A DNA stretch of 43,135 nt from a virus: IMG/VR virus record IMGVR_UViG_3300037246_003316, positions 1 through 43,135 of that record. One strand, given 5' to 3'. How positions within the stretch are numbered: the stretch's first letter is position 1; each line of letters opens with the position of its first letter. Below, one piece after another: positions 1-43,135 of this stretch. The notes below the pieces were generated by a model that made no database searches, was not told the origin of the DNA, and saw only the letters and a list, made by a program, of their open reading frames with translations. The position numbers and the translations under genes are program-made.

Positions 1-1
1 C

Positions 2-85
2 GGGAATGGCAAGCTGACGGGGTGCCCAGAGTGCAAACATATTTATGAAATTGCAGGCGTCACGGAACCAATAGGAAAATTATAA
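2..85 (+). CDS. Partial second copy of a small cassette gene (3' end only)
   Basis: The first 86 bases are identical to 2867-2952, the 3' end of the cassette gene at 2712-2951. They encode its last 27 residues, including the CPEC motif, and end with the same TAA that overlaps the core ATTATAAC. Identity stops exactly at the AAC of that core, and a different attC follows. The 5' part of this copy is missing from the window but would join to the sequence at 43135 if the genome is circular. Function is unknown. Confidence 0.8.
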   Translation, partial: GNGKLTGCPECKHIYEIAGVTEPIGKL

Positions 86-170
86 CAATAAGGGTAACAA
101 GCACCTGAACCAAGTTACCTATGAAAATCAAAGACACCTTTAGGTGTCTGGTTGACCCGCTGGTTCTAAA
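79..170 (-). other. attC site (atypical, two nested cores)
   Basis: Bounded by ATTATAAC (79-86; reads GTTATAAT on the minus strand) and GTTCTAAA (163-170). It contains a hairpin, AGACACC/GGTGTCT (132-149), as the variable terminal structure. A second core-like GGGTAAC lies only about 13 bases inside the first. Part of the body (around 106-130) resembles the attC at 3583-3675. The right-hand core departs from the RRRY consensus. Confidence 0.55.
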
Positions 171-191
171 GCGTGTTTATTAAGGAGAAAC

Positions 192-404
192 ATGAAAAAG
201 TTTATTAAAGATTTAGGCTCAGAACTAGAAGAATGCCCGTTTTGTAAAAAATATAATTTGAAATATGCCTGCTACATGTCAGGCGGTGTCATAGAATGCG
301 AGGACTGCGGCGCAATGGGCCCTGAGGTTTTAGTAGATCCATCTTCTGACGATATTATTGCTGATGCCATCAAATCTTGGAATGATAGAAAAGGAAAGCC
401 TTAG
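192..404 (+). CDS. Lar-like restriction alleviation protein (zinc ribbon)
   Basis: A 70-aa product with the layout of the Lar / restriction-alleviation zinc-ribbon family: ECPFC near residue 15, a central CEDCG near residue 37, and a C-terminal DAIKSWNDR that matches the EAIEAWNRR signature. Lar proteins of lambdoid prophages reduce type I restriction of unmodified DNA by modulating the host enzyme; that is family knowledge, and activity here is inferred. The start has a good ribosome site (AAGGAG, 182-187). The gene is a single-gene cassette: its TAG stop overlaps the degenerate core of the attC at 398-456. An early anti-restriction role suits its position downstream of the repressor region. 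Confidence 0.7.
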   Translation: MKKFIKDLGSELEECPFCKKYNLKYACYMSGGVIECEDCGAMGPEVLVDPSSDDIIADAIKSWNDRKGKP

Positions 405-456
405 CGACCAAGTTCAGCGCGCGGGGAACCCGTCCGCTGCAACGCTTGGTTAGACC
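398..456 (-). other. attC site with mutated crossover core
   Basis: On the minus strand this reads R'' GGTCTAAC, L'' CAAGCGTTGCAGCG, a short GC-rich loop, L' CGCTGAACTTGGTC, then GCTAAGGC. This is a textbook 59-bp attC except that the crossover triplet GTT is GCT. The right-hand core GTTAGACC (449-456) pairs perfectly with GGTCTAAC at 1075-1082, the end of the next cassette. The altered triplet should weaken excision of the Lar-like cassette. Confidence 0.8.
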
Positions 457-500
457 TTCTTTTGCGGATTTGTTCTTTTTCATTTTATTTGAAAATAACC

Positions 501-530
501 TTGACAACGTAGCTAGCTATGATGTAAGAT
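501..530 (+). promoter_or_regulatory. Sigma70-type promoter inside a cassette
   Basis: TTGACA (501-506) and TAAGAT (525-530) are separated by 18 bases, about 30 bases upstream of the first gene of a three-gene cassette. An internal promoter makes sense because these genes face the opposite way from any integron Pc promoter. Confidence 0.6.
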
Positions 531-562
531 TAGTTAACACTAAGAGTTAAGGAGGGAAGAAA

Positions 563-712
563 ATGAAAAACACAAGCGAAGTAAAAGCAATTAAGGAATA
601 CAGAAAAAATCACCCGGAGGCACATATCTTGACAGGCAAGCAGATCATAGTTTTTTTGAGGGCAGTTCGTAAAGTTGACATAGAGAGGCACTACAATGGA
701 AATATATATTAA
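563..712 (+). CDS. Small hypothetical protein (49 aa), first gene of a multigene cassette
   Basis: A basic 49-aa protein starting MKNTSEVK. It has a strong ribosome site (GGAGGG, 551-556) seven bases before the ATG and a consensus-like promoter just upstream. It overlaps the next gene by 17 bases, so the two are probably translationally coupled. No domain is recognised. The charged N-terminal half followed by LTGKQIIVFLRAVRKV suggests a small helical protein. It lies within the cassette bounded by GTTAGACC (449) and GGTCTAAC (1082). Confidence 0.6.
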   Translation: MKNTSEVKAIKEYRKNHPEAHILTGKQIIVFLRAVRKVDIERHYNGNIY

Positions 713-902
713 AATAGGCACCCACTCAGGCCAGGTAGTGCATGTTTGCAACAAAAGAGTATGGCCGGAATTGGGAGAAAAAATAAAAATAAAAGAAAAA
801 AATGTACCTTGGATAAAAAGTGAGACAGTTATCATTGACGAAATTGTTGGCCCTGGTGGGAATCGTGCCATGAGAACAACATTTTTTGCATCGAGAGTTT
901 GA
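696..902 (+). CDS. Hypothetical cassette protein, 68 aa
   Basis: The second gene of the three-gene cassette. It starts inside the previous gene, with GAGAGG 8-9 bases before the ATG. The product begins MEIYIKIGTHSG and is rich in beta-prone stretches (VVHVCNK, ETVIIDEIVG), with no transmembrane segment. The third gene starts three bases after its stop, so the cassette behaves as a compact operon. I do not recognise the family. Confidence 0.6.
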   Translation: MEIYIKIGTHSGQVVHVCNKRVWPELGEKIKIKEKNVPWIKSETVIIDEIVGPGGNRAMRTTFFASRV

Positions 903-904
903 CA

Positions 905-1081
905 ATGAGATGCCCGAATTGCAACCATATATTTGAAGACGAAGGCCGGAAGAAAGGTGGCGAAAACAGCAAGCGCACCGACATGGGGGCCGGATCTGAA
1001 GGGCAACGGAAAGCCCAGGAAGGCCGGAAGAAAGCTAAGGAAGCGAGACTTAAAGACAACATAGAGCAAAAGAAGGTCTAA
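905..1081 (+). CDS. Small CxxC protein with basic Gly/Lys-rich tail, 58 aa
   Basis: Starts at ATG 905, two bases after the stop of the previous gene. A TTG six bases earlier would add two residues and is less likely. The N-terminus has a single CPNCNHIF knuckle. The rest is charged and repetitive (RKKGGENSKRT, RKAQEGRKKAKEAR), like small nucleic-acid-binding phage proteins. The TAA stop overlaps the core GGTCTAAC, the usual junction in this array. Function is unknown; nucleic-acid binding is inferred from composition only. Confidence 0.55.
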   Translation: MRCPNCNHIFEDEGRKKGGENSKRTDMGAGSEGQRKAQEGRKKAKEARLKDNIEQKKV

Positions 1082-1105
1082 CGATGATTTCAGGGGCTTG
1101 TGGAT
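1075..1105 (-). other. Half attC (crossover core and L' side only)
   Basis: On the minus strand this ends with AAGCCCCTGAAATCATC then GTTAGACC. The box AAGCCCCTGA before the core is shared with the full attC at 2601-2697 and with the half site at 3219-3250. No matching R''/L'' arm is found before the next gene start, so the site appears truncated. The core itself pairs perfectly with that at 449-456. Confidence 0.55.
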
Positions 1106-1143
1106 TGAAGCCCAAAACTTTAAAGAATAAAGGAGTTTATAAA

Positions 1144-1425
1144 ATGAAAAACGAAAAAACAGAAAAACCGGCAACAAGTCCCTTGCAAAGTGGGGTTACC
1201 CTGCTTACTCGACTTAGAGATGGAAGCCAAGTGAGGGCATGCGACATAAGGGCAGTGAAAGTCTATGACGCAGAACAACTTTCTGGCGGGTTAAATATCC
1301 CCGCAAAGATAATTATTTCAATGGATGGAAACATGGGAGATATACGGATCGATTTCAATAGCCATTTCAACGCACAGGAATATGCTGAAACAATTGCCGC
1401 GATTGTTAATGGGGTTGCAGGGTAA
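1144..1425 (+). CDS. Hypothetical cassette protein, 93 aa
   Basis: I chose the ATG at 1144 because AAAGGAG (1129-1135) precedes it; the longer reading from 1084 would run through the attC half site. The product begins MKNEKTEKPATSP, then a beta-rich body (ACDIRAVKVYDAEQLSGG, KIIISMDGNMGDIRIDF), and ends in a short helix EYAETIAAIVNG. No signal peptide or membrane segment is seen. The stop overlaps the core GGGTAAC of the next attC. I do not recognise the family. Confidence 0.6.
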   Translation: MKNEKTEKPATSPLQSGVTLLTRLRDGSQVRACDIRAVKVYDAEQLSGGLNIPAKIIISMDGNMGDIRIDFNSHFNAQEYAETIAAIVNGVAG

Positions 1426-1489
1426 CAGCCAAGCTCAGCAGCCGATTGAAACGAAGTGAAAGCGGTCGGTTGCAGCGTTTGGTTAGAGG
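1420..1489 (-). other. attC site (complete, 70 bp)
   Basis: On the minus strand: R'' CCTCTAAC, L'' CAAACGCTGCAACCG, central loop, L' CGGCTGCTGAGCTTGGCT, core GTTACCC. It is a typical simple attC. Its right core, extended as GTTAGAGGGG (1482-1491), pairs perfectly over ten bases with CCCCTCTAAC at 2279-2288, which defines the next cassette. Confidence 0.85.
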
Positions 1490-1527
1490 GGCGCATAAAT
1501 AAAAATGCACATTGTGTAAAATAAGTG

Positions 1528-1556
1528 TTGACACAATGGGTATACCTTGGTAAGAT
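1528..1556 (+). promoter_or_regulatory. Sigma70-type promoter inside a cassette
   Basis: TTGACA (1528-1533), a 17-base spacer and TAAGAT (1551-1556), near-consensus, about 37 bases before the gene at 1594. The hexamers are identical to those at 501-530, with a one-base different spacer. Confidence 0.7.
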
Positions 1557-1593
1557 AAGGGCAAGTTGAAAAAACAAACCAAGGAGAAACAAA

Positions 1594-2085
1594 ATGAGCA
1601 AGAAGCTTGAAATATTAAAAAACTCTTTAGTGAAAAAAGAGAAGGTGCTTGATGAAAAATTTGACAACCATTTTGCAACGGTAAAGCAAGCAAATGGGCA
1701 ACCGTTAAACGACAAGCGCAACGGGCAAGCAACTTTAAACAAATGGGAACGCCAGAGCGATTCAATCAGAACACAAAAAGCCAGTATTGAGAAAACGGAA
1801 CGCGCCATTGAAATTGAAGAGGGGAAGATTTCCGAAGTTGAACATACCAATACTTTTATCCCTGCTGAAATTTTGCATTGCGTAGAAAATGGCGAGTTGA
1901 ATCAGTGGCGTAAACATCCAACTACTTTCTTTGTTTCTGGCGTTGATAAAGCACGCATTGTCTGGGACAATAAGAAAAAAGTTGTCGCTCACAGGTACGT
2001 GCGCTCAATTACAGATCAAGAGCAAAGATCAAAATTTGCAAAATTGTACAACAGGTTAAATATTGCCTTGAATGGCAAACACTAA
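1594..2085 (+). CDS. Hypothetical cassette protein with charged coiled coil, 163 aa
   Basis: The ATG follows AAGGAG at a good distance, and a near-consensus promoter lies directly upstream, so this cassette can express itself. Residues 1-90 are lysine/glutamate-rich and likely helical or coiled. Residues 95-163 (around FFVSGVDKARIVWDNKKKVVAHRYV) look like a small globular domain. The XRE regulator at 2099 starts 13 bases after its stop and shares the promoter and cassette. Function is unknown; pairing with a small HTH gene resembles toxin-antitoxin or regulator pairs, but no toxin fold is recognised. Confidence 0.65.
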   Translation: MSKKLEILKNSLVKKEKVLDEKFDNHFATVKQANGQPLNDKRNGQATLNKWERQSDSIRTQKASIEKTERAIEIEEGKISEVEHTNTFIPAEILHCVENGELNQWRKHPTTFFVSGVDKARIVWDNKKKVVAHRYVRSITDQEQRSKFAKLYNRLNIALNGKH

Positions 2086-2098
2086 GGAGAGGTGATAA

Positions 2099-2287
2099 AT
2101 GACAGCCAGTGAATTAAAAGAGGCCCGGCAAAAGCTGGGCCTCACGGTGGCAGAAGCGGCCAAGGTGTTTAAGGTGACATATTCAGCTTGGGGGAAATGG
2201 GAACGTGGCGAGAGAGCGATTTCTGGCCTTTTGATCGCAGCGTTGTCATTTTACGAAAAACTGCCGAAGGGCAAAAGACCCCTCTAA
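2099..2287 (+). CDS. XRE-family helix-turn-helix regulator, 62 aa
   Basis: A single HTH domain: ELKEARQKLGLTVAEAAKVF then VTYSAWGKWERGERAIS, the classical Cro/CI helix-turn-helix with the WERGER turn, spanning nearly the whole protein. GGAGAGG precedes the ATG. It is the second gene of its cassette, and its stop lies in the core CCCCTCTAAC. Small single-domain XRE proteins act as Cro-like repressors or antitoxins; which applies here is not shown. A Cro-like role opposite the repressor at 41781-42011 is possible. Confidence 0.8.
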   Translation: MTASELKEARQKLGLTVAEAAKVFKVTYSAWGKWERGERAISGLLIAALSFYEKLPKGKRPL

Positions 2288-2368
2288 CGCCCAAGCTAAG
2301 GGGCTTGAGCGAACGCAGTGAGAGAAAGTCCAAGGAGGAACGACTGACCTTGAGCGCCTGGTTATGGC
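2279..2368 (-). other. attC site (complete, about 87 bp)
   Basis: On the minus strand the crossover end reads CTTAGCTTGGGC then GTTAGAGG, the canonical L'-core arrangement. The other end is GCCATAAC then CAGGCGCTCAAGG. The body is nearly identical to the attC sites at 42126 and 42681, so all three share ancestry. Confidence 0.9.
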
Positions 2369-2397
2369 GCATGAATCTTAAAGAGAGAGGGCAGAAG

Positions 2398-2607
2398 ATG
2401 GCAAAAGCATTTAGTTGTAAATGTGAAGAACGTAAGAAGCCAGTAGAAGAAAGAAATTGGTTTGTAATATTGAGGCGATGGAACTGTGGGGCTTTTGAAC
2501 CGGCAGGGGGATCACCCTCTAATTATTCATCTGTATTTTGTGGAACCTGCGGGGATGGTGGACGGACAAAAGCCAATTATGTTCGGGAATTACCGGACGC
2601 GCTATAA
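2398..2607 (+). CDS. Cys-rich small cassette protein, 69 aa
   Basis: Starts at ATG 2398 after GAGAGGG. An in-frame ATG at 2371 is possible but lies almost in the attC. Cysteines at CKCEE, WNCGAF and FCGTCGDGG could form a zinc site. The cassette bounds are GTTATGGC (2361) and GCTATAAC (2601), which pair with one mismatch. The stop TAA is within the core. I do not recognise the family. Confidence 0.55.
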   Translation: MAKAFSCKCEERKKPVEERNWFVILRRWNCGAFEPAGGSPSNYSSVFCGTCGDGGRTKANYVRELPDAL

Positions 2608-2697
2608 CGGCATTATCAGGGGCTTTGCCTAAAGGTGATGGCGCAAATAGAAATTGGAATTCGTAAGGGAAAGTCCCTTGCATAAATTTGTTATAAT
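2601..2697 (-). other. attC site (complete, about 96 bp)
   Basis: Right core GTTATAAT (2690-2697) pairs perfectly with ATTATAAC at 2945-2952. Minus-strand L' reads AAAGCCCCTGATAATGCC then GTTATAGC. The opposite arm TGCAAGGGACTTTCCC pairs with it, and an internal palindrome AAGGGAAAGTCCCTT lies at 2665-2679. The same attC (from its TAAC onward) recurs at the window end, after a different gene. Confidence 0.8.
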
Positions 2698-2952
2698 TTG
2701 AGGTGATTAACATGGACGATGAAGGACAGTTTGAAAGTGAGGAAGAAGAAATTAAGGCCTGCCATGAATTGCTTGATAAGCATAGAGTGGAAGACACCCA
2801 TATAGTAAACGGAGAAGATTTAAGCTTGTATGGCCGTATTGCGCTGCTGACCGGTGACTTGGATTTCGGGAATGGCAAGCTGACGGGGTGCCCAGAGTGC
2901 AAACATATTTATGAAATTGCAGGCGTCACGGAACCAATAGGAAAATTATAAC
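2605..2952. repeat. 348-bp block duplicated at the two contig ends
   Basis: Positions 2605-2703 equal 43037-43135 and 2867-2952 equal 1-86. The block runs from the TAAC of one crossover core to the AAC of the next and so contains one attC plus the gene at 2712. In canonical (minus) orientation this is exactly one cassette. Flanking bases differ at both ends in the two copies. Confidence 0.85.
2712..2951 (+). CDS. Acidic cassette protein with single CxxC, 79 aa (duplicated cassette)
   Basis: Starts at ATG 2712, with GAGGTG 6 bases upstream; an in-frame GTG at 2703 is the alternative. The N-terminus is very acidic (EGQFESEEEEIKACHELL). The C-terminal half holds RIALLTGDLDFGNGKL and then CPECKHIY. 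This is the gene whose second copy spans the contig ends. Function is unknown; two copies in one array show it is a mobile cassette in practice. Confidence 0.65.
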   Translation: MDDEGQFESEEEEIKACHELLDKHRVEDTHIVNGEDLSLYGRIALLTGDLDFGNGKLTGCPECKHIYEIAGVTEPIGKL

Positions 2953-3009
2953 GACCAAGATCACCGGAAGCGGCGTAGCCGATTTCCGTGTGCAGCGCAT
3001 TGTTATCTT
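2945..3009 (-). other. attC site (complete, 65 bp)
   Basis: On the minus strand: AGATAAC, then AATGCGCTGCACACGGAAAT, then TTCCGGTGATCTTGGTC and the core GTTATAAT. This is a textbook attC with pairable L'' and L' arms. It follows the first copy of the duplicated gene, whereas the second copy (window start) is followed by a different attC. Confidence 0.85.
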
Positions 3010-3033
3010 GCGCGTAATTTAAGGGAGGATGAA

Positions 3034-3213
3034 TTGACAAACGAATATGGATTAGATGTTTCTTACTTTGAAAAGAAATTAAAGTTAATCGTGCGGGATG
3101 TTTCAAGGTATACCCCTTCTGAAATGGAAAGAGAACTTTTAAAATATGTAGAAGTTGCGAGACAACAAAAAGGCCCTAAAGACCCCGAACATGAGGAATT
3201 TTGGGATCACTGA
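3034..3213 (+). CDS. Small hypothetical cassette protein, 59 aa, TTG start
   Basis: The TTG at 3034 sits five bases after GGGAGG. The upstream ATG at 3029 is followed at once by an in-frame stop, so TTG is the only sensible start. The product TNEYGLDVSYFEKKLKLIV then RDVSRYTPSEMERELLKYVE is helical and charged. It resembles short uncharacterised phage proteins with a GLDVSYF...RDVSxYTPxE pattern, though I cannot name a family. It ends six bases before a half attC. Confidence 0.6.
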   Translation: MTNEYGLDVSYFEKKLKLIVRDVSRYTPSEMERELLKYVEVARQQKGPKDPEHEEFWDH

Positions 3214-3218
3214 CAGCA

Positions 3219-3250
3219 AGCTAACAAATTAATTCAGGGGCTTCTGCCAC
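3219..3250 (-). other. Half attC (crossover core and L' side only)
   Basis: On the minus strand AGAAGCCCCTGAATTAATTT then GTTAGCT. The AAGCCCCTGA box matches the sites at 1075 and 2601, but the opposite arm is absent before the next gene. The core does not pair with the start core of its own cassette (3002-3009), so this junction looks rearranged. Confidence 0.45.
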
Positions 3251-3265
3251 TGGGGAGGATGGAAA

Positions 3266-3589
3266 ATGATAAAATGTGGGGAGAGAGAGTGCCACAAGTA
3301 TAATGAAACAGAAGATAATAATTGCAAGAGATATGTTGACATAGAAATAGCGTCACGAGGCCAGTGCCGTAAAATGGTAAAAGATGCCGTGGCAGATGTC
3401 CCTTGCAATGTGGGGTTAAAGGGCAGGCTTATTACAGCCGCAGCTTCTCTCTCGTTACATAAATTAAGTGAGTTTGATGATGACTACCCTCAGAGATTTC
3501 CTAAACGGGTGTTAAGGGAGATAGAGAAGCATAACGACCACCTGGGCGACATTGCAAGAGAATTGATGTCAATTAAGGATGCCCTTTAA
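3266..3589 (+). CDS. Hypothetical cassette protein with N-terminal cysteines, 107 aa
   Basis: Ribosome site GGGGAGG at 3252-3258. The N-terminal 33 residues carry four cysteines (IKCGERECHKY, NNCKRYVD, GQCRKM) that could form a small metal or disulfide site. The remainder is helical and ends LGDIARELMSIKDAL. Its TAA overlaps the core CCTTTAAC. The N-terminal arrangement is common in short phage early proteins, but no function can be assigned. Confidence 0.6.
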   Translation: MIKCGERECHKYNETEDNNCKRYVDIEIASRGQCRKMVKDAVADVPCNVGLKGRLITAAASLSLHKLSEFDDDYPQRFPKRVLREIEKHNDHLGDIARELMSIKDAL

Positions 3590-3675
3590 CGTGATAGCTA
3601 GCCCGCCGCTGGACACGTTACCTATGAAATTAAAGACCGCTATAAGCGGTCGACGGCTCAGCGTTTGGTTAAGCC
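3583..3675 (-). other. attC site (complete, 93 bp)
   Basis: Minus strand: GGCTTAAC, CAAACGCTGAGCCGTCG, hairpin GACCGCT/AGCGGTC, CAGCGGCGGGCTAGCTATCAC, core GTTAAAGG. The right core GTTAAGCC (3668-3675) pairs perfectly with GGCTTAAC at 3865-3872. This attC belongs to the first cassette next to attI. Confidence 0.85.
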
Positions 3676-3706
3676 GCACGAACCTTAAAGAGACAGGAGA
3701 AAAACA

Positions 3707-3871
3707 ATGGAATACCAGTTATTGATAAGCGACTCATCTGTAAATTTGCAATCACAAGTTAGAAAAATGATAGAAGAAGGCTGGGAGCCACAAGGTGGCT
3801 TGGCTTTATTTATAGGCCATGGGGGTGCATTTACTTGTGGGCAAGCAATGATAAAAAGGATTGCGGCTTAA
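3707..3871 (+). CDS. DUF1737-like protein, 54 aa, in the attI-proximal cassette
   Basis: A 54-residue protein starting MEYQLLISDS after AGGAGA (3695-3700). The core MIEEGWEPQGGLALF and QAMIKR matches the DUF1737 pattern (GWxPxGG...QAM). That family is small and of unknown function and is common in phages and mobile elements. The stop lies in GGCTTAAC, which on the minus strand is the crossover core joined to attI, so in integron terms this is the first and most recently captured cassette. Confidence 0.65.
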   Translation: MEYQLLISDSSVNLQSQVRKMIEEGWEPQGGLALFIGHGGAFTCGQAMIKRIAA

Positions 3872-3922
3872 CAATGATTATATACACAGTGGCTACATAA
3901 CTCTGATAAAAAGGGGGTAAAT
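3865..3922 (-). other. attI candidate and leader of intI
   Basis: The core GGCTTAAC (GTTAAGCC on the minus strand) is followed on the right not by an attC stem but by 50 bases of AT-rich sequence running straight into the intI start codon. That is the expected place and structure of attI: a lone core beside the 5' end of the integrase gene. The integrase ribosome site AAAAAGGGGG lies at its right edge. The exact attI extent cannot be read by eye. Confidence 0.6.
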
Positions 3923-4941
3923 GTGAATAGGGTGCAGATTATAGATGAAATGAGAGGAAAACTAAGAATGATGCACCGAGCTTTAAAAACTGAAAGGGCT
4001 TATATTGCCTGGGTACAGAAATACATTTCTTTCCTTGCTCAACTTCCTGTAGATATTTCAAGTGAAGAAAAGTTTGAACGCTATATGACGCACTTGGCTG
4101 TCCAGTGTCATTTGCTGCATCTACTCAAAATCAGGCTTTTAATGCTATCTTATTTATGTACCGCCATGTTCTGAAAATTGATATCTCGGGTGTAGAAGGT
4201 AAGCGTGCCCGGCGTGATAAATATATTCCCGCAGTTTTGACCTGTGAAGAAGTGTCTTTAATCATCGGAAAGATGCAGGGAATAAACAAGCTTATCGCCT
4301 CTTTGATATACGGTTGTGGTCTGAGAGTGAGTGAGGCGCTACGACTCAGGGTGAAGGATGTTGATTTTACACAGATGTCTATCACGCTGCGGAACACAAA
4401 GAGCCACGCCGATCGGGTGGTCATGTTACCGGAAAGTCTTGTCGAGAGATTACAGGAACAGGTCGAAAAGGCCGAAGCTATTCACGTGAAAGATCTCCGC
4501 AATGGATACGGGTCAGTCGAGATGCCCCATTCCTTAGCAAAAAAATATCCTGGAGATGCCTATTCAGTAGCATGGCAGTTTGTCTTTCAGGGTGCAAATA
4601 TTTCTACTTGCCCGCGCACCGGTGAAAAGCGGCGTCATCATGTTTTCCCTACATCAATACAAAGGGCAGTTCGCAATGCTGTCCGCCGGTCAGGGATAAA
4701 AAAGAAGGCATCATGTCACACCTTTCGTCATAGCTTTGCTACCCATCTTATTGAGGCAGGTTACGACATCCGTACAATTCAGGAACTCCTCGGCCATAAG
4801 TCTGTCGAGACTACAATGATCTATACCCATGTTGCAAAAAAGGCGAAGCTGGCCGTGAAGAGTCCTATTGATTCAATATTGGAACCCCGGTCAGTTGTTC
4901 GTTATGGTGATTTGGAGGTTTTGGCTGGTGGTAAGAAGTGA
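3923..4941 (+). pseudogene. intI: Integron integrase IntI, interrupted by one frameshift
   Basis: Tyrosine recombinase with the diagnostic IntI insertion. Two frames together give about 339 codons, the normal IntI length. Frame one (GTG 3923) encodes the SAM-like N-terminal domain up to YMTHLAVQ. Homology resumes near 4107 in the -1 frame with VSFAASTQNQAFNAILFMYR. The second part holds the IntI-specific patch (WQFVFQGANISTCP, RTGEKRRHH) and catalytic residues Arg in CGLRVSEAL, HTFR, LGHKS and the nucleophile Tyr in MIYTHV. No slippery heptamer is seen at the junction, so a base loss is likelier than programmed shifting. Family knowledge: IntI recombines attI with attC. Either the enzyme is dead or the read has an indel. 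Confidence 0.85.
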
Positions 4942-5027
4942 AGGCTTCACGTACAAGATTTGGAGCATTCGCAGTTTATCTTTGCAATAAATTCAGTCTG
5001 CGTTGTGTTCGTGTGTGTGGTGGTTTC

Positions 5028-5141
5028 GTGGTAGAAAGAGTTTCCTGCGAAACCTGTCGGTATAAAGAAAGCAATCATACACCACTTTGTGCTATCCCTT
5101 CTTCAGTGGGATGTGATGATTGGAAGATTAAAGAACTATGA
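5028..5141 (+). CDS. Small Cys-rich protein (37 aa)
   Basis: The open frame begins at GTG 4938, overlapping the intI stop, but the conserved-looking part is the C-terminus: CETCRYKESNHTPLCAI...GCDDWKIKEL, a four-cysteine pattern often seen in small phage proteins. I take the GTG at 5028, preceded by GGTGG, as a plausible start; 4938 (67 aa) cannot be excluded. Function is unknown, and a zinc-binding knuckle is inferred from the cysteine spacing. Confidence 0.45.
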   Translation: MVERVSCETCRYKESNHTPLCAIPSSVGCDDWKIKEL

Positions 5142-5177
5142 TCGATATCATTAATTGAAATAAATACATACTTTTTC

Positions 5178-5217
5178 TTGACCGTCTTATGATTAAAGTA
5201 TATACTTTAATCATAAG
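5178..5217 (+). promoter_or_regulatory. Strong promoter overlapped by a perfect 32-bp palindrome operator
   Basis: TTGACC (5178-5183), 17-base spacer, TATACT (5201-5206): near-perfect sigma70. The sequence 5186-5217 is a perfect inverted repeat with 16-bp arms (CTTATGATTAAAGTAT and its complement), covering spacer and -10. A dimeric or tetrameric regulator bound there would block the promoter. It drives the ligase gene and probably everything downstream through the origin region. Confidence 0.8.
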
Positions 5218-5238
5218 TAGTTATTTGAGGAGAGAAAA

Positions 5239-5988
5239 ATGAAGCGAATGAAGTCAGAAAGATATAAAAACCAAAACGTCGTTGGTTGGCTAATGAGTGA
5301 AAAGCTAAACGGTGTTTTTGCACGATGGGACGGCAAAGTTTTACTAAGTAGCAACGGCAATGAATATCATGCACCCAAATGGTTTAAAGACCAACTCCCT
5401 GTAAATATAATGCTTGAAGGTGAATTATATATTGACCGGGCTATGTTGGGTAAAATTGTTGGGATCGTACGTAAAGAAACACCAATTGATTCTGAGTGGC
5501 GCTTGATTAAGTTTCATGTCTTTGATGCTCTGGAGATAAAAGGTGGGTTTAAAACACGCCTGGCGGCTGCTGCTAAGATATTGACAGGGTCTGCTATTGC
5601 CCTGACGGTAGACATTGAAGTGTGTCGAAGCTCAAGACATCTGAATGAATTTTATTATGACCTGATTGATAGCGGGGCTGAAGGGATTATGATCCACTGC
5701 CCTGATTCAGAATATGAATATCATCAAACTCATAAACTTATGAAATATAAACCTTTTAAAGATGATGAAGCTGAAGTTGTTGGATATAAAGAAGGCATCG
5801 GAAAGTATGAAGGCCTTCGCGAAGCATTGCTTTGTAGATGGAAGGATGTGATATTTAAGCTACGCATTAATAATGAACAACACGCAATGCCAGAAATAGG
5901 GGCACAGATTACTTTTGCTTTTCATGGAATAACTGATAGAGGTATACCAAAGAATGTATCTTTTGTGATGGAAAGAAGCTATGAGTAG
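5239..5988 (+). CDS. ATP-dependent DNA ligase, small phage type
   Basis: 249 aa, the size of minimal ligases with an adenylation and an OB domain only. Motif I is SEKLNGVFARW with Lys22 as the adenylated residue; the usual KLDG is KLNG here. Motif III LEGELY is at about 59-64, motif IV GAEGIMI near 150 and motif V LMKYKP near 170. The OB domain (DEAEVVGYKEGIGKYEG onward) fills residues 175-249. No signal peptide, unlike periplasmic LigE. It seals nicks in duplex DNA, fitting a role in phage replication or circularisation beside the origin. The start is fixed by GAGGAGAG before ATG 5239. It overlaps the next gene by eight bases. Confidence 0.85.
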   Translation: MKRMKSERYKNQNVVGWLMSEKLNGVFARWDGKVLLSSNGNEYHAPKWFKDQLPVNIMLEGELYIDRAMLGKIVGIVRKETPIDSEWRLIKFHVFDALEIKGGFKTRLAAAAKILTGSAIALTVDIEVCRSSRHLNEFYYDLIDSGAEGIMIHCPDSEYEYHQTHKLMKYKPFKDDEAEVVGYKEGIGKYEGLREALLCRWKDVIFKLRINNEQHAMPEIGAQITFAFHGITDRGIPKNVSFVMERSYE

Positions 5989-6202
5989 AGGCGGTAAAAG
6001 AACAGGTTCAGGCCGAAAACGTATAGCCTGTAATCTTAAAAAAAAAGGAATCTATGTCAAGGTATCACCTTGGCTGGCAGAGTGGCTTAAACTTCAATCT
6101 AAAGCGCAGGGTGTCTTGATTGAAGAAGCATTAATAGAAGTTCATGGCTTGGAATTACCTGTGGATAAGTCTGTCTATAAGTCCTACTTATCCACAGCTT
6201 AA
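5981..6202 (+). CDS. Small basic protein, 73 aa, upstream of the origin
   Basis: Starts inside the ligase 3' end, indicating translational coupling. The N-terminus SRGGKRTGSGRKR is an AT-hook-like basic arm. The rest (VKVSPWLAEWLKLQSKAQGVLIEEAL) resembles the helix pair of ribbon-helix-helix proteins, with a beta strand KKGIYVKV before it. Its own 3' end contains two DnaA-box-like 9-mers, so the gene runs into the origin. DNA binding at the origin or the 5186 palindrome is a reasonable guess, not shown. Confidence 0.6.
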   Translation: MSRGGKRTGSGRKRIACNLKKKGIYVKVSPWLAEWLKLQSKAQGVLIEEALIEVHGLELPVDKSVYKSYLSTA

Positions 6203-6460
6203 TAACTTAAGTTTTATAACAAAAAATAATTGTTGAGGATGTATTGTGGATAAGCCTGTTGATAACCGTGTTTTTTGAGGACAAAATGGCTGTTAGTAGT
6301 CCAACTGTTGATAACTATGTTTACAAATCTGTGGATAGCTTGTGGATATGGTGTTGATAACCAATGATTTCTGTGGATAAACCTGTTGATAACCTAGACT
6401 GTATCATTATATATATAAAAATATATATACACTACGTGTATATATATATTTTTAATATAA
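6160..6460. other. Probable replication origin: DnaA-box cluster and AT-rich hairpin
   Basis: Between 6160 and 6392 lie TGTGGATAA-type boxes at 6160, 6188 (reverse), 6245 and 6372, near matches at 6330 (TGTGGATAG) and 6341 (TGTGGATAT), and the variant TGTTGATAA at 6257, 6306, 6352 and 6384. TGTGGATAA is the complement of the DnaA consensus TTATCCACA. An AT-rich tract with an imperfect inverted repeat (ATATATACAC / GTGTATATAT, about 6417-6452) follows directly, suitable as an unwinding element. The stretch 6203-6491 has no gene. Such clustering is typical of oriC and of DnaA-dependent plasmid origins. Confidence 0.8.
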
Positions 6461-6491
6461 CCGCAGTAGTAAACTACCAAAGTATGCCGAA

Positions 6492-6869
6492 ATGATTGAA
6501 TACGAAGAATTAAAAAAAATAATCAAAATAGTTTTAAAAGAACCGTGCAAAAAAAAATCAGACCGGTTCATAGAATCCCTTTGCCTTTCGCTACATCGCA
6601 AGATCAAAGGCTTTGACAGGGAAGATATTATTGCGGGCTTAAATCTCTACTCTGTAAAAAAATCACTATTAAGAAATCAATTCCCTCAGTCCACGATTCA
6701 TAAGGCCATTTCAAATCTTAATAAAAAAAGATTGCTGTCAATTGAATATTTGTCTGCACAAAAGGAAACATTGTCCCAAGATGAAAAACCTGATATTGTA
6801 AAAAAATGTCTGCAACTCGTTTATTCCGGTGACAGCAAGAAAATGGAGGGCGTGAACATTGGCGAATGA
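6492..6869 (+). CDS. Hypothetical protein with possible winged helix, 125 aa
   Basis: First gene after the origin-like repeats. The middle (ESLCLSLHRKIKGFDREDII, then SLLRNQFPQSTIHKAISNLNKKRLLSIEYL) reads like a winged-helix domain with a recognition helix near STIHKAISNLNKK. A DNA-binding protein beside a DnaA-box cluster could be an initiator or a regulator, but no replication-protein family is recognised. There is no clear ribosome site before ATG 6492. The next gene starts within its last codons at TTG 6859. Confidence 0.5.
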   Translation: MIEYEELKKIIKIVLKEPCKKKSDRFIESLCLSLHRKIKGFDREDIIAGLNLYSVKKSLLRNQFPQSTIHKAISNLNKKRLLSIEYLSAQKETLSQDEKPDIVKKCLQLVYSGDSKKMEGVNIGE

Positions 6870-7557
6870 TGCATTTTCTTTTACGGCAACTGATATGATT
6901 TTGCTTAGAAAGATGTTCAAAAAAGCCCCACGGAAAATGCGCAGGGTAACTGCAGGTGTCTTGACCAGTGAGGCATTTGCAATGAGGCCTGTGATCTTCA
7001 AGGTTTTGAACAAGGAAATGGAAATCAGAAGCCCTGGTTTCGCAAGAAAGAATATCCGCGTTGAAAAAGCCAGAGCAACGACAATCAACACTCAGTCTTC
7101 AAGGGCAGGAAGTATATTTGCACGCGGGTTCACTGGATGGCAGGAACAACAATTCGGAAAGGAAAGTAAGGAAGCCAAAGTCTATACTAAGTTTTCCAGG
7201 GGTGGGTCATGGAAAGGTAAAGTCAAACAGAAGTTCCGAAGTAATACCAAGTTGTGGCGCCCGTCCGATTTTAATATAAAAAATGCCAGTAGTGAAAGGC
7301 ATCGAATGATTATCTTTCTTCAAATGCTGACAGCCAGGGGAATCACGGACAGATTCTTCATGCCGAACAGAGTAGGCAAAATGAAGATCGGAATCTACAG
7401 GATAGAAAGGAACACAATCAAGAAAATTAAAAAAGATGAACTTCATAAACCCCGCAAGATAGACTGGATGAATAAATCTATTAAGCTGCTGAAGCGTGAA
7501 GTCAACATCAAAGAACTTTATGCTGATAATGTGCGGCATGTCTTCAAGTTGAGATAA
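6859..7557 (+). CDS. Basic phage protein, possibly gpZ-like minor tail/neck protein
   Basis: The TTG at 6859 follows GGAGGG (6845-6850) by eight bases and overlaps the previous stop. The 232-aa product is strongly basic. Its N-terminal part (KAPRKMRRVTAGVLTSEAFAMRP, then a long helix and a Gly/Ser region) recalls the layout of lambda gpZ tail-completion proteins, which also begin with a helix followed by basic beta segments. Similarity is by general pattern only. Its place just before the small terminase is unusual for a neck protein, so a DNA-binding role is the main alternative. Confidence 0.45.
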   Translation: MANDAFSFTATDMILLRKMFKKAPRKMRRVTAGVLTSEAFAMRPVIFKVLNKEMEIRSPGFARKNIRVEKARATTINTQSSRAGSIFARGFTGWQEQQFGKESKEAKVYTKFSRGGSWKGKVKQKFRSNTKLWRPSDFNIKNASSERHRMIIFLQMLTARGITDRFFMPNRVGKMKIGIYRIERNTIKKIKKDELHKPRKIDWMNKSIKLLKREVNIKELYADNVRHVFKLR

Positions 7558-7579
7558 TAAAAAAAGGTACTGTGGAGGG

Positions 7580-7626
7580 TTATCCACAAGCCGAGCACTA
7601 CCAATCACACAGACCGGTTATCAACA
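7580..7626. promoter_or_regulatory. Second, smaller set of DnaA-box-like sites
   Basis: TTATCCACA at 7580-7588 and TTATCAACA at 7618-7626 lie in the 127-bp gap before the small terminase gene. They are the same two 9-mer types found in the origin cluster, both in the opposite orientation to most of that cluster. They could link packaging-gene expression or the packaging start to replication. Confidence 0.5.
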
Positions 7627-7684
7627 GGTGCGAGAGGTTGAAAAAAGGTTGACAATCAGGTTGACTCTTTGTAATATTTAAAAT

Positions 7685-8413
7685 ATGAAGAAAGGCAACT
7701 CTCAAAATCTAGTCTCCCAGGCACAGTTTGCAAAACTTTGTAAGGTCAGTGCTGAAGCAATAAGAAAGGCCTGCATCGCCGGAAAAATAGATATTGAGGG
7801 TGAAGGCCGTAAAAAGAAAATCGATTTGAACGGTTCTTCCACGATCGAATATCTTCACGATAAGAATTCCCAACGCAACAAAGCCGCTGAAAACTCCCCT
7901 AAAATGGAGAAATCATCAATTGCCGTCCCGGATGTGGCATCGGGTCAGGAAAAAAACAATATCGCTAAAAATCTTCCAGATCAATCATTGTCATCTGGAT
8001 CTGATTCAAAATCTGGTGGTGATTTTGAAATCGATCTTGAAAATTCAACTGACGCTGAAATTTTAAAAAATCTCACTGTCGGCAAGGTGAAAATGTTGAA
8101 GGAAATTGAGGCAATGCGACTGGCCAGGCAATTACGATTGAAGAACAGGGGTGCTTTAATCGAAAGAAAATTGGTGACCATCTTCCTGGGGAAAATATTC
8201 ACGATCGAACAAAATGAAATTATTCCCATAGCTGACAAATCACCAGCAAAAATAGCGGCCATTTTCGGTGTCGAGGATAATGAAAAAATTCTAAAGGTCG
8301 GTAAATTACTGAAAAATGAAATAGCCAAGGCCTTCAAGCATATTGAGATCAGAACTGAGGATTTCATGGAACACATTGGTTCAGATGTCGAAGGTGAAAA
8401 TGTTTCGAGATGA
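7685..8413 (+). CDS. Terminase small subunit, Nu1-like
   Basis: 242 aa. The N-terminal helix-turn-helix VSQAQFAKLCKVSAEAIRKACIAGKI matches the Nu1/excisionase-type winged helix used to bind cos DNA. A low-complexity Ser/Asp/Lys linker (about 60-125) leads to a helical C-terminal region with many charged residues, likely for contact with TerL. It precedes and overlaps a GpA-type large terminase, the normal order. The ATG at 7685 has no strong ribosome site. Known role: recognises phage DNA and recruits the large subunit for packaging. Confidence 0.75.
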   Translation: MKKGNSQNLVSQAQFAKLCKVSAEAIRKACIAGKIDIEGEGRKKKIDLNGSSTIEYLHDKNSQRNKAAENSPKMEKSSIAVPDVASGQEKNNIAKNLPDQSLSSGSDSKSGGDFEIDLENSTDAEILKNLTVGKVKMLKEIEAMRLARQLRLKNRGALIERKLVTIFLGKIFTIEQNEIIPIADKSPAKIAAIFGVEDNEKILKVGKLLKNEIAKAFKHIEIRTEDFMEHIGSDVEGENVSR

Positions 8414-10397
8414 AGATATTGAATTTTTGAAAATATGTTCATCGGCAAGACCAGATTCCGATCCGATTGAAAGAATATCGGATTATGCTGCAGAAAAAAG
8501 AATCCTTCCAACGGGAACACCCTTTCCCGGTTTATGGGACAATGACCACACGCCTTATCTTATCGAACCTATGGACAATATGAGTCCTTGGAGTCCCATT
8601 CAGCACACTGTCGTCATGAAGGGCCCACAGCTGGGTTTCACTGGCTGTGCAGAAAATGTCCTTTGTTACTGGATGGACGCAAACCCAGCACCGATCCTTT
8701 TCATGTCGGCCACTGATGCCCTTCTTATCGAATGGGCAGGAAAACGTCTTGAACCTGCCATCGATTCCTGCAAATTCAGGCACAAAATATTTGCACAGAC
8801 AGAAAACACCAAAACCCGCAGAACCGGCGACAATTCCATGTCCAAGGATTATATCGGCGGCTTTCTTATTATGAGTTCCGCGCAATCAGCGGCTAAAATG
8901 CGTACAAATTCAGTGCGAATATTGATTCGTGACGAAATAGATGGATCCCCGAAAGAGCTTAGAACGGGCGAAGGTAACTGGATGGAAGTTTCACTGGCCA
9001 GACTTGATGCCTGGGATGCCAGAAAAAAGATCATGGATATATCCACACCGACAACCTTCCAGCGCTCGAGTATTTTCCCGGCTTATAAAGCCGGCGACTG
9101 CCGAAAGTTTCTGGTGCCCTGTCCGCATTGTAATAAAAAGCAGGAACTTGTCATGGGAACACCGGAATCCACAAGCGGTCTGAAAGGTGACCATGAAGCC
9201 GGGATATTAAAAAGCGCTTATTATCTTTGTGACCATTGCCATGAAGCATTTTTTAATAGTCATAAATCTGAATTCCTAAAAGAAGGCATTTGGACTCCAA
9301 CGACAAAAAGTAGTGATCCGCTGCTTAGAAGTTATCAGATAAGTTCCCTTTATTCACCAATAGGCATGTTGTCATGGCTTGATGCTCTGAAAAGATATGA
9401 AAAGGGAATGAAGGACCCTGACAAAGCGCAAGCAGCAACAAACCTAGTCCTGGGTATGCCATTCAAAGAAACCGGCAGTCGGCCAAATTATCAAAAAGTC
9501 TGTGAGAATAGAGGCGATTATGAAGAAGGCACAGTCCCGGATGGCGTTCTTTTCCTGACAATTGGCATCGATGTCCAGGTGGGGAGCAAAAAGGATGTCC
9601 ACAACCCACCACGTTTGGAAATTGAGGTCATGGGTACCGGCTCGGGGTACAGAACATGGTCAATTCTCTATCGTCGCTTTGAGGGGGAAGTGACAGATCC
9701 ATTTGAAGGCGCCTGGGAAGCGATGAACAAGTGGGCGCTTGAAGGAGGCCTTACTTTCTACAGGGATGATGGCATGCCTTTTGATGTGAAACTGGTTTTT
9801 ATAGATTGCGGAATCGGTGTGTCTGATTATTTGCAAGCGGTATATAATTTTTCAGAAAGATGGCAAAATACCTATCCATCCAAAGGTTTTGATATTATTC
9901 AGGATAAAAAGGGCAATCAAAAACATAGGGCTGGTCCCAACTCCACTTTGCGATATAAATCCAATAGCGTCAAATCTTCAAAAGGTCAGATAATTTATCA
10001 GATAGGAACACTTCTTTACAAAAAGCGGATATATAATCACCTGAAAATTCAAAGGCAGATGACAGGCAATCAGAAGCCTGGTTTTTGTGATTTTCCTATT
10101 GGCAGGGATGACAAATATTTCAAAATGCTTACCGCAGAAGACCAGTTGGCAGATGGAAGTTTTGAGGCTTATGGTCGAAGAAATGAATCTCTGGATTGCC
10201 GGGTCTATGCCAGTTGTGCTTCAGATGTCTATCTTGATGCGCTGGTATCTGAGGAAAAGGAAAATGCCAAGATAAAAGGTGCCAGTGTTGTCGAATTGAC
10301 TCAGATTAACAAAGTGTGGGTGCTTCAATACTTGGAAAGACGTATTTTGAAAAAAAATACAGCCCAGGAAGAATTACCGTTGACAAATGAAAAATAG
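8400..10397 (+). CDS. Terminase large subunit, lambda GpA family
   Basis: From ATG 8400 (with AAGGTG upstream; earlier in-frame starts at 8343 and 8385 lack one) the product is 665 aa, close to lambda gpA. The packaging ATPase Walker A variant VVMKGPQLGFT lies at 71-81 and Walker B ILIRDEIDG near 180. A zinc ribbon CPHCNKK...CDHCHEAF lies near 250-290. The C-terminal half holds the nuclease region (LTIGIDVQ, KLVFIDCGIG). It cuts concatemers and drives DNA into proheads. It overlaps the small subunit by 14 bases. GpA enzymes usually cut at cos sites; no cos site was identified by eye. Confidence 0.93.
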   Translation: MFRDEDIEFLKICSSARPDSDPIERISDYAAEKRILPTGTPFPGLWDNDHTPYLIEPMDNMSPWSPIQHTVVMKGPQLGFTGCAENVLCYWMDANPAPILFMSATDALLIEWAGKRLEPAIDSCKFRHKIFAQTENTKTRRTGDNSMSKDYIGGFLIMSSAQSAAKMRTNSVRILIRDEIDGSPKELRTGEGNWMEVSLARLDAWDARKKIMDISTPTTFQRSSIFPAYKAGDCRKFLVPCPHCNKKQELVMGTPESTSGLKGDHEAGILKSAYYLCDHCHEAFFNSHKSEFLKEGIWTPTTKSSDPLLRSYQISSLYSPIGMLSWLDALKRYEKGMKDPDKAQAATNLVLGMPFKETGSRPNYQKVCENRGDYEEGTVPDGVLFLTIGIDVQVGSKKDVHNPPRLEIEVMGTGSGYRTWSILYRRFEGEVTDPFEGAWEAMNKWALEGGLTFYRDDGMPFDVKLVFIDCGIGVSDYLQAVYNFSERWQNTYPSKGFDIIQDKKGNQKHRAGPNSTLRYKSNSVKSSKGQIIYQIGTLLYKKRIYNHLKIQRQMTGNQKPGFCDFPIGRDDKYFKMLTAEDQLADGSFEAYGRRNESLDCRVYASCASDVYLDALVSEEKENAKIKGASVVELTQINKVWVLQYLERRILKKNTAQEELPLTNEK

Positions 10398-10415
10398 TTC
10401 ATGTAATATGCCGAT

Positions 10416-10703
10416 ATGAGTTGCCTTTCTTCCACAGTCCGTGCAGAAAAACAAGCACAATTGGTCAAATTGGAAGCACAGTTGTTGAAAGCAGAAACAG
10501 CTTATGGTGCAACACTGGAAGCTGGGGGCACAGGCCTTGAATCATACAGGTTCGATTCTGCGGAAGGTTCCCAGTCGGCAAAACTTCTTGACCCTTCCAA
10601 ATTACAAGATCAAATCTCATTTCTGGAAAGCAGAATTAATCGCATAAAATCAGAACTTCGTGGAACCGGTGTCCACACTACCAACTTAAGGAGATGGGGA
10701 TGA
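10416..10703 (+). CDS. Small head-tail connector-type protein (gpW position)
   Basis: 95 aa, between terminase and portal, where lambda encodes gpW. It has an N-terminal coiled coil (AEKQAQLVKLEAQLLKAETAYGA), a loop ESYRFDSAEGSQS and a second helix DQISFLESRINRIKSEL. The SYxFDSxEGSQ segment is characteristic of small proteins in this position in other GpA phages. In lambda gpW plugs the portal and receives the tail connector. Assignment rests on position and general pattern. Confidence 0.6.
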   Translation: MSCLSSTVRAEKQAQLVKLEAQLLKAETAYGATLEAGGTGLESYRFDSAEGSQSAKLLDPSKLQDQISFLESRINRIKSELRGTGVHTTNLRRWG

Positions 10704-10900
10704 TGGAAGAAAAAAATCAAAAACCTGCCAAAGATATTCCCTGCAAAGAGATCATAATTTCACATTTTTGTTTTAAAATATTAGGTGTTCCGATTTTCTC
10801 TTTCAGTAAATCCATTCATGAAGATGAACTTTATCGCCGTTTAGAATTAAAATTTAAAAACGCGATGACACTAGCACTTCATAATGCAACAAAAGGCTAG
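10700..10900 (+). CDS. Hypothetical protein, 66 aa, before the portal
   Basis: The ATG at 10700 overlaps the previous stop and lies well placed after TAAGGAG (10687-10693). The ATG at 10694 would be too close. The product has a mildly hydrophobic middle (EIIISHFCFKILGVPIFSF) that is too short and polar for a confident membrane helix, then a charged helix. The portal gene starts three bases after its stop. Unknown function; it may be a structural accessory. Confidence 0.5.
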   Translation: MMEEKNQKPAKDIPCKEIIISHFCFKILGVPIFSFSKSIHEDELYRRLELKFKNAMTLALHNATKG

Positions 10901-10903
10901 ATA

Positions 10904-12562
10904 ATGCTTGATGATCTTGCAAGACAAATAGTCAATATTGCACGTCCTGATAAAGGCGGTTCAAGACCATCTTCTTCACATCCATTTCAGAGTTCCGGCA
11001 CAATGGGTTCAGATGGTTCAAAAATGCCCCAGGGTATATCAGGATCCGGTCAAACTATTGTCTTTAATCATGGCCTTCTGCTGAGAAATGGAAGAAGAGC
11101 ATATCACGAGACACAGCAAGCACACAGCGTTGTAACCAGGATGGCCGACACCGTTGCAGACACGGGTTTGCGCTGGGAACCGATGCCGAACGTTTTGACG
11201 CTGGGCATCACACCGGAAGAAGGTGCGGAATGGGCCCGTAATGTAAAGCAAAAATTTGACGCCTGGTCGAAAGTAAAAAAACAACATCGGTCTGGAACAA
11301 TGAACTGGTATCAGTCACAAAGACTATATCAGGTGCAGCAACACCGTGATAATGACATATTTGTCCGTTTCTATTACTCCAAAGACCGTGATCTTTTAAA
11401 TCCACTACAATTTGAATTCCTTGATGCGGCACAGATAAGGGGAACTGCATTCACTTCCACCGGTGGTCTGCAAACATCAAAGGATGGTATTATTAGGGAC
11501 GGGGAGGGGCGTGAAACGGCATACAACGTCTGGATAAGAAATGCGACTACTGGTCAATATGAACCAAAGGTGATAAACGCAAAAAGTTCATCCGGCAGAT
11601 TGTTGATGCTTCATGGTTTTATGCCTGAATATGCCGGCCAAGGTCGTGGATTGTCCCGCCTTGGTGGTGATGTGCAGGAATTTCAAAAAATAACAGATCT
11701 GACTCTTTCAGAGATACAGAAGGCAATAAATCAGTCAAGTATCTGGGGCTTTGTTAAACCTTCGGACAAAGAAGATGCGACCAGTCCGTTTGCAGGGGAA
11801 TTGACTGCCGGTGGTGCCGGTCCTGCGGGAGAAAAGTTCGGCGGTCCTGTGACAACAGAGGAAGGTGAAAGTGGTTCGGCTGGTATAGGGCTTGAGCCTC
11901 TGCAATGCTATGACATACCTGAAGCGACACTTAGCAAGCCAGGTGTTTTCATTGCCAATCTTCATCGTGGTCAAGATATTAAAATGGTGGACAATACTTC
12001 ACCTGCCACAGGATTCGCCCAGTTTGTTGACGCCTTCACATCTTATATTTCAGCAGCAAAGGGAATCCCGATTGAAGTTTTGTTGATGAAATTCGGTCAA
12101 AACTTTTCTGCAAGTCGTGGAGCACTTCTTCTTTTCTGGCGTGTAGCTCAGATATGGCGTGATGAAATGGCCGCTGATTATCTCAATCCAACTGTTGAAA
12201 TGTTTTTAAGTGAAGAGATTGCAGCGGGAAGAGTATTCGCGCCCGGATGGAGCGATCCACGTTTGCGGGCTGCATGGATGAATTCGATTTGGGTCGGTCC
12301 GCCTGCACCTGATATCGATCCTATGAAGACAAGCAAGGCGACATTGAATAGAATCGAAGCTGGTACAACCACCATCGATATCGAGGCCAGGAACGCAAAC
12401 GGTTCTGACGCGGCGACCAATAAAGTGAAATTAAAGCAAGAAATTGAAGGAATGGCAATTCCACCATGGTCAAAAGGTTTTGCAGTACAGGGTGGAAATG
12501 GTGACCTGGAAGGTCTGATTCGTCAGATTGTAGAAGACGTTCAGAATGAAAATGAAGAATAA
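10904..12562 (+). CDS. Portal protein, lambda gpB family
   Basis: 552 aa (lambda gpB is 533). Typical features: an N-terminal segment leading to YHETQQAHSVVTRMADTVADTGLRWEP, the PLQFEFLDAAQIRG block, LMLHGFMPEYAGQGRGLS, and the C-terminal SAAKGIPIEVLLMKFGQNFSA plus ASRGALLLFWRVAQIWR. These match the phage portal lambda family. It forms the dodecameric ring through which DNA enters and leaves. The start ATG has only a weak ribosome site and is probably coupled to the upstream gene. Confidence 0.92.
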   Translation: MLDDLARQIVNIARPDKGGSRPSSSHPFQSSGTMGSDGSKMPQGISGSGQTIVFNHGLLLRNGRRAYHETQQAHSVVTRMADTVADTGLRWEPMPNVLTLGITPEEGAEWARNVKQKFDAWSKVKKQHRSGTMNWYQSQRLYQVQQHRDNDIFVRFYYSKDRDLLNPLQFEFLDAAQIRGTAFTSTGGLQTSKDGIIRDGEGRETAYNVWIRNATTGQYEPKVINAKSSSGRLLMLHGFMPEYAGQGRGLSRLGGDVQEFQKITDLTLSEIQKAINQSSIWGFVKPSDKEDATSPFAGELTAGGAGPAGEKFGGPVTTEEGESGSAGIGLEPLQCYDIPEATLSKPGVFIANLHRGQDIKMVDNTSPATGFAQFVDAFTSYISAAKGIPIEVLLMKFGQNFSASRGALLLFWRVAQIWRDEMAADYLNPTVEMFLSEEIAAGRVFAPGWSDPRLRAAWMNSIWVGPPAPDIDPMKTSKATLNRIEAGTTTIDIEARNANGSDAATNKVKLKQEIEGMAIPPWSKGFAVQGGNGDLEGLIRQIVEDVQNENEE

Positions 12563-12574
12563 AGGGAGGATATA

Positions 12575-12979
12575 ATGAAAAGAAAAGGTGTGTTTGTGTT
12601 AATTTTTCTGTTGATGGTCATGACAAGTCTTGCTGTGGCTGGTCTGAATAAAAGATATGTATTATTGAATGCTGCGACGGGCACAGGACCTGGAGAACCT
12701 ATTGTGATTGTAGATGCTTTTACTGAATGGGGATGTGATGCCAGTGTTTTAGGGAATGCGTCTACTGTCACGGTCGTGTTTCAAGGCAATCAGGGCGGGT
12801 CTGAATATGATCCTGAAGGATGGGCGATCAAGGTATTTGATGCCGCCGAAATTGCCGCAGGCTTTGCACAGTTTGGTGTTAGTTCGCCGCCTCTTAAGAA
12901 GATCAGAGGTAATACCACTGTATTAACCGGTGGAACTGACCCTGATGTGACACTTTCTTGCGTGGGGTCGAACCGATGA
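12575..12979 (+). CDS. Exported protein, unknown function, 134 aa
   Basis: Good ribosome site AAAGGGAGG. Residues 1-22 (MKRKGVFVLIFLLMVMTSLAVA) are a clear Sec signal peptide ending AVAG. The mature part has two widely spaced cysteines (WGCDASVLG, LSCVGSNR) that could form a disulfide in the periplasm. The gene overlaps the next exported protein by ATGA. A secreted protein between portal and protease is not part of any standard head module, so it is likely cargo or a lysogenic conversion protein. Confidence 0.7.
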   Translation: MKRKGVFVLIFLLMVMTSLAVAGLNKRYVLLNAATGTGPGEPIVIVDAFTEWGCDASVLGNASTVTVVFQGNQGGSEYDPEGWAIKVFDAAEIAAGFAQFGVSSPPLKKIRGNTTVLTGGTDPDVTLSCVGSNR

Positions 12980-14304
12980 AGAAACTTTTATTATTTCCTT
13001 TATTTGTTCTAGTTATGTTGTCTGCATCGCTTGAGGCCGGCGATCGCTTTGGTAGACAATGGGACCAAAAAGAAGTTTCTGGACAGCAAACACTTGTGCC
13101 GTCCAAAGATATTGATCGCGTGGACCTATCAAATGTTGACACAGTTCTTGGGAATCTCACTGGTTTGGATGCAAGCACCCTGAACGGCCAACCGGGTTCA
13201 TTTTATCAAGACAGGACAAACCATACAGGCTTTCAAATTGCTTCGACAATAAGTAATTTTGACAGCGAGACTTCTTCATCCACCCTTGGAAGTGCCTTTG
13301 ACAATCACACAGGCACAGATCCGCACAGGGGTATATTTGATAACCTTAGTATTTCAGGGACTCATAACATAACAATCCTCGGGGAAGCGGCTTTTTTGGC
13401 TTATGAGGACCCCACTGGTTTTTTTGAAATTTACAGTACTGCAGGGGTATTTTATAAATGGCAAAACAATATAGATAAGTCTGGAGCTTTTGGTAATTTA
13501 TCGGCAAGCAAGTCTACTGGCGAAATAACGATACTTGCGGGGGTGGATGACTTATATAAAATATCCCGTGATACGGGTATGCACGGGGAGGAGTCGATAA
13601 GTTACGATTTTGCTATTTTTGTGAACAATTCGGCAGTCAATGAGAGCCACACATCGGCAGGGAAAGGGGAGGAAGGTTTCCCCATTTTCTCGCACCTATC
13701 AGCTTATGGCACGGCCACCTATGGTGCTCTATCGTCTATTTCTAATCTTTTTTACTCTGAAAAAGACCAAATAGAGATAATTGAGGCCGATACAGGGAAC
13801 GGCTCGGAGCAATGGTGCTTTGAGTACGAAACACATTTTACGATATCCCATATACCGCATTTTTTAAGGATCAATAATATTCAATATAACGGCGGAATGA
13901 ACCATTTTGCGGATGTTTTGACTTTTGATAATTTAAGTAGCGAATGGGATGACATGCGGCTCGCCACTGATGACATTGAGAACGCGGGGTCACAAGCAGA
14001 CTATAAAAATGAAAATTTGACTTATGCTTTCCCTAACGGCGGCGACCAGACCCGGTATATCTTGAATGGTCTAGTTAGAACTAAACTCAGGCATAACGCC
14101 GATGTGGTGTGTTCTAATGGACACACCCTATGGATAGACGAGATGAAAGTCTTTGATCTTCTCGGGCCGAGGTCGGACTCCGCCAGTGTTATTGTGCAGC
14201 TATCCGCAGGAGATGTTATTACAATTAGAGAAAAGCCGGAGTCAGCAAATAGATTTTTCCATAGGCACAGAACGACATTGAATGTCGAAAAGCTTGGAGA
14301 TTAA
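12976..14304 (+). CDS. Exported fibre-like protein, 442 aa
   Basis: The ATG at 12976 overlaps the previous stop and gives a signal peptide KKLLLFPLFVLVMLSASLEA. An in-frame start at 12958 would weaken it. The motif LDASTLNGQPGSFYQDRTNHTG resembles the neck repeats of phage tail fibres (LNGQ...YY.DRTNHTG). The rest is beta-rich and Asn/Ser/Gly-rich without a recognised domain. A fibre-like protein with a signal peptide is odd for a virion part; surface display on the lysogen or a host-derived origin are possibilities. Confidence 0.6.
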   Translation: MKKLLLFPLFVLVMLSASLEAGDRFGRQWDQKEVSGQQTLVPSKDIDRVDLSNVDTVLGNLTGLDASTLNGQPGSFYQDRTNHTGFQIASTISNFDSETSSSTLGSAFDNHTGTDPHRGIFDNLSISGTHNITILGEAAFLAYEDPTGFFEIYSTAGVFYKWQNNIDKSGAFGNLSASKSTGEITILAGVDDLYKISRDTGMHGEESISYDFAIFVNNSAVNESHTSAGKGEEGFPIFSHLSAYGTATYGALSSISNLFYSEKDQIEIIEADTGNGSEQWCFEYETHFTISHIPHFLRINNIQYNGGMNHFADVLTFDNLSSEWDDMRLATDDIENAGSQADYKNENLTYAFPNGGDQTRYILNGLVRTKLRHNADVVCSNGHTLWIDEMKVFDLLGPRSDSASVIVQLSAGDVITIREKPESANRFFHRHRTTLNVEKLGD

Positions 14305-14307
14305 TAA

Positions 14308-14568
14308 GTTAACTGGCAGGCGACTCCTTGTCTATTAAGATTAAAGACGGGGCGCAAGGGGTACTTAAAGTCAGGGTATGGCAACACACTATCAAGTGTT
14401 CCGGATTCATTAAGAGAAGGATTGTTGCAACATATAGCTGCTATGTATGAAAATCGCGGTGATTGCGATGGTGGTAGGGTAAGTGGTGGTACTATTTCAA
14501 TGGCACAAAAGTTTTTACCTGTGGACGCCCAATTAATTTATGACTTATATAGGGTCAGAAGTTTATAA
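14308..14568 (+). pseudogene. Remnant of a gp6-like head-tail connector
   Basis: No start codon. The frame ending at 14566-14568 reads SGYGNTLSSVPDSLREGLLQ then HIAAMYENRGD and ends QKFLPVDAQLIYDLYRVRSL. This is the C-terminal signature of HK97 gp6 / phiE125 gp8-type connectors (GYG..VP..LR..LL...A..YENR...PYR..R). The upstream part of the family is missing and another frame carries a short matching-looking stretch before it. It is a decayed fragment, foreign to the lambda-type head around it. Confidence 0.6.
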
Positions 14569-14595
14569 GGTATTGACTCATAAGGTGAAATGGAA

Positions 14596-14928
14596 ATGAA
14601 ATATTCTCTCAGCATACATATAGTCACAAACAATCAATCAATTATTGATGCTTTTATGATTAAATCCCCGGCAAAACTTGATAACAAGGTGTGGGCAGAG
14701 GAACACACTATTGTTGAGGGTATTGATATAGATGGCAATAAGTATATATCGGCGCTGATTAACTTTAATCAAGATGCGGACAGAACTGTCATTTGGGAGT
14801 GGATGAAGAACAAAAAAGATCAGGTGCTTGGTGATTTGCTTGATGGTTCACATATGGAACTAATAAAATGCTATCACGACCAAACGCCAAGGAAGAGTTG
14901 TGAGATCACTTGGGAGTGGCATAAATAA
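14596..14928 (+). CDS. Hypothetical protein, 110 aa
   Basis: The ATG at 14596 is eight bases after AAGGTG; ATG 14590 is only two bases away from it and is less likely. The product is mixed alpha/beta (YSLSIHIVTNNQSIIDAFM, NKYISALINFNQDADRTVIW) with no signal peptide. It overlaps the LamG-like gene by one base (TAATG). I do not recognise the family. It is part of the cargo block between portal and protease. Confidence 0.6.
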   Translation: MKYSLSIHIVTNNQSIIDAFMIKSPAKLDNKVWAEEHTIVEGIDIDGNKYISALINFNQDADRTVIWEWMKNKKDQVLGDLLDGSHMELIKCYHDQTPRKSCEITWEWHK

Positions 14929-15665
14929 TGGGACTGCTTGATGATTTAATAAATAATTGCTATCTTAATGGCAATGGAAATGATGAGCAGAGCGGGAATA
15001 GTTTTAACCTAACAGGTGCTGTCTATAGTACGACCGCAAAACTTGGATCTCATTCAGTTTTTTTTGACGGTGTTAATGATATTGCAGCACAACAAGCAGT
15101 TACAAACCTTGACAGGTCGCAGCCTTTTGCGCTTGTTTGTTGGTTTAAGGCTGTAGCGCAGCCCAAAAACTTTGCAAACATAATGGGTATAAGGCGAAAT
15201 GCTGCCGGAAGTCAAGGTGATGGTTGGATGACGATAAGGTTTAACAATACTGCTTCCTCTCTCATATTATCTGTTAGCAATACAGACTCAATATTTAAAT
15301 CTTTAACGTCTGGAACGGGATATGAAGATGATAATTGGCATTTGTTAATTGTGGGGAGAAATAGTGCCAACAGACTAAGAATGAATATAGATAATGGCAC
15401 AGAAGATTTGACAGGCCCGGTACTTGCGGGAAATTGGTGGGAGGCTACTGATATTTTCAGGATTGGTGCTTCTATTACTACGTCAGAGAACTACAAAGGG
15501 AATGTTGACAATACTCTAACTTATCAAAAATGGCCTACAACGGCAGAAATTGCAGAGCTTTGGAATGGTGGGGTTGGAGTTGAAATCGGGGTAGGCGGCG
15601 TAGGCGCTTTAGTTAACGGGGGTCTTATAAATACAGGACTTACCAGAGGGAGGCTACTAAATTGA
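14928..15665 (+). CDS. LamG / concanavalin-like lectin-fold protein, 245 aa
   Basis: The sequence NCYLNGNGNDEQSGNSFNLT...KLGSHSVFFDGVNDI, then SQPFALVCWFKAVAQ, DDNWHLLIVGRN and WWEATDIFRIGASI...YKGNVDNTLTYQKWPTTAEI follows the LamG/laminin-G-like jelly roll from start to end. The final GVGALVNGGLINTGLTRGRLLN is a Gly-rich tail seen on phage surface proteins. Such domains bind carbohydrate, so a decoration or adhesion role on the virion is likely. It overlaps the next gene by four bases. Confidence 0.75.
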   Translation: MGLLDDLINNCYLNGNGNDEQSGNSFNLTGAVYSTTAKLGSHSVFFDGVNDIAAQQAVTNLDRSQPFALVCWFKAVAQPKNFANIMGIRRNAAGSQGDGWMTIRFNNTASSLILSVSNTDSIFKSLTSGTGYEDDNWHLLIVGRNSANRLRMNIDNGTEDLTGPVLAGNWWEATDIFRIGASITTSENYKGNVDNTLTYQKWPTTAEIAELWNGGVGVEIGVGGVGALVNGGLINTGLTRGRLLN

Positions 15666-16591
15666 ATTATTTAGGTGATTTTATAGAGGACGCTACATTA
15701 GAAGCATCTTTCACTACTAACGATGCGGCGGGTGGTGCGGTAGCGCCTTCGGCACCCTTTACGACAGCAGACGTAAAGATATATAAAGACGGCAGCGCCA
15801 CCCCTAAAACCACCTCTAACGGTATAACCGTGGCGAGTCCTTTTGCCAGTGTTACGGGCCAACATCAAGTATCTATAGATACCTCAATAGATACAGGCGA
15901 CATCGGATTCTGGGCGAAAGGGTCCAATTATAAGGTAACTTTAGAGCCCACCCCAACCGTGGCCGGACAGACGGTAACAGCCATACCCGCTACTTTTTCT
16001 ATCGAAAACAGGTTTACGGGTGAACTTACCGGGTCAAGAACAATAACGATACAGCTTTATGAAACTGCTACCGTGATACCTATTGCAGACGTTGCAATCT
16101 CTGTTTTTAACAGCGATCAAACATTGTTCCTTGGCAGAAAAACAACTGATTCAAACGGACGAATCGTGATAGGTCGTGACGATGGAGTGTATAAACTCGT
16201 ATTTGCGAAGGCCGGGGCAACGTTTACAGTGCCCGAAACCTTAACGGTTACAGAAGACGATACAGAAATATATTTCGGCGATTCAATTGTTATTGAACCC
16301 CCAGCTGATCCCGATGCTTGCAGGGTATTTGAGTATCTCTTCCTGCCAAACAGTACAGATAGCCCTGAGACAGTAAAAGCGACGGCCGAAATAATTCTGC
16401 TTCCCTATGATAAAGATGATAAGCTTCATTCCGGGGTTGTAATTGATGGGATATATAATCCTGATACTGGACTTGTTTTCTGGGATATCGTTAAAGGTGC
16501 AACGGCGAAATTTATAGTGAAAGATTTCATTAATGTTACGAAGGTAGTACCAGACGCATCGACGGCAAGATTAAAAGATATGCCATCTTGA
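15662..16591 (+). CDS. Phage structural protein with Ig/carboxypeptidase-regulatory-like domain
   Basis: TTG start at 15662 overlapping the LamG gene. Residues 1-115 (YLGDFIEDATLEASFTTNDA...ADVKIYKDGSATPKTTSNGI...FSIENRF) follow a pattern common in uncharacterised phage surface proteins. Residues 125-215 form a beta-sandwich of carboxypeptidase-regulatory type (ADVAISVFNSDQTLF, TTDSNGRIVIGRDDGVYKLVF). The last 90 residues are another beta domain. No enzyme motif. Probably a virion decoration or fibre component; together with the LamG protein it may form an adhesion module. Confidence 0.6.
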   Translation: MNYLGDFIEDATLEASFTTNDAAGGAVAPSAPFTTADVKIYKDGSATPKTTSNGITVASPFASVTGQHQVSIDTSIDTGDIGFWAKGSNYKVTLEPTPTVAGQTVTAIPATFSIENRFTGELTGSRTITIQLYETATVIPIADVAISVFNSDQTLFLGRKTTDSNGRIVIGRDDGVYKLVFAKAGATFTVPETLTVTEDDTEIYFGDSIVIEPPADPDACRVFEYLFLPNSTDSPETVKATAEIILLPYDKDDKLHSGVVIDGIYNPDTGLVFWDIVKGATAKFIVKDFINVTKVVPDASTARLKDMPS

Positions 16592-16638
16592 TAGAAAGGG
16601 GTTTTTTCTGATAACAATGTTAATTTGCAGGTTTATAT

Positions 16639-16905
16639 ATGCCTCACAATGAAATAGAAAAATATATTTGGATTGTTGAGCTTCTGGCAGGTCTTGCAAC
16701 GACAATATGGGGTATTCTGACATATCGTGTTTGGGACCTTCATAAATTAGTAAACCAAAAAGTTGATTTTGAAAAATTTGATGAAGAGATCAAACTTATA
16801 CATAGTGAATCAAAGGATGACCTTCGATATCTTGAACAAAAAATGTTTGACCAGGTAAAAGCCCTGGCCGATGATCTCAAAAAGGAAATAAGGAGCATGA
16901 AATGA
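16639..16905 (+). CDS. Holin-like membrane protein, 88 aa
   Basis: One transmembrane helix near residues 10-30 (WIVELLAGLATTIWGILTY) followed by a charged coiled coil (VDFEKFDEEIKLIHSESKD, QVKALADDLKKEIRSMK). It lies immediately upstream of, and overlapping, the endolysin gene, the usual place for a holin. Single-helix holins and haemolysin-XhlA-like proteins have this form. Membrane permeabilisation is inferred. Confidence 0.65.
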   Translation: MPHNEIEKYIWIVELLAGLATTIWGILTYRVWDLHKLVNQKVDFEKFDEEIKLIHSESKDDLRYLEQKMFDQVKALADDLKKEIRSMK

Positions 16906-17405
16906 TAAGACGTGTGAGTGATTTGATACCTGAAGCCCAGCCAGCTTATTTGGCGGCTAAAAAAGAATGTGAGAGTGTAGGCCTATTGCTGGTAGAAACC
17001 TGCATCAAAAGATCATTGTTGGAGCATATTGCGCTATATGCCCAGGGCCGTGAAAACTATACTGAAATATGCCTGCTTCGCCAAGTGGCAGGTCTTTGGA
17101 GAATAGACGAACATACTGCGGCCAGAAAAGTGACATGGACTTTTCTCAGCAAGCACATTGCGGAATATGCTTTTCCGAAAGATCATCAGGATTATGGCAA
17201 AGTTTTGGCACTTGATTTTGCTTTGCGGGTCCATACAGATGGAAAGCCGAAACTGCATTGGAATATAAAGATGGATGTCAATGACAATGAAGTTCCTGAT
17301 TATGAAGAGGCGGGCAAGATTTTTGAAAAACACGGTTTTATCTGGGGTGGAAGGTGGAAAACACCAGATAGACCTCATATTCAGTGGCCTTTGAAAAATA
17401 GTTAA
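16902..17405 (+). CDS. Endolysin, M15-family peptidoglycan peptidase
   Basis: 167 aa with the zinc-peptidase layout of M15C/VanY-like endolysins: SKH (His85), ALDFA (Asp105) and GFIWGGRWKTPDRPHIQW (His159) supply the three metal ligands, with the GGRW segment before the last His. Such enzymes cut L-Ala-D-Glu or D-Ala bonds of the peptide stem. ALYAQGRENYTE precedes the first ligand as in relatives. No signal peptide, so release depends on the holin-like protein whose stop it overlaps. Placed before the head protease rather than after the tail genes, an uncommon site. Confidence 0.85.
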   Translation: MIRRVSDLIPEAQPAYLAAKKECESVGLLLVETCIKRSLLEHIALYAQGRENYTEICLLRQVAGLWRIDEHTAARKVTWTFLSKHIAEYAFPKDHQDYGKVLALDFALRVHTDGKPKLHWNIKMDVNDNEVPDYEEAGKIFEKHGFIWGGRWKTPDRPHIQWPLKNS

Positions 17406-17463
17406 ATAAATATTGCAATTTAAATTTTATTGATGTACATTTGTGGCATTCAAGGAGTTTTAA

Positions 17464-18798
17464 ATGCTTAAAGGCGAATATTTACTCATAAAAAAATCTT
17501 TTCTGGTCGAGTACGCGAAACACAGGATTGCCTGCAGAAAAAGCACTGAATCTGTGGATTATAAAGATTTTTTGTCCAATCGTTTTAGTGAATCTCTTGA
17601 GCGTTCTAATGATATTTATGGTTTTGATGGAAAAAATGCAACCATAAGAATCTTTGGGCCTCTCAGCCCTGAAGGCCCTGATGCCTGGGACATTTATGAC
17701 GGAATTGGTGGTTGTTCCTATAACAATATAGTAGAATCTGCCACAAAGGCGGCGCATGATGTTGATCCTGCCAATGGTGGTGAAGTCTTCATTCATATGA
17801 ATACGCCCGGTGGTACTGTTGATGGCTGTGACAAGGCTTTTCAGGCCCTGTGGGTATTGTCTCTCACTCATAAAGTAACTATCTTGAATCATGGTCTTAT
17901 TTGTTCTGCCGGTATGTGGCTTGCCGCCGCAGGACATAGGATTGAAGCCAGCACGCCTGCCGCTTTGCAGGGTTCCATCGGTGTCGTTGTTCATACTTAT
18001 GATTTTTCGGGTATGATGGAAGAATTCGGTGTTAAAGAAATAGTCATTACCAATTTCGAGAGCCCCGATAAGGTGCCAGATCTTTCAACGGAAAAAGGTC
18101 AGGAAATTGTCATTGAGGAACTTAACGATATTTATGATGTTTTTAGTGGCAGGGTGTTGCAGGGAAGAAACAGGTCGGGTCAAAAAATTACTCAGGCTAT
18201 TATTAATAATCTGAAAGGTCGCGTTGTAATTGCTTCTAAAGCTGTAACTTTGGGGCTGTCTGACGGTATTAATGAAAAGGCATCTGTAATTTCAAATAGT
18301 GCGTCTAATAGTGATAATCATGAAGTGCAATCACATATAGAAACAGAAAAAATAATAACAGAAAAACACAATGAAAAAGAATCTAAGAGGGAGGGAAAAA
18401 AAATGAATTTGAGTGATTTGTTGAATGAACATCCTGAAGCTAAAAAAGAGCATCAGGATGCCCTGTCCGCTGCAAGGACGGAAGGTGTTGAATCAGTGAG
18501 GGCTGCTGCAAAGACAGCAATGCCGATTCTGACTTCAGCGGACTATCCTGCTGCGATAAAGGATGTCGCTGCAAAAGTCGTGGTCGGTGAAGTCGATGGC
18601 ATCGCACTGACATCTGCTGTGGCTGCTTTTGATGCTGTCAAAGAGAAAGGCGCATCGGCATCGGCACAGAAAGAACCTGTTATTGAAACACCGGCTGATG
18701 GTACGGTCATAACATCTACTAGTGCCGGCAAGGTTGTCGATCAGCAAAGCTATGATGATAATGTTTCTGTGCTGAAAAAAGCACAGGGCATTAAATAA
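17464..18798 (+). CDS. Head maturation protease, S49/SppA type, fused to scaffold
   Basis: 444 aa. Residues 55-285 are an SppA/ClpP-like serine protease: oxyanion loop NTPGGTVDG (113-121), nucleophile Ser148 in ICSAGMWLAA, and a likely dyad Lys203 in ESPDKVPDL. It then continues through a charged linker to a scaffold-like domain (about 314-444). This is the lambda gpC plus Nu3 arrangement. It processes scaffold and portal during prohead maturation. AAGGAG lies before the ATG. Confidence 0.9.
   Translation: MLKGEYLLIKKSFLVEYAKHRIACRKSTESVDYKDFLSNRFSESLERSNDIYGFDGKNATIRIFGPLSPEGPDAWDIYDGIGGCSYNNIVESATKAAHDVDPANGGEVFIHMNTPGGTVDGCDKAFQALWVLSLTHKVTILNHGLICSAGMWLAAAGHRIEASTPAALQGSIGVVVHTYDFSGMMEEFGVKEIVITNFESPDKVPDLSTEKGQEIVIEELNDIYDVFSGRVLQGRNRSGQKITQAIINNLKGRVVIASKAVTLGLSDGINEKASVISNSASNSDNHEVQSHIETEKIITEKHNEKESKREGKKMNLSDLLNEHPEAKKEHQDALSAARTEGVESVRAAAKTAMPILTSADYPAAIKDVAAKVVVGEVDGIALTSAVAAFDAVKEKGASASAQKEPVIETPADGTVITSTSAGKVVDQQSYDDNVSVLKKAQGIK
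18403..18798 (+). CDS. Nested scaffold protein (Nu3-like internal start)
   Basis: Within the protease frame an ATG at 18403 is preceded by a very strong ribosome site (GAGGGAGGG, 18387-18395). It would yield 131 residues, MNLSDLLNEHPEAKKEHQDA onward, helical and Ala-rich as scaffolds are. In lambda, Nu3 is made from such an in-frame internal start in gene C. The sequence shows the site; independent translation is inferred. Confidence 0.75.
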   Translation: MNLSDLLNEHPEAKKEHQDALSAARTEGVESVRAAAKTAMPILTSADYPAAIKDVAAKVVVGEVDGIALTSAVAAFDAVKEKGASASAQKEPVIETPADGTVITSTSAGKVVDQQSYDDNVSVLKKAQGIK

Positions 18799-18816
18799 AT
18801 TAAGGGGGTATAGATT

Positions 18817-19281
18817 ATGACAGTTCAGGTAAGAAAAGACAATTCAAGTGTTCCATTTATCCGCTTCGGCTTTCCGGGTGCAATCGACCAGTTGGCCGTT
18901 ATTGCACAGGATGCGGGGCGTTCCGCTGTTTTGGCTTTTGCCACTCTGATGGCAAAGATCGCTGCAACAGGAAAGTGGGTTCCTTTTACCGATGAGACTG
19001 CCACAGACGGTAGCGCGATTCCTGCCGGTATTTATATCGGGCCTGATATCGCGGCAGCTGATATTGTCGCAGCGGATGTTTCTGAAAATCAGATCCTTCT
19101 GGGTGCGGCCTTCATAGACCTGAATCAGTTGGTGATAGAGAATAGCAAAACACTTGCTACTGTCATCGAAGCTACAGGTGGGGCCGATAATATTTTCATT
19201 CAAACCGTCAGGGACTATCTGGCAAATCGTTCGCTTTTTGTCGAAGATACAATCGATATAAGCGAATTCGAAAACGCATAA
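18817..19281 (+). CDS. Head decoration protein, gpD-like
   Basis: 154 aa, between the scaffold and the major capsid gene as in lambda. It contains PAGIYIGPDIAAADIVAADV and DLNQLVIENSKTL, matching head-decoration (HDPD) proteins, which form trimers that stabilise expanded capsids. Ribosome site AAGGGGGT. The C-terminal VRDYLANRSLFVEDTIDIS extension makes it longer than lambda gpD (110 aa). Confidence 0.75.
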   Translation: MTVQVRKDNSSVPFIRFGFPGAIDQLAVIAQDAGRSAVLAFATLMAKIAATGKWVPFTDETATDGSAIPAGIYIGPDIAAADIVAADVSENQILLGAAFIDLNQLVIENSKTLATVIEATGGADNIFIQTVRDYLANRSLFVEDTIDISEFENA

Positions 19282-19292
19282 GGGAGGGCACT

Positions 19293-20501
19293 ATGTTTCA
19301 GACACCACTAGCAGTTGATACCTACCCAAGAACAATGGTCGAAGCCTTTGATGAAAGGGCTATCATCAGTGTTCCAACGGGTTTCCAGAGTCTTTTCGGC
19401 AATCCACTTGCCGCAGGGATAACACATTTTTCACCCAACGCCCTTGATGTTGATATCGAAATATTGAGGGGCAACGAAAGGCTTGCTGCAATGATCCAGC
19501 GTGGCAGCACAGGTCGTTCGGTAACAGGTAGTAAAAACCTCAATGAGCAGAAATCGACTGCCATTTCAAGGCTTTTTCCTCTTATAGAGGAAGAGGGTGA
19601 TATTACTGCTGACCAGATCAACAAGCGCGTTCTGGGTGAAAATCCACATTCACCGATGACCAAGGAAATGCGTATGCAGATGCTTGCGATGAATATCCAT
19701 CAGGAGCAGGTTCGCCGTTCTGTCAGAACTTTTGAACTGCTGGCTGCTACTTCCATCTTAACAGGAACACAGCCCGCACTTATAGGAACCACAAAGGCAG
19801 CGCTGACATACGATTTCTACAGGTCTGCAGCCAATACCATTGGTGTGGGTACCCCTTGGGACGGTACTGATCCGACTATCATGCTGGATATTGATGGTGG
19901 TTGTGAGCAAGGCAGGATCGCGGGTCATGTAAAAATGGATATGGGTATTGTTGGTACTGATGCACTCGATGCCATGTTGAGTGATACAGTCTTCCAGTCC
20001 AAAGCAGACAACCGCCGTTTCGGTTTCATTGAGATAGATTCGGACATTAATCCACTGCCTGCACGTTTTAATCGATTCGTGAAGGCCGGATTCAATGCCA
20101 GAGGCAAGTTGAAGACTGCAGGAGGATATGAAATCTGGCTGTTCACGTACATAGATGTGTATACGGATACTGCCGGTGACTCGCAGAACTTTATGCCTAA
20201 AGACAAGATGGTCTTGCTTTCAAGTGGTGCAAGGTTTGACCGTTACTTCGGGCCAAGCGAAACGCTTCCACAGACAAGTCAAATGGAAGCCTGGATGCAG
20301 GAAATGTTTGGATTTTCCAGCACAGGAATGTTGCCGCCAAATGTCACCAATGTGGATGACGTTGTATCTCAGGCCATGTTCTACTTCGATGCATATCCAA
20401 GCAACAACAACAAACAGGTCACTATCAGGACTCAGTCCGCACCGATCTTTGCTACCACGCAAACCGATGCTATTGTTGTCCTTGAAGACCTAATCACATA
20501 A
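19293..20501 (+). CDS. Major capsid protein, lambda gpE family
   Basis: 402 aa with the gpE-type start (TPLAVDTYPRTMVEAFDERA...GFQSLFG) and the C-terminal P/A-domain pattern (DKMVLLSSGARFDRYFGPSE then QMEAWMQEMFGF). Neighbours are the decoration protein upstream and small joining proteins downstream. AAGGGAGG precedes the ATG. It forms the HK97-fold icosahedral shell. Confidence 0.9.
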   Translation: MFQTPLAVDTYPRTMVEAFDERAIISVPTGFQSLFGNPLAAGITHFSPNALDVDIEILRGNERLAAMIQRGSTGRSVTGSKNLNEQKSTAISRLFPLIEEEGDITADQINKRVLGENPHSPMTKEMRMQMLAMNIHQEQVRRSVRTFELLAATSILTGTQPALIGTTKAALTYDFYRSAANTIGVGTPWDGTDPTIMLDIDGGCEQGRIAGHVKMDMGIVGTDALDAMLSDTVFQSKADNRRFGFIEIDSDINPLPARFNRFVKAGFNARGKLKTAGGYEIWLFTYIDVYTDTAGDSQNFMPKDKMVLLSSGARFDRYFGPSETLPQTSQMEAWMQEMFGFSSTGMLPPNVTNVDDVVSQAMFYFDAYPSNNNKQVTIRTQSAPIFATTQTDAIVVLEDLIT

Positions 20502-20511
20502 GGGGGCTGAT

Positions 20512-20883
20512 ATGCCGAAGAAAAGAGAAGATATAATCTGGCTGGGTCCAGGTGTTCTGAATCCTGCTAAAAAAAGCAAGAGTTTAAAGCCGCTTCATCC
20601 TGGTGAGCCTGTTCCTGCTGGTTTTGTTAGTGATGATAGGCTTTCTGCTGCTATCAAAAAAGGGAAGGCAGTTTCTAAGGCCGATTATGCAAAAGGCCAG
20701 GCCGCAAGTGGCAAGGCGCCTGGGAAAAATACTGCACAGTTGAAGGAACTGACTGACAAAGTTGAAGAGCTTACCAAGGCAAACGGTGACTTGACTAAGG
20801 CCAATGAAGAGCTTACCAAGGCAAACGGTGACTTGACTAAGGCCAATGAAGAGCTTGTTGAAGCTGGCAAGGGTGGTAAGTGA
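20512..20883 (+). CDS. Head-region protein with coiled-coil tandem repeat, 123 aa
   Basis: The first 60 residues (DIIWLGPGVLNPAKKSKSLK, PLHPGEPVPAGFVSDDRL) resemble a short domain found after capsid genes. Residues 79-118 are a heptad-like coiled coil built from EELTKANGDLTKAN repeated in tandem, exact at DNA level. The repeat number may vary between relatives. It overlaps the next small gene by one base. Role unknown; possibly a capsid-associated or assembly factor. Confidence 0.65.
   Translation: MPKKREDIIWLGPGVLNPAKKSKSLKPLHPGEPVPAGFVSDDRLSAAIKKGKAVSKADYAKGQAASGKAPGKNTAQLKELTDKVEELTKANGDLTKANEELTKANGDLTKANEELVEAGKGGK
20764..20847. repeat. Two exact 42-bp tandem repeats in a coding region
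   Basis: The 42-bp unit at 20764-20805 is repeated exactly at 20806-20847 and a third partial unit starts at 20848. The period equals 14 codons, so it preserves the frame and extends a coiled coil by two heptads per copy. Confidence 0.9.
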
Positions 20884-21038
20884 TGGGTTCCGTGAGTGAA
20901 GACATGGTCGGTCTTCCCAAGGGGATTGAGGTTTACGAAAAAGGAAGAGTTTACCGGGGGAATGCCCCCGGTAGGCTTCGCCCTGAAAAGAACCCTCAAA
21001 AAAAAGCTGGTGGTAGTAAGGCTTCTTCCGATAAGTAG
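20883..21038 (+). CDS. Small head-region protein, 51 aa
   Basis: ATG 20883 overlaps the previous TGA (TGATG) and GTAAG lies upstream. The product reads MGSVSEDMVGLPKGIEVYEK then GRVYRGNAPGRLRPEKNP and a Lys/Ser tail. Coupled start, conserved-looking Gly/Arg motif and tight packing against the next gene support it as real. No family recognised; it also contains a GC-rich inverted repeat ACCGGGGG...CCCCCGGT. Confidence 0.55.
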   Translation: MGSVSEDMVGLPKGIEVYEKGRVYRGNAPGRLRPEKNPQKKAGGSKASSDK

Positions 21039-21043
21039 GGCCA

Positions 21044-21418
21044 GTGAATATCAGGGCGCTTGCAGAACGACACCTTGGCGAATCGATCGAGGGCGGTTTT
21101 GGGATCGAAGTGATACTGACCGACAAAGACGGCAAGCAACAAACTGTCAAGGGTCAAGTATTATACAGCCGAAAAGTTCAGAATCCCATAACGGGTGAAG
21201 ATATTATTATAAACGAACCTGTCATAGTTTTAAGGGTTTCAACTCTGGACCCGGTTCCCAAGACTGGTGAACAATGGTTCATTCAAATGCCTTTAACGCC
21301 ATTAGAGGGTGCGCCAAAAGAAAACTTTCTGATGGATAAAAGCAAGGCTGTTGAAGGCGGGGCTTCGATTGGTTTTATAAGGCTATACCCTAAAAAGGCG
21401 GATCAGACACCAATATGA
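21044..21418 (+). CDS. Probable head-tail joining protein, 124 aa
   Basis: GTG start at 21044, six bases after the previous stop. The product (IRALAERHLGESIEGGFGIEV, then GQVLYSRKVQNPITGEDIII and EQWFIQMP) has the pattern of small beta-barrel head-tail joining or completion proteins placed between capsid and tail terminator genes. It overlaps the next gene by four bases. Assignment rests on position and fold-like pattern. Confidence 0.55.
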   Translation: MNIRALAERHLGESIEGGFGIEVILTDKDGKQQTVKGQVLYSRKVQNPITGEDIIINEPVIVLRVSTLDPVPKTGEQWFIQMPLTPLEGAPKENFLMDKSKAVEGGASIGFIRLYPKKADQTPI

Positions 21419-22053
21419 TGCAATTTGAAAAAATAAAACAGGCTATTATAACTGTTCTGGGTGTTGATGCAGATGGCAGATATAGGGTTGTTGGATATCA
21501 GAAGCAGACTGAAGATGCTGTTGATTTCAAGGATGAAGACCGTGTTGTTCAATTGTTTTATTCTGCGGGTGAATTCCCGCAAAGTGCCGCCGGTCTTAAT
21601 GGCCCATTTCAGCATCAAATAACATATCGTGTTGAAATGTCGGTCGCAAAAGCTGCTGAAGTGGATGTAGCGACTTTGACAAATCCTGCATCTACCGTGT
21701 TGCAACGTGCTCTGGCAATGCAATGCTTTATGGAATCTTCCGCGCTTGCTGATGCCGCCTGGGATGAAATGGCCGGTATTATCTTTAAGGTTTTGACCGA
21801 TGCCAGGAATATTGATTTTGGTCTGGGAAAAGGTGAGTTATCAAATCGTTGGGTTAACCAACTGAAAAAAGATGAACCTGTCACAGATGGCGAATTTGCT
21901 ATCATAACTGGGTCAATGATATTGACCTGCCAGGCAGAGGAAGTTGCCTTGGGTGATGATTCTGGTGTGATAGATCCGAAAACTATTAAGACTGTCATCG
22001 ATATTGAAGATGATGATAATGAACAGACTGCAGTTGAACAGGAAACTACGTGA
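21415..22053 (+). CDS. Probable tail terminator/minor tail protein, 212 aa
   Basis: It lies directly before the tail sheath gene, the place of the tail terminator in myoviruses. It begins FEKIKQAIITVLGVDADGRY, then has a central beta segment (HQITYRVEMSVAKAAEVD) and a helical AWDEMAGIIFKVLTDARN, followed by an acidic C-terminus (DIEDDDNEQTAVEQE). The order of strand-helix elements fits the terminator family, but similarity is weak by eye. ATGATG at the start leaves a one-codon ambiguity. Confidence 0.55.
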   Translation: MMQFEKIKQAIITVLGVDADGRYRVVGYQKQTEDAVDFKDEDRVVQLFYSAGEFPQSAAGLNGPFQHQITYRVEMSVAKAAEVDVATLTNPASTVLQRALAMQCFMESSALADAAWDEMAGIIFKVLTDARNIDFGLGKGELSNRWVNQLKKDEPVTDGEFAIITGSMILTCQAEEVALGDDSGVIDPKTIKTVIDIEDDDNEQTAVEQETT

Positions 22054-22071
22054 TAAAAAAGGGAGGAAGAT

Positions 22072-23634
22072 ATGTCCATTGAAGTGAATTCGCAAGCCGC
22101 CGGTGTGGGAACGGGACTGAAAAATGTGACGTTCGTGCCAATTGCGGAAAATGTACCAAGAAAAAATCTGATTATTGCCACTTATGACCCGGCAAAAACT
22201 GCTGTGGTCGATGAAGTGCCGGTGAGGGTATTGAGTCCTGAAGATGTCGGTGATAAGTTCGGCTTCGGATTTATGGCACACAGAATGGCAGTGCAGTCAT
22301 TCAATGGTTCAGGTGGTATTGAAACATATATTCAGCCACAATCTGAAGAAGGTGGTGCTGTAGTAGCAGAGGGTGAAATTGATTTCGCCGGATCCACTGG
22401 TGTATTGGCTGGCACTATCAATCTCTATATTTCCGGTCTGTCTGTTCCTGTAACGATATCAGCTGCGGCAACGGTTGAAGAGATTGCTGATGCTGTGGTA
22501 GCCAAAATAAACGCTGAAAAGGAATTACCGATTACTGCGGCAAAAACGGCTGTTACTTTTGAGGTCGTTACCACTGCCAAATCGAAAGGGCCCTGGGGTA
22601 ATGATATCAGCATCAAGTTCAATCTTGGTGTCGGTGATGAACTCCCAACTGGTCTGATTGCTGCGGTGACTCCAATGGCAAGCGGTGCCGGTATACCGAC
22701 AATGGCTGATGCTCTCGACGGCCTTGGTACTGGCGACGATGCAAATGAACAATTCTTTACCGATGTTGTCCACGGTTATGGACAGGACAGCACGACCTTG
22801 GATGCTATCAGTGCTTATGTTGGCGAGGGCAACGAACTTCTGGGTCTATATGATGACGTTGTGGCACGACCATTCAGGGTGCTGACCGGCGATGTTGCAC
22901 CCGGTAGTTCAGGCCTTACAGATTTGCAGGTTCTGGCTGATGCCAGAAAGCAGGATAGGGCAAACGGTGTCATCGCTGTTCCAGGATCACCAAGTCATCC
23001 TTCAGAGATTGCCGCGCTTGCAATGGGTCATCTGTCAAGGATAAACCAGGACAGGGCTGCGCAGAGTGGTATTGATATCTTCCTGTCAGGTATACGTCCA
23101 GGTGAAAAGGCCGACAGGTGGACATCAGACTATGACAACAGGGATATCGCCGTGAAAGGTGGAATAAGCCCGACGCGTGTGAAGTCCGGGGCAAATGTTT
23201 TTATGCAGAACATGGTCACTTTCTACAGGCCTGACAGTGTTCCCGTTTCTTCCAATTCATACCGGTCCATGCGTAACATTGGCATTCTTCAGAATGTCGC
23301 ATTCAATGTCAGACGTGTGGCCGAAAGTGAAAAGTGGCAGGGTATATTCATTGTCGCTGATGTCGGTGCTGTGACAAGCACTGTTGACAGGACAAAGGCC
23401 CGTGACATTAATTCATGGAAGGATGACCTGATGGCGCTGGCACGTGAATTTGAGGCAAAGGGCTGGATATTTGCTTCATCATTTACGATCGATGAACTTA
23501 AAAAGTCCGATTCGGTTGTCATAAGGGCTGGCGGAACAGGGTTCGACAGTACACTTTCCATCATTCTTTCCGGTGAAGGTGGAATCCTCGACACAACAAT
23601 TCAACACGACACTAGCATTGCTGTGTTCGTATAA
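22072..23634 (+). CDS. Contractile tail sheath protein (Mu gpL type)
   Basis: 520 aa. The C-terminal sheath domain is clear: SEKWQGIFIVADVGAVTSTV, WKDDLMALAREFEAKGWIF and TLSIILSGEGGILDTTIQHD. The N-terminal ENVPRKNLIIATYDP and central DVVARPFRVLTG...LADARKQDRANGVIAVPGSP also match the Mu-like sheath family. Ribosome site GGGAGG. It contracts to drive the tube through the envelope, and so marks the phage as a myovirus. Confidence 0.9.
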   Translation: MSIEVNSQAAGVGTGLKNVTFVPIAENVPRKNLIIATYDPAKTAVVDEVPVRVLSPEDVGDKFGFGFMAHRMAVQSFNGSGGIETYIQPQSEEGGAVVAEGEIDFAGSTGVLAGTINLYISGLSVPVTISAAATVEEIADAVVAKINAEKELPITAAKTAVTFEVVTTAKSKGPWGNDISIKFNLGVGDELPTGLIAAVTPMASGAGIPTMADALDGLGTGDDANEQFFTDVVHGYGQDSTTLDAISAYVGEGNELLGLYDDVVARPFRVLTGDVAPGSSGLTDLQVLADARKQDRANGVIAVPGSPSHPSEIAALAMGHLSRINQDRAAQSGIDIFLSGIRPGEKADRWTSDYDNRDIAVKGGISPTRVKSGANVFMQNMVTFYRPDSVPVSSNSYRSMRNIGILQNVAFNVRRVAESEKWQGIFIVADVGAVTSTVDRTKARDINSWKDDLMALAREFEAKGWIFASSFTIDELKKSDSVVIRAGGTGFDSTLSIILSGEGGILDTTIQHDTSIAVFV

Positions 23635-23652
23635 AATCAGGAGGTATTTGCA

Positions 23653-24039
23653 ATGGTAACTGGATCACTTAGAGGAACGGTCATTGATGGTATACCTTTC
23701 TTGCCGGCATTTGACACAAATGTGACGCTGAATCTATCGCCTATTGAAAAAGAAGGTATTCCAACACCGGGCCGAACGGCATTCAAGCACACACTTCGTT
23801 CGCCCAACGCAGAAGGTGTGGTCCTGATCGCAGACGCGGCGGAACAGGAACTTCTGCGGCAGATATCGGAAAGGCTGGACAGCTATCCATTAACAATGGA
23901 ACTTGCCAATGGCGATATCTGGCGGACTACCGGTCAGATCAATTTTGAAAGTGCTGAGACAGAGGAAAGCAGGGCCACGGTCATGTTTATTCCTGATAGA
24001 AGCCGTGACGCATGGGCTTTGTTCGCTTCAGGTGCTTAA
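23653..24039 (+). CDS. Tail tube protein (Mu gpM type)
   Basis: 128 aa, immediately after the sheath. The pattern GSLRGTVIDGIPFLPAFDTN, VVLIADAAEQELLRQISERL and NGDIWRTTGQINFESAETEE matches the Mu-type tube family. AGGAGG precedes the ATG. Stacked hexamers form the inner tube. A 12-bp palindrome follows the stop. Confidence 0.88.
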   Translation: MVTGSLRGTVIDGIPFLPAFDTNVTLNLSPIEKEGIPTPGRTAFKHTLRSPNAEGVVLIADAAEQELLRQISERLDSYPLTMELANGDIWRTTGQINFESAETEESRATVMFIPDRSRDAWALFASGA

Positions 24040-24042
24040 ACA

Positions 24043-24054
24043 GCCGCTAGCGGC
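24043..24054. terminator. Palindrome GCCGCTAGCGGC after the tail tube gene
   Basis: A perfect 12-bp palindrome three bases after the tube stop codon. The same 12-mer occurs at 34712-34723, again directly after a stop. No T run follows, so it may be a weak attenuator, an RNA-end stabiliser or a protein site rather than a true terminator. Confidence 0.4.
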
Positions 24055-24081
24055 ATAATTGAGATATAAAAGGAGTTCTTT

Positions 24082-24534
24082 ATGAGCACTGGAAAAGTTA
24101 CGAAATTGACAATATCTGAAGAGTCGGCAAGGTCACAGATGGACATCTTCTTTGATTATTATGAGATCGACTCCGCGAATGTCGGAGGCGGTGAGAATGC
24201 ACAGGACATATTCGAATCCACTGTGGATAGATTGGTCGATGCGATCCGTAAAGGGCGAGTAGAGATTGTTGAAAACGAAGATGGTCTTATCGTTAAGCAG
24301 ACATTGAAAACAGTAAAAAAGGTCGGTGAAAATCAGGTTTCCATTCTTGAATATAAAGAAATATCCGGTGCGGCCAAGGATGCGATGAAGCATAAAAAAG
24401 AAACAGATCATTATGGTCGCATTCATGCAATGCTCGGTAATCTTTCCGGTGCAGGTGAAGCTGCTATCAGATCACTGAGGGGGGTCGATATGTCTATTTC
24501 AGAATGTATCGGCGTTCTATTTCTTAAGGTCTGA
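24082..24534 (+). CDS. Tail assembly chaperone (gp41-like, short form)
   Basis: 150 aa between tube and tape measure, the fixed place for tail assembly chaperones. AGGAG precedes the ATG. The product (QMDIFFDYYEIDSANVGG, DIFESTVDRLVDAIRKGRVE, AMKHKKETDHYGRIHAMLGN) matches the Mu gp41-like pattern. Near its end AGG GGG GTC offers a run of six G where ribosomes can slip into the downstream frame to make a longer form. Confidence 0.75.
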   Translation: MSTGKVTKLTISEESARSQMDIFFDYYEIDSANVGGGENAQDIFESTVDRLVDAIRKGRVEIVENEDGLIVKQTLKTVKKVGENQVSILEYKEISGAAKDAMKHKKETDHYGRIHAMLGNLSGAGEAAIRSLRGVDMSISECIGVLFLKV

Positions 24535-24691
24535 TATAACTGGCAGGATGGACCAATGGGAATGCAATCTTTTTTATCGTCGTGTTCAGCCATCTGAAAT
24601 ACTTGCCATGACTTTCCATGGAATGCGAAAATGGAATGAATATCATCTGGTTTTAAGTAAAGAAGAAAAAGCTGCTTGCGAAGGAAAATAA
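24482..24691 (+). CDS. Tail chaperone extension, reached by a probable -2 frameshift
   Basis: From the G run at 24479-24484 the -2 frame is open: GSICLFQNVSAFYFLRSDIT then GRMDQWECNLFYRRVQPSEI to the stop at 24689-24691, two bases before the tape measure start. An ATG at 24548 could also start a 47-aa peptide, but it lacks a ribosome site. Mu-like phages are known to use a -2 shift on a G-rich slippery site for this pair; occurrence here is inferred. Confidence 0.65.
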   Translation, partial: GSICLFQNVSAFYFLRSDITGRMDQWECNLFYRRVQPSEILAMTFHGMRKWNEYHLVLSKEEKAACEGK

Positions 24692-24692
24692 T

Positions 24693-26492
24693 ATGCCTGA
24701 TTTTTCGGTTGCTACTACATTTTTTGGGAAAGACAAGGTCAGCCAGGTCTTCAAAACTATGGGATTCAATGGCGAAAGATTCGGCAAAGATGCAACCCTT
24801 GCTTTTCGTAAGGCTTCGCGATCGGCTTCCCGTTTTGGCGATGTGACCAAAGGTATTCTGACTGCTGGGATTATCAATAAGGCAATCGGTGGACTATCTC
24901 GTGGGGTTCGAAGTATAACGCAGCAATTTATTGAATTCGACGATGCCATTGTTGGTGCGACAGCCCGTTTCAAAGATATCGGGCCGGATGCGGCCAATTT
25001 CAATGAACAGCTTAAAATTCTGAAAGACCGTGCCAGGGATGCCGGTGCTACCACAGAATTCACTGCTGCACAGGCAGCAAGTGCCCTGAACTTCCTGGCT
25101 AAAGCAGGATTCAATTCTGTTGAGGCTATGGGTTCCCTCAATTCCATGATAAATCTTGCAACAGCTTCGGGTGAGGAATTTGCCACAGTTGCTGATTTTT
25201 CAAGTGACCTGCTGGGTGCATTTGGTCTTGCTGTGGATGATAGTGCCCAGAAAATCAAAAACCTGGAACGATTGAACAATGTTCTGGTCAAGTCAGCAAA
25301 TACTGCCAACGTCACAATTGAAACCATGTTCGAAACAATGAAAGATGCTGCACCGATAGGAACAAAGCTTGGCATAAGCCTTGAAGAAGTAGCGGCTGCA
25401 ACTGCATTTTTGGGGGGCGTAGGAATCAAGGGTTCAAAGGCCGCAACAGCTTTGAAAAATTCCTTCCTGAATCTAGCGGCACTACCAAAGAAAACAGCTG
25501 ATGCGCTGGCTGAGATTAATGTGACTGTCGATGATGGGACAGGAAACATGAAGAAATTTTCAACCGTTATATCCGAAATAGGCACAAGCCTTAAAGGGGT
25601 AGGCACACTAAAAACTGCCAGGGTACTTGATGCTATATTCGGGAAACGGGCGATTGCAGGAGCCGCAAATCTTATGGATGGTGTTGCGGCTCTCAATGCT
25701 TTTGAAAAATCACTGCTCGATGCTGACGGTGTAGCACAAAGAACTGCAGATCGACTCAGGCAATCTTTGGGTAACAGGTTGAAGGCTTTGGGATCAGCAG
25801 CTACAGAATTTGGTTTTAAGTTTCTTGACGCATTTCAAGTGGATGGCAAGCAAGGTATTGATGCACTAACAAATGCAATCAGAGCATTTGACCCAACGCC
25901 TATCATCGATGGTCTGAAGACAGCTTTCAAATTCACCAAATTATTGTTGAATGTCATTGAACCGTTTATTCCCTTATTGCCTGTCCTTATTGGCATGTGG
26001 CTTTCTTATGGCGCTGCTGTGAAGGGTGTTGCAGCCTTTCAGGCAATAAAAGGTTTGATTATATTTGTTGGATTATTGAAACAAACAACTACTGTGATGG
26101 GTATACTGAATGCTGTCATGCTTGCCAATCCCGTGGGTGCAATCGTGGTTGGCGTCGGTCTTCTGATAGGTGCACTGATATTATTGGTAAAACATTGGGA
26201 TAAAGTAAAAGCAGCAATAGGCGGGGCTTTTAGTAAAATAACATCAGTGGGTAGTAGGGGTGGACTTTTTGGGTCTGGAAGAGAAGTTGGAAGTGATTCT
26301 GTCAGAGAATCCGGTAACAATGAAAGTAGTGCATCTCCAAAAATAATTCCACCAAATCGTGAGGAAATAGCGGGAAGAAAAATGCAGTTCGAAGGTCAAT
26401 TGAATATCGCCGGTGCGCCATCCGGTTCGACTTTTGAAGATAAATCGACTGCGCCTTCACCTTTCAATGTGAATATGTTGGGTGCGAATTAA
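24693..26492 (+). CDS. Tail tape measure protein, 599 aa
   Basis: Directly follows the chaperone. The N-terminal half carries the TP901-type core (FIEFDDAIVGATARFKDIGP...GATTEFTAAQAASALNFLAK, EEVAAATAFLGGVGIKGSKA). Hydrophobic segments occupy about 415-500 (PVGAIVVGVGLLIGALILLV), followed by a Ser/Gly-rich C-terminus. It sets tail length and helps DNA pass the membrane. At 599 residues the tail should be short, on the order of 90 nm by the usual 0.15 nm per residue rule. It overlaps the next gene by one base. Confidence 0.9.
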   Translation: MPDFSVATTFFGKDKVSQVFKTMGFNGERFGKDATLAFRKASRSASRFGDVTKGILTAGIINKAIGGLSRGVRSITQQFIEFDDAIVGATARFKDIGPDAANFNEQLKILKDRARDAGATTEFTAAQAASALNFLAKAGFNSVEAMGSLNSMINLATASGEEFATVADFSSDLLGAFGLAVDDSAQKIKNLERLNNVLVKSANTANVTIETMFETMKDAAPIGTKLGISLEEVAAATAFLGGVGIKGSKAATALKNSFLNLAALPKKTADALAEINVTVDDGTGNMKKFSTVISEIGTSLKGVGTLKTARVLDAIFGKRAIAGAANLMDGVAALNAFEKSLLDADGVAQRTADRLRQSLGNRLKALGSAATEFGFKFLDAFQVDGKQGIDALTNAIRAFDPTPIIDGLKTAFKFTKLLLNVIEPFIPLLPVLIGMWLSYGAAVKGVAAFQAIKGLIIFVGLLKQTTTVMGILNAVMLANPVGAIVVGVGLLIGALILLVKHWDKVKAAIGGAFSKITSVGSRGGLFGSGREVGSDSVRESGNNESSASPKIIPPNREEIAGRKMQFEGQLNIAGAPSGSTFEDKSTAPSPFNVNMLGAN

Positions 26493-27754
26493 TGACATGG
26501 GTTGACAGGGTCAGGCCTTCAATCGGCCTCACATCACCAGAGGGAAATGTCTTTGATGCTCTGTGGCGTGATGATGAGCGCAGCAAAGAAAAAAAGCTGG
26601 GAATATTTCAATTTCCGAAGATTAAGGGTGCCGAAATACAAGACCTTGAAATTGGGGCAACCAGCTATCCCCTGACTATTCTTTTTGATGGTCCCGATAA
26701 TGATATTGAATCCGAACGATTTTTCAAGGCCTGTGATGAACGTGGCACATGGGAGATAATTCATCCTGTAAAGGGCAATCTGGTGCTGCAGCTTGTTTCA
26801 GTCGGCGAACAGATAAGTCCAACCGAATCAGGGAATGTCACTGAATTCAACACAGTATGGCTTGAACCCAGTGAACGGGAATTCCGAAAATCTTCGGCAC
26901 AGCTAAAATCAGAAGTCATCAGCCAAATCGATACAGTTAATGATGTTGGTGGCGATCAACTGGATGCCAATGTTATTCAGGAAAAAGCTGAAGAGACAAA
27001 ATCTTTTGAACAGTCTATGAGAAATATGGTCGCGGCCGTCGATTCAAAGCTTAGTCCATTGTTTGAGAAAAGCGCCGAGATAAATGCACAGGTCCAATCC
27101 ATAAAAAGGGGCATAGATGTTGCAATCACATCGATCCCTTTTGATCTGCTTTCCATTGCAGGACAAGTTCAACAACTGATACAGCTTCCAGGTCTTGCGG
27201 TCAGGGACATCGGTGCCAGAATAAGCGCTTTCAGAAATTTGGCAGATACGATGTTTGGTCTGCGCCCAAATAGTCCGGCCAAAAAAAATCTGAATGTAGT
27301 ATCGGTTCAGGAAATTTCCCTGACATCGGTTGTGATAGGTTCATGTTTTGCTGCGGTCACAGGTGATCTGGCAAGTCGTTCGCAAGCTGTCACTCTGATA
27401 GATTCCATTGCCGATCTTTTCAGTGATGTAGTGAATGAGCTTGATGGAAGTCAGGAATTGTTCGGGGATGAAGGAATCGAATTTCAATATTTTTCACAAT
27501 CACAAACATACAGTGATACGGCTTTGCTTGTCGCAACGACTTTGTCGTATTTGTTGCGATCCTCTTTTGACCTGGTTGTTGAAAAAAGATTTACCCTGGA
27601 CCGGCAGCGGGCTCCGCTTGGAATAACTATAACAGAATATGGTGGACCTGGTGTTAATGACAGCAATCTTGACCTGTTTATTCAATCAAATGGTCTAAAA
27701 GGACAAGAAATCGCTATTCTACCGGCTGGAAGGGAAGTTGTTGTCTATATCTAA
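26492..27754 (+). CDS. DNA circulation/baseplate protein (Mu gpN type)
   Basis: 420 aa. The N-terminus WVDRVRPSIGLTSPEGNVFD, EIQDLEIGATSYPLTILFDG and FFKACDERGTWEIIHPVKG is the DNA-circularisation N-terminal domain shared with Mu gp43. The rest is helical. It is the standard gene between tape measure and baseplate hub. Structural role at the tail end near the hub is known in Mu; the circularisation name is historical. Confidence 0.85.
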   Translation: MTWVDRVRPSIGLTSPEGNVFDALWRDDERSKEKKLGIFQFPKIKGAEIQDLEIGATSYPLTILFDGPDNDIESERFFKACDERGTWEIIHPVKGNLVLQLVSVGEQISPTESGNVTEFNTVWLEPSEREFRKSSAQLKSEVISQIDTVNDVGGDQLDANVIQEKAEETKSFEQSMRNMVAAVDSKLSPLFEKSAEINAQVQSIKRGIDVAITSIPFDLLSIAGQVQQLIQLPGLAVRDIGARISAFRNLADTMFGLRPNSPAKKNLNVVSVQEISLTSVVIGSCFAAVTGDLASRSQAVTLIDSIADLFSDVVNELDGSQELFGDEGIEFQYFSQSQTYSDTALLVATTLSYLLRSSFDLVVEKRFTLDRQRAPLGITITEYGGPGVNDSNLDLFIQSNGLKGQEIAILPAGREVVVYI

Positions 27755-27823
27755 CTGTTTGCGCCATATTCGGCCTGTAGTAGATTTTTTCTGATTTTAA
27801 AGGGTAGGGCAAGGGTGATCTGA

Positions 27824-29080
27824 GTGCCAAAACCAGTTCCAGGCAAAAATTATACTGTAGCAGATGAAACAACTTTGTCCCAGGTCGCGGCACGGGCTTA
27901 TGGTGATTCCGTTTTCTGGCCTCGCATATTCAATGCCAATCAGTTCACATTAAAATCCACAGACCCTGACAGTGTATCCAGGGGCGAAATCCTTATTGTA
28001 CCGGTTCTATCTGAACGGGAACTTATCAGATCATCAATTGTTCAATCATCTATATCCGGCAAGGAAAAAGACGATCTCACTATTATAGTCAATGGCCGTG
28101 AAATAAAAACTATCGGTGCCAGGATCCTGCGGACGATGGACACAGCTTCGGATGCATGGAAAGCGACAGTCAAATGGGAACCCGGTGTTGATGCTTCACT
28201 GGATTCCAGATTAAGACCATACGCATATCCCTTGGCGCAAGCCTATATAGGGAATGAACTTCTGGTCAGCGGCCTTTTGTATAATACAAAACCAAAGTTG
28301 ACAAGTTCAGGAAGCCAGAATGAGATTGAAGGCTTTTCTTTTACTGCAGACGCAGTCGATTCTACATTAAAGCCGCCTTATGAAAAAAACAATGTTGACT
28401 TCCGGCAACGTGCCGAAGAACTGATTAAACCTTTGGGGATAAACGTAATCTTTGATGACGGTGTAAATCATGGTGGTGTTTTTGACCGTATTACTGCGCG
28501 TGAAGGCGATACAATTTTTCAACATTTGCTGGCACTTGCAACGCAGCGCAATTTTTTATTAAGTTCGACACCCAGTGGTGACCTTCTGGTCACCGTGGCA
28601 AAAATCACTAAGCCGGTTGCGACTCTGGAAGAAGGTCTTGGAAATATCCTTGATTTTAGTGCAACATTTGATGGCCGAAAAAGATTTAATGTTTATCGGG
28701 CACTTGGTAAATCTCCAAAAGGTAACAAGGTCGGTATTGCAAAAGATAATAGAGTCCCAAGGTCGCGATTTGTCACCTTTAATGCAAATGAAACAATCGA
28801 TGGTGATATTCAAAAAGTTGCTGAATGGCGCCGGTCAAAACAGTTGGCTGATGCGCTGACTATATCTTTGCCGGTTTCAAGCTGGTATGACCCGAATGGC
28901 AATCTATGGCGTGAAAATACTATGGTGGAGGTAATCAGCCCGACTTTGGGTATAGAAAAAGGCTTTACATTCCTGATTAAACAAGTAGAATATGTGCAAG
29001 AGAATTCCGGTCAACCTGCGACTTTGAGCATTGTGCCGCCGCAGGTTTATACCGGTGAAGCAATTATTGAACCGTGGTAG
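27824..29080 (+). CDS. Baseplate hub protein with N-terminal LysM (Mu gp44 type)
   Basis: GTG 27824 follows AAGGGTGATC. Residues 10-58 (YTVADETTLSQVAARAYGDS...FNANQF...GEILIVP) form a LysM-like segment. The remainder is the Mu gp44/T4 gp27-type hub, with SSWYDPNGNLWRENTMVEVI and FTFLIKQVEYVQENSG near the end. It forms the trimeric ring under the tube and holds the spike. The LysM may help peptidoglycan contact or position the hub. Confidence 0.85.
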   Translation: MPKPVPGKNYTVADETTLSQVAARAYGDSVFWPRIFNANQFTLKSTDPDSVSRGEILIVPVLSERELIRSSIVQSSISGKEKDDLTIIVNGREIKTIGARILRTMDTASDAWKATVKWEPGVDASLDSRLRPYAYPLAQAYIGNELLVSGLLYNTKPKLTSSGSQNEIEGFSFTADAVDSTLKPPYEKNNVDFRQRAEELIKPLGINVIFDDGVNHGGVFDRITAREGDTIFQHLLALATQRNFLLSSTPSGDLLVTVAKITKPVATLEEGLGNILDFSATFDGRKRFNVYRALGKSPKGNKVGIAKDNRVPRSRFVTFNANETIDGDIQKVAEWRRSKQLADALTISLPVSSWYDPNGNLWRENTMVEVISPTLGIEKGFTFLIKQVEYVQENSGQPATLSIVPPQVYTGEAIIEPW

Positions 29081-29093
29081 GGGGGCAGTTAAA

Positions 29094-29159
29094 TTGCGAC
29101 ATTATTTGTATGGATATATTTTTATATCATATTTGTTTCCAGTGTATGCGGTTGGATAA
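29094..29159 (+). CDS. Possible 21-aa hydrophobic peptide
   Basis: TTG 29094 lies after TAGGGGGGCAG and encodes LRHYLYGYIFISYLFPVYA plus VG, ending seven bases before the spike gene. Composition resembles a bare membrane helix. It may be a leader that couples the hub and spike genes, or chance. Confidence 0.25.
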   Translation: MRHYLYGYIFISYLFPVYAVG

Positions 29160-29165
29160 AATTAT

Positions 29166-29726
29166 ATGAAAACTGGCGTAATAGTAGGTATAGAAAAAGG
29201 CGAGAACAGGGACGGCGAAAATAAACGATTGCTTTTGTCGGTGGAAATATCAGATCCTGATGATGTGCAGATTGTTGAATTGATACTTCCTTTCGGTTTA
29301 GATGTTTATCCTCCCGTAGGTTCAAAAGTATTTTTGGATAAAGCCGGGGAATCTTACAAGATATGTATGGCGGTGGATGATGGCATTGGCCCAAACACTG
29401 AGGAAGGCGAAAGCATTGTCTATTCTGTTTCTGAAGGCGCCATTGTTGCCCGTACATATTACAAGAATAACGGTGACATCGAAATTGAATCTGTTGGTGG
29501 TGGTTTTGTAAATATCAGAAAAGATGGTTCGGTCGAGGTCAATGGTGATAGCGATTTCATGGTCAGATTTTCGGCGTTGCAAACAGCTTTTAATCAGTTA
29601 AAATCTGATTTTGATACTCATATTCATAGCGGTGTTGTGACTGGTGGTAGTAATACTTCTGTACCAACTGCTACTTCATCGGCAGATATTGATCCTGCAA
29701 AGATAGATAATGTCAAGACAAATTGA
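29166..29726 (+). CDS. Baseplate spike/assembly protein V (Mu gp45 type)
   Basis: 186 aa. An OB-like N-terminal domain (TGVIVGIEKGENRDGENKRL, ILPFGLDVYPPVGSKVFLDK) is followed by a repeated beta section and the tip sequence DTHIHSGVVTGGSNTSVPT. The HxH pair is the known metal-binding motif at the apex of such spikes. It is the membrane-piercing trimer under the hub. No strong ribosome site is present. Confidence 0.85.
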   Translation: MKTGVIVGIEKGENRDGENKRLLLSVEISDPDDVQIVELILPFGLDVYPPVGSKVFLDKAGESYKICMAVDDGIGPNTEEGESIVYSVSEGAIVARTYYKNNGDIEIESVGGGFVNIRKDGSVEVNGDSDFMVRFSALQTAFNQLKSDFDTHIHSGVVTGGSNTSVPTATSSADIDPAKIDNVKTN

Positions 29727-29733
29727 GGCTTAG

Positions 29734-30171
29734 ATGACTGATATTTTTTCAGGCGACCCGGCCTTGGTTTTGGGTGCAAATGGTTCTTCCCTTGTTTTCA
29801 AAGGCGGTCAGCCTGTGATGGACCAAGGTTTGGAAAATTTGTCTTTGATATCTTTGTTTACCGAGCCTGGCTGGTATGGGAATGTCTTTCTTGCAGAACC
29901 CGATCAAAAAATAGGCAGCGATTTCATGGCGTCAACTGAAGGGCCCATCACTGTCACCACTTTGAACAATGTCAGGCAGGCAGCTGATAAAGCCTTGGAA
30001 AATCCTGCCTACGGAAAAAGAATAATCGAGGTCTTGAATCCAAATAGTCATAACCTAAGTGTTTTAATAACTAATCAGCCGCCTGGACAGGATGTGCAGG
30101 CACTATTATTGACCCGTAATGGCCTGAACTGGCTGAATCAGGCCGACAATCCTGCAAATAGGAGAATATAA
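29734..30171 (+). CDS. Baseplate wedge protein, Mu gp46 family
   Basis: 145 aa. EPGWYGNVFLAEPDQKIGSD and NNVRQAADKALEN match the gp46/phage protein GP46 family (related to gpW/gp25). It overlaps the start of the J-type wedge by one base, the normal gene pair. It joins the sheath base to the wedge. Confidence 0.85.
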   Translation: MTDIFSGDPALVLGANGSSLVFKGGQPVMDQGLENLSLISLFTEPGWYGNVFLAEPDQKIGSDFMASTEGPITVTTLNNVRQAADKALENPAYGKRIIEVLNPNSHNLSVLITNQPPGQDVQALLLTRNGLNWLNQADNPANRRI

Positions 30172-31763
30172 TGTCTCTAAATATACCCGCTACCCAGGAA
30201 CAAGCTGACCAGAATATTGCCAGGTTTGAAAGTGCCTTGGGACAAAATGCACCGATTGCGACTAAAGCCTTTTTGCGTGTTCTGGGTATCCTTGAAGCTT
30301 CACAATATACAACTTTATATAAATTTGCTATCGAACGTGCAAAGCAAAATCTTGCACTCACTGCCACAGGTGATGATCTTGACCTTATCGGGGAAGAATA
30401 TGGCGTTATAAGGAAGGCCGCAGAAGCTGCCGTTCTGACAATCTCTTTACCGGCTATAAACGGAACCGTTATTCCTGCGACAGTTGATTTTCTAGGTGTA
30501 GCAAATGGCGTCCGCTATTTTCCGAACTCTTCTGTTGTGGCGGCAGGTGGTTTTGCGGTGCTCGATGTGACATCTGAAGAAGTTGGAATTGCTGGAAATC
30601 TTCAGGTGAGTGATGAACTTACTATAGGAACACAGATTGCCGGCGCAGAATCCACGGCCGCTGTGATTGTTATTGTCAATACCGGTGCAGAGCAGGAAAG
30701 TGATGAAGAATATCGGGTGCGTGTTCTTGATGAAATCAGGTCAGAGGGTGGTGGTGGGAATTCCTTTGATTATCGCAGGTGGTCGCAGGAAGTGGCCGGT
30801 GTTGTCAGGGCTTTTCCTTATGGTGGACAACCGCCGTTGCCAGGGACACCACCTGACCGAACTGTTTATATTGAAGTATCAACAACGATCGATCCTGATG
30901 GTCTTGCGCCTTCTTCTATTTTGACCGAAGTGCGAGATACTATCACCATCGACCCTGACACTGGTCTGACAAGACAACCTTTAGGTCTTACTGATGGAAC
31001 CTTGTTTGTTCTGTCAATCACCAGGTCATCATTTTATGTGAGGATTACGGATTTGATCGTTGATGCTTCTGTCGAGGCAGAGACAAAGGATGAAATCGAA
31101 ACGGCGCTGACCAATTATTTCCTTGCGCTTCAGCCTTTTGTGGATGGTCTTGATTTTGAGGGTGACAAAAACGATATCATAACGGCGCTGACAATCTCTG
31201 ATATTGTTCAGGATATAATCGCTGCAAGGGGCGGATCTGCAACTAAAGTTGAATTCGGTATTGCACCAGGCGTGTTCACGGCCACACAGGAAACGCTGGA
31301 TTCCGGCGAAAAAGCAAAGCTGGGTGTGACTGCCAATGCCGACCAAGGCTGGAAGGAAGAAACCGGTCCTGCCTTTACTGATACAACTATGGCTTTTAGT
31401 GATACGGGAACAGATGTTCAGATATTTGCAGCTGATGACGATCGTATATATGTGGGCCATGACACCGTGTTTGAAGCGATTGCGGTCTTACTTGCCATTG
31501 TGTCAAGTGCTGATATCGCGGCAGTGTTTGAATATTGGAATGGTTCTGCATGGACAGCCTTGACAGTAACTGACGGTACTATCGGATTCACCCAGAATGG
31601 GGATATTACTTTCACCGTTCCCGGTGACTGGGCAAGTGTAGATGTTAATGGGTCGACTAAATTTTATGTAAGAATACAACGAACAGAGAACACAGTTGTG
31701 ACACCACCAACTGAAGACACTATCAAGATTGAATCCGATGCCTTTGGTATAACTTATGTCTGA
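30171..31763 (+). CDS. Baseplate J-like protein with extra C-terminal domain
   Basis: 530 aa, longer than Mu gp47 (about 360). Residues 1-390 are the baseplate J family (LTATGDDLDLIGEEYGVIR, ESDEEYRVRVLDEIRSEGGG, TVYIEVSTTIDPDGLAPSSI). From about residue 395 a separate beta domain follows: DDDRIYVGHDTVFEAI, FEYWNGSAWTALTVTDGT, FTVPGDWASVDVNG and FYVRIQRT. The YWNGSxW...FYVRIxRT pattern recurs in phage adhesin-like domains. It overlaps the next gene by eight bases. Wedge assembly is known; the added domain may contact host surface. Confidence 0.85.
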   Translation: MSLNIPATQEQADQNIARFESALGQNAPIATKAFLRVLGILEASQYTTLYKFAIERAKQNLALTATGDDLDLIGEEYGVIRKAAEAAVLTISLPAINGTVIPATVDFLGVANGVRYFPNSSVVAAGGFAVLDVTSEEVGIAGNLQVSDELTIGTQIAGAESTAAVIVIVNTGAEQESDEEYRVRVLDEIRSEGGGGNSFDYRRWSQEVAGVVRAFPYGGQPPLPGTPPDRTVYIEVSTTIDPDGLAPSSILTEVRDTITIDPDTGLTRQPLGLTDGTLFVLSITRSSFYVRITDLIVDASVEAETKDEIETALTNYFLALQPFVDGLDFEGDKNDIITALTISDIVQDIIAARGGSATKVEFGIAPGVFTATQETLDSGEKAKLGVTANADQGWKEETGPAFTDTTMAFSDTGTDVQIFAADDDRIYVGHDTVFEAIAVLLAIVSSADIAAVFEYWNGSAWTALTVTDGTIGFTQNGDITFTVPGDWASVDVNGSTKFYVRIQRTENTVVTPPTEDTIKIESDAFGITYV

Positions 31764-32499
31764 TAAATCTGATGTATTAAGGGCTTTGATCGATGCACTC
31801 TTGCCCCCTGGTCCCCTTTGGAATGTGGAACAGGATGGTGACCTTGACAAGCTGTTTGACGGTATGGCTGACAACTCTGCTGTGGTCTATGAATTTTTGC
31901 TTCAGTTGGCGAAGATCACAAACCCGGCTGAATCGCCTTTCAGCCTTTTGCCAGATCTTGAAAAAGAATTCGGTATACTTACGAACCTGAACAGTACAGA
32001 GGCAGAAAGAAGGGCCCAGGTTGCCAGTATTAAATATTCAAGGGGCGGGAACGGCGGCAAGGATTTTCTTGAAGATTCGCTTCAAACCGGGGGATTCGAT
32101 GTTCTAGTCCATGAAAACGATCCACCAGTAGATCCCGCACCTTTAGTGAATGGTAATCCTTCCAGTGTGGTGGATTATGTATTGGCCGGTATAAGGGATA
32201 GTGTTCCTGCAACATTGACTTCGGAAGATTTCTCATTGGTGTTTTTTGTAGGTGGTCCAGCTGTCAGAGATGGTGTCACAAATGAACTATTGTCTATTTC
32301 TTTTGCTACAATACCTTTGGACAGTTTGAATGTTTTTAATAAAATAGTCAAAAGAATCATGCCCGTACATTCATGGGCTGTGTTTAAAATAATAGCTTCC
32401 AAAGCAAATTATTTTGGTTTTGATGAAGACCCTGATGCCTTATCTTTTGGTGATGTATCTGATCCGACAACGGGTGGTCTTTTAGCAACAATTATTTAG
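31756..32499 (+). CDS. Baseplate/tail protein, Mu gp48 / P2 gpI-like
   Basis: 247 aa following gp47. DALLPPGPLWNVEQDGDLDK near the start and LLPDLEKEFGILTNLNSTEA then RRAQVASIKYSRGGNG are the DUF2313/gp48-like signature. The C-terminus (VNELLSISFATIPLDSLNVF then KRIMPVHSWAVFKI) is typical. It links the wedge to the tail fibre encoded next. Translation is coupled to gp47. Confidence 0.8.
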   Translation: MSDKSDVLRALIDALLPPGPLWNVEQDGDLDKLFDGMADNSAVVYEFLLQLAKITNPAESPFSLLPDLEKEFGILTNLNSTEAERRAQVASIKYSRGGNGGKDFLEDSLQTGGFDVLVHENDPPVDPAPLVNGNPSSVVDYVLAGIRDSVPATLTSEDFSLVFFVGGPAVRDGVTNELLSISFATIPLDSLNVFNKIVKRIMPVHSWAVFKIIASKANYFGFDEDPDALSFGDVSDPTTGGLLATII

Positions 32500-32507
32500 G
32501 AGGATTC

Positions 32508-34241
32508 ATGAGCAGACCCAGTGACAAGCCGAATTGGATAAATGATGATGTGACGGACATAGAAATACCGACGCCTGCAGAACAAGATGCCGGTTGGAGC
32601 TCTATATTTACTACCGGGCTGAAACCACCACGTCAATGGTTTAACTGGTTTCAGAACAGGGTGGTACTGTGGCGTAGGTGGCTATCCGGTCAGGCAGGGG
32701 AATATATTGTTATTGATTCAACTGTTGGAAATGAAGATGAAAGAGACTATGAAACCTTGGCTGATTATATTGCCGATAGTCCTTCTGCGGCGGATAAGGT
32801 TCTCGTCAAAGATATTCAGGTTTTGACAGCACAAATGGTCATCCCTGATAATATCACTTTGAAAATACTTAATGGTGCTGATTTTGCACGTTCAACAAAC
32901 GAAGCTGTCAGTGTTGTTAAGTTAGGGGCCGGGCTCATTATTGAAGGTGTTTTGAATCTTGTTCTTGTGCATTCCGGTGTAACTGCAGTTGCCGTTGAAG
33001 TTAATGGTAATAATAATCTTGGAAATATTTCTGTCGAAAACGGGTCAACAGGTACTGTCACAGATACGATTGTTCTTAATTCTGGTGTTGAAGGGAATAA
33101 AATAAATGCCATTGTTGCCAATACTGGTGGCGGAACAATATCAAATATTGTCCAGGATGATAGCTTAAAGTCAACCAATGATCTGATGGTTAGAGACATT
33201 GAAAATAACAAAATAATTTCCTTACATAATCACCTCAGTGGAAAAAATCTTCTGGATAATAGTTGTTTTTCAATTTTTCAAGAAGGCTTGACGATAGATT
33301 CAACAACAACACCCGCAAATAATGATGACACTTATATTGCTGATGTCTGGAATTTGTTATCTGATGGAAACGATATTGTTGATGTTTCAAGGGATAAAAC
33401 AGATATTCCAATTGGTAGTAGGTCGTCAATAAAGTTCGATGTGGAAACTGCTAATAAAAAGTTTGGAATTGCTCAATTTGTTGAAGGAGTAAATTCAAGA
33501 GATATTATAGGAGGTAAAGCTTCTTTCTCTTTTAAAGCAAAAGTGTCATCAGGGGCAACAATTGATAATCTTAGGGCTTCAATTATATCATGGGATAGTA
33601 CAGAAGACAGCTTGACAACGGATATAGTTTCTGCATGGAATGGCGTTGGTGTTGATCCTGCATTGGTGGCAAATTGGACCTATGAGAATGTCCCTGTTGA
33701 TCTAGCATTGACTGATTCATATCAAACATTCAAGATTGAAAATATTGATGTTGATACTTCTGGCGCAAAAAATGTTGCCGTATTTATTTGGATTGATGAT
33801 GTTGATGCAACAATTGGAAATATTGTTCATATAACGAATGCCAAACTTGAAAAGGGGAGAAAATCAACTCCCCATGAATTGATTCACATTAGGAAAGTCA
33901 TTTCAGACGTTCAAAGACTTTTTGAGAAAAGCTTTGACATAGATACAGGCCCAGCTAACGGAGGGGATGCTGTTTCCTTTTCAACTCTGGTAGGTCTATT
34001 CGCTACGTTCCAAGACAACGTAGGTGTAGGGGGCAGCGATATATTTAAAGTCAGAAAAAGGATAGTTCCTAGCTTGACAAGATACGGCAACGATTCTGGA
34101 AATTGGAGACACAGCGGCACTACTTTCTCTGCTAGTTTAACTACTTCTGTAGTGTCTGAAAGAGGATTTGATATATCCCAACAAGCAACGGCCTCATCTG
34201 TTGCTGTTCAAGGGCATTGGACAGCAGATGCAAGATTATAA
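32508..34241 (+). CDS. Tail fibre protein, 577 aa
   Basis: AGGAGG before ATG. The N-terminus PNWINDDVTDIEIPTPAEQD and GLKPPRQWFNWFQNRVVLWR is a common baseplate-attachment segment of fibres in this group. Residues 110-240 look like beta-solenoid repeats. The middle (NLLDNSCFSIFQEGL, FSFKAKVSSGATI) holds a carbohydrate-binding-like jelly roll, and the C-terminal part (about 450-577) is a receptor-binding head. It determines host range by contact with the cell surface. Confidence 0.8.
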   Translation: MSRPSDKPNWINDDVTDIEIPTPAEQDAGWSSIFTTGLKPPRQWFNWFQNRVVLWRRWLSGQAGEYIVIDSTVGNEDERDYETLADYIADSPSAADKVLVKDIQVLTAQMVIPDNITLKILNGADFARSTNEAVSVVKLGAGLIIEGVLNLVLVHSGVTAVAVEVNGNNNLGNISVENGSTGTVTDTIVLNSGVEGNKINAIVANTGGGTISNIVQDDSLKSTNDLMVRDIENNKIISLHNHLSGKNLLDNSCFSIFQEGLTIDSTTTPANNDDTYIADVWNLLSDGNDIVDVSRDKTDIPIGSRSSIKFDVETANKKFGIAQFVEGVNSRDIIGGKASFSFKAKVSSGATIDNLRASIISWDSTEDSLTTDIVSAWNGVGVDPALVANWTYENVPVDLALTDSYQTFKIENIDVDTSGAKNVAVFIWIDDVDATIGNIVHITNAKLEKGRKSTPHELIHIRKVISDVQRLFEKSFDIDTGPANGGDAVSFSTLVGLFATFQDNVGVGGSDIFKVRKRIVPSLTRYGNDSGNWRHSGTTFSASLTTSVVSERGFDISQQATASSVAVQGHWTADARL

Positions 34242-34250
34242 GGAGAAAAA

Positions 34251-34697
34251 ATGTATAAATTGACAAACAATCCAGGTGTAGTGGAAAGAATTAATCCAGA
34301 CAACTCAAAAACTGTAATTTATAAAGGAGATAGACTTTGGTCTAAGTATGAGACATGGCTTGCTGAAGACAATACACCGGAGCCTGCCGAGACTGATGAA
34401 GAGGTCAAGTCAAGAAAAAAAGTAGAGACTGAAAGTCTGGCCGGTGAAAAAGCTGATGCGCTTCTGTCCAAAATCAGCGACAGGCGCAAAATGAAACAAG
34501 TTTCGCGTGCTGTCAAGCTTGTTTTTAAAAAAGTTAAGGGAACAATATCACCGAATGAAGAAACCGAGCTTGCTACCCTGGAAGTTCTAGATGACAAGAT
34601 AGATGATATTTATGATGCTGCAGATACAATCTTTAATGAAATCGATAATGATTCATCTTATGACCATATTGACAGCAACCACTGGCCGCAGTCCTGA
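34251..34697 (+). CDS. Tail-fibre-associated protein, 148 aa
   Basis: AAGGAG before ATG. The start YKLTNNPGVVERINPDN...SKYETWLAEDNTPEPAE is a motif frequent at the N-terminus of small proteins following tail fibres (YxLTxxxxxVxR...YxxWLAEGNTPEPA). The remainder is a charged helical region. Likely a fibre tip, chaperone or accessory; its exact role is unknown. Confidence 0.6.
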   Translation: MYKLTNNPGVVERINPDNSKTVIYKGDRLWSKYETWLAEDNTPEPAETDEEVKSRKKVETESLAGEKADALLSKISDRRKMKQVSRAVKLVFKKVKGTISPNEETELATLEVLDDKIDDIYDAADTIFNEIDNDSSYDHIDSNHWPQS

Positions 34698-34711
34698 TAT
34701 AGTGTCAAAAT

Positions 34712-34723
34712 GCCGCTAGCGGC
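34712..34723. terminator. Second palindrome GCCGCTAGCGGC
   Basis: Identical to 24043-24054 and again just after a stop codon, before the DUF2235 gene. No T run, so termination is uncertain. Confidence 0.35.
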
Positions 34724-34761
34724 TTCATGTTCAGTTTTCTAACAGTTACGGGGTGAAAAAT

Positions 34762-35742
34762 ATGTCTAAAAATATTCTCATTTTTTCGGATGCTACCGCT
34801 CAGGAAGGTGGAAAGGGTTTCAATACCAATGTATATAAGCTTTTCAACATGGCTGAAGATCGTACCGAAAGACAAATTGCATTCTATGATGTTGGCCTTG
34901 GAGCTAACTGGCAGAAAATAACAGGGGCGGCAGGGGGGATGGGGATATCTAAGAATATTCTTCAATGCTATGAATTTTTGATGGATAATTATATGGCCGG
35001 CGATCAGATATTTCTCTTCGGTTTCAGCCGTGGTGCCACAACTGTGCGATCATTATCTGGTTTCATTCATCTTTTCGGTATATTGCCAAAGTCTCGCAAA
35101 GACCTGATAGCGCGGGCATACAATATATATAAGATCAGCAATATAGAAAAGCGGGAGCGTAAGGCAAAAGAGTTCATCGCAAAACATCACACCATGTGGG
35201 TGAAGATAAAATTCATCGGTGTATGGGACACGGTGGCCGCACTTGGTGTACCTTTCAAGGCTTTTAATGCCTTGGTCAATATGATTCCTTTTCTGAAGAA
35301 CGATTTCCATGACCTGACTTTGAGCCCTTCTATTGAAAATGCTTTTCATGCTCTGGCGATCGATGAAAGACGCAAGACCTTTTTGCCGACATTGTGGGAG
35401 CCCAGTTTGAAGAAGGGACAGACGATGGAACAAGTTTGGTTCCCCGGTGTTCACACGGATGTCGGTGGTGGATATAAAGAATCAGGACTTTCGGATGTAG
35501 CACTGAACTGGATGGTGGAAAAGGCAAAGAAGTATGGACTGATTATCTTTCCGTGGCACCGGGTGAAGGTGCAGGTGGATGTCAATGGTTTGATGCATGA
35601 TAGCAGGGAAGGTGCGGCCAGGATGTTCAGGGAAAAGGGCCGGTCCTGGGATCTGAAAAAATATGGTGCGCCGGTGCTACATGAAAGTGTGGGGTTGCGA
35701 AAAGATTATAGGCCGTGGATATTGGATGTTTACAAGATGTAA
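34762..35742 (+). CDS. DUF2235 alpha/beta hydrolase (Tle1-like lipase fold)
   Basis: From ATG 34762 (GTG 34753 is the alternative) the product is 326 aa. DUF2235 hallmarks are present: NILIFSDAT near the start, nucleophile elbow GFSRGATT (Ser89) after DQIFLF, KFIGVWDTVAALGVP, and VHTDVGGGY with the His-Asp pair. This fold includes type VI phospholipase effectors (Tle1) and other esterases. As the last gene of the tail operon, before the terminator, it could be an envelope-degrading virion enzyme or a lysogenic conversion effector. No signal peptide. Substrate unknown. Confidence 0.85.
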   Translation: MSKNILIFSDATAQEGGKGFNTNVYKLFNMAEDRTERQIAFYDVGLGANWQKITGAAGGMGISKNILQCYEFLMDNYMAGDQIFLFGFSRGATTVRSLSGFIHLFGILPKSRKDLIARAYNIYKISNIEKRERKAKEFIAKHHTMWVKIKFIGVWDTVAALGVPFKAFNALVNMIPFLKNDFHDLTLSPSIENAFHALAIDERRKTFLPTLWEPSLKKGQTMEQVWFPGVHTDVGGGYKESGLSDVALNWMVEKAKKYGLIIFPWHRVKVQVDVNGLMHDSREGAARMFREKGRSWDLKKYGAPVLHESVGLRKDYRPWILDVYKM

Positions 35743-35746
35743 TAAA

Positions 35747-35770
35747 AAAGCCCCTCTTTTGAGGGGCTTT
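35747..35770. terminator. Bidirectional rho-independent terminator
   Basis: AAAGCCCCTC (35747-35756), loop TTTT, GAGGGGCTTT (35761-35770): ten perfect base pairs, with TTTTTT following on the minus strand and a shorter T-rich tail on the plus strand. It lies where the rightward late operon and the leftward early operon converge. Confidence 0.9.
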
Positions 35771-35799
35771 GATTTGTGTGGTTCTGGTGGGTTTGAAAG

Positions 35800-35823
35800 T
35801 TAATACTCAGTTGGATCAGTCAT
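35800..35823 (-). CDS. Candidate 7-residue microORF with strong ribosome site
   Basis: On the minus strand GGGAGG (35834-35829) precedes ATG 35823 and encodes MTDPTEY then TAA. A TTGACA (35897-35892) with weak -10 choices lies upstream and the strong terminator at 35770 follows. It may be a leader-like peptide, the mark of a short RNA, or the remains of a deleted gene. The rest of 35771-35908 shows nothing else. Confidence 0.3.
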   Translation of the reverse strand: MTDPTEY

Positions 35824-35908
35824 TTTTTCCTCCCTTGATTAATTCTGTTTTCAAGTCAAATAAATAATAGACTAAAATATCAAAGTTGTTTTGTCAAGGA
35901 TGTTGATC

Positions 35909-37261
35909 TTAATGAGAATTAACTAGGTTATCTACAGCTTTTATTCTTTTACCTATTAGATGCATACATCCAACGTGCATTGAGTTTCCTATTGCTTTAT
36001 ACCTGGGCCCGTCCGGGTGCCGTGCCGCCATAGTCGCATTTTCGATACTGAAACCTTGCCTTAGAAAATATTTAAAGACATCTTCTTGTATCTTCTTTTT
36101 AGATGCTCTGCTCTGCCAATCAATAAGAGTGTAGTTATCTGGAAGGCCCTGTAGTCTTTCGCACTCTATTGGGGTGAGCCGGCGTACCTGCATGCCAGTA
36201 ATTAAAGGAGGGTGCTGTCTTGAGGCTAGAGGATGGCATGGATCTCCGACTTTAGGGTTGCTGTAATTTTTCGGACTAGTAATCTGCGTGGTATCGTAGG
36301 CTATAGCGTGCTTATCCCCCGAAGTAATCGTATAGCATGGATCATTGGGCCCGCCGATACCCAGACCGTTTGCTGCACCATCGTTCCGTTCAACACCATC
36401 TTCCTGTCGGCAACCACCGCCTTTGTGGCGGGTTGCTTTATCGTGGATAGGGAAAATAACGGCGTTTTCTTGTCCGCTATTCCCACCCAGAGCAAAAGCT
36501 TTATCGGATACACAAGGGTCTTGGGTGCCGTGAACTATCATTGTTTCAGTTTCATAATCCTGGCAACCCATTCCACCAGCATTCAGGCAATGTGCCACAT
36601 TGCCTGTGCTGGATATTAAATGTCCGGCTTGTGCTTGGGTGTCATCAGCGCCACACGTTCCAACGCCGTTTGCAGTAAGACAGGCAACTGCCTTCCTCTT
36701 TTCTCTGCGCGGCGTAGAATGCCCGCACATGCTGTGGCGCTCAAATAGTACCGCTGCGGGATATCTCCAGTCTCCAAGATATCCGACAACGAACACACGT
36801 CTGCGTCGCTGGGGAACTCCAATGTATTGAGCGTCAAGAACTCTGTATGCGAACCCATACCCGAGTTCGCCCAGTGCTCCAAGGAAGGAACCAAAGTCCC
36901 GTCCTCCATTTGACGACAAGACGCCGGGGACGTTCTCCCATACCAACCAGCGGGCCCCAAGTCTTTTAGCAAGTTTAAGATATTCGAGGGCCAGGTTGCC
37001 ACGTTCGTCATCCAGTCCTTTTCTGAGGCCAGCAACTGAGAATGATTGACAGGGGGTTCCTCCGACAAGAAGGTCAATTGGCTCATAATCATCTCCTTTT
37101 ATTGTTGTAAAATCACCATGCAAGGGTACATCTAGATAGTGGTGTTTTAGGACAGCCCTTGGGAATTTCTCTATCTCTGAGAAAAAAGATGGCTTCCATC
37201 CCAGTGGTTCCCATGCTACGGTCGCCGCCTCTATTCCGCTGCATACACTGCCATATATCAT
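35909..37261 (-). CDS. C5-cytosine DNA methyltransferase
   Basis: 450 aa with the conserved order: motif I GSVCSGIEAATVAW, motif IV GGTPCQSFS with catalytic Cys71, motif VI WENVPGVL, motif VIII PQRRRRVFVVG, a long variable recognition region (about 190-365), then motifs IX-X RRLTPIECERLQGLPDNYT and YKAIGNSM. It methylates cytosine in a specific DNA sequence. No cognate endonuclease is nearby, so a phage protective (anti-restriction) role is likely. It is the last large gene of the leftward operon. Confidence 0.93.
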   Translation of the reverse strand: MIYGSVCSGIEAATVAWEPLGWKPSFFSEIEKFPRAVLKHHYLDVPLHGDFTTIKGDDYEPIDLLVGGTPCQSFSVAGLRKGLDDERGNLALEYLKLAKRLGARWLVWENVPGVLSSNGGRDFGSFLGALGELGYGFAYRVLDAQYIGVPQRRRRVFVVGYLGDWRYPAAVLFERHSMCGHSTPRREKRKAVACLTANGVGTCGADDTQAQAGHLISSTGNVAHCLNAGGMGCQDYETETMIVHGTQDPCVSDKAFALGGNSGQENAVIFPIHDKATRHKGGGCRQEDGVERNDGAANGLGIGGPNDPCYTITSGDKHAIAYDTTQITSPKNYSNPKVGDPCHPLASRQHPPLITGMQVRRLTPIECERLQGLPDNYTLIDWQSRASKKKIQEDVFKYFLRQGFSIENATMAARHPDGPRYKAIGNSMHVGCMHLIGKRIKAVDNLVNSH

Positions 37262-37391
37262 TTTTCCACCAATTCAACCCTAGTCTGTTATCTTGTCTTT
37301 GTGATTTGCTTATAGTGGCCGAGGACATACCGCCCCCGGCCAACAAATCAAATGGCACTCTTTCCGGCTATGGTTGCCGTATCCCTTATAA

Positions 37392-37601
37392 TCATTTTTT
37401 CATAAATTCACCCTCCTTAAGACTGCCTACCGTTTTTATTTTATCAGCTACTATGCCAAATTTTTTCATTGCATCTGAGGCCGTTGTAGTTGCCCTTGTG
37501 AGTGCTGTTACTGCCTTAGCAAGGTTAGTTCTATCCTTTTCTGTAAAATTAAAAGCGGCCATAATAGCAGGGTCAACAAAAGGTGTTTTCATACCGGCCA
37601 T
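37392..37601 (-). CDS. Small hypothetical protein, 69 aa
   Basis: ATG 37601 overlaps the 3' end of the DUF5131 gene by 13 bases, indicating coupling. The product AGMKTPFVDPAIMAAFNFTE then NLAKAVTALTRATTTASDAM is helical with a Lys-rich end. No domain recognised. The 130 bases between it and the methyltransferase (37262-37391) show no convincing gene, only an open frame overlapping the methyltransferase start. Confidence 0.5.
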   Translation of the reverse strand: MAGMKTPFVDPAIMAAFNFTEKDRTNLAKAVTALTRATTTASDAMKKFGIVADKIKTVGSLKEGEFMKK

Positions 37602-38577
37602 CCCAGATGTTCTTTTCCATCCAGTAGTCTGCCGGCATTCTTTTTGCCTGCACGCACCATCCTGATCCCATCTTCGAAGGTATGCATTCTTTTTCTGGCG
37701 ATTTGCTTGACAAATTTTTCACCCCTGAAGATAGCATCTTCGGTTGTCATCCATTCACCCCACTGTTTGAAGAAAAAAGGGATGCCGGCAGCACTGCATT
37801 GATCGCGGAGGGCACGCACCTGGTTTGGATGCAGTGCTGTGGCCTGCTGACCACTTTCGCCGCCACAGATAACACAGTCAATTTTGTTTTCGCTACTTTG
37901 GACTATGTTGTCGTTTATATCTGTCCAGACAAACTGTGTCAAATCCACCGGGCCCAACATCGGTTCGACGCTGACAAACCTCTTTGCTGCTGGGATCGAT
38001 ATCAGGTGTGGAATTCGTTTGTTCGCCTGTTCCTGGTCTTCTGTAGACGTGCCGACCCAGAAAGTTGAATAAACATCATCTTGTGTGGGCAGATATTCCC
38101 AGTCATCCCAATCATCTTTTAAAAGCTGTGATTTGAAATACATTTCCCACAGTGCTGCGAAGCGATCGGGGCGCTTTGTCAGAAAAAGGAAGGTGTGGGC
38201 CTCTTTTTTACATCGCTGTTATGGATGCGATGATTGTTGATGGAATAGCACTTGTCCAGTATCCGGGTGAACAGATCGAAAGTCACGTTTGGATGTGCTA
38301 TGTCACCCATGGATCCCACAAAGACTTTTTTCCCATGGGTGCCATCGAATAGTTTTTCCATGCACTGCAGGTTGTTGTTGATCTTGCCGACCCACTGGAT
38401 TTTGCCTGCGATATTTTCTGTGGTCCCTTGGTATTTATCCGAAATCCTGGGGTCAGGATTGTATGACAGTCTGTGTGCCATTTTCAGCGCATAGCAGTTT
38501 GTGCAGCCTGTGGATAACTTTGAACACCCTGCAAAGGGATTGACCGTTTCGTCGGCCCACTCGATCTTTGTACTCAT
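37589..38577 (-). CDS. DUF5131 (Gp37/Gp68) family protein, expressed by -1 frameshift or broken
   Basis: Two frames make one family protein. Frame one (ATG 38577) gives TKIEWADETVNPFAGCSKLS then TGCTNCYALKMAHRL and GKKVFVGSMGDIAHPNVTF, and stops at 38179-38181. The -1 frame continues HTFLFLTKRPDRFAALWEMY, then STFWVGTSTEDQEQANKRIP and FVSVEPMLGPVDL to 37589. The frames meet at A AAA AAG (38209-38203), in exact slippery phase; a -1 slip there gives a 329-aa full-length protein. The CxxxxxxxCxxCY cluster suggests a radical-SAM-like iron-sulfur site, as in relatives. Function in phages is unknown. An A-run indel is the alternative. Confidence 0.75.
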
Positions 38578-38897
38578 AGTACACCTGATTGTTTAAGGGC
38601 TTCTGTCGCTGCCTTAAATTTTACAGGACATATATGTGAGAAATCTTTTCCTGCGAATACAGGCCTTTCGTATTCTTCACTTTTGATAATAATCTGAGTT
38701 TCTTTTATAAGGAAAAGAAGCGTGATATAATAACAAACTGTAGGCAAGTCAGTTTCAAGTGTTACCTTAAGCCCTCCGCCGAATATATCAACGGATTTTT
38801 GTGCATCCTGAATAGTTGTTTTAAATCTGCCGCAGTTGTGTTCAATTTGTTCAATCTGTCGTTTAAATTCTTCCAATATTTTTGTCCTGTCATTCAT
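38574..38897 (-). CDS. Hypothetical protein, 107 aa
   Basis: Overlaps the DUF5131 start by four bases. ATG 38897 has GGAGA five bases upstream, so it is preferred over ATG 38909. The N-terminus is a coiled coil (DRTKILEEFKRQIEQIEHNC). A segment LPTVCYYITLLFLIKETQII is hydrophobic but flanked by charged residues and may be buried. No family recognised. Part of the leftward operon. Confidence 0.55.
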   Translation of the reverse strand: MNDRTKILEEFKRQIEQIEHNCGRFKTTIQDAQKSVDIFGGGLKVTLETDLPTVCYYITLLFLIKETQIIIKSEEYERPVFAGKDFSHICPVKFKAATEALKQSGVL

Positions 38898-38912
38898 TTT
38901 GTTCTCCATTTA

Positions 38913-39200
38913 TTAAGACATTTTTCCAATTTTATCAATATAATATCTGACCTTTTCTTCCTTTGCGTAGGGTATAAGATAGCGATTTTTATCGCGGTCG
39001 TGAATATCAAGAAGTGAACCTTCACAATCTATTCCCATTGGCATTATTTCATAGATGGCAGATGGATGCCTTAATACATATAATTGTCGCCCGTTTTTGA
39101 AGTCTATTTTTATTGTTCTGGGTGTAAGCCGCACAACCGATTCAATGAAAGGGTGTGAAAATAAATTGTATTCAGGCGTCGATTCGCTGTCTAAGTTCAT
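38913..39200 (-). CDS. Hypothetical protein, 95 aa
   Basis: ATG 39200 with AGAGGAAC upstream. Beta-rich (VVRLTPRTIKIDFKNGRQLY) followed by DCEGSLLDIHDRDKNRYLIP and a C-terminal helix. Soluble, no motifs recognised. It lies 12 bases before the next gene of the leftward operon. Confidence 0.55.
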   Translation of the reverse strand: MNLDSESTPEYNLFSHPFIESVVRLTPRTIKIDFKNGRQLYVLRHPSAIYEIMPMGIDCEGSLLDIHDRDKNRYLIPYAKEEKVRYYIDKIGKMS

Positions 39201-39215
39201 GTCAGTGTTCCTCTG

Positions 39216-39575
39216 TTATAGATCAACTCTACGATTCATCCCGCCGCATTCAATGCAAATATTTGCATCGTCATTCCGGTGAATAGGGCTTTTGCACTGA
39301 GCGCATTTAAGATGTTCGCCGGCAATAAATGTCGGCCACCATGTCGAATTCGTTGGGTACCAATAATCTTTTGTATGACCTTGTTCCCCGGCATCCCATA
39401 GAATAAATTGAACTTCACCGGTCAGCTTGTTTCTTCTGTGAGTTCTACAGGTAGCTTGTCCAGCCATAGCCCCTGCGGTGCCGTATTCCCAGACAGGGGT
39501 TTTTAATAGTGTTTTGGATTTAATCATTAGTATGATTTTCCTCAGCCAGTTTCCAAAGATATCAATTGTTGCCAT
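39216..39575 (-). CDS. Zinc-ribbon protein, 119 aa, internal start of the fused frame
   Basis: ATG 39575 is preceded by AAAGGAG. The product starts ATIDIFGNWLRKIILMIKSK and ends with a zinc ribbon CAQCKSPIHRNDDANICIEC, two CxxC pairs. The middle (VQFILWDAGEQGHTKDYWYP, TNSTWWPTFIAGEHLK) is aromatic-rich. Nucleic-acid or protein binding is possible, but no family is recognised. Confidence 0.6.
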   Translation of the reverse strand: MATIDIFGNWLRKIILMIKSKTLLKTPVWEYGTAGAMAGQATCRTHRRNKLTGEVQFILWDAGEQGHTKDYWYPTNSTWWPTFIAGEHLKCAQCKSPIHRNDDANICIECGGMNRRVDL

Positions 39576-40142
39576 CAGTCTTGTTCTCCTTTTTTTATGT
39601 AAATATGATTCAGGTTTCGTTGCTAGCAAAACTTTTTGCCCTTGTATTTCTGAAAAACATTTCCAGCCTTTGTCTGTTAGTTCTTTGGTGCAAACTTCTT
39701 CGCGGTGCTGAATAGGTTGCCAGTTTCTGTCTGCAAACAGGCGATAATTCCATACATCATGCAAGACGCCTGCCCTGGAAGATGCGGACTCGACCCAGAG
39801 TAGCCGGGAATCAAAGCTATAGAATAGATCAACAAGCTCCATGGCTATTCTCTTATTCTGAGGAAGAAGACTTTTCCCGTTCGCTGTCCTGAAGGACAGG
39901 CTTAGATGATAGCAACGTTCATAGTCTGGATTCTTAAGCCATCCGCCCGTGTGATTCCCCACGTCCCGTGTGAAGATAATGCGAACACCCAGGTTGTCAA
40001 TAATTATGTCCCATGTGAATGGTGCCAGGGCCCTTGCGTCTGCGCCGCCGTAATATACGCTTTCTTTGCTTGCCCTGCGTTTTATCATCTTGACTGATTT
40101 TGCTAATCTTTCTTTGCGTATTTGTGCTTTGTAGTTACTCAT
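39216..40142 (-). CDS. Two early proteins apparently fused in frame at an A7 run
   Basis: One open frame of 308 codons from ATG 40142 (AAGGGG upstream). Residues up to about 187 (YKAQIRKERLAKSVKMIKRR...VLHDVWNYRLFADRNWQP, IQHREEVCTKELTDKGWKCF) look like one protein. The next part has its own AAAGGAG ribosome site and ATG at 39575. Removing one A from the run at 39596-39590 would end the first protein with TGA overlapping that ATG, a normal phage junction. The fusion is therefore probably recent, or resolved by slippage. No function recognised for the first part. Confidence 0.55.
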   Translation of the reverse strand: MSNYKAQIRKERLAKSVKMIKRRASKESVYYGGADARALAPFTWDIIIDNLGVRIIFTRDVGNHTGGWLKNPDYERCYHLSLSFRTANGKSLLPQNKRIAMELVDLFYSFDSRLLWVESASSRAGVLHDVWNYRLFADRNWQPIQHREEVCTKELTDKGWKCFSEIQGQKVLLATKPESYLHKKRRTRLMATIDIFGNWLRKIILMIKSKTLLKTPVWEYGTAGAMAGQATCRTHRRNKLTGEVQFILWDAGEQGHTKDYWYPTNSTWWPTFIAGEHLKCAQCKSPIHRNDDANICIECGGMNRRVDL

Positions 40143-40158
40143 TATCAAGCCCCTTTTA

Positions 40159-40389
40159 TTATTCTGATTCTTTTCTTATTCCGCTGGCACCCCAAAGTGC
40201 AGCAATTTGTTCAATGAGCCCAGGGCGACCTCTCTTGTCTATCTTGAAGGATGTATCACCTCTTTTCACTTCAACCAATTCGTATCGACCGCTTTTAATA
40301 GTTATTTGTTTGTCATCTTCAAAAGTGATGAGCGTGGTGGTGCTGCAGCCGGTGAGTAGAAGACAAAAGGTCAGGATAAAAAGTTTCAT
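40159..40389 (-). CDS. Small lipoprotein, 76 aa
   Basis: Signal KLFILTFCLLLTGCSTTT has a lipobox LTGC at residue 15, so the mature protein is a diacylglyceryl-cysteine lipoprotein. The mature chain (DDKQITIKSGRYELVEVKRG) is beta-rich and basic. It overlaps the upstream gene by four bases. It could be an outer-membrane spanin part (Rz1-like) or a superinfection-exclusion lipoprotein; it lacks the Pro-rich composition typical of Rz1. Confidence 0.7.
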   Translation of the reverse strand: MKLFILTFCLLLTGCSTTTLITFEDDKQITIKSGRYELVEVKRGDTSFKIDKRGRPGLIEQIAALWGASGIRKESE

Positions 40390-41267
40390 ATGCTTTCACC
40401 CTGTTTAAATTCTATAACCCACAGCCATGGATTGTGTTCCCATCCCATCCCACTTTTACCGTTGATGGATTCCCATAGGGTGAAAAAACTATTCTTCGCC
40501 CTGTTTTCTGGATGGCCTTTGCACAGAGAATTTTGCAGATAGTTTTTGTACCAGAGATGCGATCCGTCCCATTCTCTATAAACACCTTCAGCATCTGCAT
40601 CATGTTCACTTATATCCTGTAGCCGTTCAATGCGGATATTGATAATTTCAAGAACAGTGCGACAGGCCCATCGTGGCATATGAATTGATGGTTTCCATTT
40701 CATTCCATCTTCATCATCGCCCAGTATCGTGTCGGGTTCACTTGCTTTATATCTAGGGCATTCAAAATATTTGGTTTCAAAATCATCTGGTTCTGGCCAC
40801 CGAACCGGGCCCATAGGATTGTCGGGCTTTTGATATATGTCTTGATATCCATTATTAGATTCGATGGCAAATGTTTCCCGCACCCACAGACCATCACCTT
40901 TCTGACCAAAAGGGCATGATACTTTCACGCCTTTGATCTCATCACTTTCGAAACAGGCTTGACCAGTATCATCGAAGCCAATGAAGCGCCACATCTCAGG
41001 GGCAATATTAATGGCATCCAAGCCTTTGGTTCGCCGCGTTTGTGTTTTTCTGCCGCAATATTTCGCCTGCACCATTTCTGTTTTGTTGATTTCTTTCCAT
41101 GGAAGCCACTGCCGGCCAGTCACGTGAAGGAATTGTTCAGGTCCTTCATTGAAATCATCTCTCTTTCTGAACTTGGTCAGGGTGCCGTCTACCTTTTTCC
41201 TGTAATAAGGATCATGCGGCCCTTCGTGAATCATCCCGGTTTCTTTTAGAACTTCATGTGCTTTCAT
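40386..41267 (-). CDS. ASCH/PUA-like phage protein, 293 aa
   Basis: GQKGDGLWVRETFAIE, KWKPSIHMPRWACRTVLEIINI then RIERLQDISEHDADAEGVYR, and WESINGKSGMGWEHNPWLWVIEFKQ form a pattern seen in many phage proteins of the ASCH/PUA-like type, with RNA or modified-base binding suggested. An N-terminal extension carries KYCGRKTQTRRTKGLD. AAGGGGAAA lies upstream. A terminator separates it from the regulator genes, so it may have its own promoter or be attenuated. Confidence 0.7.
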   Translation of the reverse strand: MKAHEVLKETGMIHEGPHDPYYRKKVDGTLTKFRKRDDFNEGPEQFLHVTGRQWLPWKEINKTEMVQAKYCGRKTQTRRTKGLDAINIAPEMWRFIGFDDTGQACFESDEIKGVKVSCPFGQKGDGLWVRETFAIESNNGYQDIYQKPDNPMGPVRWPEPDDFETKYFECPRYKASEPDTILGDDEDGMKWKPSIHMPRWACRTVLEIINIRIERLQDISEHDADAEGVYREWDGSHLWYKNYLQNSLCKGHPENRAKNSFFTLWESINGKSGMGWEHNPWLWVIEFKQGESI

Positions 41268-41298
41268 AGATTTCCCCTTTTTTTATTGGTTTAAAAAT

Positions 41299-41320
41299 TG
41301 CCCCCGCTTCCGCAGGGGCT
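41299..41320 (-). terminator. Hairpin terminator/attenuator in the leftward operon
   Basis: On the minus strand GCCCC-TGC..GC-GGGGC (stem arms at 41319-41315 and 41304-41300) is followed by AATTTTTAA. It lies between the regulator pair and the downstream early genes and could limit transcription to the repressor region. Confidence 0.6.
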
Positions 41321-41348
41321 ATATAAAGGAGGGCAAGAGCCCGAAAGA

Positions 41349-41777
41349 TCAAACGTGTTTATGTAAACTATAAAAGGCAATCTGTCTACCGCAGCCTGTT
41401 TTTGCACCGTTCTTTTTGCAACGGATATCAAATTGATTATCCTTCAAATCTCTGACAGCCTGGGGGATATTTGTGATGCCTGTCAGGTGTTGCAATTGAA
41501 GAGGGGAAAATATACCGCCACGGGAAATGACTTTCAGAAGTCTTTGCAGTCTGACGGAATCTTTCAAGGCAGGTGTTTTTCTACTGCTTTTCTTCTGGTC
41601 TTTATTTTTGCCCAAACGATAGATGTGTTGATCGTGAAGCTTCTTGCAATTTCTTATTTTTGCAGCACAATGTTTTTGCCCTGGACGTGGATTCTCTATT
41701 TTTGCTTGACACCAGTCACAGTTGATAGTTTTTTTGCTGCTAGTGGCATTTATGGGGGCTTCAGTGTTGTTTTCCAT
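41349..41777 (-). CDS. DNA-binding protein with zinc knuckle and winged helix, 142 aa
   Basis: The N-terminal CDWCQAKIENPRPGQKHC pattern with further cysteines suggests a zinc site. The C-terminal RLLKVISRGGIFSPLQLQHL then TGITNIPQAVRDLKDNQFDI is a winged-helix module ending GRQIAFYSLH, a pattern found in small phage regulators. The start is three bases after the repressor stop, so the two form one operon. Regulation of lysogeny or of early genes is inferred. Confidence 0.65.
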   Translation of the reverse strand: MENNTEAPINATSSKKTINCDWCQAKIENPRPGQKHCAAKIRNCKKLHDQHIYRLGKNKDQKKSSRKTPALKDSVRLQRLLKVISRGGIFSPLQLQHLTGITNIPQAVRDLKDNQFDIRCKKNGAKTGCGRQIAFYSLHKHV

Positions 41778-41780
41778 GGC

Positions 41781-42011
41781 TTATCCTTTGCGCTTTATGA
41801 AGGTTTCAATCTTATATCCCAAAGCTTTTGCGATTGGCTTTAATGTTTCTATCTTGAAGGTACTTTTATGGTTACCACTTTCCAGATTGCATATAGTTCG
41901 CTCAGTTACGTTTGCCCGATTAGCAAGTTCCCGCTGCGTCATCTTCTTTTTTTCCCGTGCCTCTTTGAATATGCCGGCAAGTTGTTCCTTTTTCTGTATA
42001 TCGATTTTCAT
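41781..42011 (-). CDS. XRE-family repressor (CI-like), 76 aa
   Basis: ATG 42011 with GGAGGC upstream; the longer frame from 42176 would read through the promoter and is rejected. Residues 10-65 are a classical HTH (IFKEAREKKKMTQRELANRA, NVTERTICNLESGNHKSTFK), with no protease domain. It is divergently placed from the cassette array and its promoter carries a palindrome, as expected of an autoregulated lysogeny repressor. Absence of a LexA-like domain means induction is not by simple self-cleavage. Confidence 0.85.
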   Translation of the reverse strand: MKIDIQKKEQLAGIFKEAREKKKMTQRELANRANVTERTICNLESGNHKSTFKIETLKPIAKALGYKIETFIKRKG

Positions 42012-42039
42012 TGTGCCTCCGTCAAGTGATTCTGATATG

Positions 42040-42109
42040 AATATAATTGTAACGGAAGAGAAAGTCAAGAACTTTTTTTCTTGACTTTGGATTTGAATGG
42101 GATTAAGCT
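42040..42109. promoter_or_regulatory. Divergent promoters sharing an 11+11 bp operator
   Basis: Leftward promoter: TTGACT (42068-42063), 17 bases, TATATT (42045-42040), for the repressor. Rightward: TTGACT (42081-42086), 17 bases, TAAGCT (42104-42109), weaker, pointing into the cassette array. Both -35 boxes lie in the arms of the inverted repeat AAAGTCAAGAA (42061-42071) / TTCTTGACTTT (42078-42088). One bound dimer could control both directions. Confidence 0.7.
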
Positions 42110-42125
42110 TGTTCTTAAGATGAAC

Positions 42126-42213
42126 AGATAACGACCAGCTAAGGGGCTTAAACGAACGCAGTGAGAGAAAGTCCAAGGAATAAAATGACTGACCTTGAGC
42201 GCATGGTTAGGCT
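42126..42213 (-). other. attC site at the distal end of the array
   Basis: On the minus strand: AGCCTAAC, CATGCGCTCAAGG, body, AAGCCCCTTAGCTGGTC, GTTATCT. Nearly identical in body to the sites at 2279 and 42681. The right core GTTAGGCT (42206-42213) pairs perfectly with AGCCTAAC at 42681-42688. The crossover core departs in sequence from its relatives, as expected where it joins phage DNA. Confidence 0.85.
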
Positions 42214-42228
42214 GATTTAAGGGGTTTT

Positions 42229-42687
42229 ATGAAAAAGAATGATGATTTAAGAACACCAGCTTATGTATATGAAGCACTCGGACGGATTGATCTGGATCCA
42301 TGCGCTGGAGAAAAGACAAATATCGGGACAATCAATTACGCCTTGGAACGCAATGAGGATGGTTTATCTTTGGAATGGAATGGATTTGTTTTCTGCAATC
42401 CCCCTTTTTCTGAAAAGAAACCGTGGATCAAAAACATGATCCGTCATGGGAACGGGATCCTTTTGTTGCCGGAAAGGGGGAGTGCGCCGTGGTTCGGGCC
42501 TCTTGCTGAAACTTCAGGGAGATATTTTGTTATGGGGAAGAAGATAAATTTTGAAGGGGGCAGCAGTTCAAATCCTACTGGGAACATCCTGTTTCCATTT
42601 GGAGATGAAGCAGTTAGTAGGATACGCCACAGCGGCCTGCCTGGACATTTCAACAATGTTGAATGGTTTGTACCAAGGAAAGCCTAA
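42229..42687 (+). CDS. Phage N6-adenine DNA methyltransferase (Dam family)
   Basis: 152 aa, the usual size of phage Dam-type methyltransferases. Motif IDLDPCAGEKTN (20-31) starts the cofactor region, and catalytic motif CNPPFSEKKPW (NPPF at 57-60) is intact; LLLPERGSAPWFG follows. It methylates adenine in DNA, protecting phage DNA or altering regulation. AAGGGG lies upstream. It forms a single-gene cassette bounded by GTTAGGCT and AGCCTAAC. A methyltransferase as a cassette is a plausible selectable cargo. Confidence 0.88.
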   Translation: MKKNDDLRTPAYVYEALGRIDLDPCAGEKTNIGTINYALERNEDGLSLEWNGFVFCNPPFSEKKPWIKNMIRHGNGILLLPERGSAPWFGPLAETSGRYFVMGKKINFEGGSSSNPTGNILFPFGDEAVSRIRHSGLPGHFNNVEWFVPRKA

Positions 42688-42770
42688 CGCCCAAGCTAAG
42701 GGGCTTGAGCGAACGCAGTGAGAGAAAGTCCAAGGAATGAAATGACTGACCTTGAGCGCATGGTTAGGCA
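42681..42770 (-). other. attC site (complete, about 88 bp)
   Basis: Minus strand: TGCCTAAC, CATGCGCTCAAGG, body, CCCCTTAGCTTGGGC, GTTAGGCT. The segment TTAGCTTGGGCGTTAGGC is the canonical L'-core motif. The right core GTTAGGCA (42763-42770) pairs perfectly with TGCCTAAC at 43033-43040. Confidence 0.9.
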
Positions 42771-42784
42771 AAAAGGAGGTTGAA

Positions 42785-43039
42785 TTGGAACGATTTAAAA
42801 TATACAAATGCAGAATTAAATTAAGACTCACATATAATGGACAACCTTTGAAAGAGAAAGTGAAACAACTTGACGGGAAAATATTTGATTTGGAATGTAT
42901 GTGGCAGTGTGAAGAGGGCGAAAGATACCCCGGTGAGTATGCTATGGGGCCGAGAGACAATGAGGAAGCACGAGAGGCATTTATGAAAGCTGATATCGGA
43001 TGGATGGCTTCTGGTGATATGGAAATATTAGATGCCTAA
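42785..43039 (+). CDS. Hypothetical cassette protein, 84 aa, TTG start
   Basis: TTG 42785 lies five bases after GGAGG. The in-frame ATG at 42752 is inside the attC and rejected. The product ERFKIYKCRIKLRLTYNGQP then KEKVKQLDGKIFDLECMWQC is beta-rich with three cysteines, followed by EGERYPGEYAMGPRDNEEAR and GWMASGDMEIL. It resembles small uncharacterised phage proteins. The stop is in TGCCTAAC. Confidence 0.6.
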   Translation: MERFKIYKCRIKLRLTYNGQPLKEKVKQLDGKIFDLECMWQCEEGERYPGEYAMGPRDNEEAREAFMKADIGWMASGDMEILDA

Positions 43040-43135
43040 CGGCATTATCAGGGGCTTTGCCTAAAGGTGATGGCGCAAATAGAAATTGGAATTCGTAAGG
43101 GAAAGTCCCTTGCATAAATTTGTTATAATTTGAGG
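43033..43135 (-). other. attC site, second copy of the site at 2601 (runs to the contig end)
   Basis: Core TGCCTAAC (43033-43040) is followed by the same attC as 2605-2703, identical for 99 bases to the last base of the window. Here it follows a different gene than at 2601, showing that the attC travelled with the gene downstream of it (on the plus strand), not with the one upstream. Confidence 0.85.

Follow-up and report, generated by a model that had tools for sequence, protein, structure and literature searches.

How are cassette genes of a phage integron expressed if each gene lies upside down relative to its attC site? The selectivity of integron recombination for one attC strand has been explained as securing expression of captured genes from the integron promoter (PMC2727003), and the locus described here raises the question of whether the same strand rule can operate with reversed genes. 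The window, by which we mean the whole analysed stretch of 43,135 nucleotides (IMG/VR record IMGVR_UViG_3300037246_003316), is DNA of a tailed phage carrying terminase, portal, and tail genes (phrog_15, phrog_21, phrog_165). A first-pass annotation had proposed that all genes of its integron array are inverted relative to attC and that selection for co-orientation with phage early transcription is the cause.

Array extent and orientation of attC sites

For strand assignment, a covariance model (R1, Infernal) was built solely from bacterial attC sites (n = 25) whose orientation had been set by the geometry of intI, and a bulge asymmetry test was validated on bacterial loci oriented by intI. A simple attC consensus scan was too noisy to assign a strand, and the bulge test, a PWM/pairing model, and the covariance model (CM) were used instead. 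The array comprises positions 42126–43135 joined to 1–3872, thus wrapping the contig ends, and contains about 12 cassettes (Table 1); the bounds given before (1–3872) were too short. All 12 CM matches in the window (E ≤ 10) are on the minus strand, as had been read by eye, and 10 of them fall in the array (42682, 2282, 399, 1423, 2946, 42126, 2602, 43034, 80, and 3584). Covariance models favouring the plus strand had been named beforehand as the result that would speak against inverted cassettes, and the opposite was obtained. With the PWM/pairing model, 4–5 non-overlapping matches of at least 20 bits were detected in the window, each on the minus strand and inside the array, while Markov-shuffled sequence (5 × 43 kb) gave none at this threshold. 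The suggested check of extrahelical bases agreed, since at the long-loop sites 1076–1201 and 3219–3421 the strand-defining extra base is carried by the minus arm. An Rfam search gave no attC match. The attC sites have a single orientation relative to attI, as is typical of integrons.

Both contig ends lie within a duplicated cassette, with about 43037–43135 corresponding to 2604–2702 and 1–86 to 2867–2952; if the copies match, about 163 bp between the contig ends are missing from the sequence. Because the duplicated cassette brings its upstream attC along, which confirms the earlier reading of the duplication boundaries, the mobile unit is an attC followed by a gene. Duplicated or shared cassettes span core to core with the upstream attC included not only in the window but also in L139, L137/L138, and L156, and these duplication and exchange boundaries at the cores suggest integron-like cassette mobility at G|TTRRRY.

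Genes of the array, attI, and intI

According to a codon model and ribosome-binding sites, all array genes are on the plus strand, as annotated before. None is co-oriented with its attC as in an ordinary cassette; all window cassettes are inverted. The proposal that the stop codons are formed by the TAAC of the core holds for 10 of 12 cassettes, in which the TAA is inside the core, and fails for the genes ending at 404 (TAG, degenerate core) and 3213 (TGA). Promoter-like sequences were found ahead of the three-gene cassette 563–1081 (TTGACA-18-TAAGAT, 501–530) and 5′ of the 163-aa gene 1594–2085 (TTGACA-17-TAAGAT, 1528–1556).

The lone core beside intI (3868–3874) had been taken for attI, and the plus-strand intI indeed starts next to it. 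Two cores are located at 3868–3899 at the 5′ end of intI, and the site can be aligned with viral attI and class 1 attI1. Though frameshifted, the window intI belongs to the integron integrase family (TIGR02249: profile 60–314, 346.9 bits, cut-off 265), and an N-terminal ORF covers profile positions 1–56. Due to the frameshift, present activity in the window is uncertain and the array could be frozen. Since intI is present at 3923–4941, the locus is not a CALIN, i.e. an attC cluster without intI.

Table 1. Features of the integron array in the window, listed in array order across the contig ends.
Feature	Position	Strand	Evidence
attC, most distal, array boundary	42126–42212	−	CM 17.7 bits; PWM 30.5
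Cassette gene, Dam-type DNA methyltransferase	42229–42687	+	phrog_111, 1e-21
attC, highest-scoring	42682–42769	−	CM 31.7 bits, E 6.5e-5
Cassette gene, 84 aa	42785–43039	+	Gene caller
attC, second copy of 2602–2696	43034–43128	−	CM 14.3 bits; identical from core on
3′ end, second copy of duplicated cassette gene	1–86	+	100% identical to 2867–2952
attC, weak	80–169	−	CM 11.0 bits
Cassette gene, Lar-family restriction alleviation protein	192–404	+	PF14354, 1.3e-9, above gathering score
attC, degenerate R′ (GCTAAGG)	399–455	−	CM 24.2 bits
Three-gene cassette (563–712, 696–902, 905–1081)	563–1081	+	Gene caller
attC, long loop containing start of next gene	1076–1201	−	PWM 18.4; bulge asymmetry
Cassette gene, 93 aa	1144–1425	+	ORF and gene caller
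attC	1420–1488	−	CM 24.0 bits; PWM 19.7
Cassette gene, 163 aa, no assigned function	1594–2085	+	ORF
HTH gene (HTH_3/Aca2-like), shares cassette with 1594–2085	2099–2287	+	PF01381, 2e-7; PF08965, 1.5e-5
attC, near-identical to sites at 42126 and 42682	2282–2367	−	CM 26.5 bits
Cassette gene, 69 aa	2398–2607	+	Sequence, TAAC stop; missed by automatic caller
attC of duplicated cassette	2602–2696	−	CM 16.9 bits; second copy 43034–43128
Duplicated cassette gene, 79 aa; 3′ end repeated at 1–86	2712–2951	+	Sequence repeat
attC	2946–3008	−	CM 23.6 bits
Cassette gene, 59 aa	3034–3213	+	ORF and gene caller
attC, long loop; next gene begins within loop	3219–3421	−	Bulge asymmetry; by eye L″ ATT[G]CAAG / L′ CCTGAAT
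Cassette gene, 107 aa, no assigned function	3266–3589	+	ORF and gene caller
attC of cassette adjoining attI	3584–3674	−	CM 9.8 bits; PWM 22–24 bits
Cassette gene, 54 aa, TAA stop within attI-side core	3707–3871	+	ORF and gene caller
attI: R core G|TTAAGC (3868–3874), L core GTTATGTAG (about 3891–3899)	3868–3901	−	Sequence; abuts intI
intI, integron integrase, frameshift-split (3923–4174 and 4105–4941)	3923–4941	+	TIGR02249

Orientation in viral and bacterial integrons

The same inverted-cassette layout was found in about two dozen further viral contigs and is rare in bacteria. Counted per gene, viral contigs have 122 inverted cassette genes against 8 that are not inverted (94:6 once near-copies are removed), whereas 127 genes of bacterial integrons obtained with the same query are co-oriented and 7 inverted; counted per interval, 61 are inverted, 2 co-oriented, and 3 ambiguous in viruses versus 60 co-oriented and 4 inverted in bacteria; and the difference per locus has a Fisher value of 2e-10 with GenBank phage exceptions counted in, all these counts being phylogenetically non-independent, with 2 strictly supported independent pairs and 7 over all branches. 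Most of the 19 viral intervals in GC-rich contigs whose strand was unclear from ORF length were resolved by a caller combining codon usage and Shine-Dalgarno sequences. Across 27 viral or phage loci, all 61 CM matches are opposite to the intI strand. L139 contains four normally oriented genes. The single co-oriented call in L002 is due to thin training; the identical sequence in L003 was called inverted. Using the terminase as query, related viral contigs of the window phage were not found.

Operon-like arrangement and transcription

The viral loci have an operon-like arrangement. Genes mostly start about 17–38 nt past attC, and the distance from the last cassette to intI has a median of 42.5 nt with both on the same strand, versus 278 nt and divergent orientation in bacteria. 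Unlike canonical integrons, the viral loci leave little room for a divergent promoter. In 19 of the 21 viral loci left after dereplication, the phage genes of the left flank are codirectional with the cassettes, and in many viral contigs tail genes beyond intI are on the opposite strand. Apart from the two cassette promoters, promoter scans gave little information: no sigma-70-like plus-strand promoter was found at 42020–42126 upstream of the array, and a minus-strand promoter-like site inside intI (4248–4220), which would read the cassette genes antisense, is one of a set whose number differs from that in shuffled sequences by no more than about 2 sd.

Discussion

The arrangement is probably explained by ordinary IntI/attC chemistry within an operon-embedded architecture, in which cassettes are read through from a phage promoter with intI last and phages keep the codirectional ones. 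Cassettes would be swapped by the usual IntI recombination at attI and attC, with crossover at G|TTRRRY and attC opposite to the intI strand, each cassette bearing its gene upside down relative to attC. A single plus-strand transcription unit would run from upstream phage genes or their promoter through the cassette genes to intI. As an integron promoter at its usual attI-side position would transcribe the cassettes antisense, the mostly promoterless cassettes would be expressed by read-through from an attI-distal phage promoter, presumably during infection; two window cassettes own promoter-like sequences, and read-through is therefore not the sole possible source of expression. Newly inserted cassettes at attI would become the promoter-distal genes immediately before intI, and those with genes codirectional to the operon would be retained. 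Selection for codirectionality as the cause, already put forward in the first-pass annotation, is well supported by comparison, namely by the flanking genes, by the occurrence of inverted arrays in several IntI lineages (the main viral clade, L151/L027/L146, and the window beside Campylobacterota), and by the phages Rctr41k, M16-3, and TJE1, whose cassettes are codirectional with their neighbours despite other integron layouts. It is doubtful whether phages even possess promoterless integrons as a class of their own that evolved repeatedly, in which the choice of the attC strand secures operon sense while transcription expresses cassettes and intI, exposes the recombinogenic attC strand, and couples shuffling to infection.

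Several other explanations were weighed against the operon-embedded reading. That the attC strand was misread and the cassettes are in fact normal is practically out of the question, since CM, PWM, bulge position, and exchange boundaries concur on the minus strand even though the sites are nearly palindromic. Top-strand insertion of normal cassettes was also rejected; it would flip attC together with the gene, yet the attC sites are oriented to intI in the usual way. Alternatively, inverted cassettes might have arisen once in a phage lineage and been traded among phages, so that orientation would reflect descent of a shared pool and not repeated selection. Some cassettes are common to several contigs (L134/L130/L138/L167) and one IntI clade holds most inverted arrays, but the IntIs of the window, L151/L027/L146, L173, and L177 are distant, cassette families are mostly private (95 families for 130 proteins), and no block homologous to the window array was detected in any viral array, so that such a founder origin appears rather unlikely.

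The split intI and some degenerate cores (399–455) would also fit fossil attC sites in an ordinary phage operon, with a defunct integrase and an orientation left by an accident of decay. We consider this unlikely, as the duplicated cassette copies are identical wherever both are sequenced and join exactly at cores, related viral contigs carry mostly full-length IntIs, and the pattern is common to many contigs. Finally, reversed polarity could have been selected not for gene sense but because transcription displaces the recombinogenic attC bottom strand, thereby coupling shuffling to phage expression. With genes on the plus and attC on the minus strand, the attC bottom strand serves as the non-template strand, and access to the single-stranded bottom strand boosts excision in a replication context (PMC11023631); however, Rctr41k and TJE1 are codirectional despite opposite geometry, which makes this explanation quite improbable.

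Class 1 and Vibrio integrons share with the viral loci the IntI family, attI (that of the viral clade aligns with attI1), attC structure, and crossover position, but in them gene and attC point the same way and Pc drives transcription away from intI; the viral genes are antisense to that direction. The Treponema-type reverse integron (PMC3607928) has intI and cassette genes on one strand, as in the window; in that type transcription of intI proceeds in the direction of attI and the cassettes, whereas the window intI, with attI at its 5′ end, is transcribed away from attI. In the window the genes are reversed relative to attC and the platform is not. The virus Rctr41k (L121) is a phage with a Treponema-like layout.

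Our literature search found no earlier report of phage integrons with inverted cassettes. Integrons and CALINs in sequenced phages were described by Qi et al. 2023 (PMC9892861), who showed that attC bottom strands recombine. Those phage genomes resemble the window in having attC, sometimes intI, and DNA methyltransferase cassettes, but TJE1 and PH101 were described as typical in structure, the intI-bearing examples are near bacterial or host integrons, and no array was described in which genes run towards intI with a consistent inversion relative to attC. The viral arrays combine unchanged attC polarity with reversed genes and indicate that the strand rule can serve another transcription unit. 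They also hint that phages can stockpile genes countering host restriction (methyltransferases, Lar) in this way, and annotation that assumes co-orientation of gene and attC would misread such a cassette pool. Divergent attC directions were noted for P12002L (Qi et al. 2023, PMC9892861), and in the present analysis one attC of this phage sits between genes on opposite strands.

Integrase gene and strand of the attC sites

The 43,135-base virus record carries tailed-phage genes for a GpA-type terminase, a portal and a tail sheath, and left of its integron integrase gene intI small plus-strand genes lie in a row with attC-like sites between them. The second intI ORF scored 346.9 bits against TIGR02249 (cut-off 265), while the N-terminus is in a first ORF. 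A frameshift at about 4105–4171 therefore interrupts intI; it may be either a real lesion or a sequencing/assembly indel. Two further adjoining ORFs each match part of one cassette protein of the comparison loci L002 and L003, encoded by a DUF5131 gene (L002:217–1002), which suggests another split gene in the record.

Features of the window discussed in the text
Feature	Position	Strand	Remark
intI	3923–4941	plus	TIGR02249 profile
attI	about 3868–3899		two cores, as in attI1
Strong right-end attC	42126, 42682, 43034	minus	PWM and Infernal
Near-identical attC	2282–2367, 42126–42212, 42682–42769	minus	accompany three unrelated genes
attC with start codon in loop	1076–1201, 3219–3421	minus	start of downstream cassette gene
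Two-gene cassette	1594–2287	plus	own promoter-like site
HTH gene	41781–42176	minus	faces most distal cassette
Adjoining ORF pair	37589–38143, 38179–38577	minus	DUF5131 match

attC sites are almost palindromic; what distinguishes their strands is an extra base, which makes the L'' box 8 nt long against 7 nt for the L' box. A single extrahelical base has been named as the strand determinant (PMC2727003). The rule was tried first on integrons whose orientation came from the integrase: in five bacterial loci (L043, L054, L088, L089, L114), in a Shewanella phage (L122) and in a class 1 integron (L124), the extra base of every strict match lay on the arm that the canonical orientation predicts, and matches at a few further bacterial loci were weaker and mixed.

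Two detectors were then applied, a PWM/pairing model trained on bacterial and reference attC sites and an Infernal model trained on 25 bacterial attC sites. The first-pass annotation had taken minus as the canonical attC strand and named a covariance model favouring plus as contrary evidence. The Infernal model came out in favour of its reading, with all 12 window matches at E ≤ 10 on the minus strand (10 inside the array), and the PWM matches of at least 20 bits, all minus and all inside the array, bear it out; no such PWM match occurred in 5 × 43 kb of shuffled sequence. For phage TJE1, used as control, the models placed its three attC sites on the strand of its genes, in agreement with its structure described as 'typical' (PMC9892861).

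Limits of the array and mobile unit

From about 43037 onwards the record repeats 2604–2702, and 1–86 repeats 2867–2952; both contig ends thus lie within the second copy of a duplicated cassette, and, assuming that the two copies agree, roughly 163 bases of this copy are absent from the record. The array therefore consists of 42126–43135 joined to 1–3872, about 12 cassettes, so that the previously assigned extent of 1–3872 stands as part of the array but not as its limit.

The duplicated cassette comprises its gene together with the attC upstream of it. Its end falls at the core of the following attC, and the rest of that attC differs between the copies. Exchange blocks in the viral contigs L139, L137/L138 and L156 likewise begin within a core and take the upstream attC along. 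These boundaries define the unit as attC followed by gene on the plus strand; on the canonical minus reading, the same cassette would be an antisense gene followed by attC. Since the copies run from core to core with the upstream attC, the duplication boundaries do support inversion, as had been argued.

Gene orientation in viral and bacterial arrays

The comparison set comprised 39 viral contigs and 80 bacterial loci obtained with one shared IntI query, and two added viral queries gave 46 viral contigs. IMG/VR sampling was tied to exact peptide seeds, viral status was verified in a subset of contigs only, and gene caller and PWM were both home-made. The orientation of attC versus intI was alike in nearly all loci, the exceptions being the reverse integrons of L110 and of virus Rctr41k (L121). 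Viral intervals were inverted, with the gene opposite to its attC, in 61 cases, co-oriented in 2 and ambiguous in 3, whereas bacterial intervals were co-oriented in 60, inverted in 4 and ambiguous in 13. Viral genes were inverted in 122 versus 8 cases (94:6 without near-copies), and bacterial genes co-oriented in 127 versus 7 (28 loci). Counted per locus, the ratio of inverted to co-oriented was 23:4 for phage loci and 1:27 for non-phage loci (Fisher p 2e-10, relatedness ignored). The main exception is a duplicated cassette in L139 (8590–9928), with two normally oriented genes within a viral array. L110 (10763–19605), an Acidobacteria MAG, carries 16 attC sites 3' of intI; judged from this layout, it is a reverse-type integron outside Treponema.

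Integrons are known in phages (PMC9892861) and reverse integrons from Treponema (PMC3607928); in the searchable full-text literature, which took in neither preprints nor many subscription papers, no array was found described whose genes consistently run against their attC sites.

In the IntI tree, inverted arrays are spread over a main viral clade, L151/L027/L146 and the two long branches L173 and L177; the window is a further case, its IntI grouping with Campylobacterota IntIs (SH-aLRT 94). Only two independent pairs were strictly supported, or seven if all branches are counted; this spread with few supported pairs makes separate origins likely, but not proven. Class 1 IntI1 lies beside the main viral IntI clade (L125, L128, L145 and others) with modest tree support, and attI of this clade is alignable with attI1.

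Transcription and selection

Viral cassette genes mostly start 17–38 nt past attC, too close for a promoter to fit between, and the last one is followed by intI on the same strand at a median of 42.5 nt. In bacterial loci the neighbour of intI is divergent, at 278 nt, and this gap is the usual seat of divergent promoters. Of the 21 viral loci left after dereplication, 19 have left-flank genes codirectional with their cassettes; ParB-like and methyltransferase genes lie upstream of the array in some viral contigs, and past intI many turn to tail genes on the opposite strand. The most economical reading of this architecture would be a phage operon running through the cassette array into intI. 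Promoter-like TTGACA-17/18-TAAGAT sites are present in two window cassettes.

A shared phage cassette pool could be the source of part of the inversion pattern. As for selection, Rctr41k, unlike the inverted arrays, attains codirectionality via a reverse platform, phage M16-3 has a canonical array aligned with neighbouring genes, and TJE1 has codirectional cassettes without intI. Because codirectionality is reached by these other routes, it is likely to be the target of selection, rather than inversion as such. In Rctr41k (4680–9400), the attC array lies 3' of intI and everything is on one strand, which makes it a viral reverse integron of the Treponema-like type.

Cassette edges and content

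Stop codons had been ascribed to the TAAC of the crossover core, which holds for 10 of the 12 window cassettes, with TAA within the core, but not for the other two. In viral arrays, the gene stop of 23 cassettes precedes the 7-nt core by just one base (TGA-R-GCCTAAC) and that of 17 further ones lies inside the core: the genes reach right up to the edge of the cassette (examples, L125:7579 and L130:9434). At the two window attC sites whose loop holds the start codon of the downstream cassette gene (1076–1201 and 3219–3421), one attC arm is thus translated.

Matches among 107 cassette proteins include five N6/N4 methylases, two Lar, two Dam, and one helicase, exonuclease and HTH protein each; most of the 107 had no family. 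For those with matches, a counter-restriction role may reasonably be assumed, as already proposed for phage CALINs (PMC9892861). The window's two-gene cassette combines a gene for a 163-aa protein with one for an Aca2/HTH_3-like regulator downstream, an arrangement that recalls anti-CRISPR/aca or toxin-antitoxin pairs.
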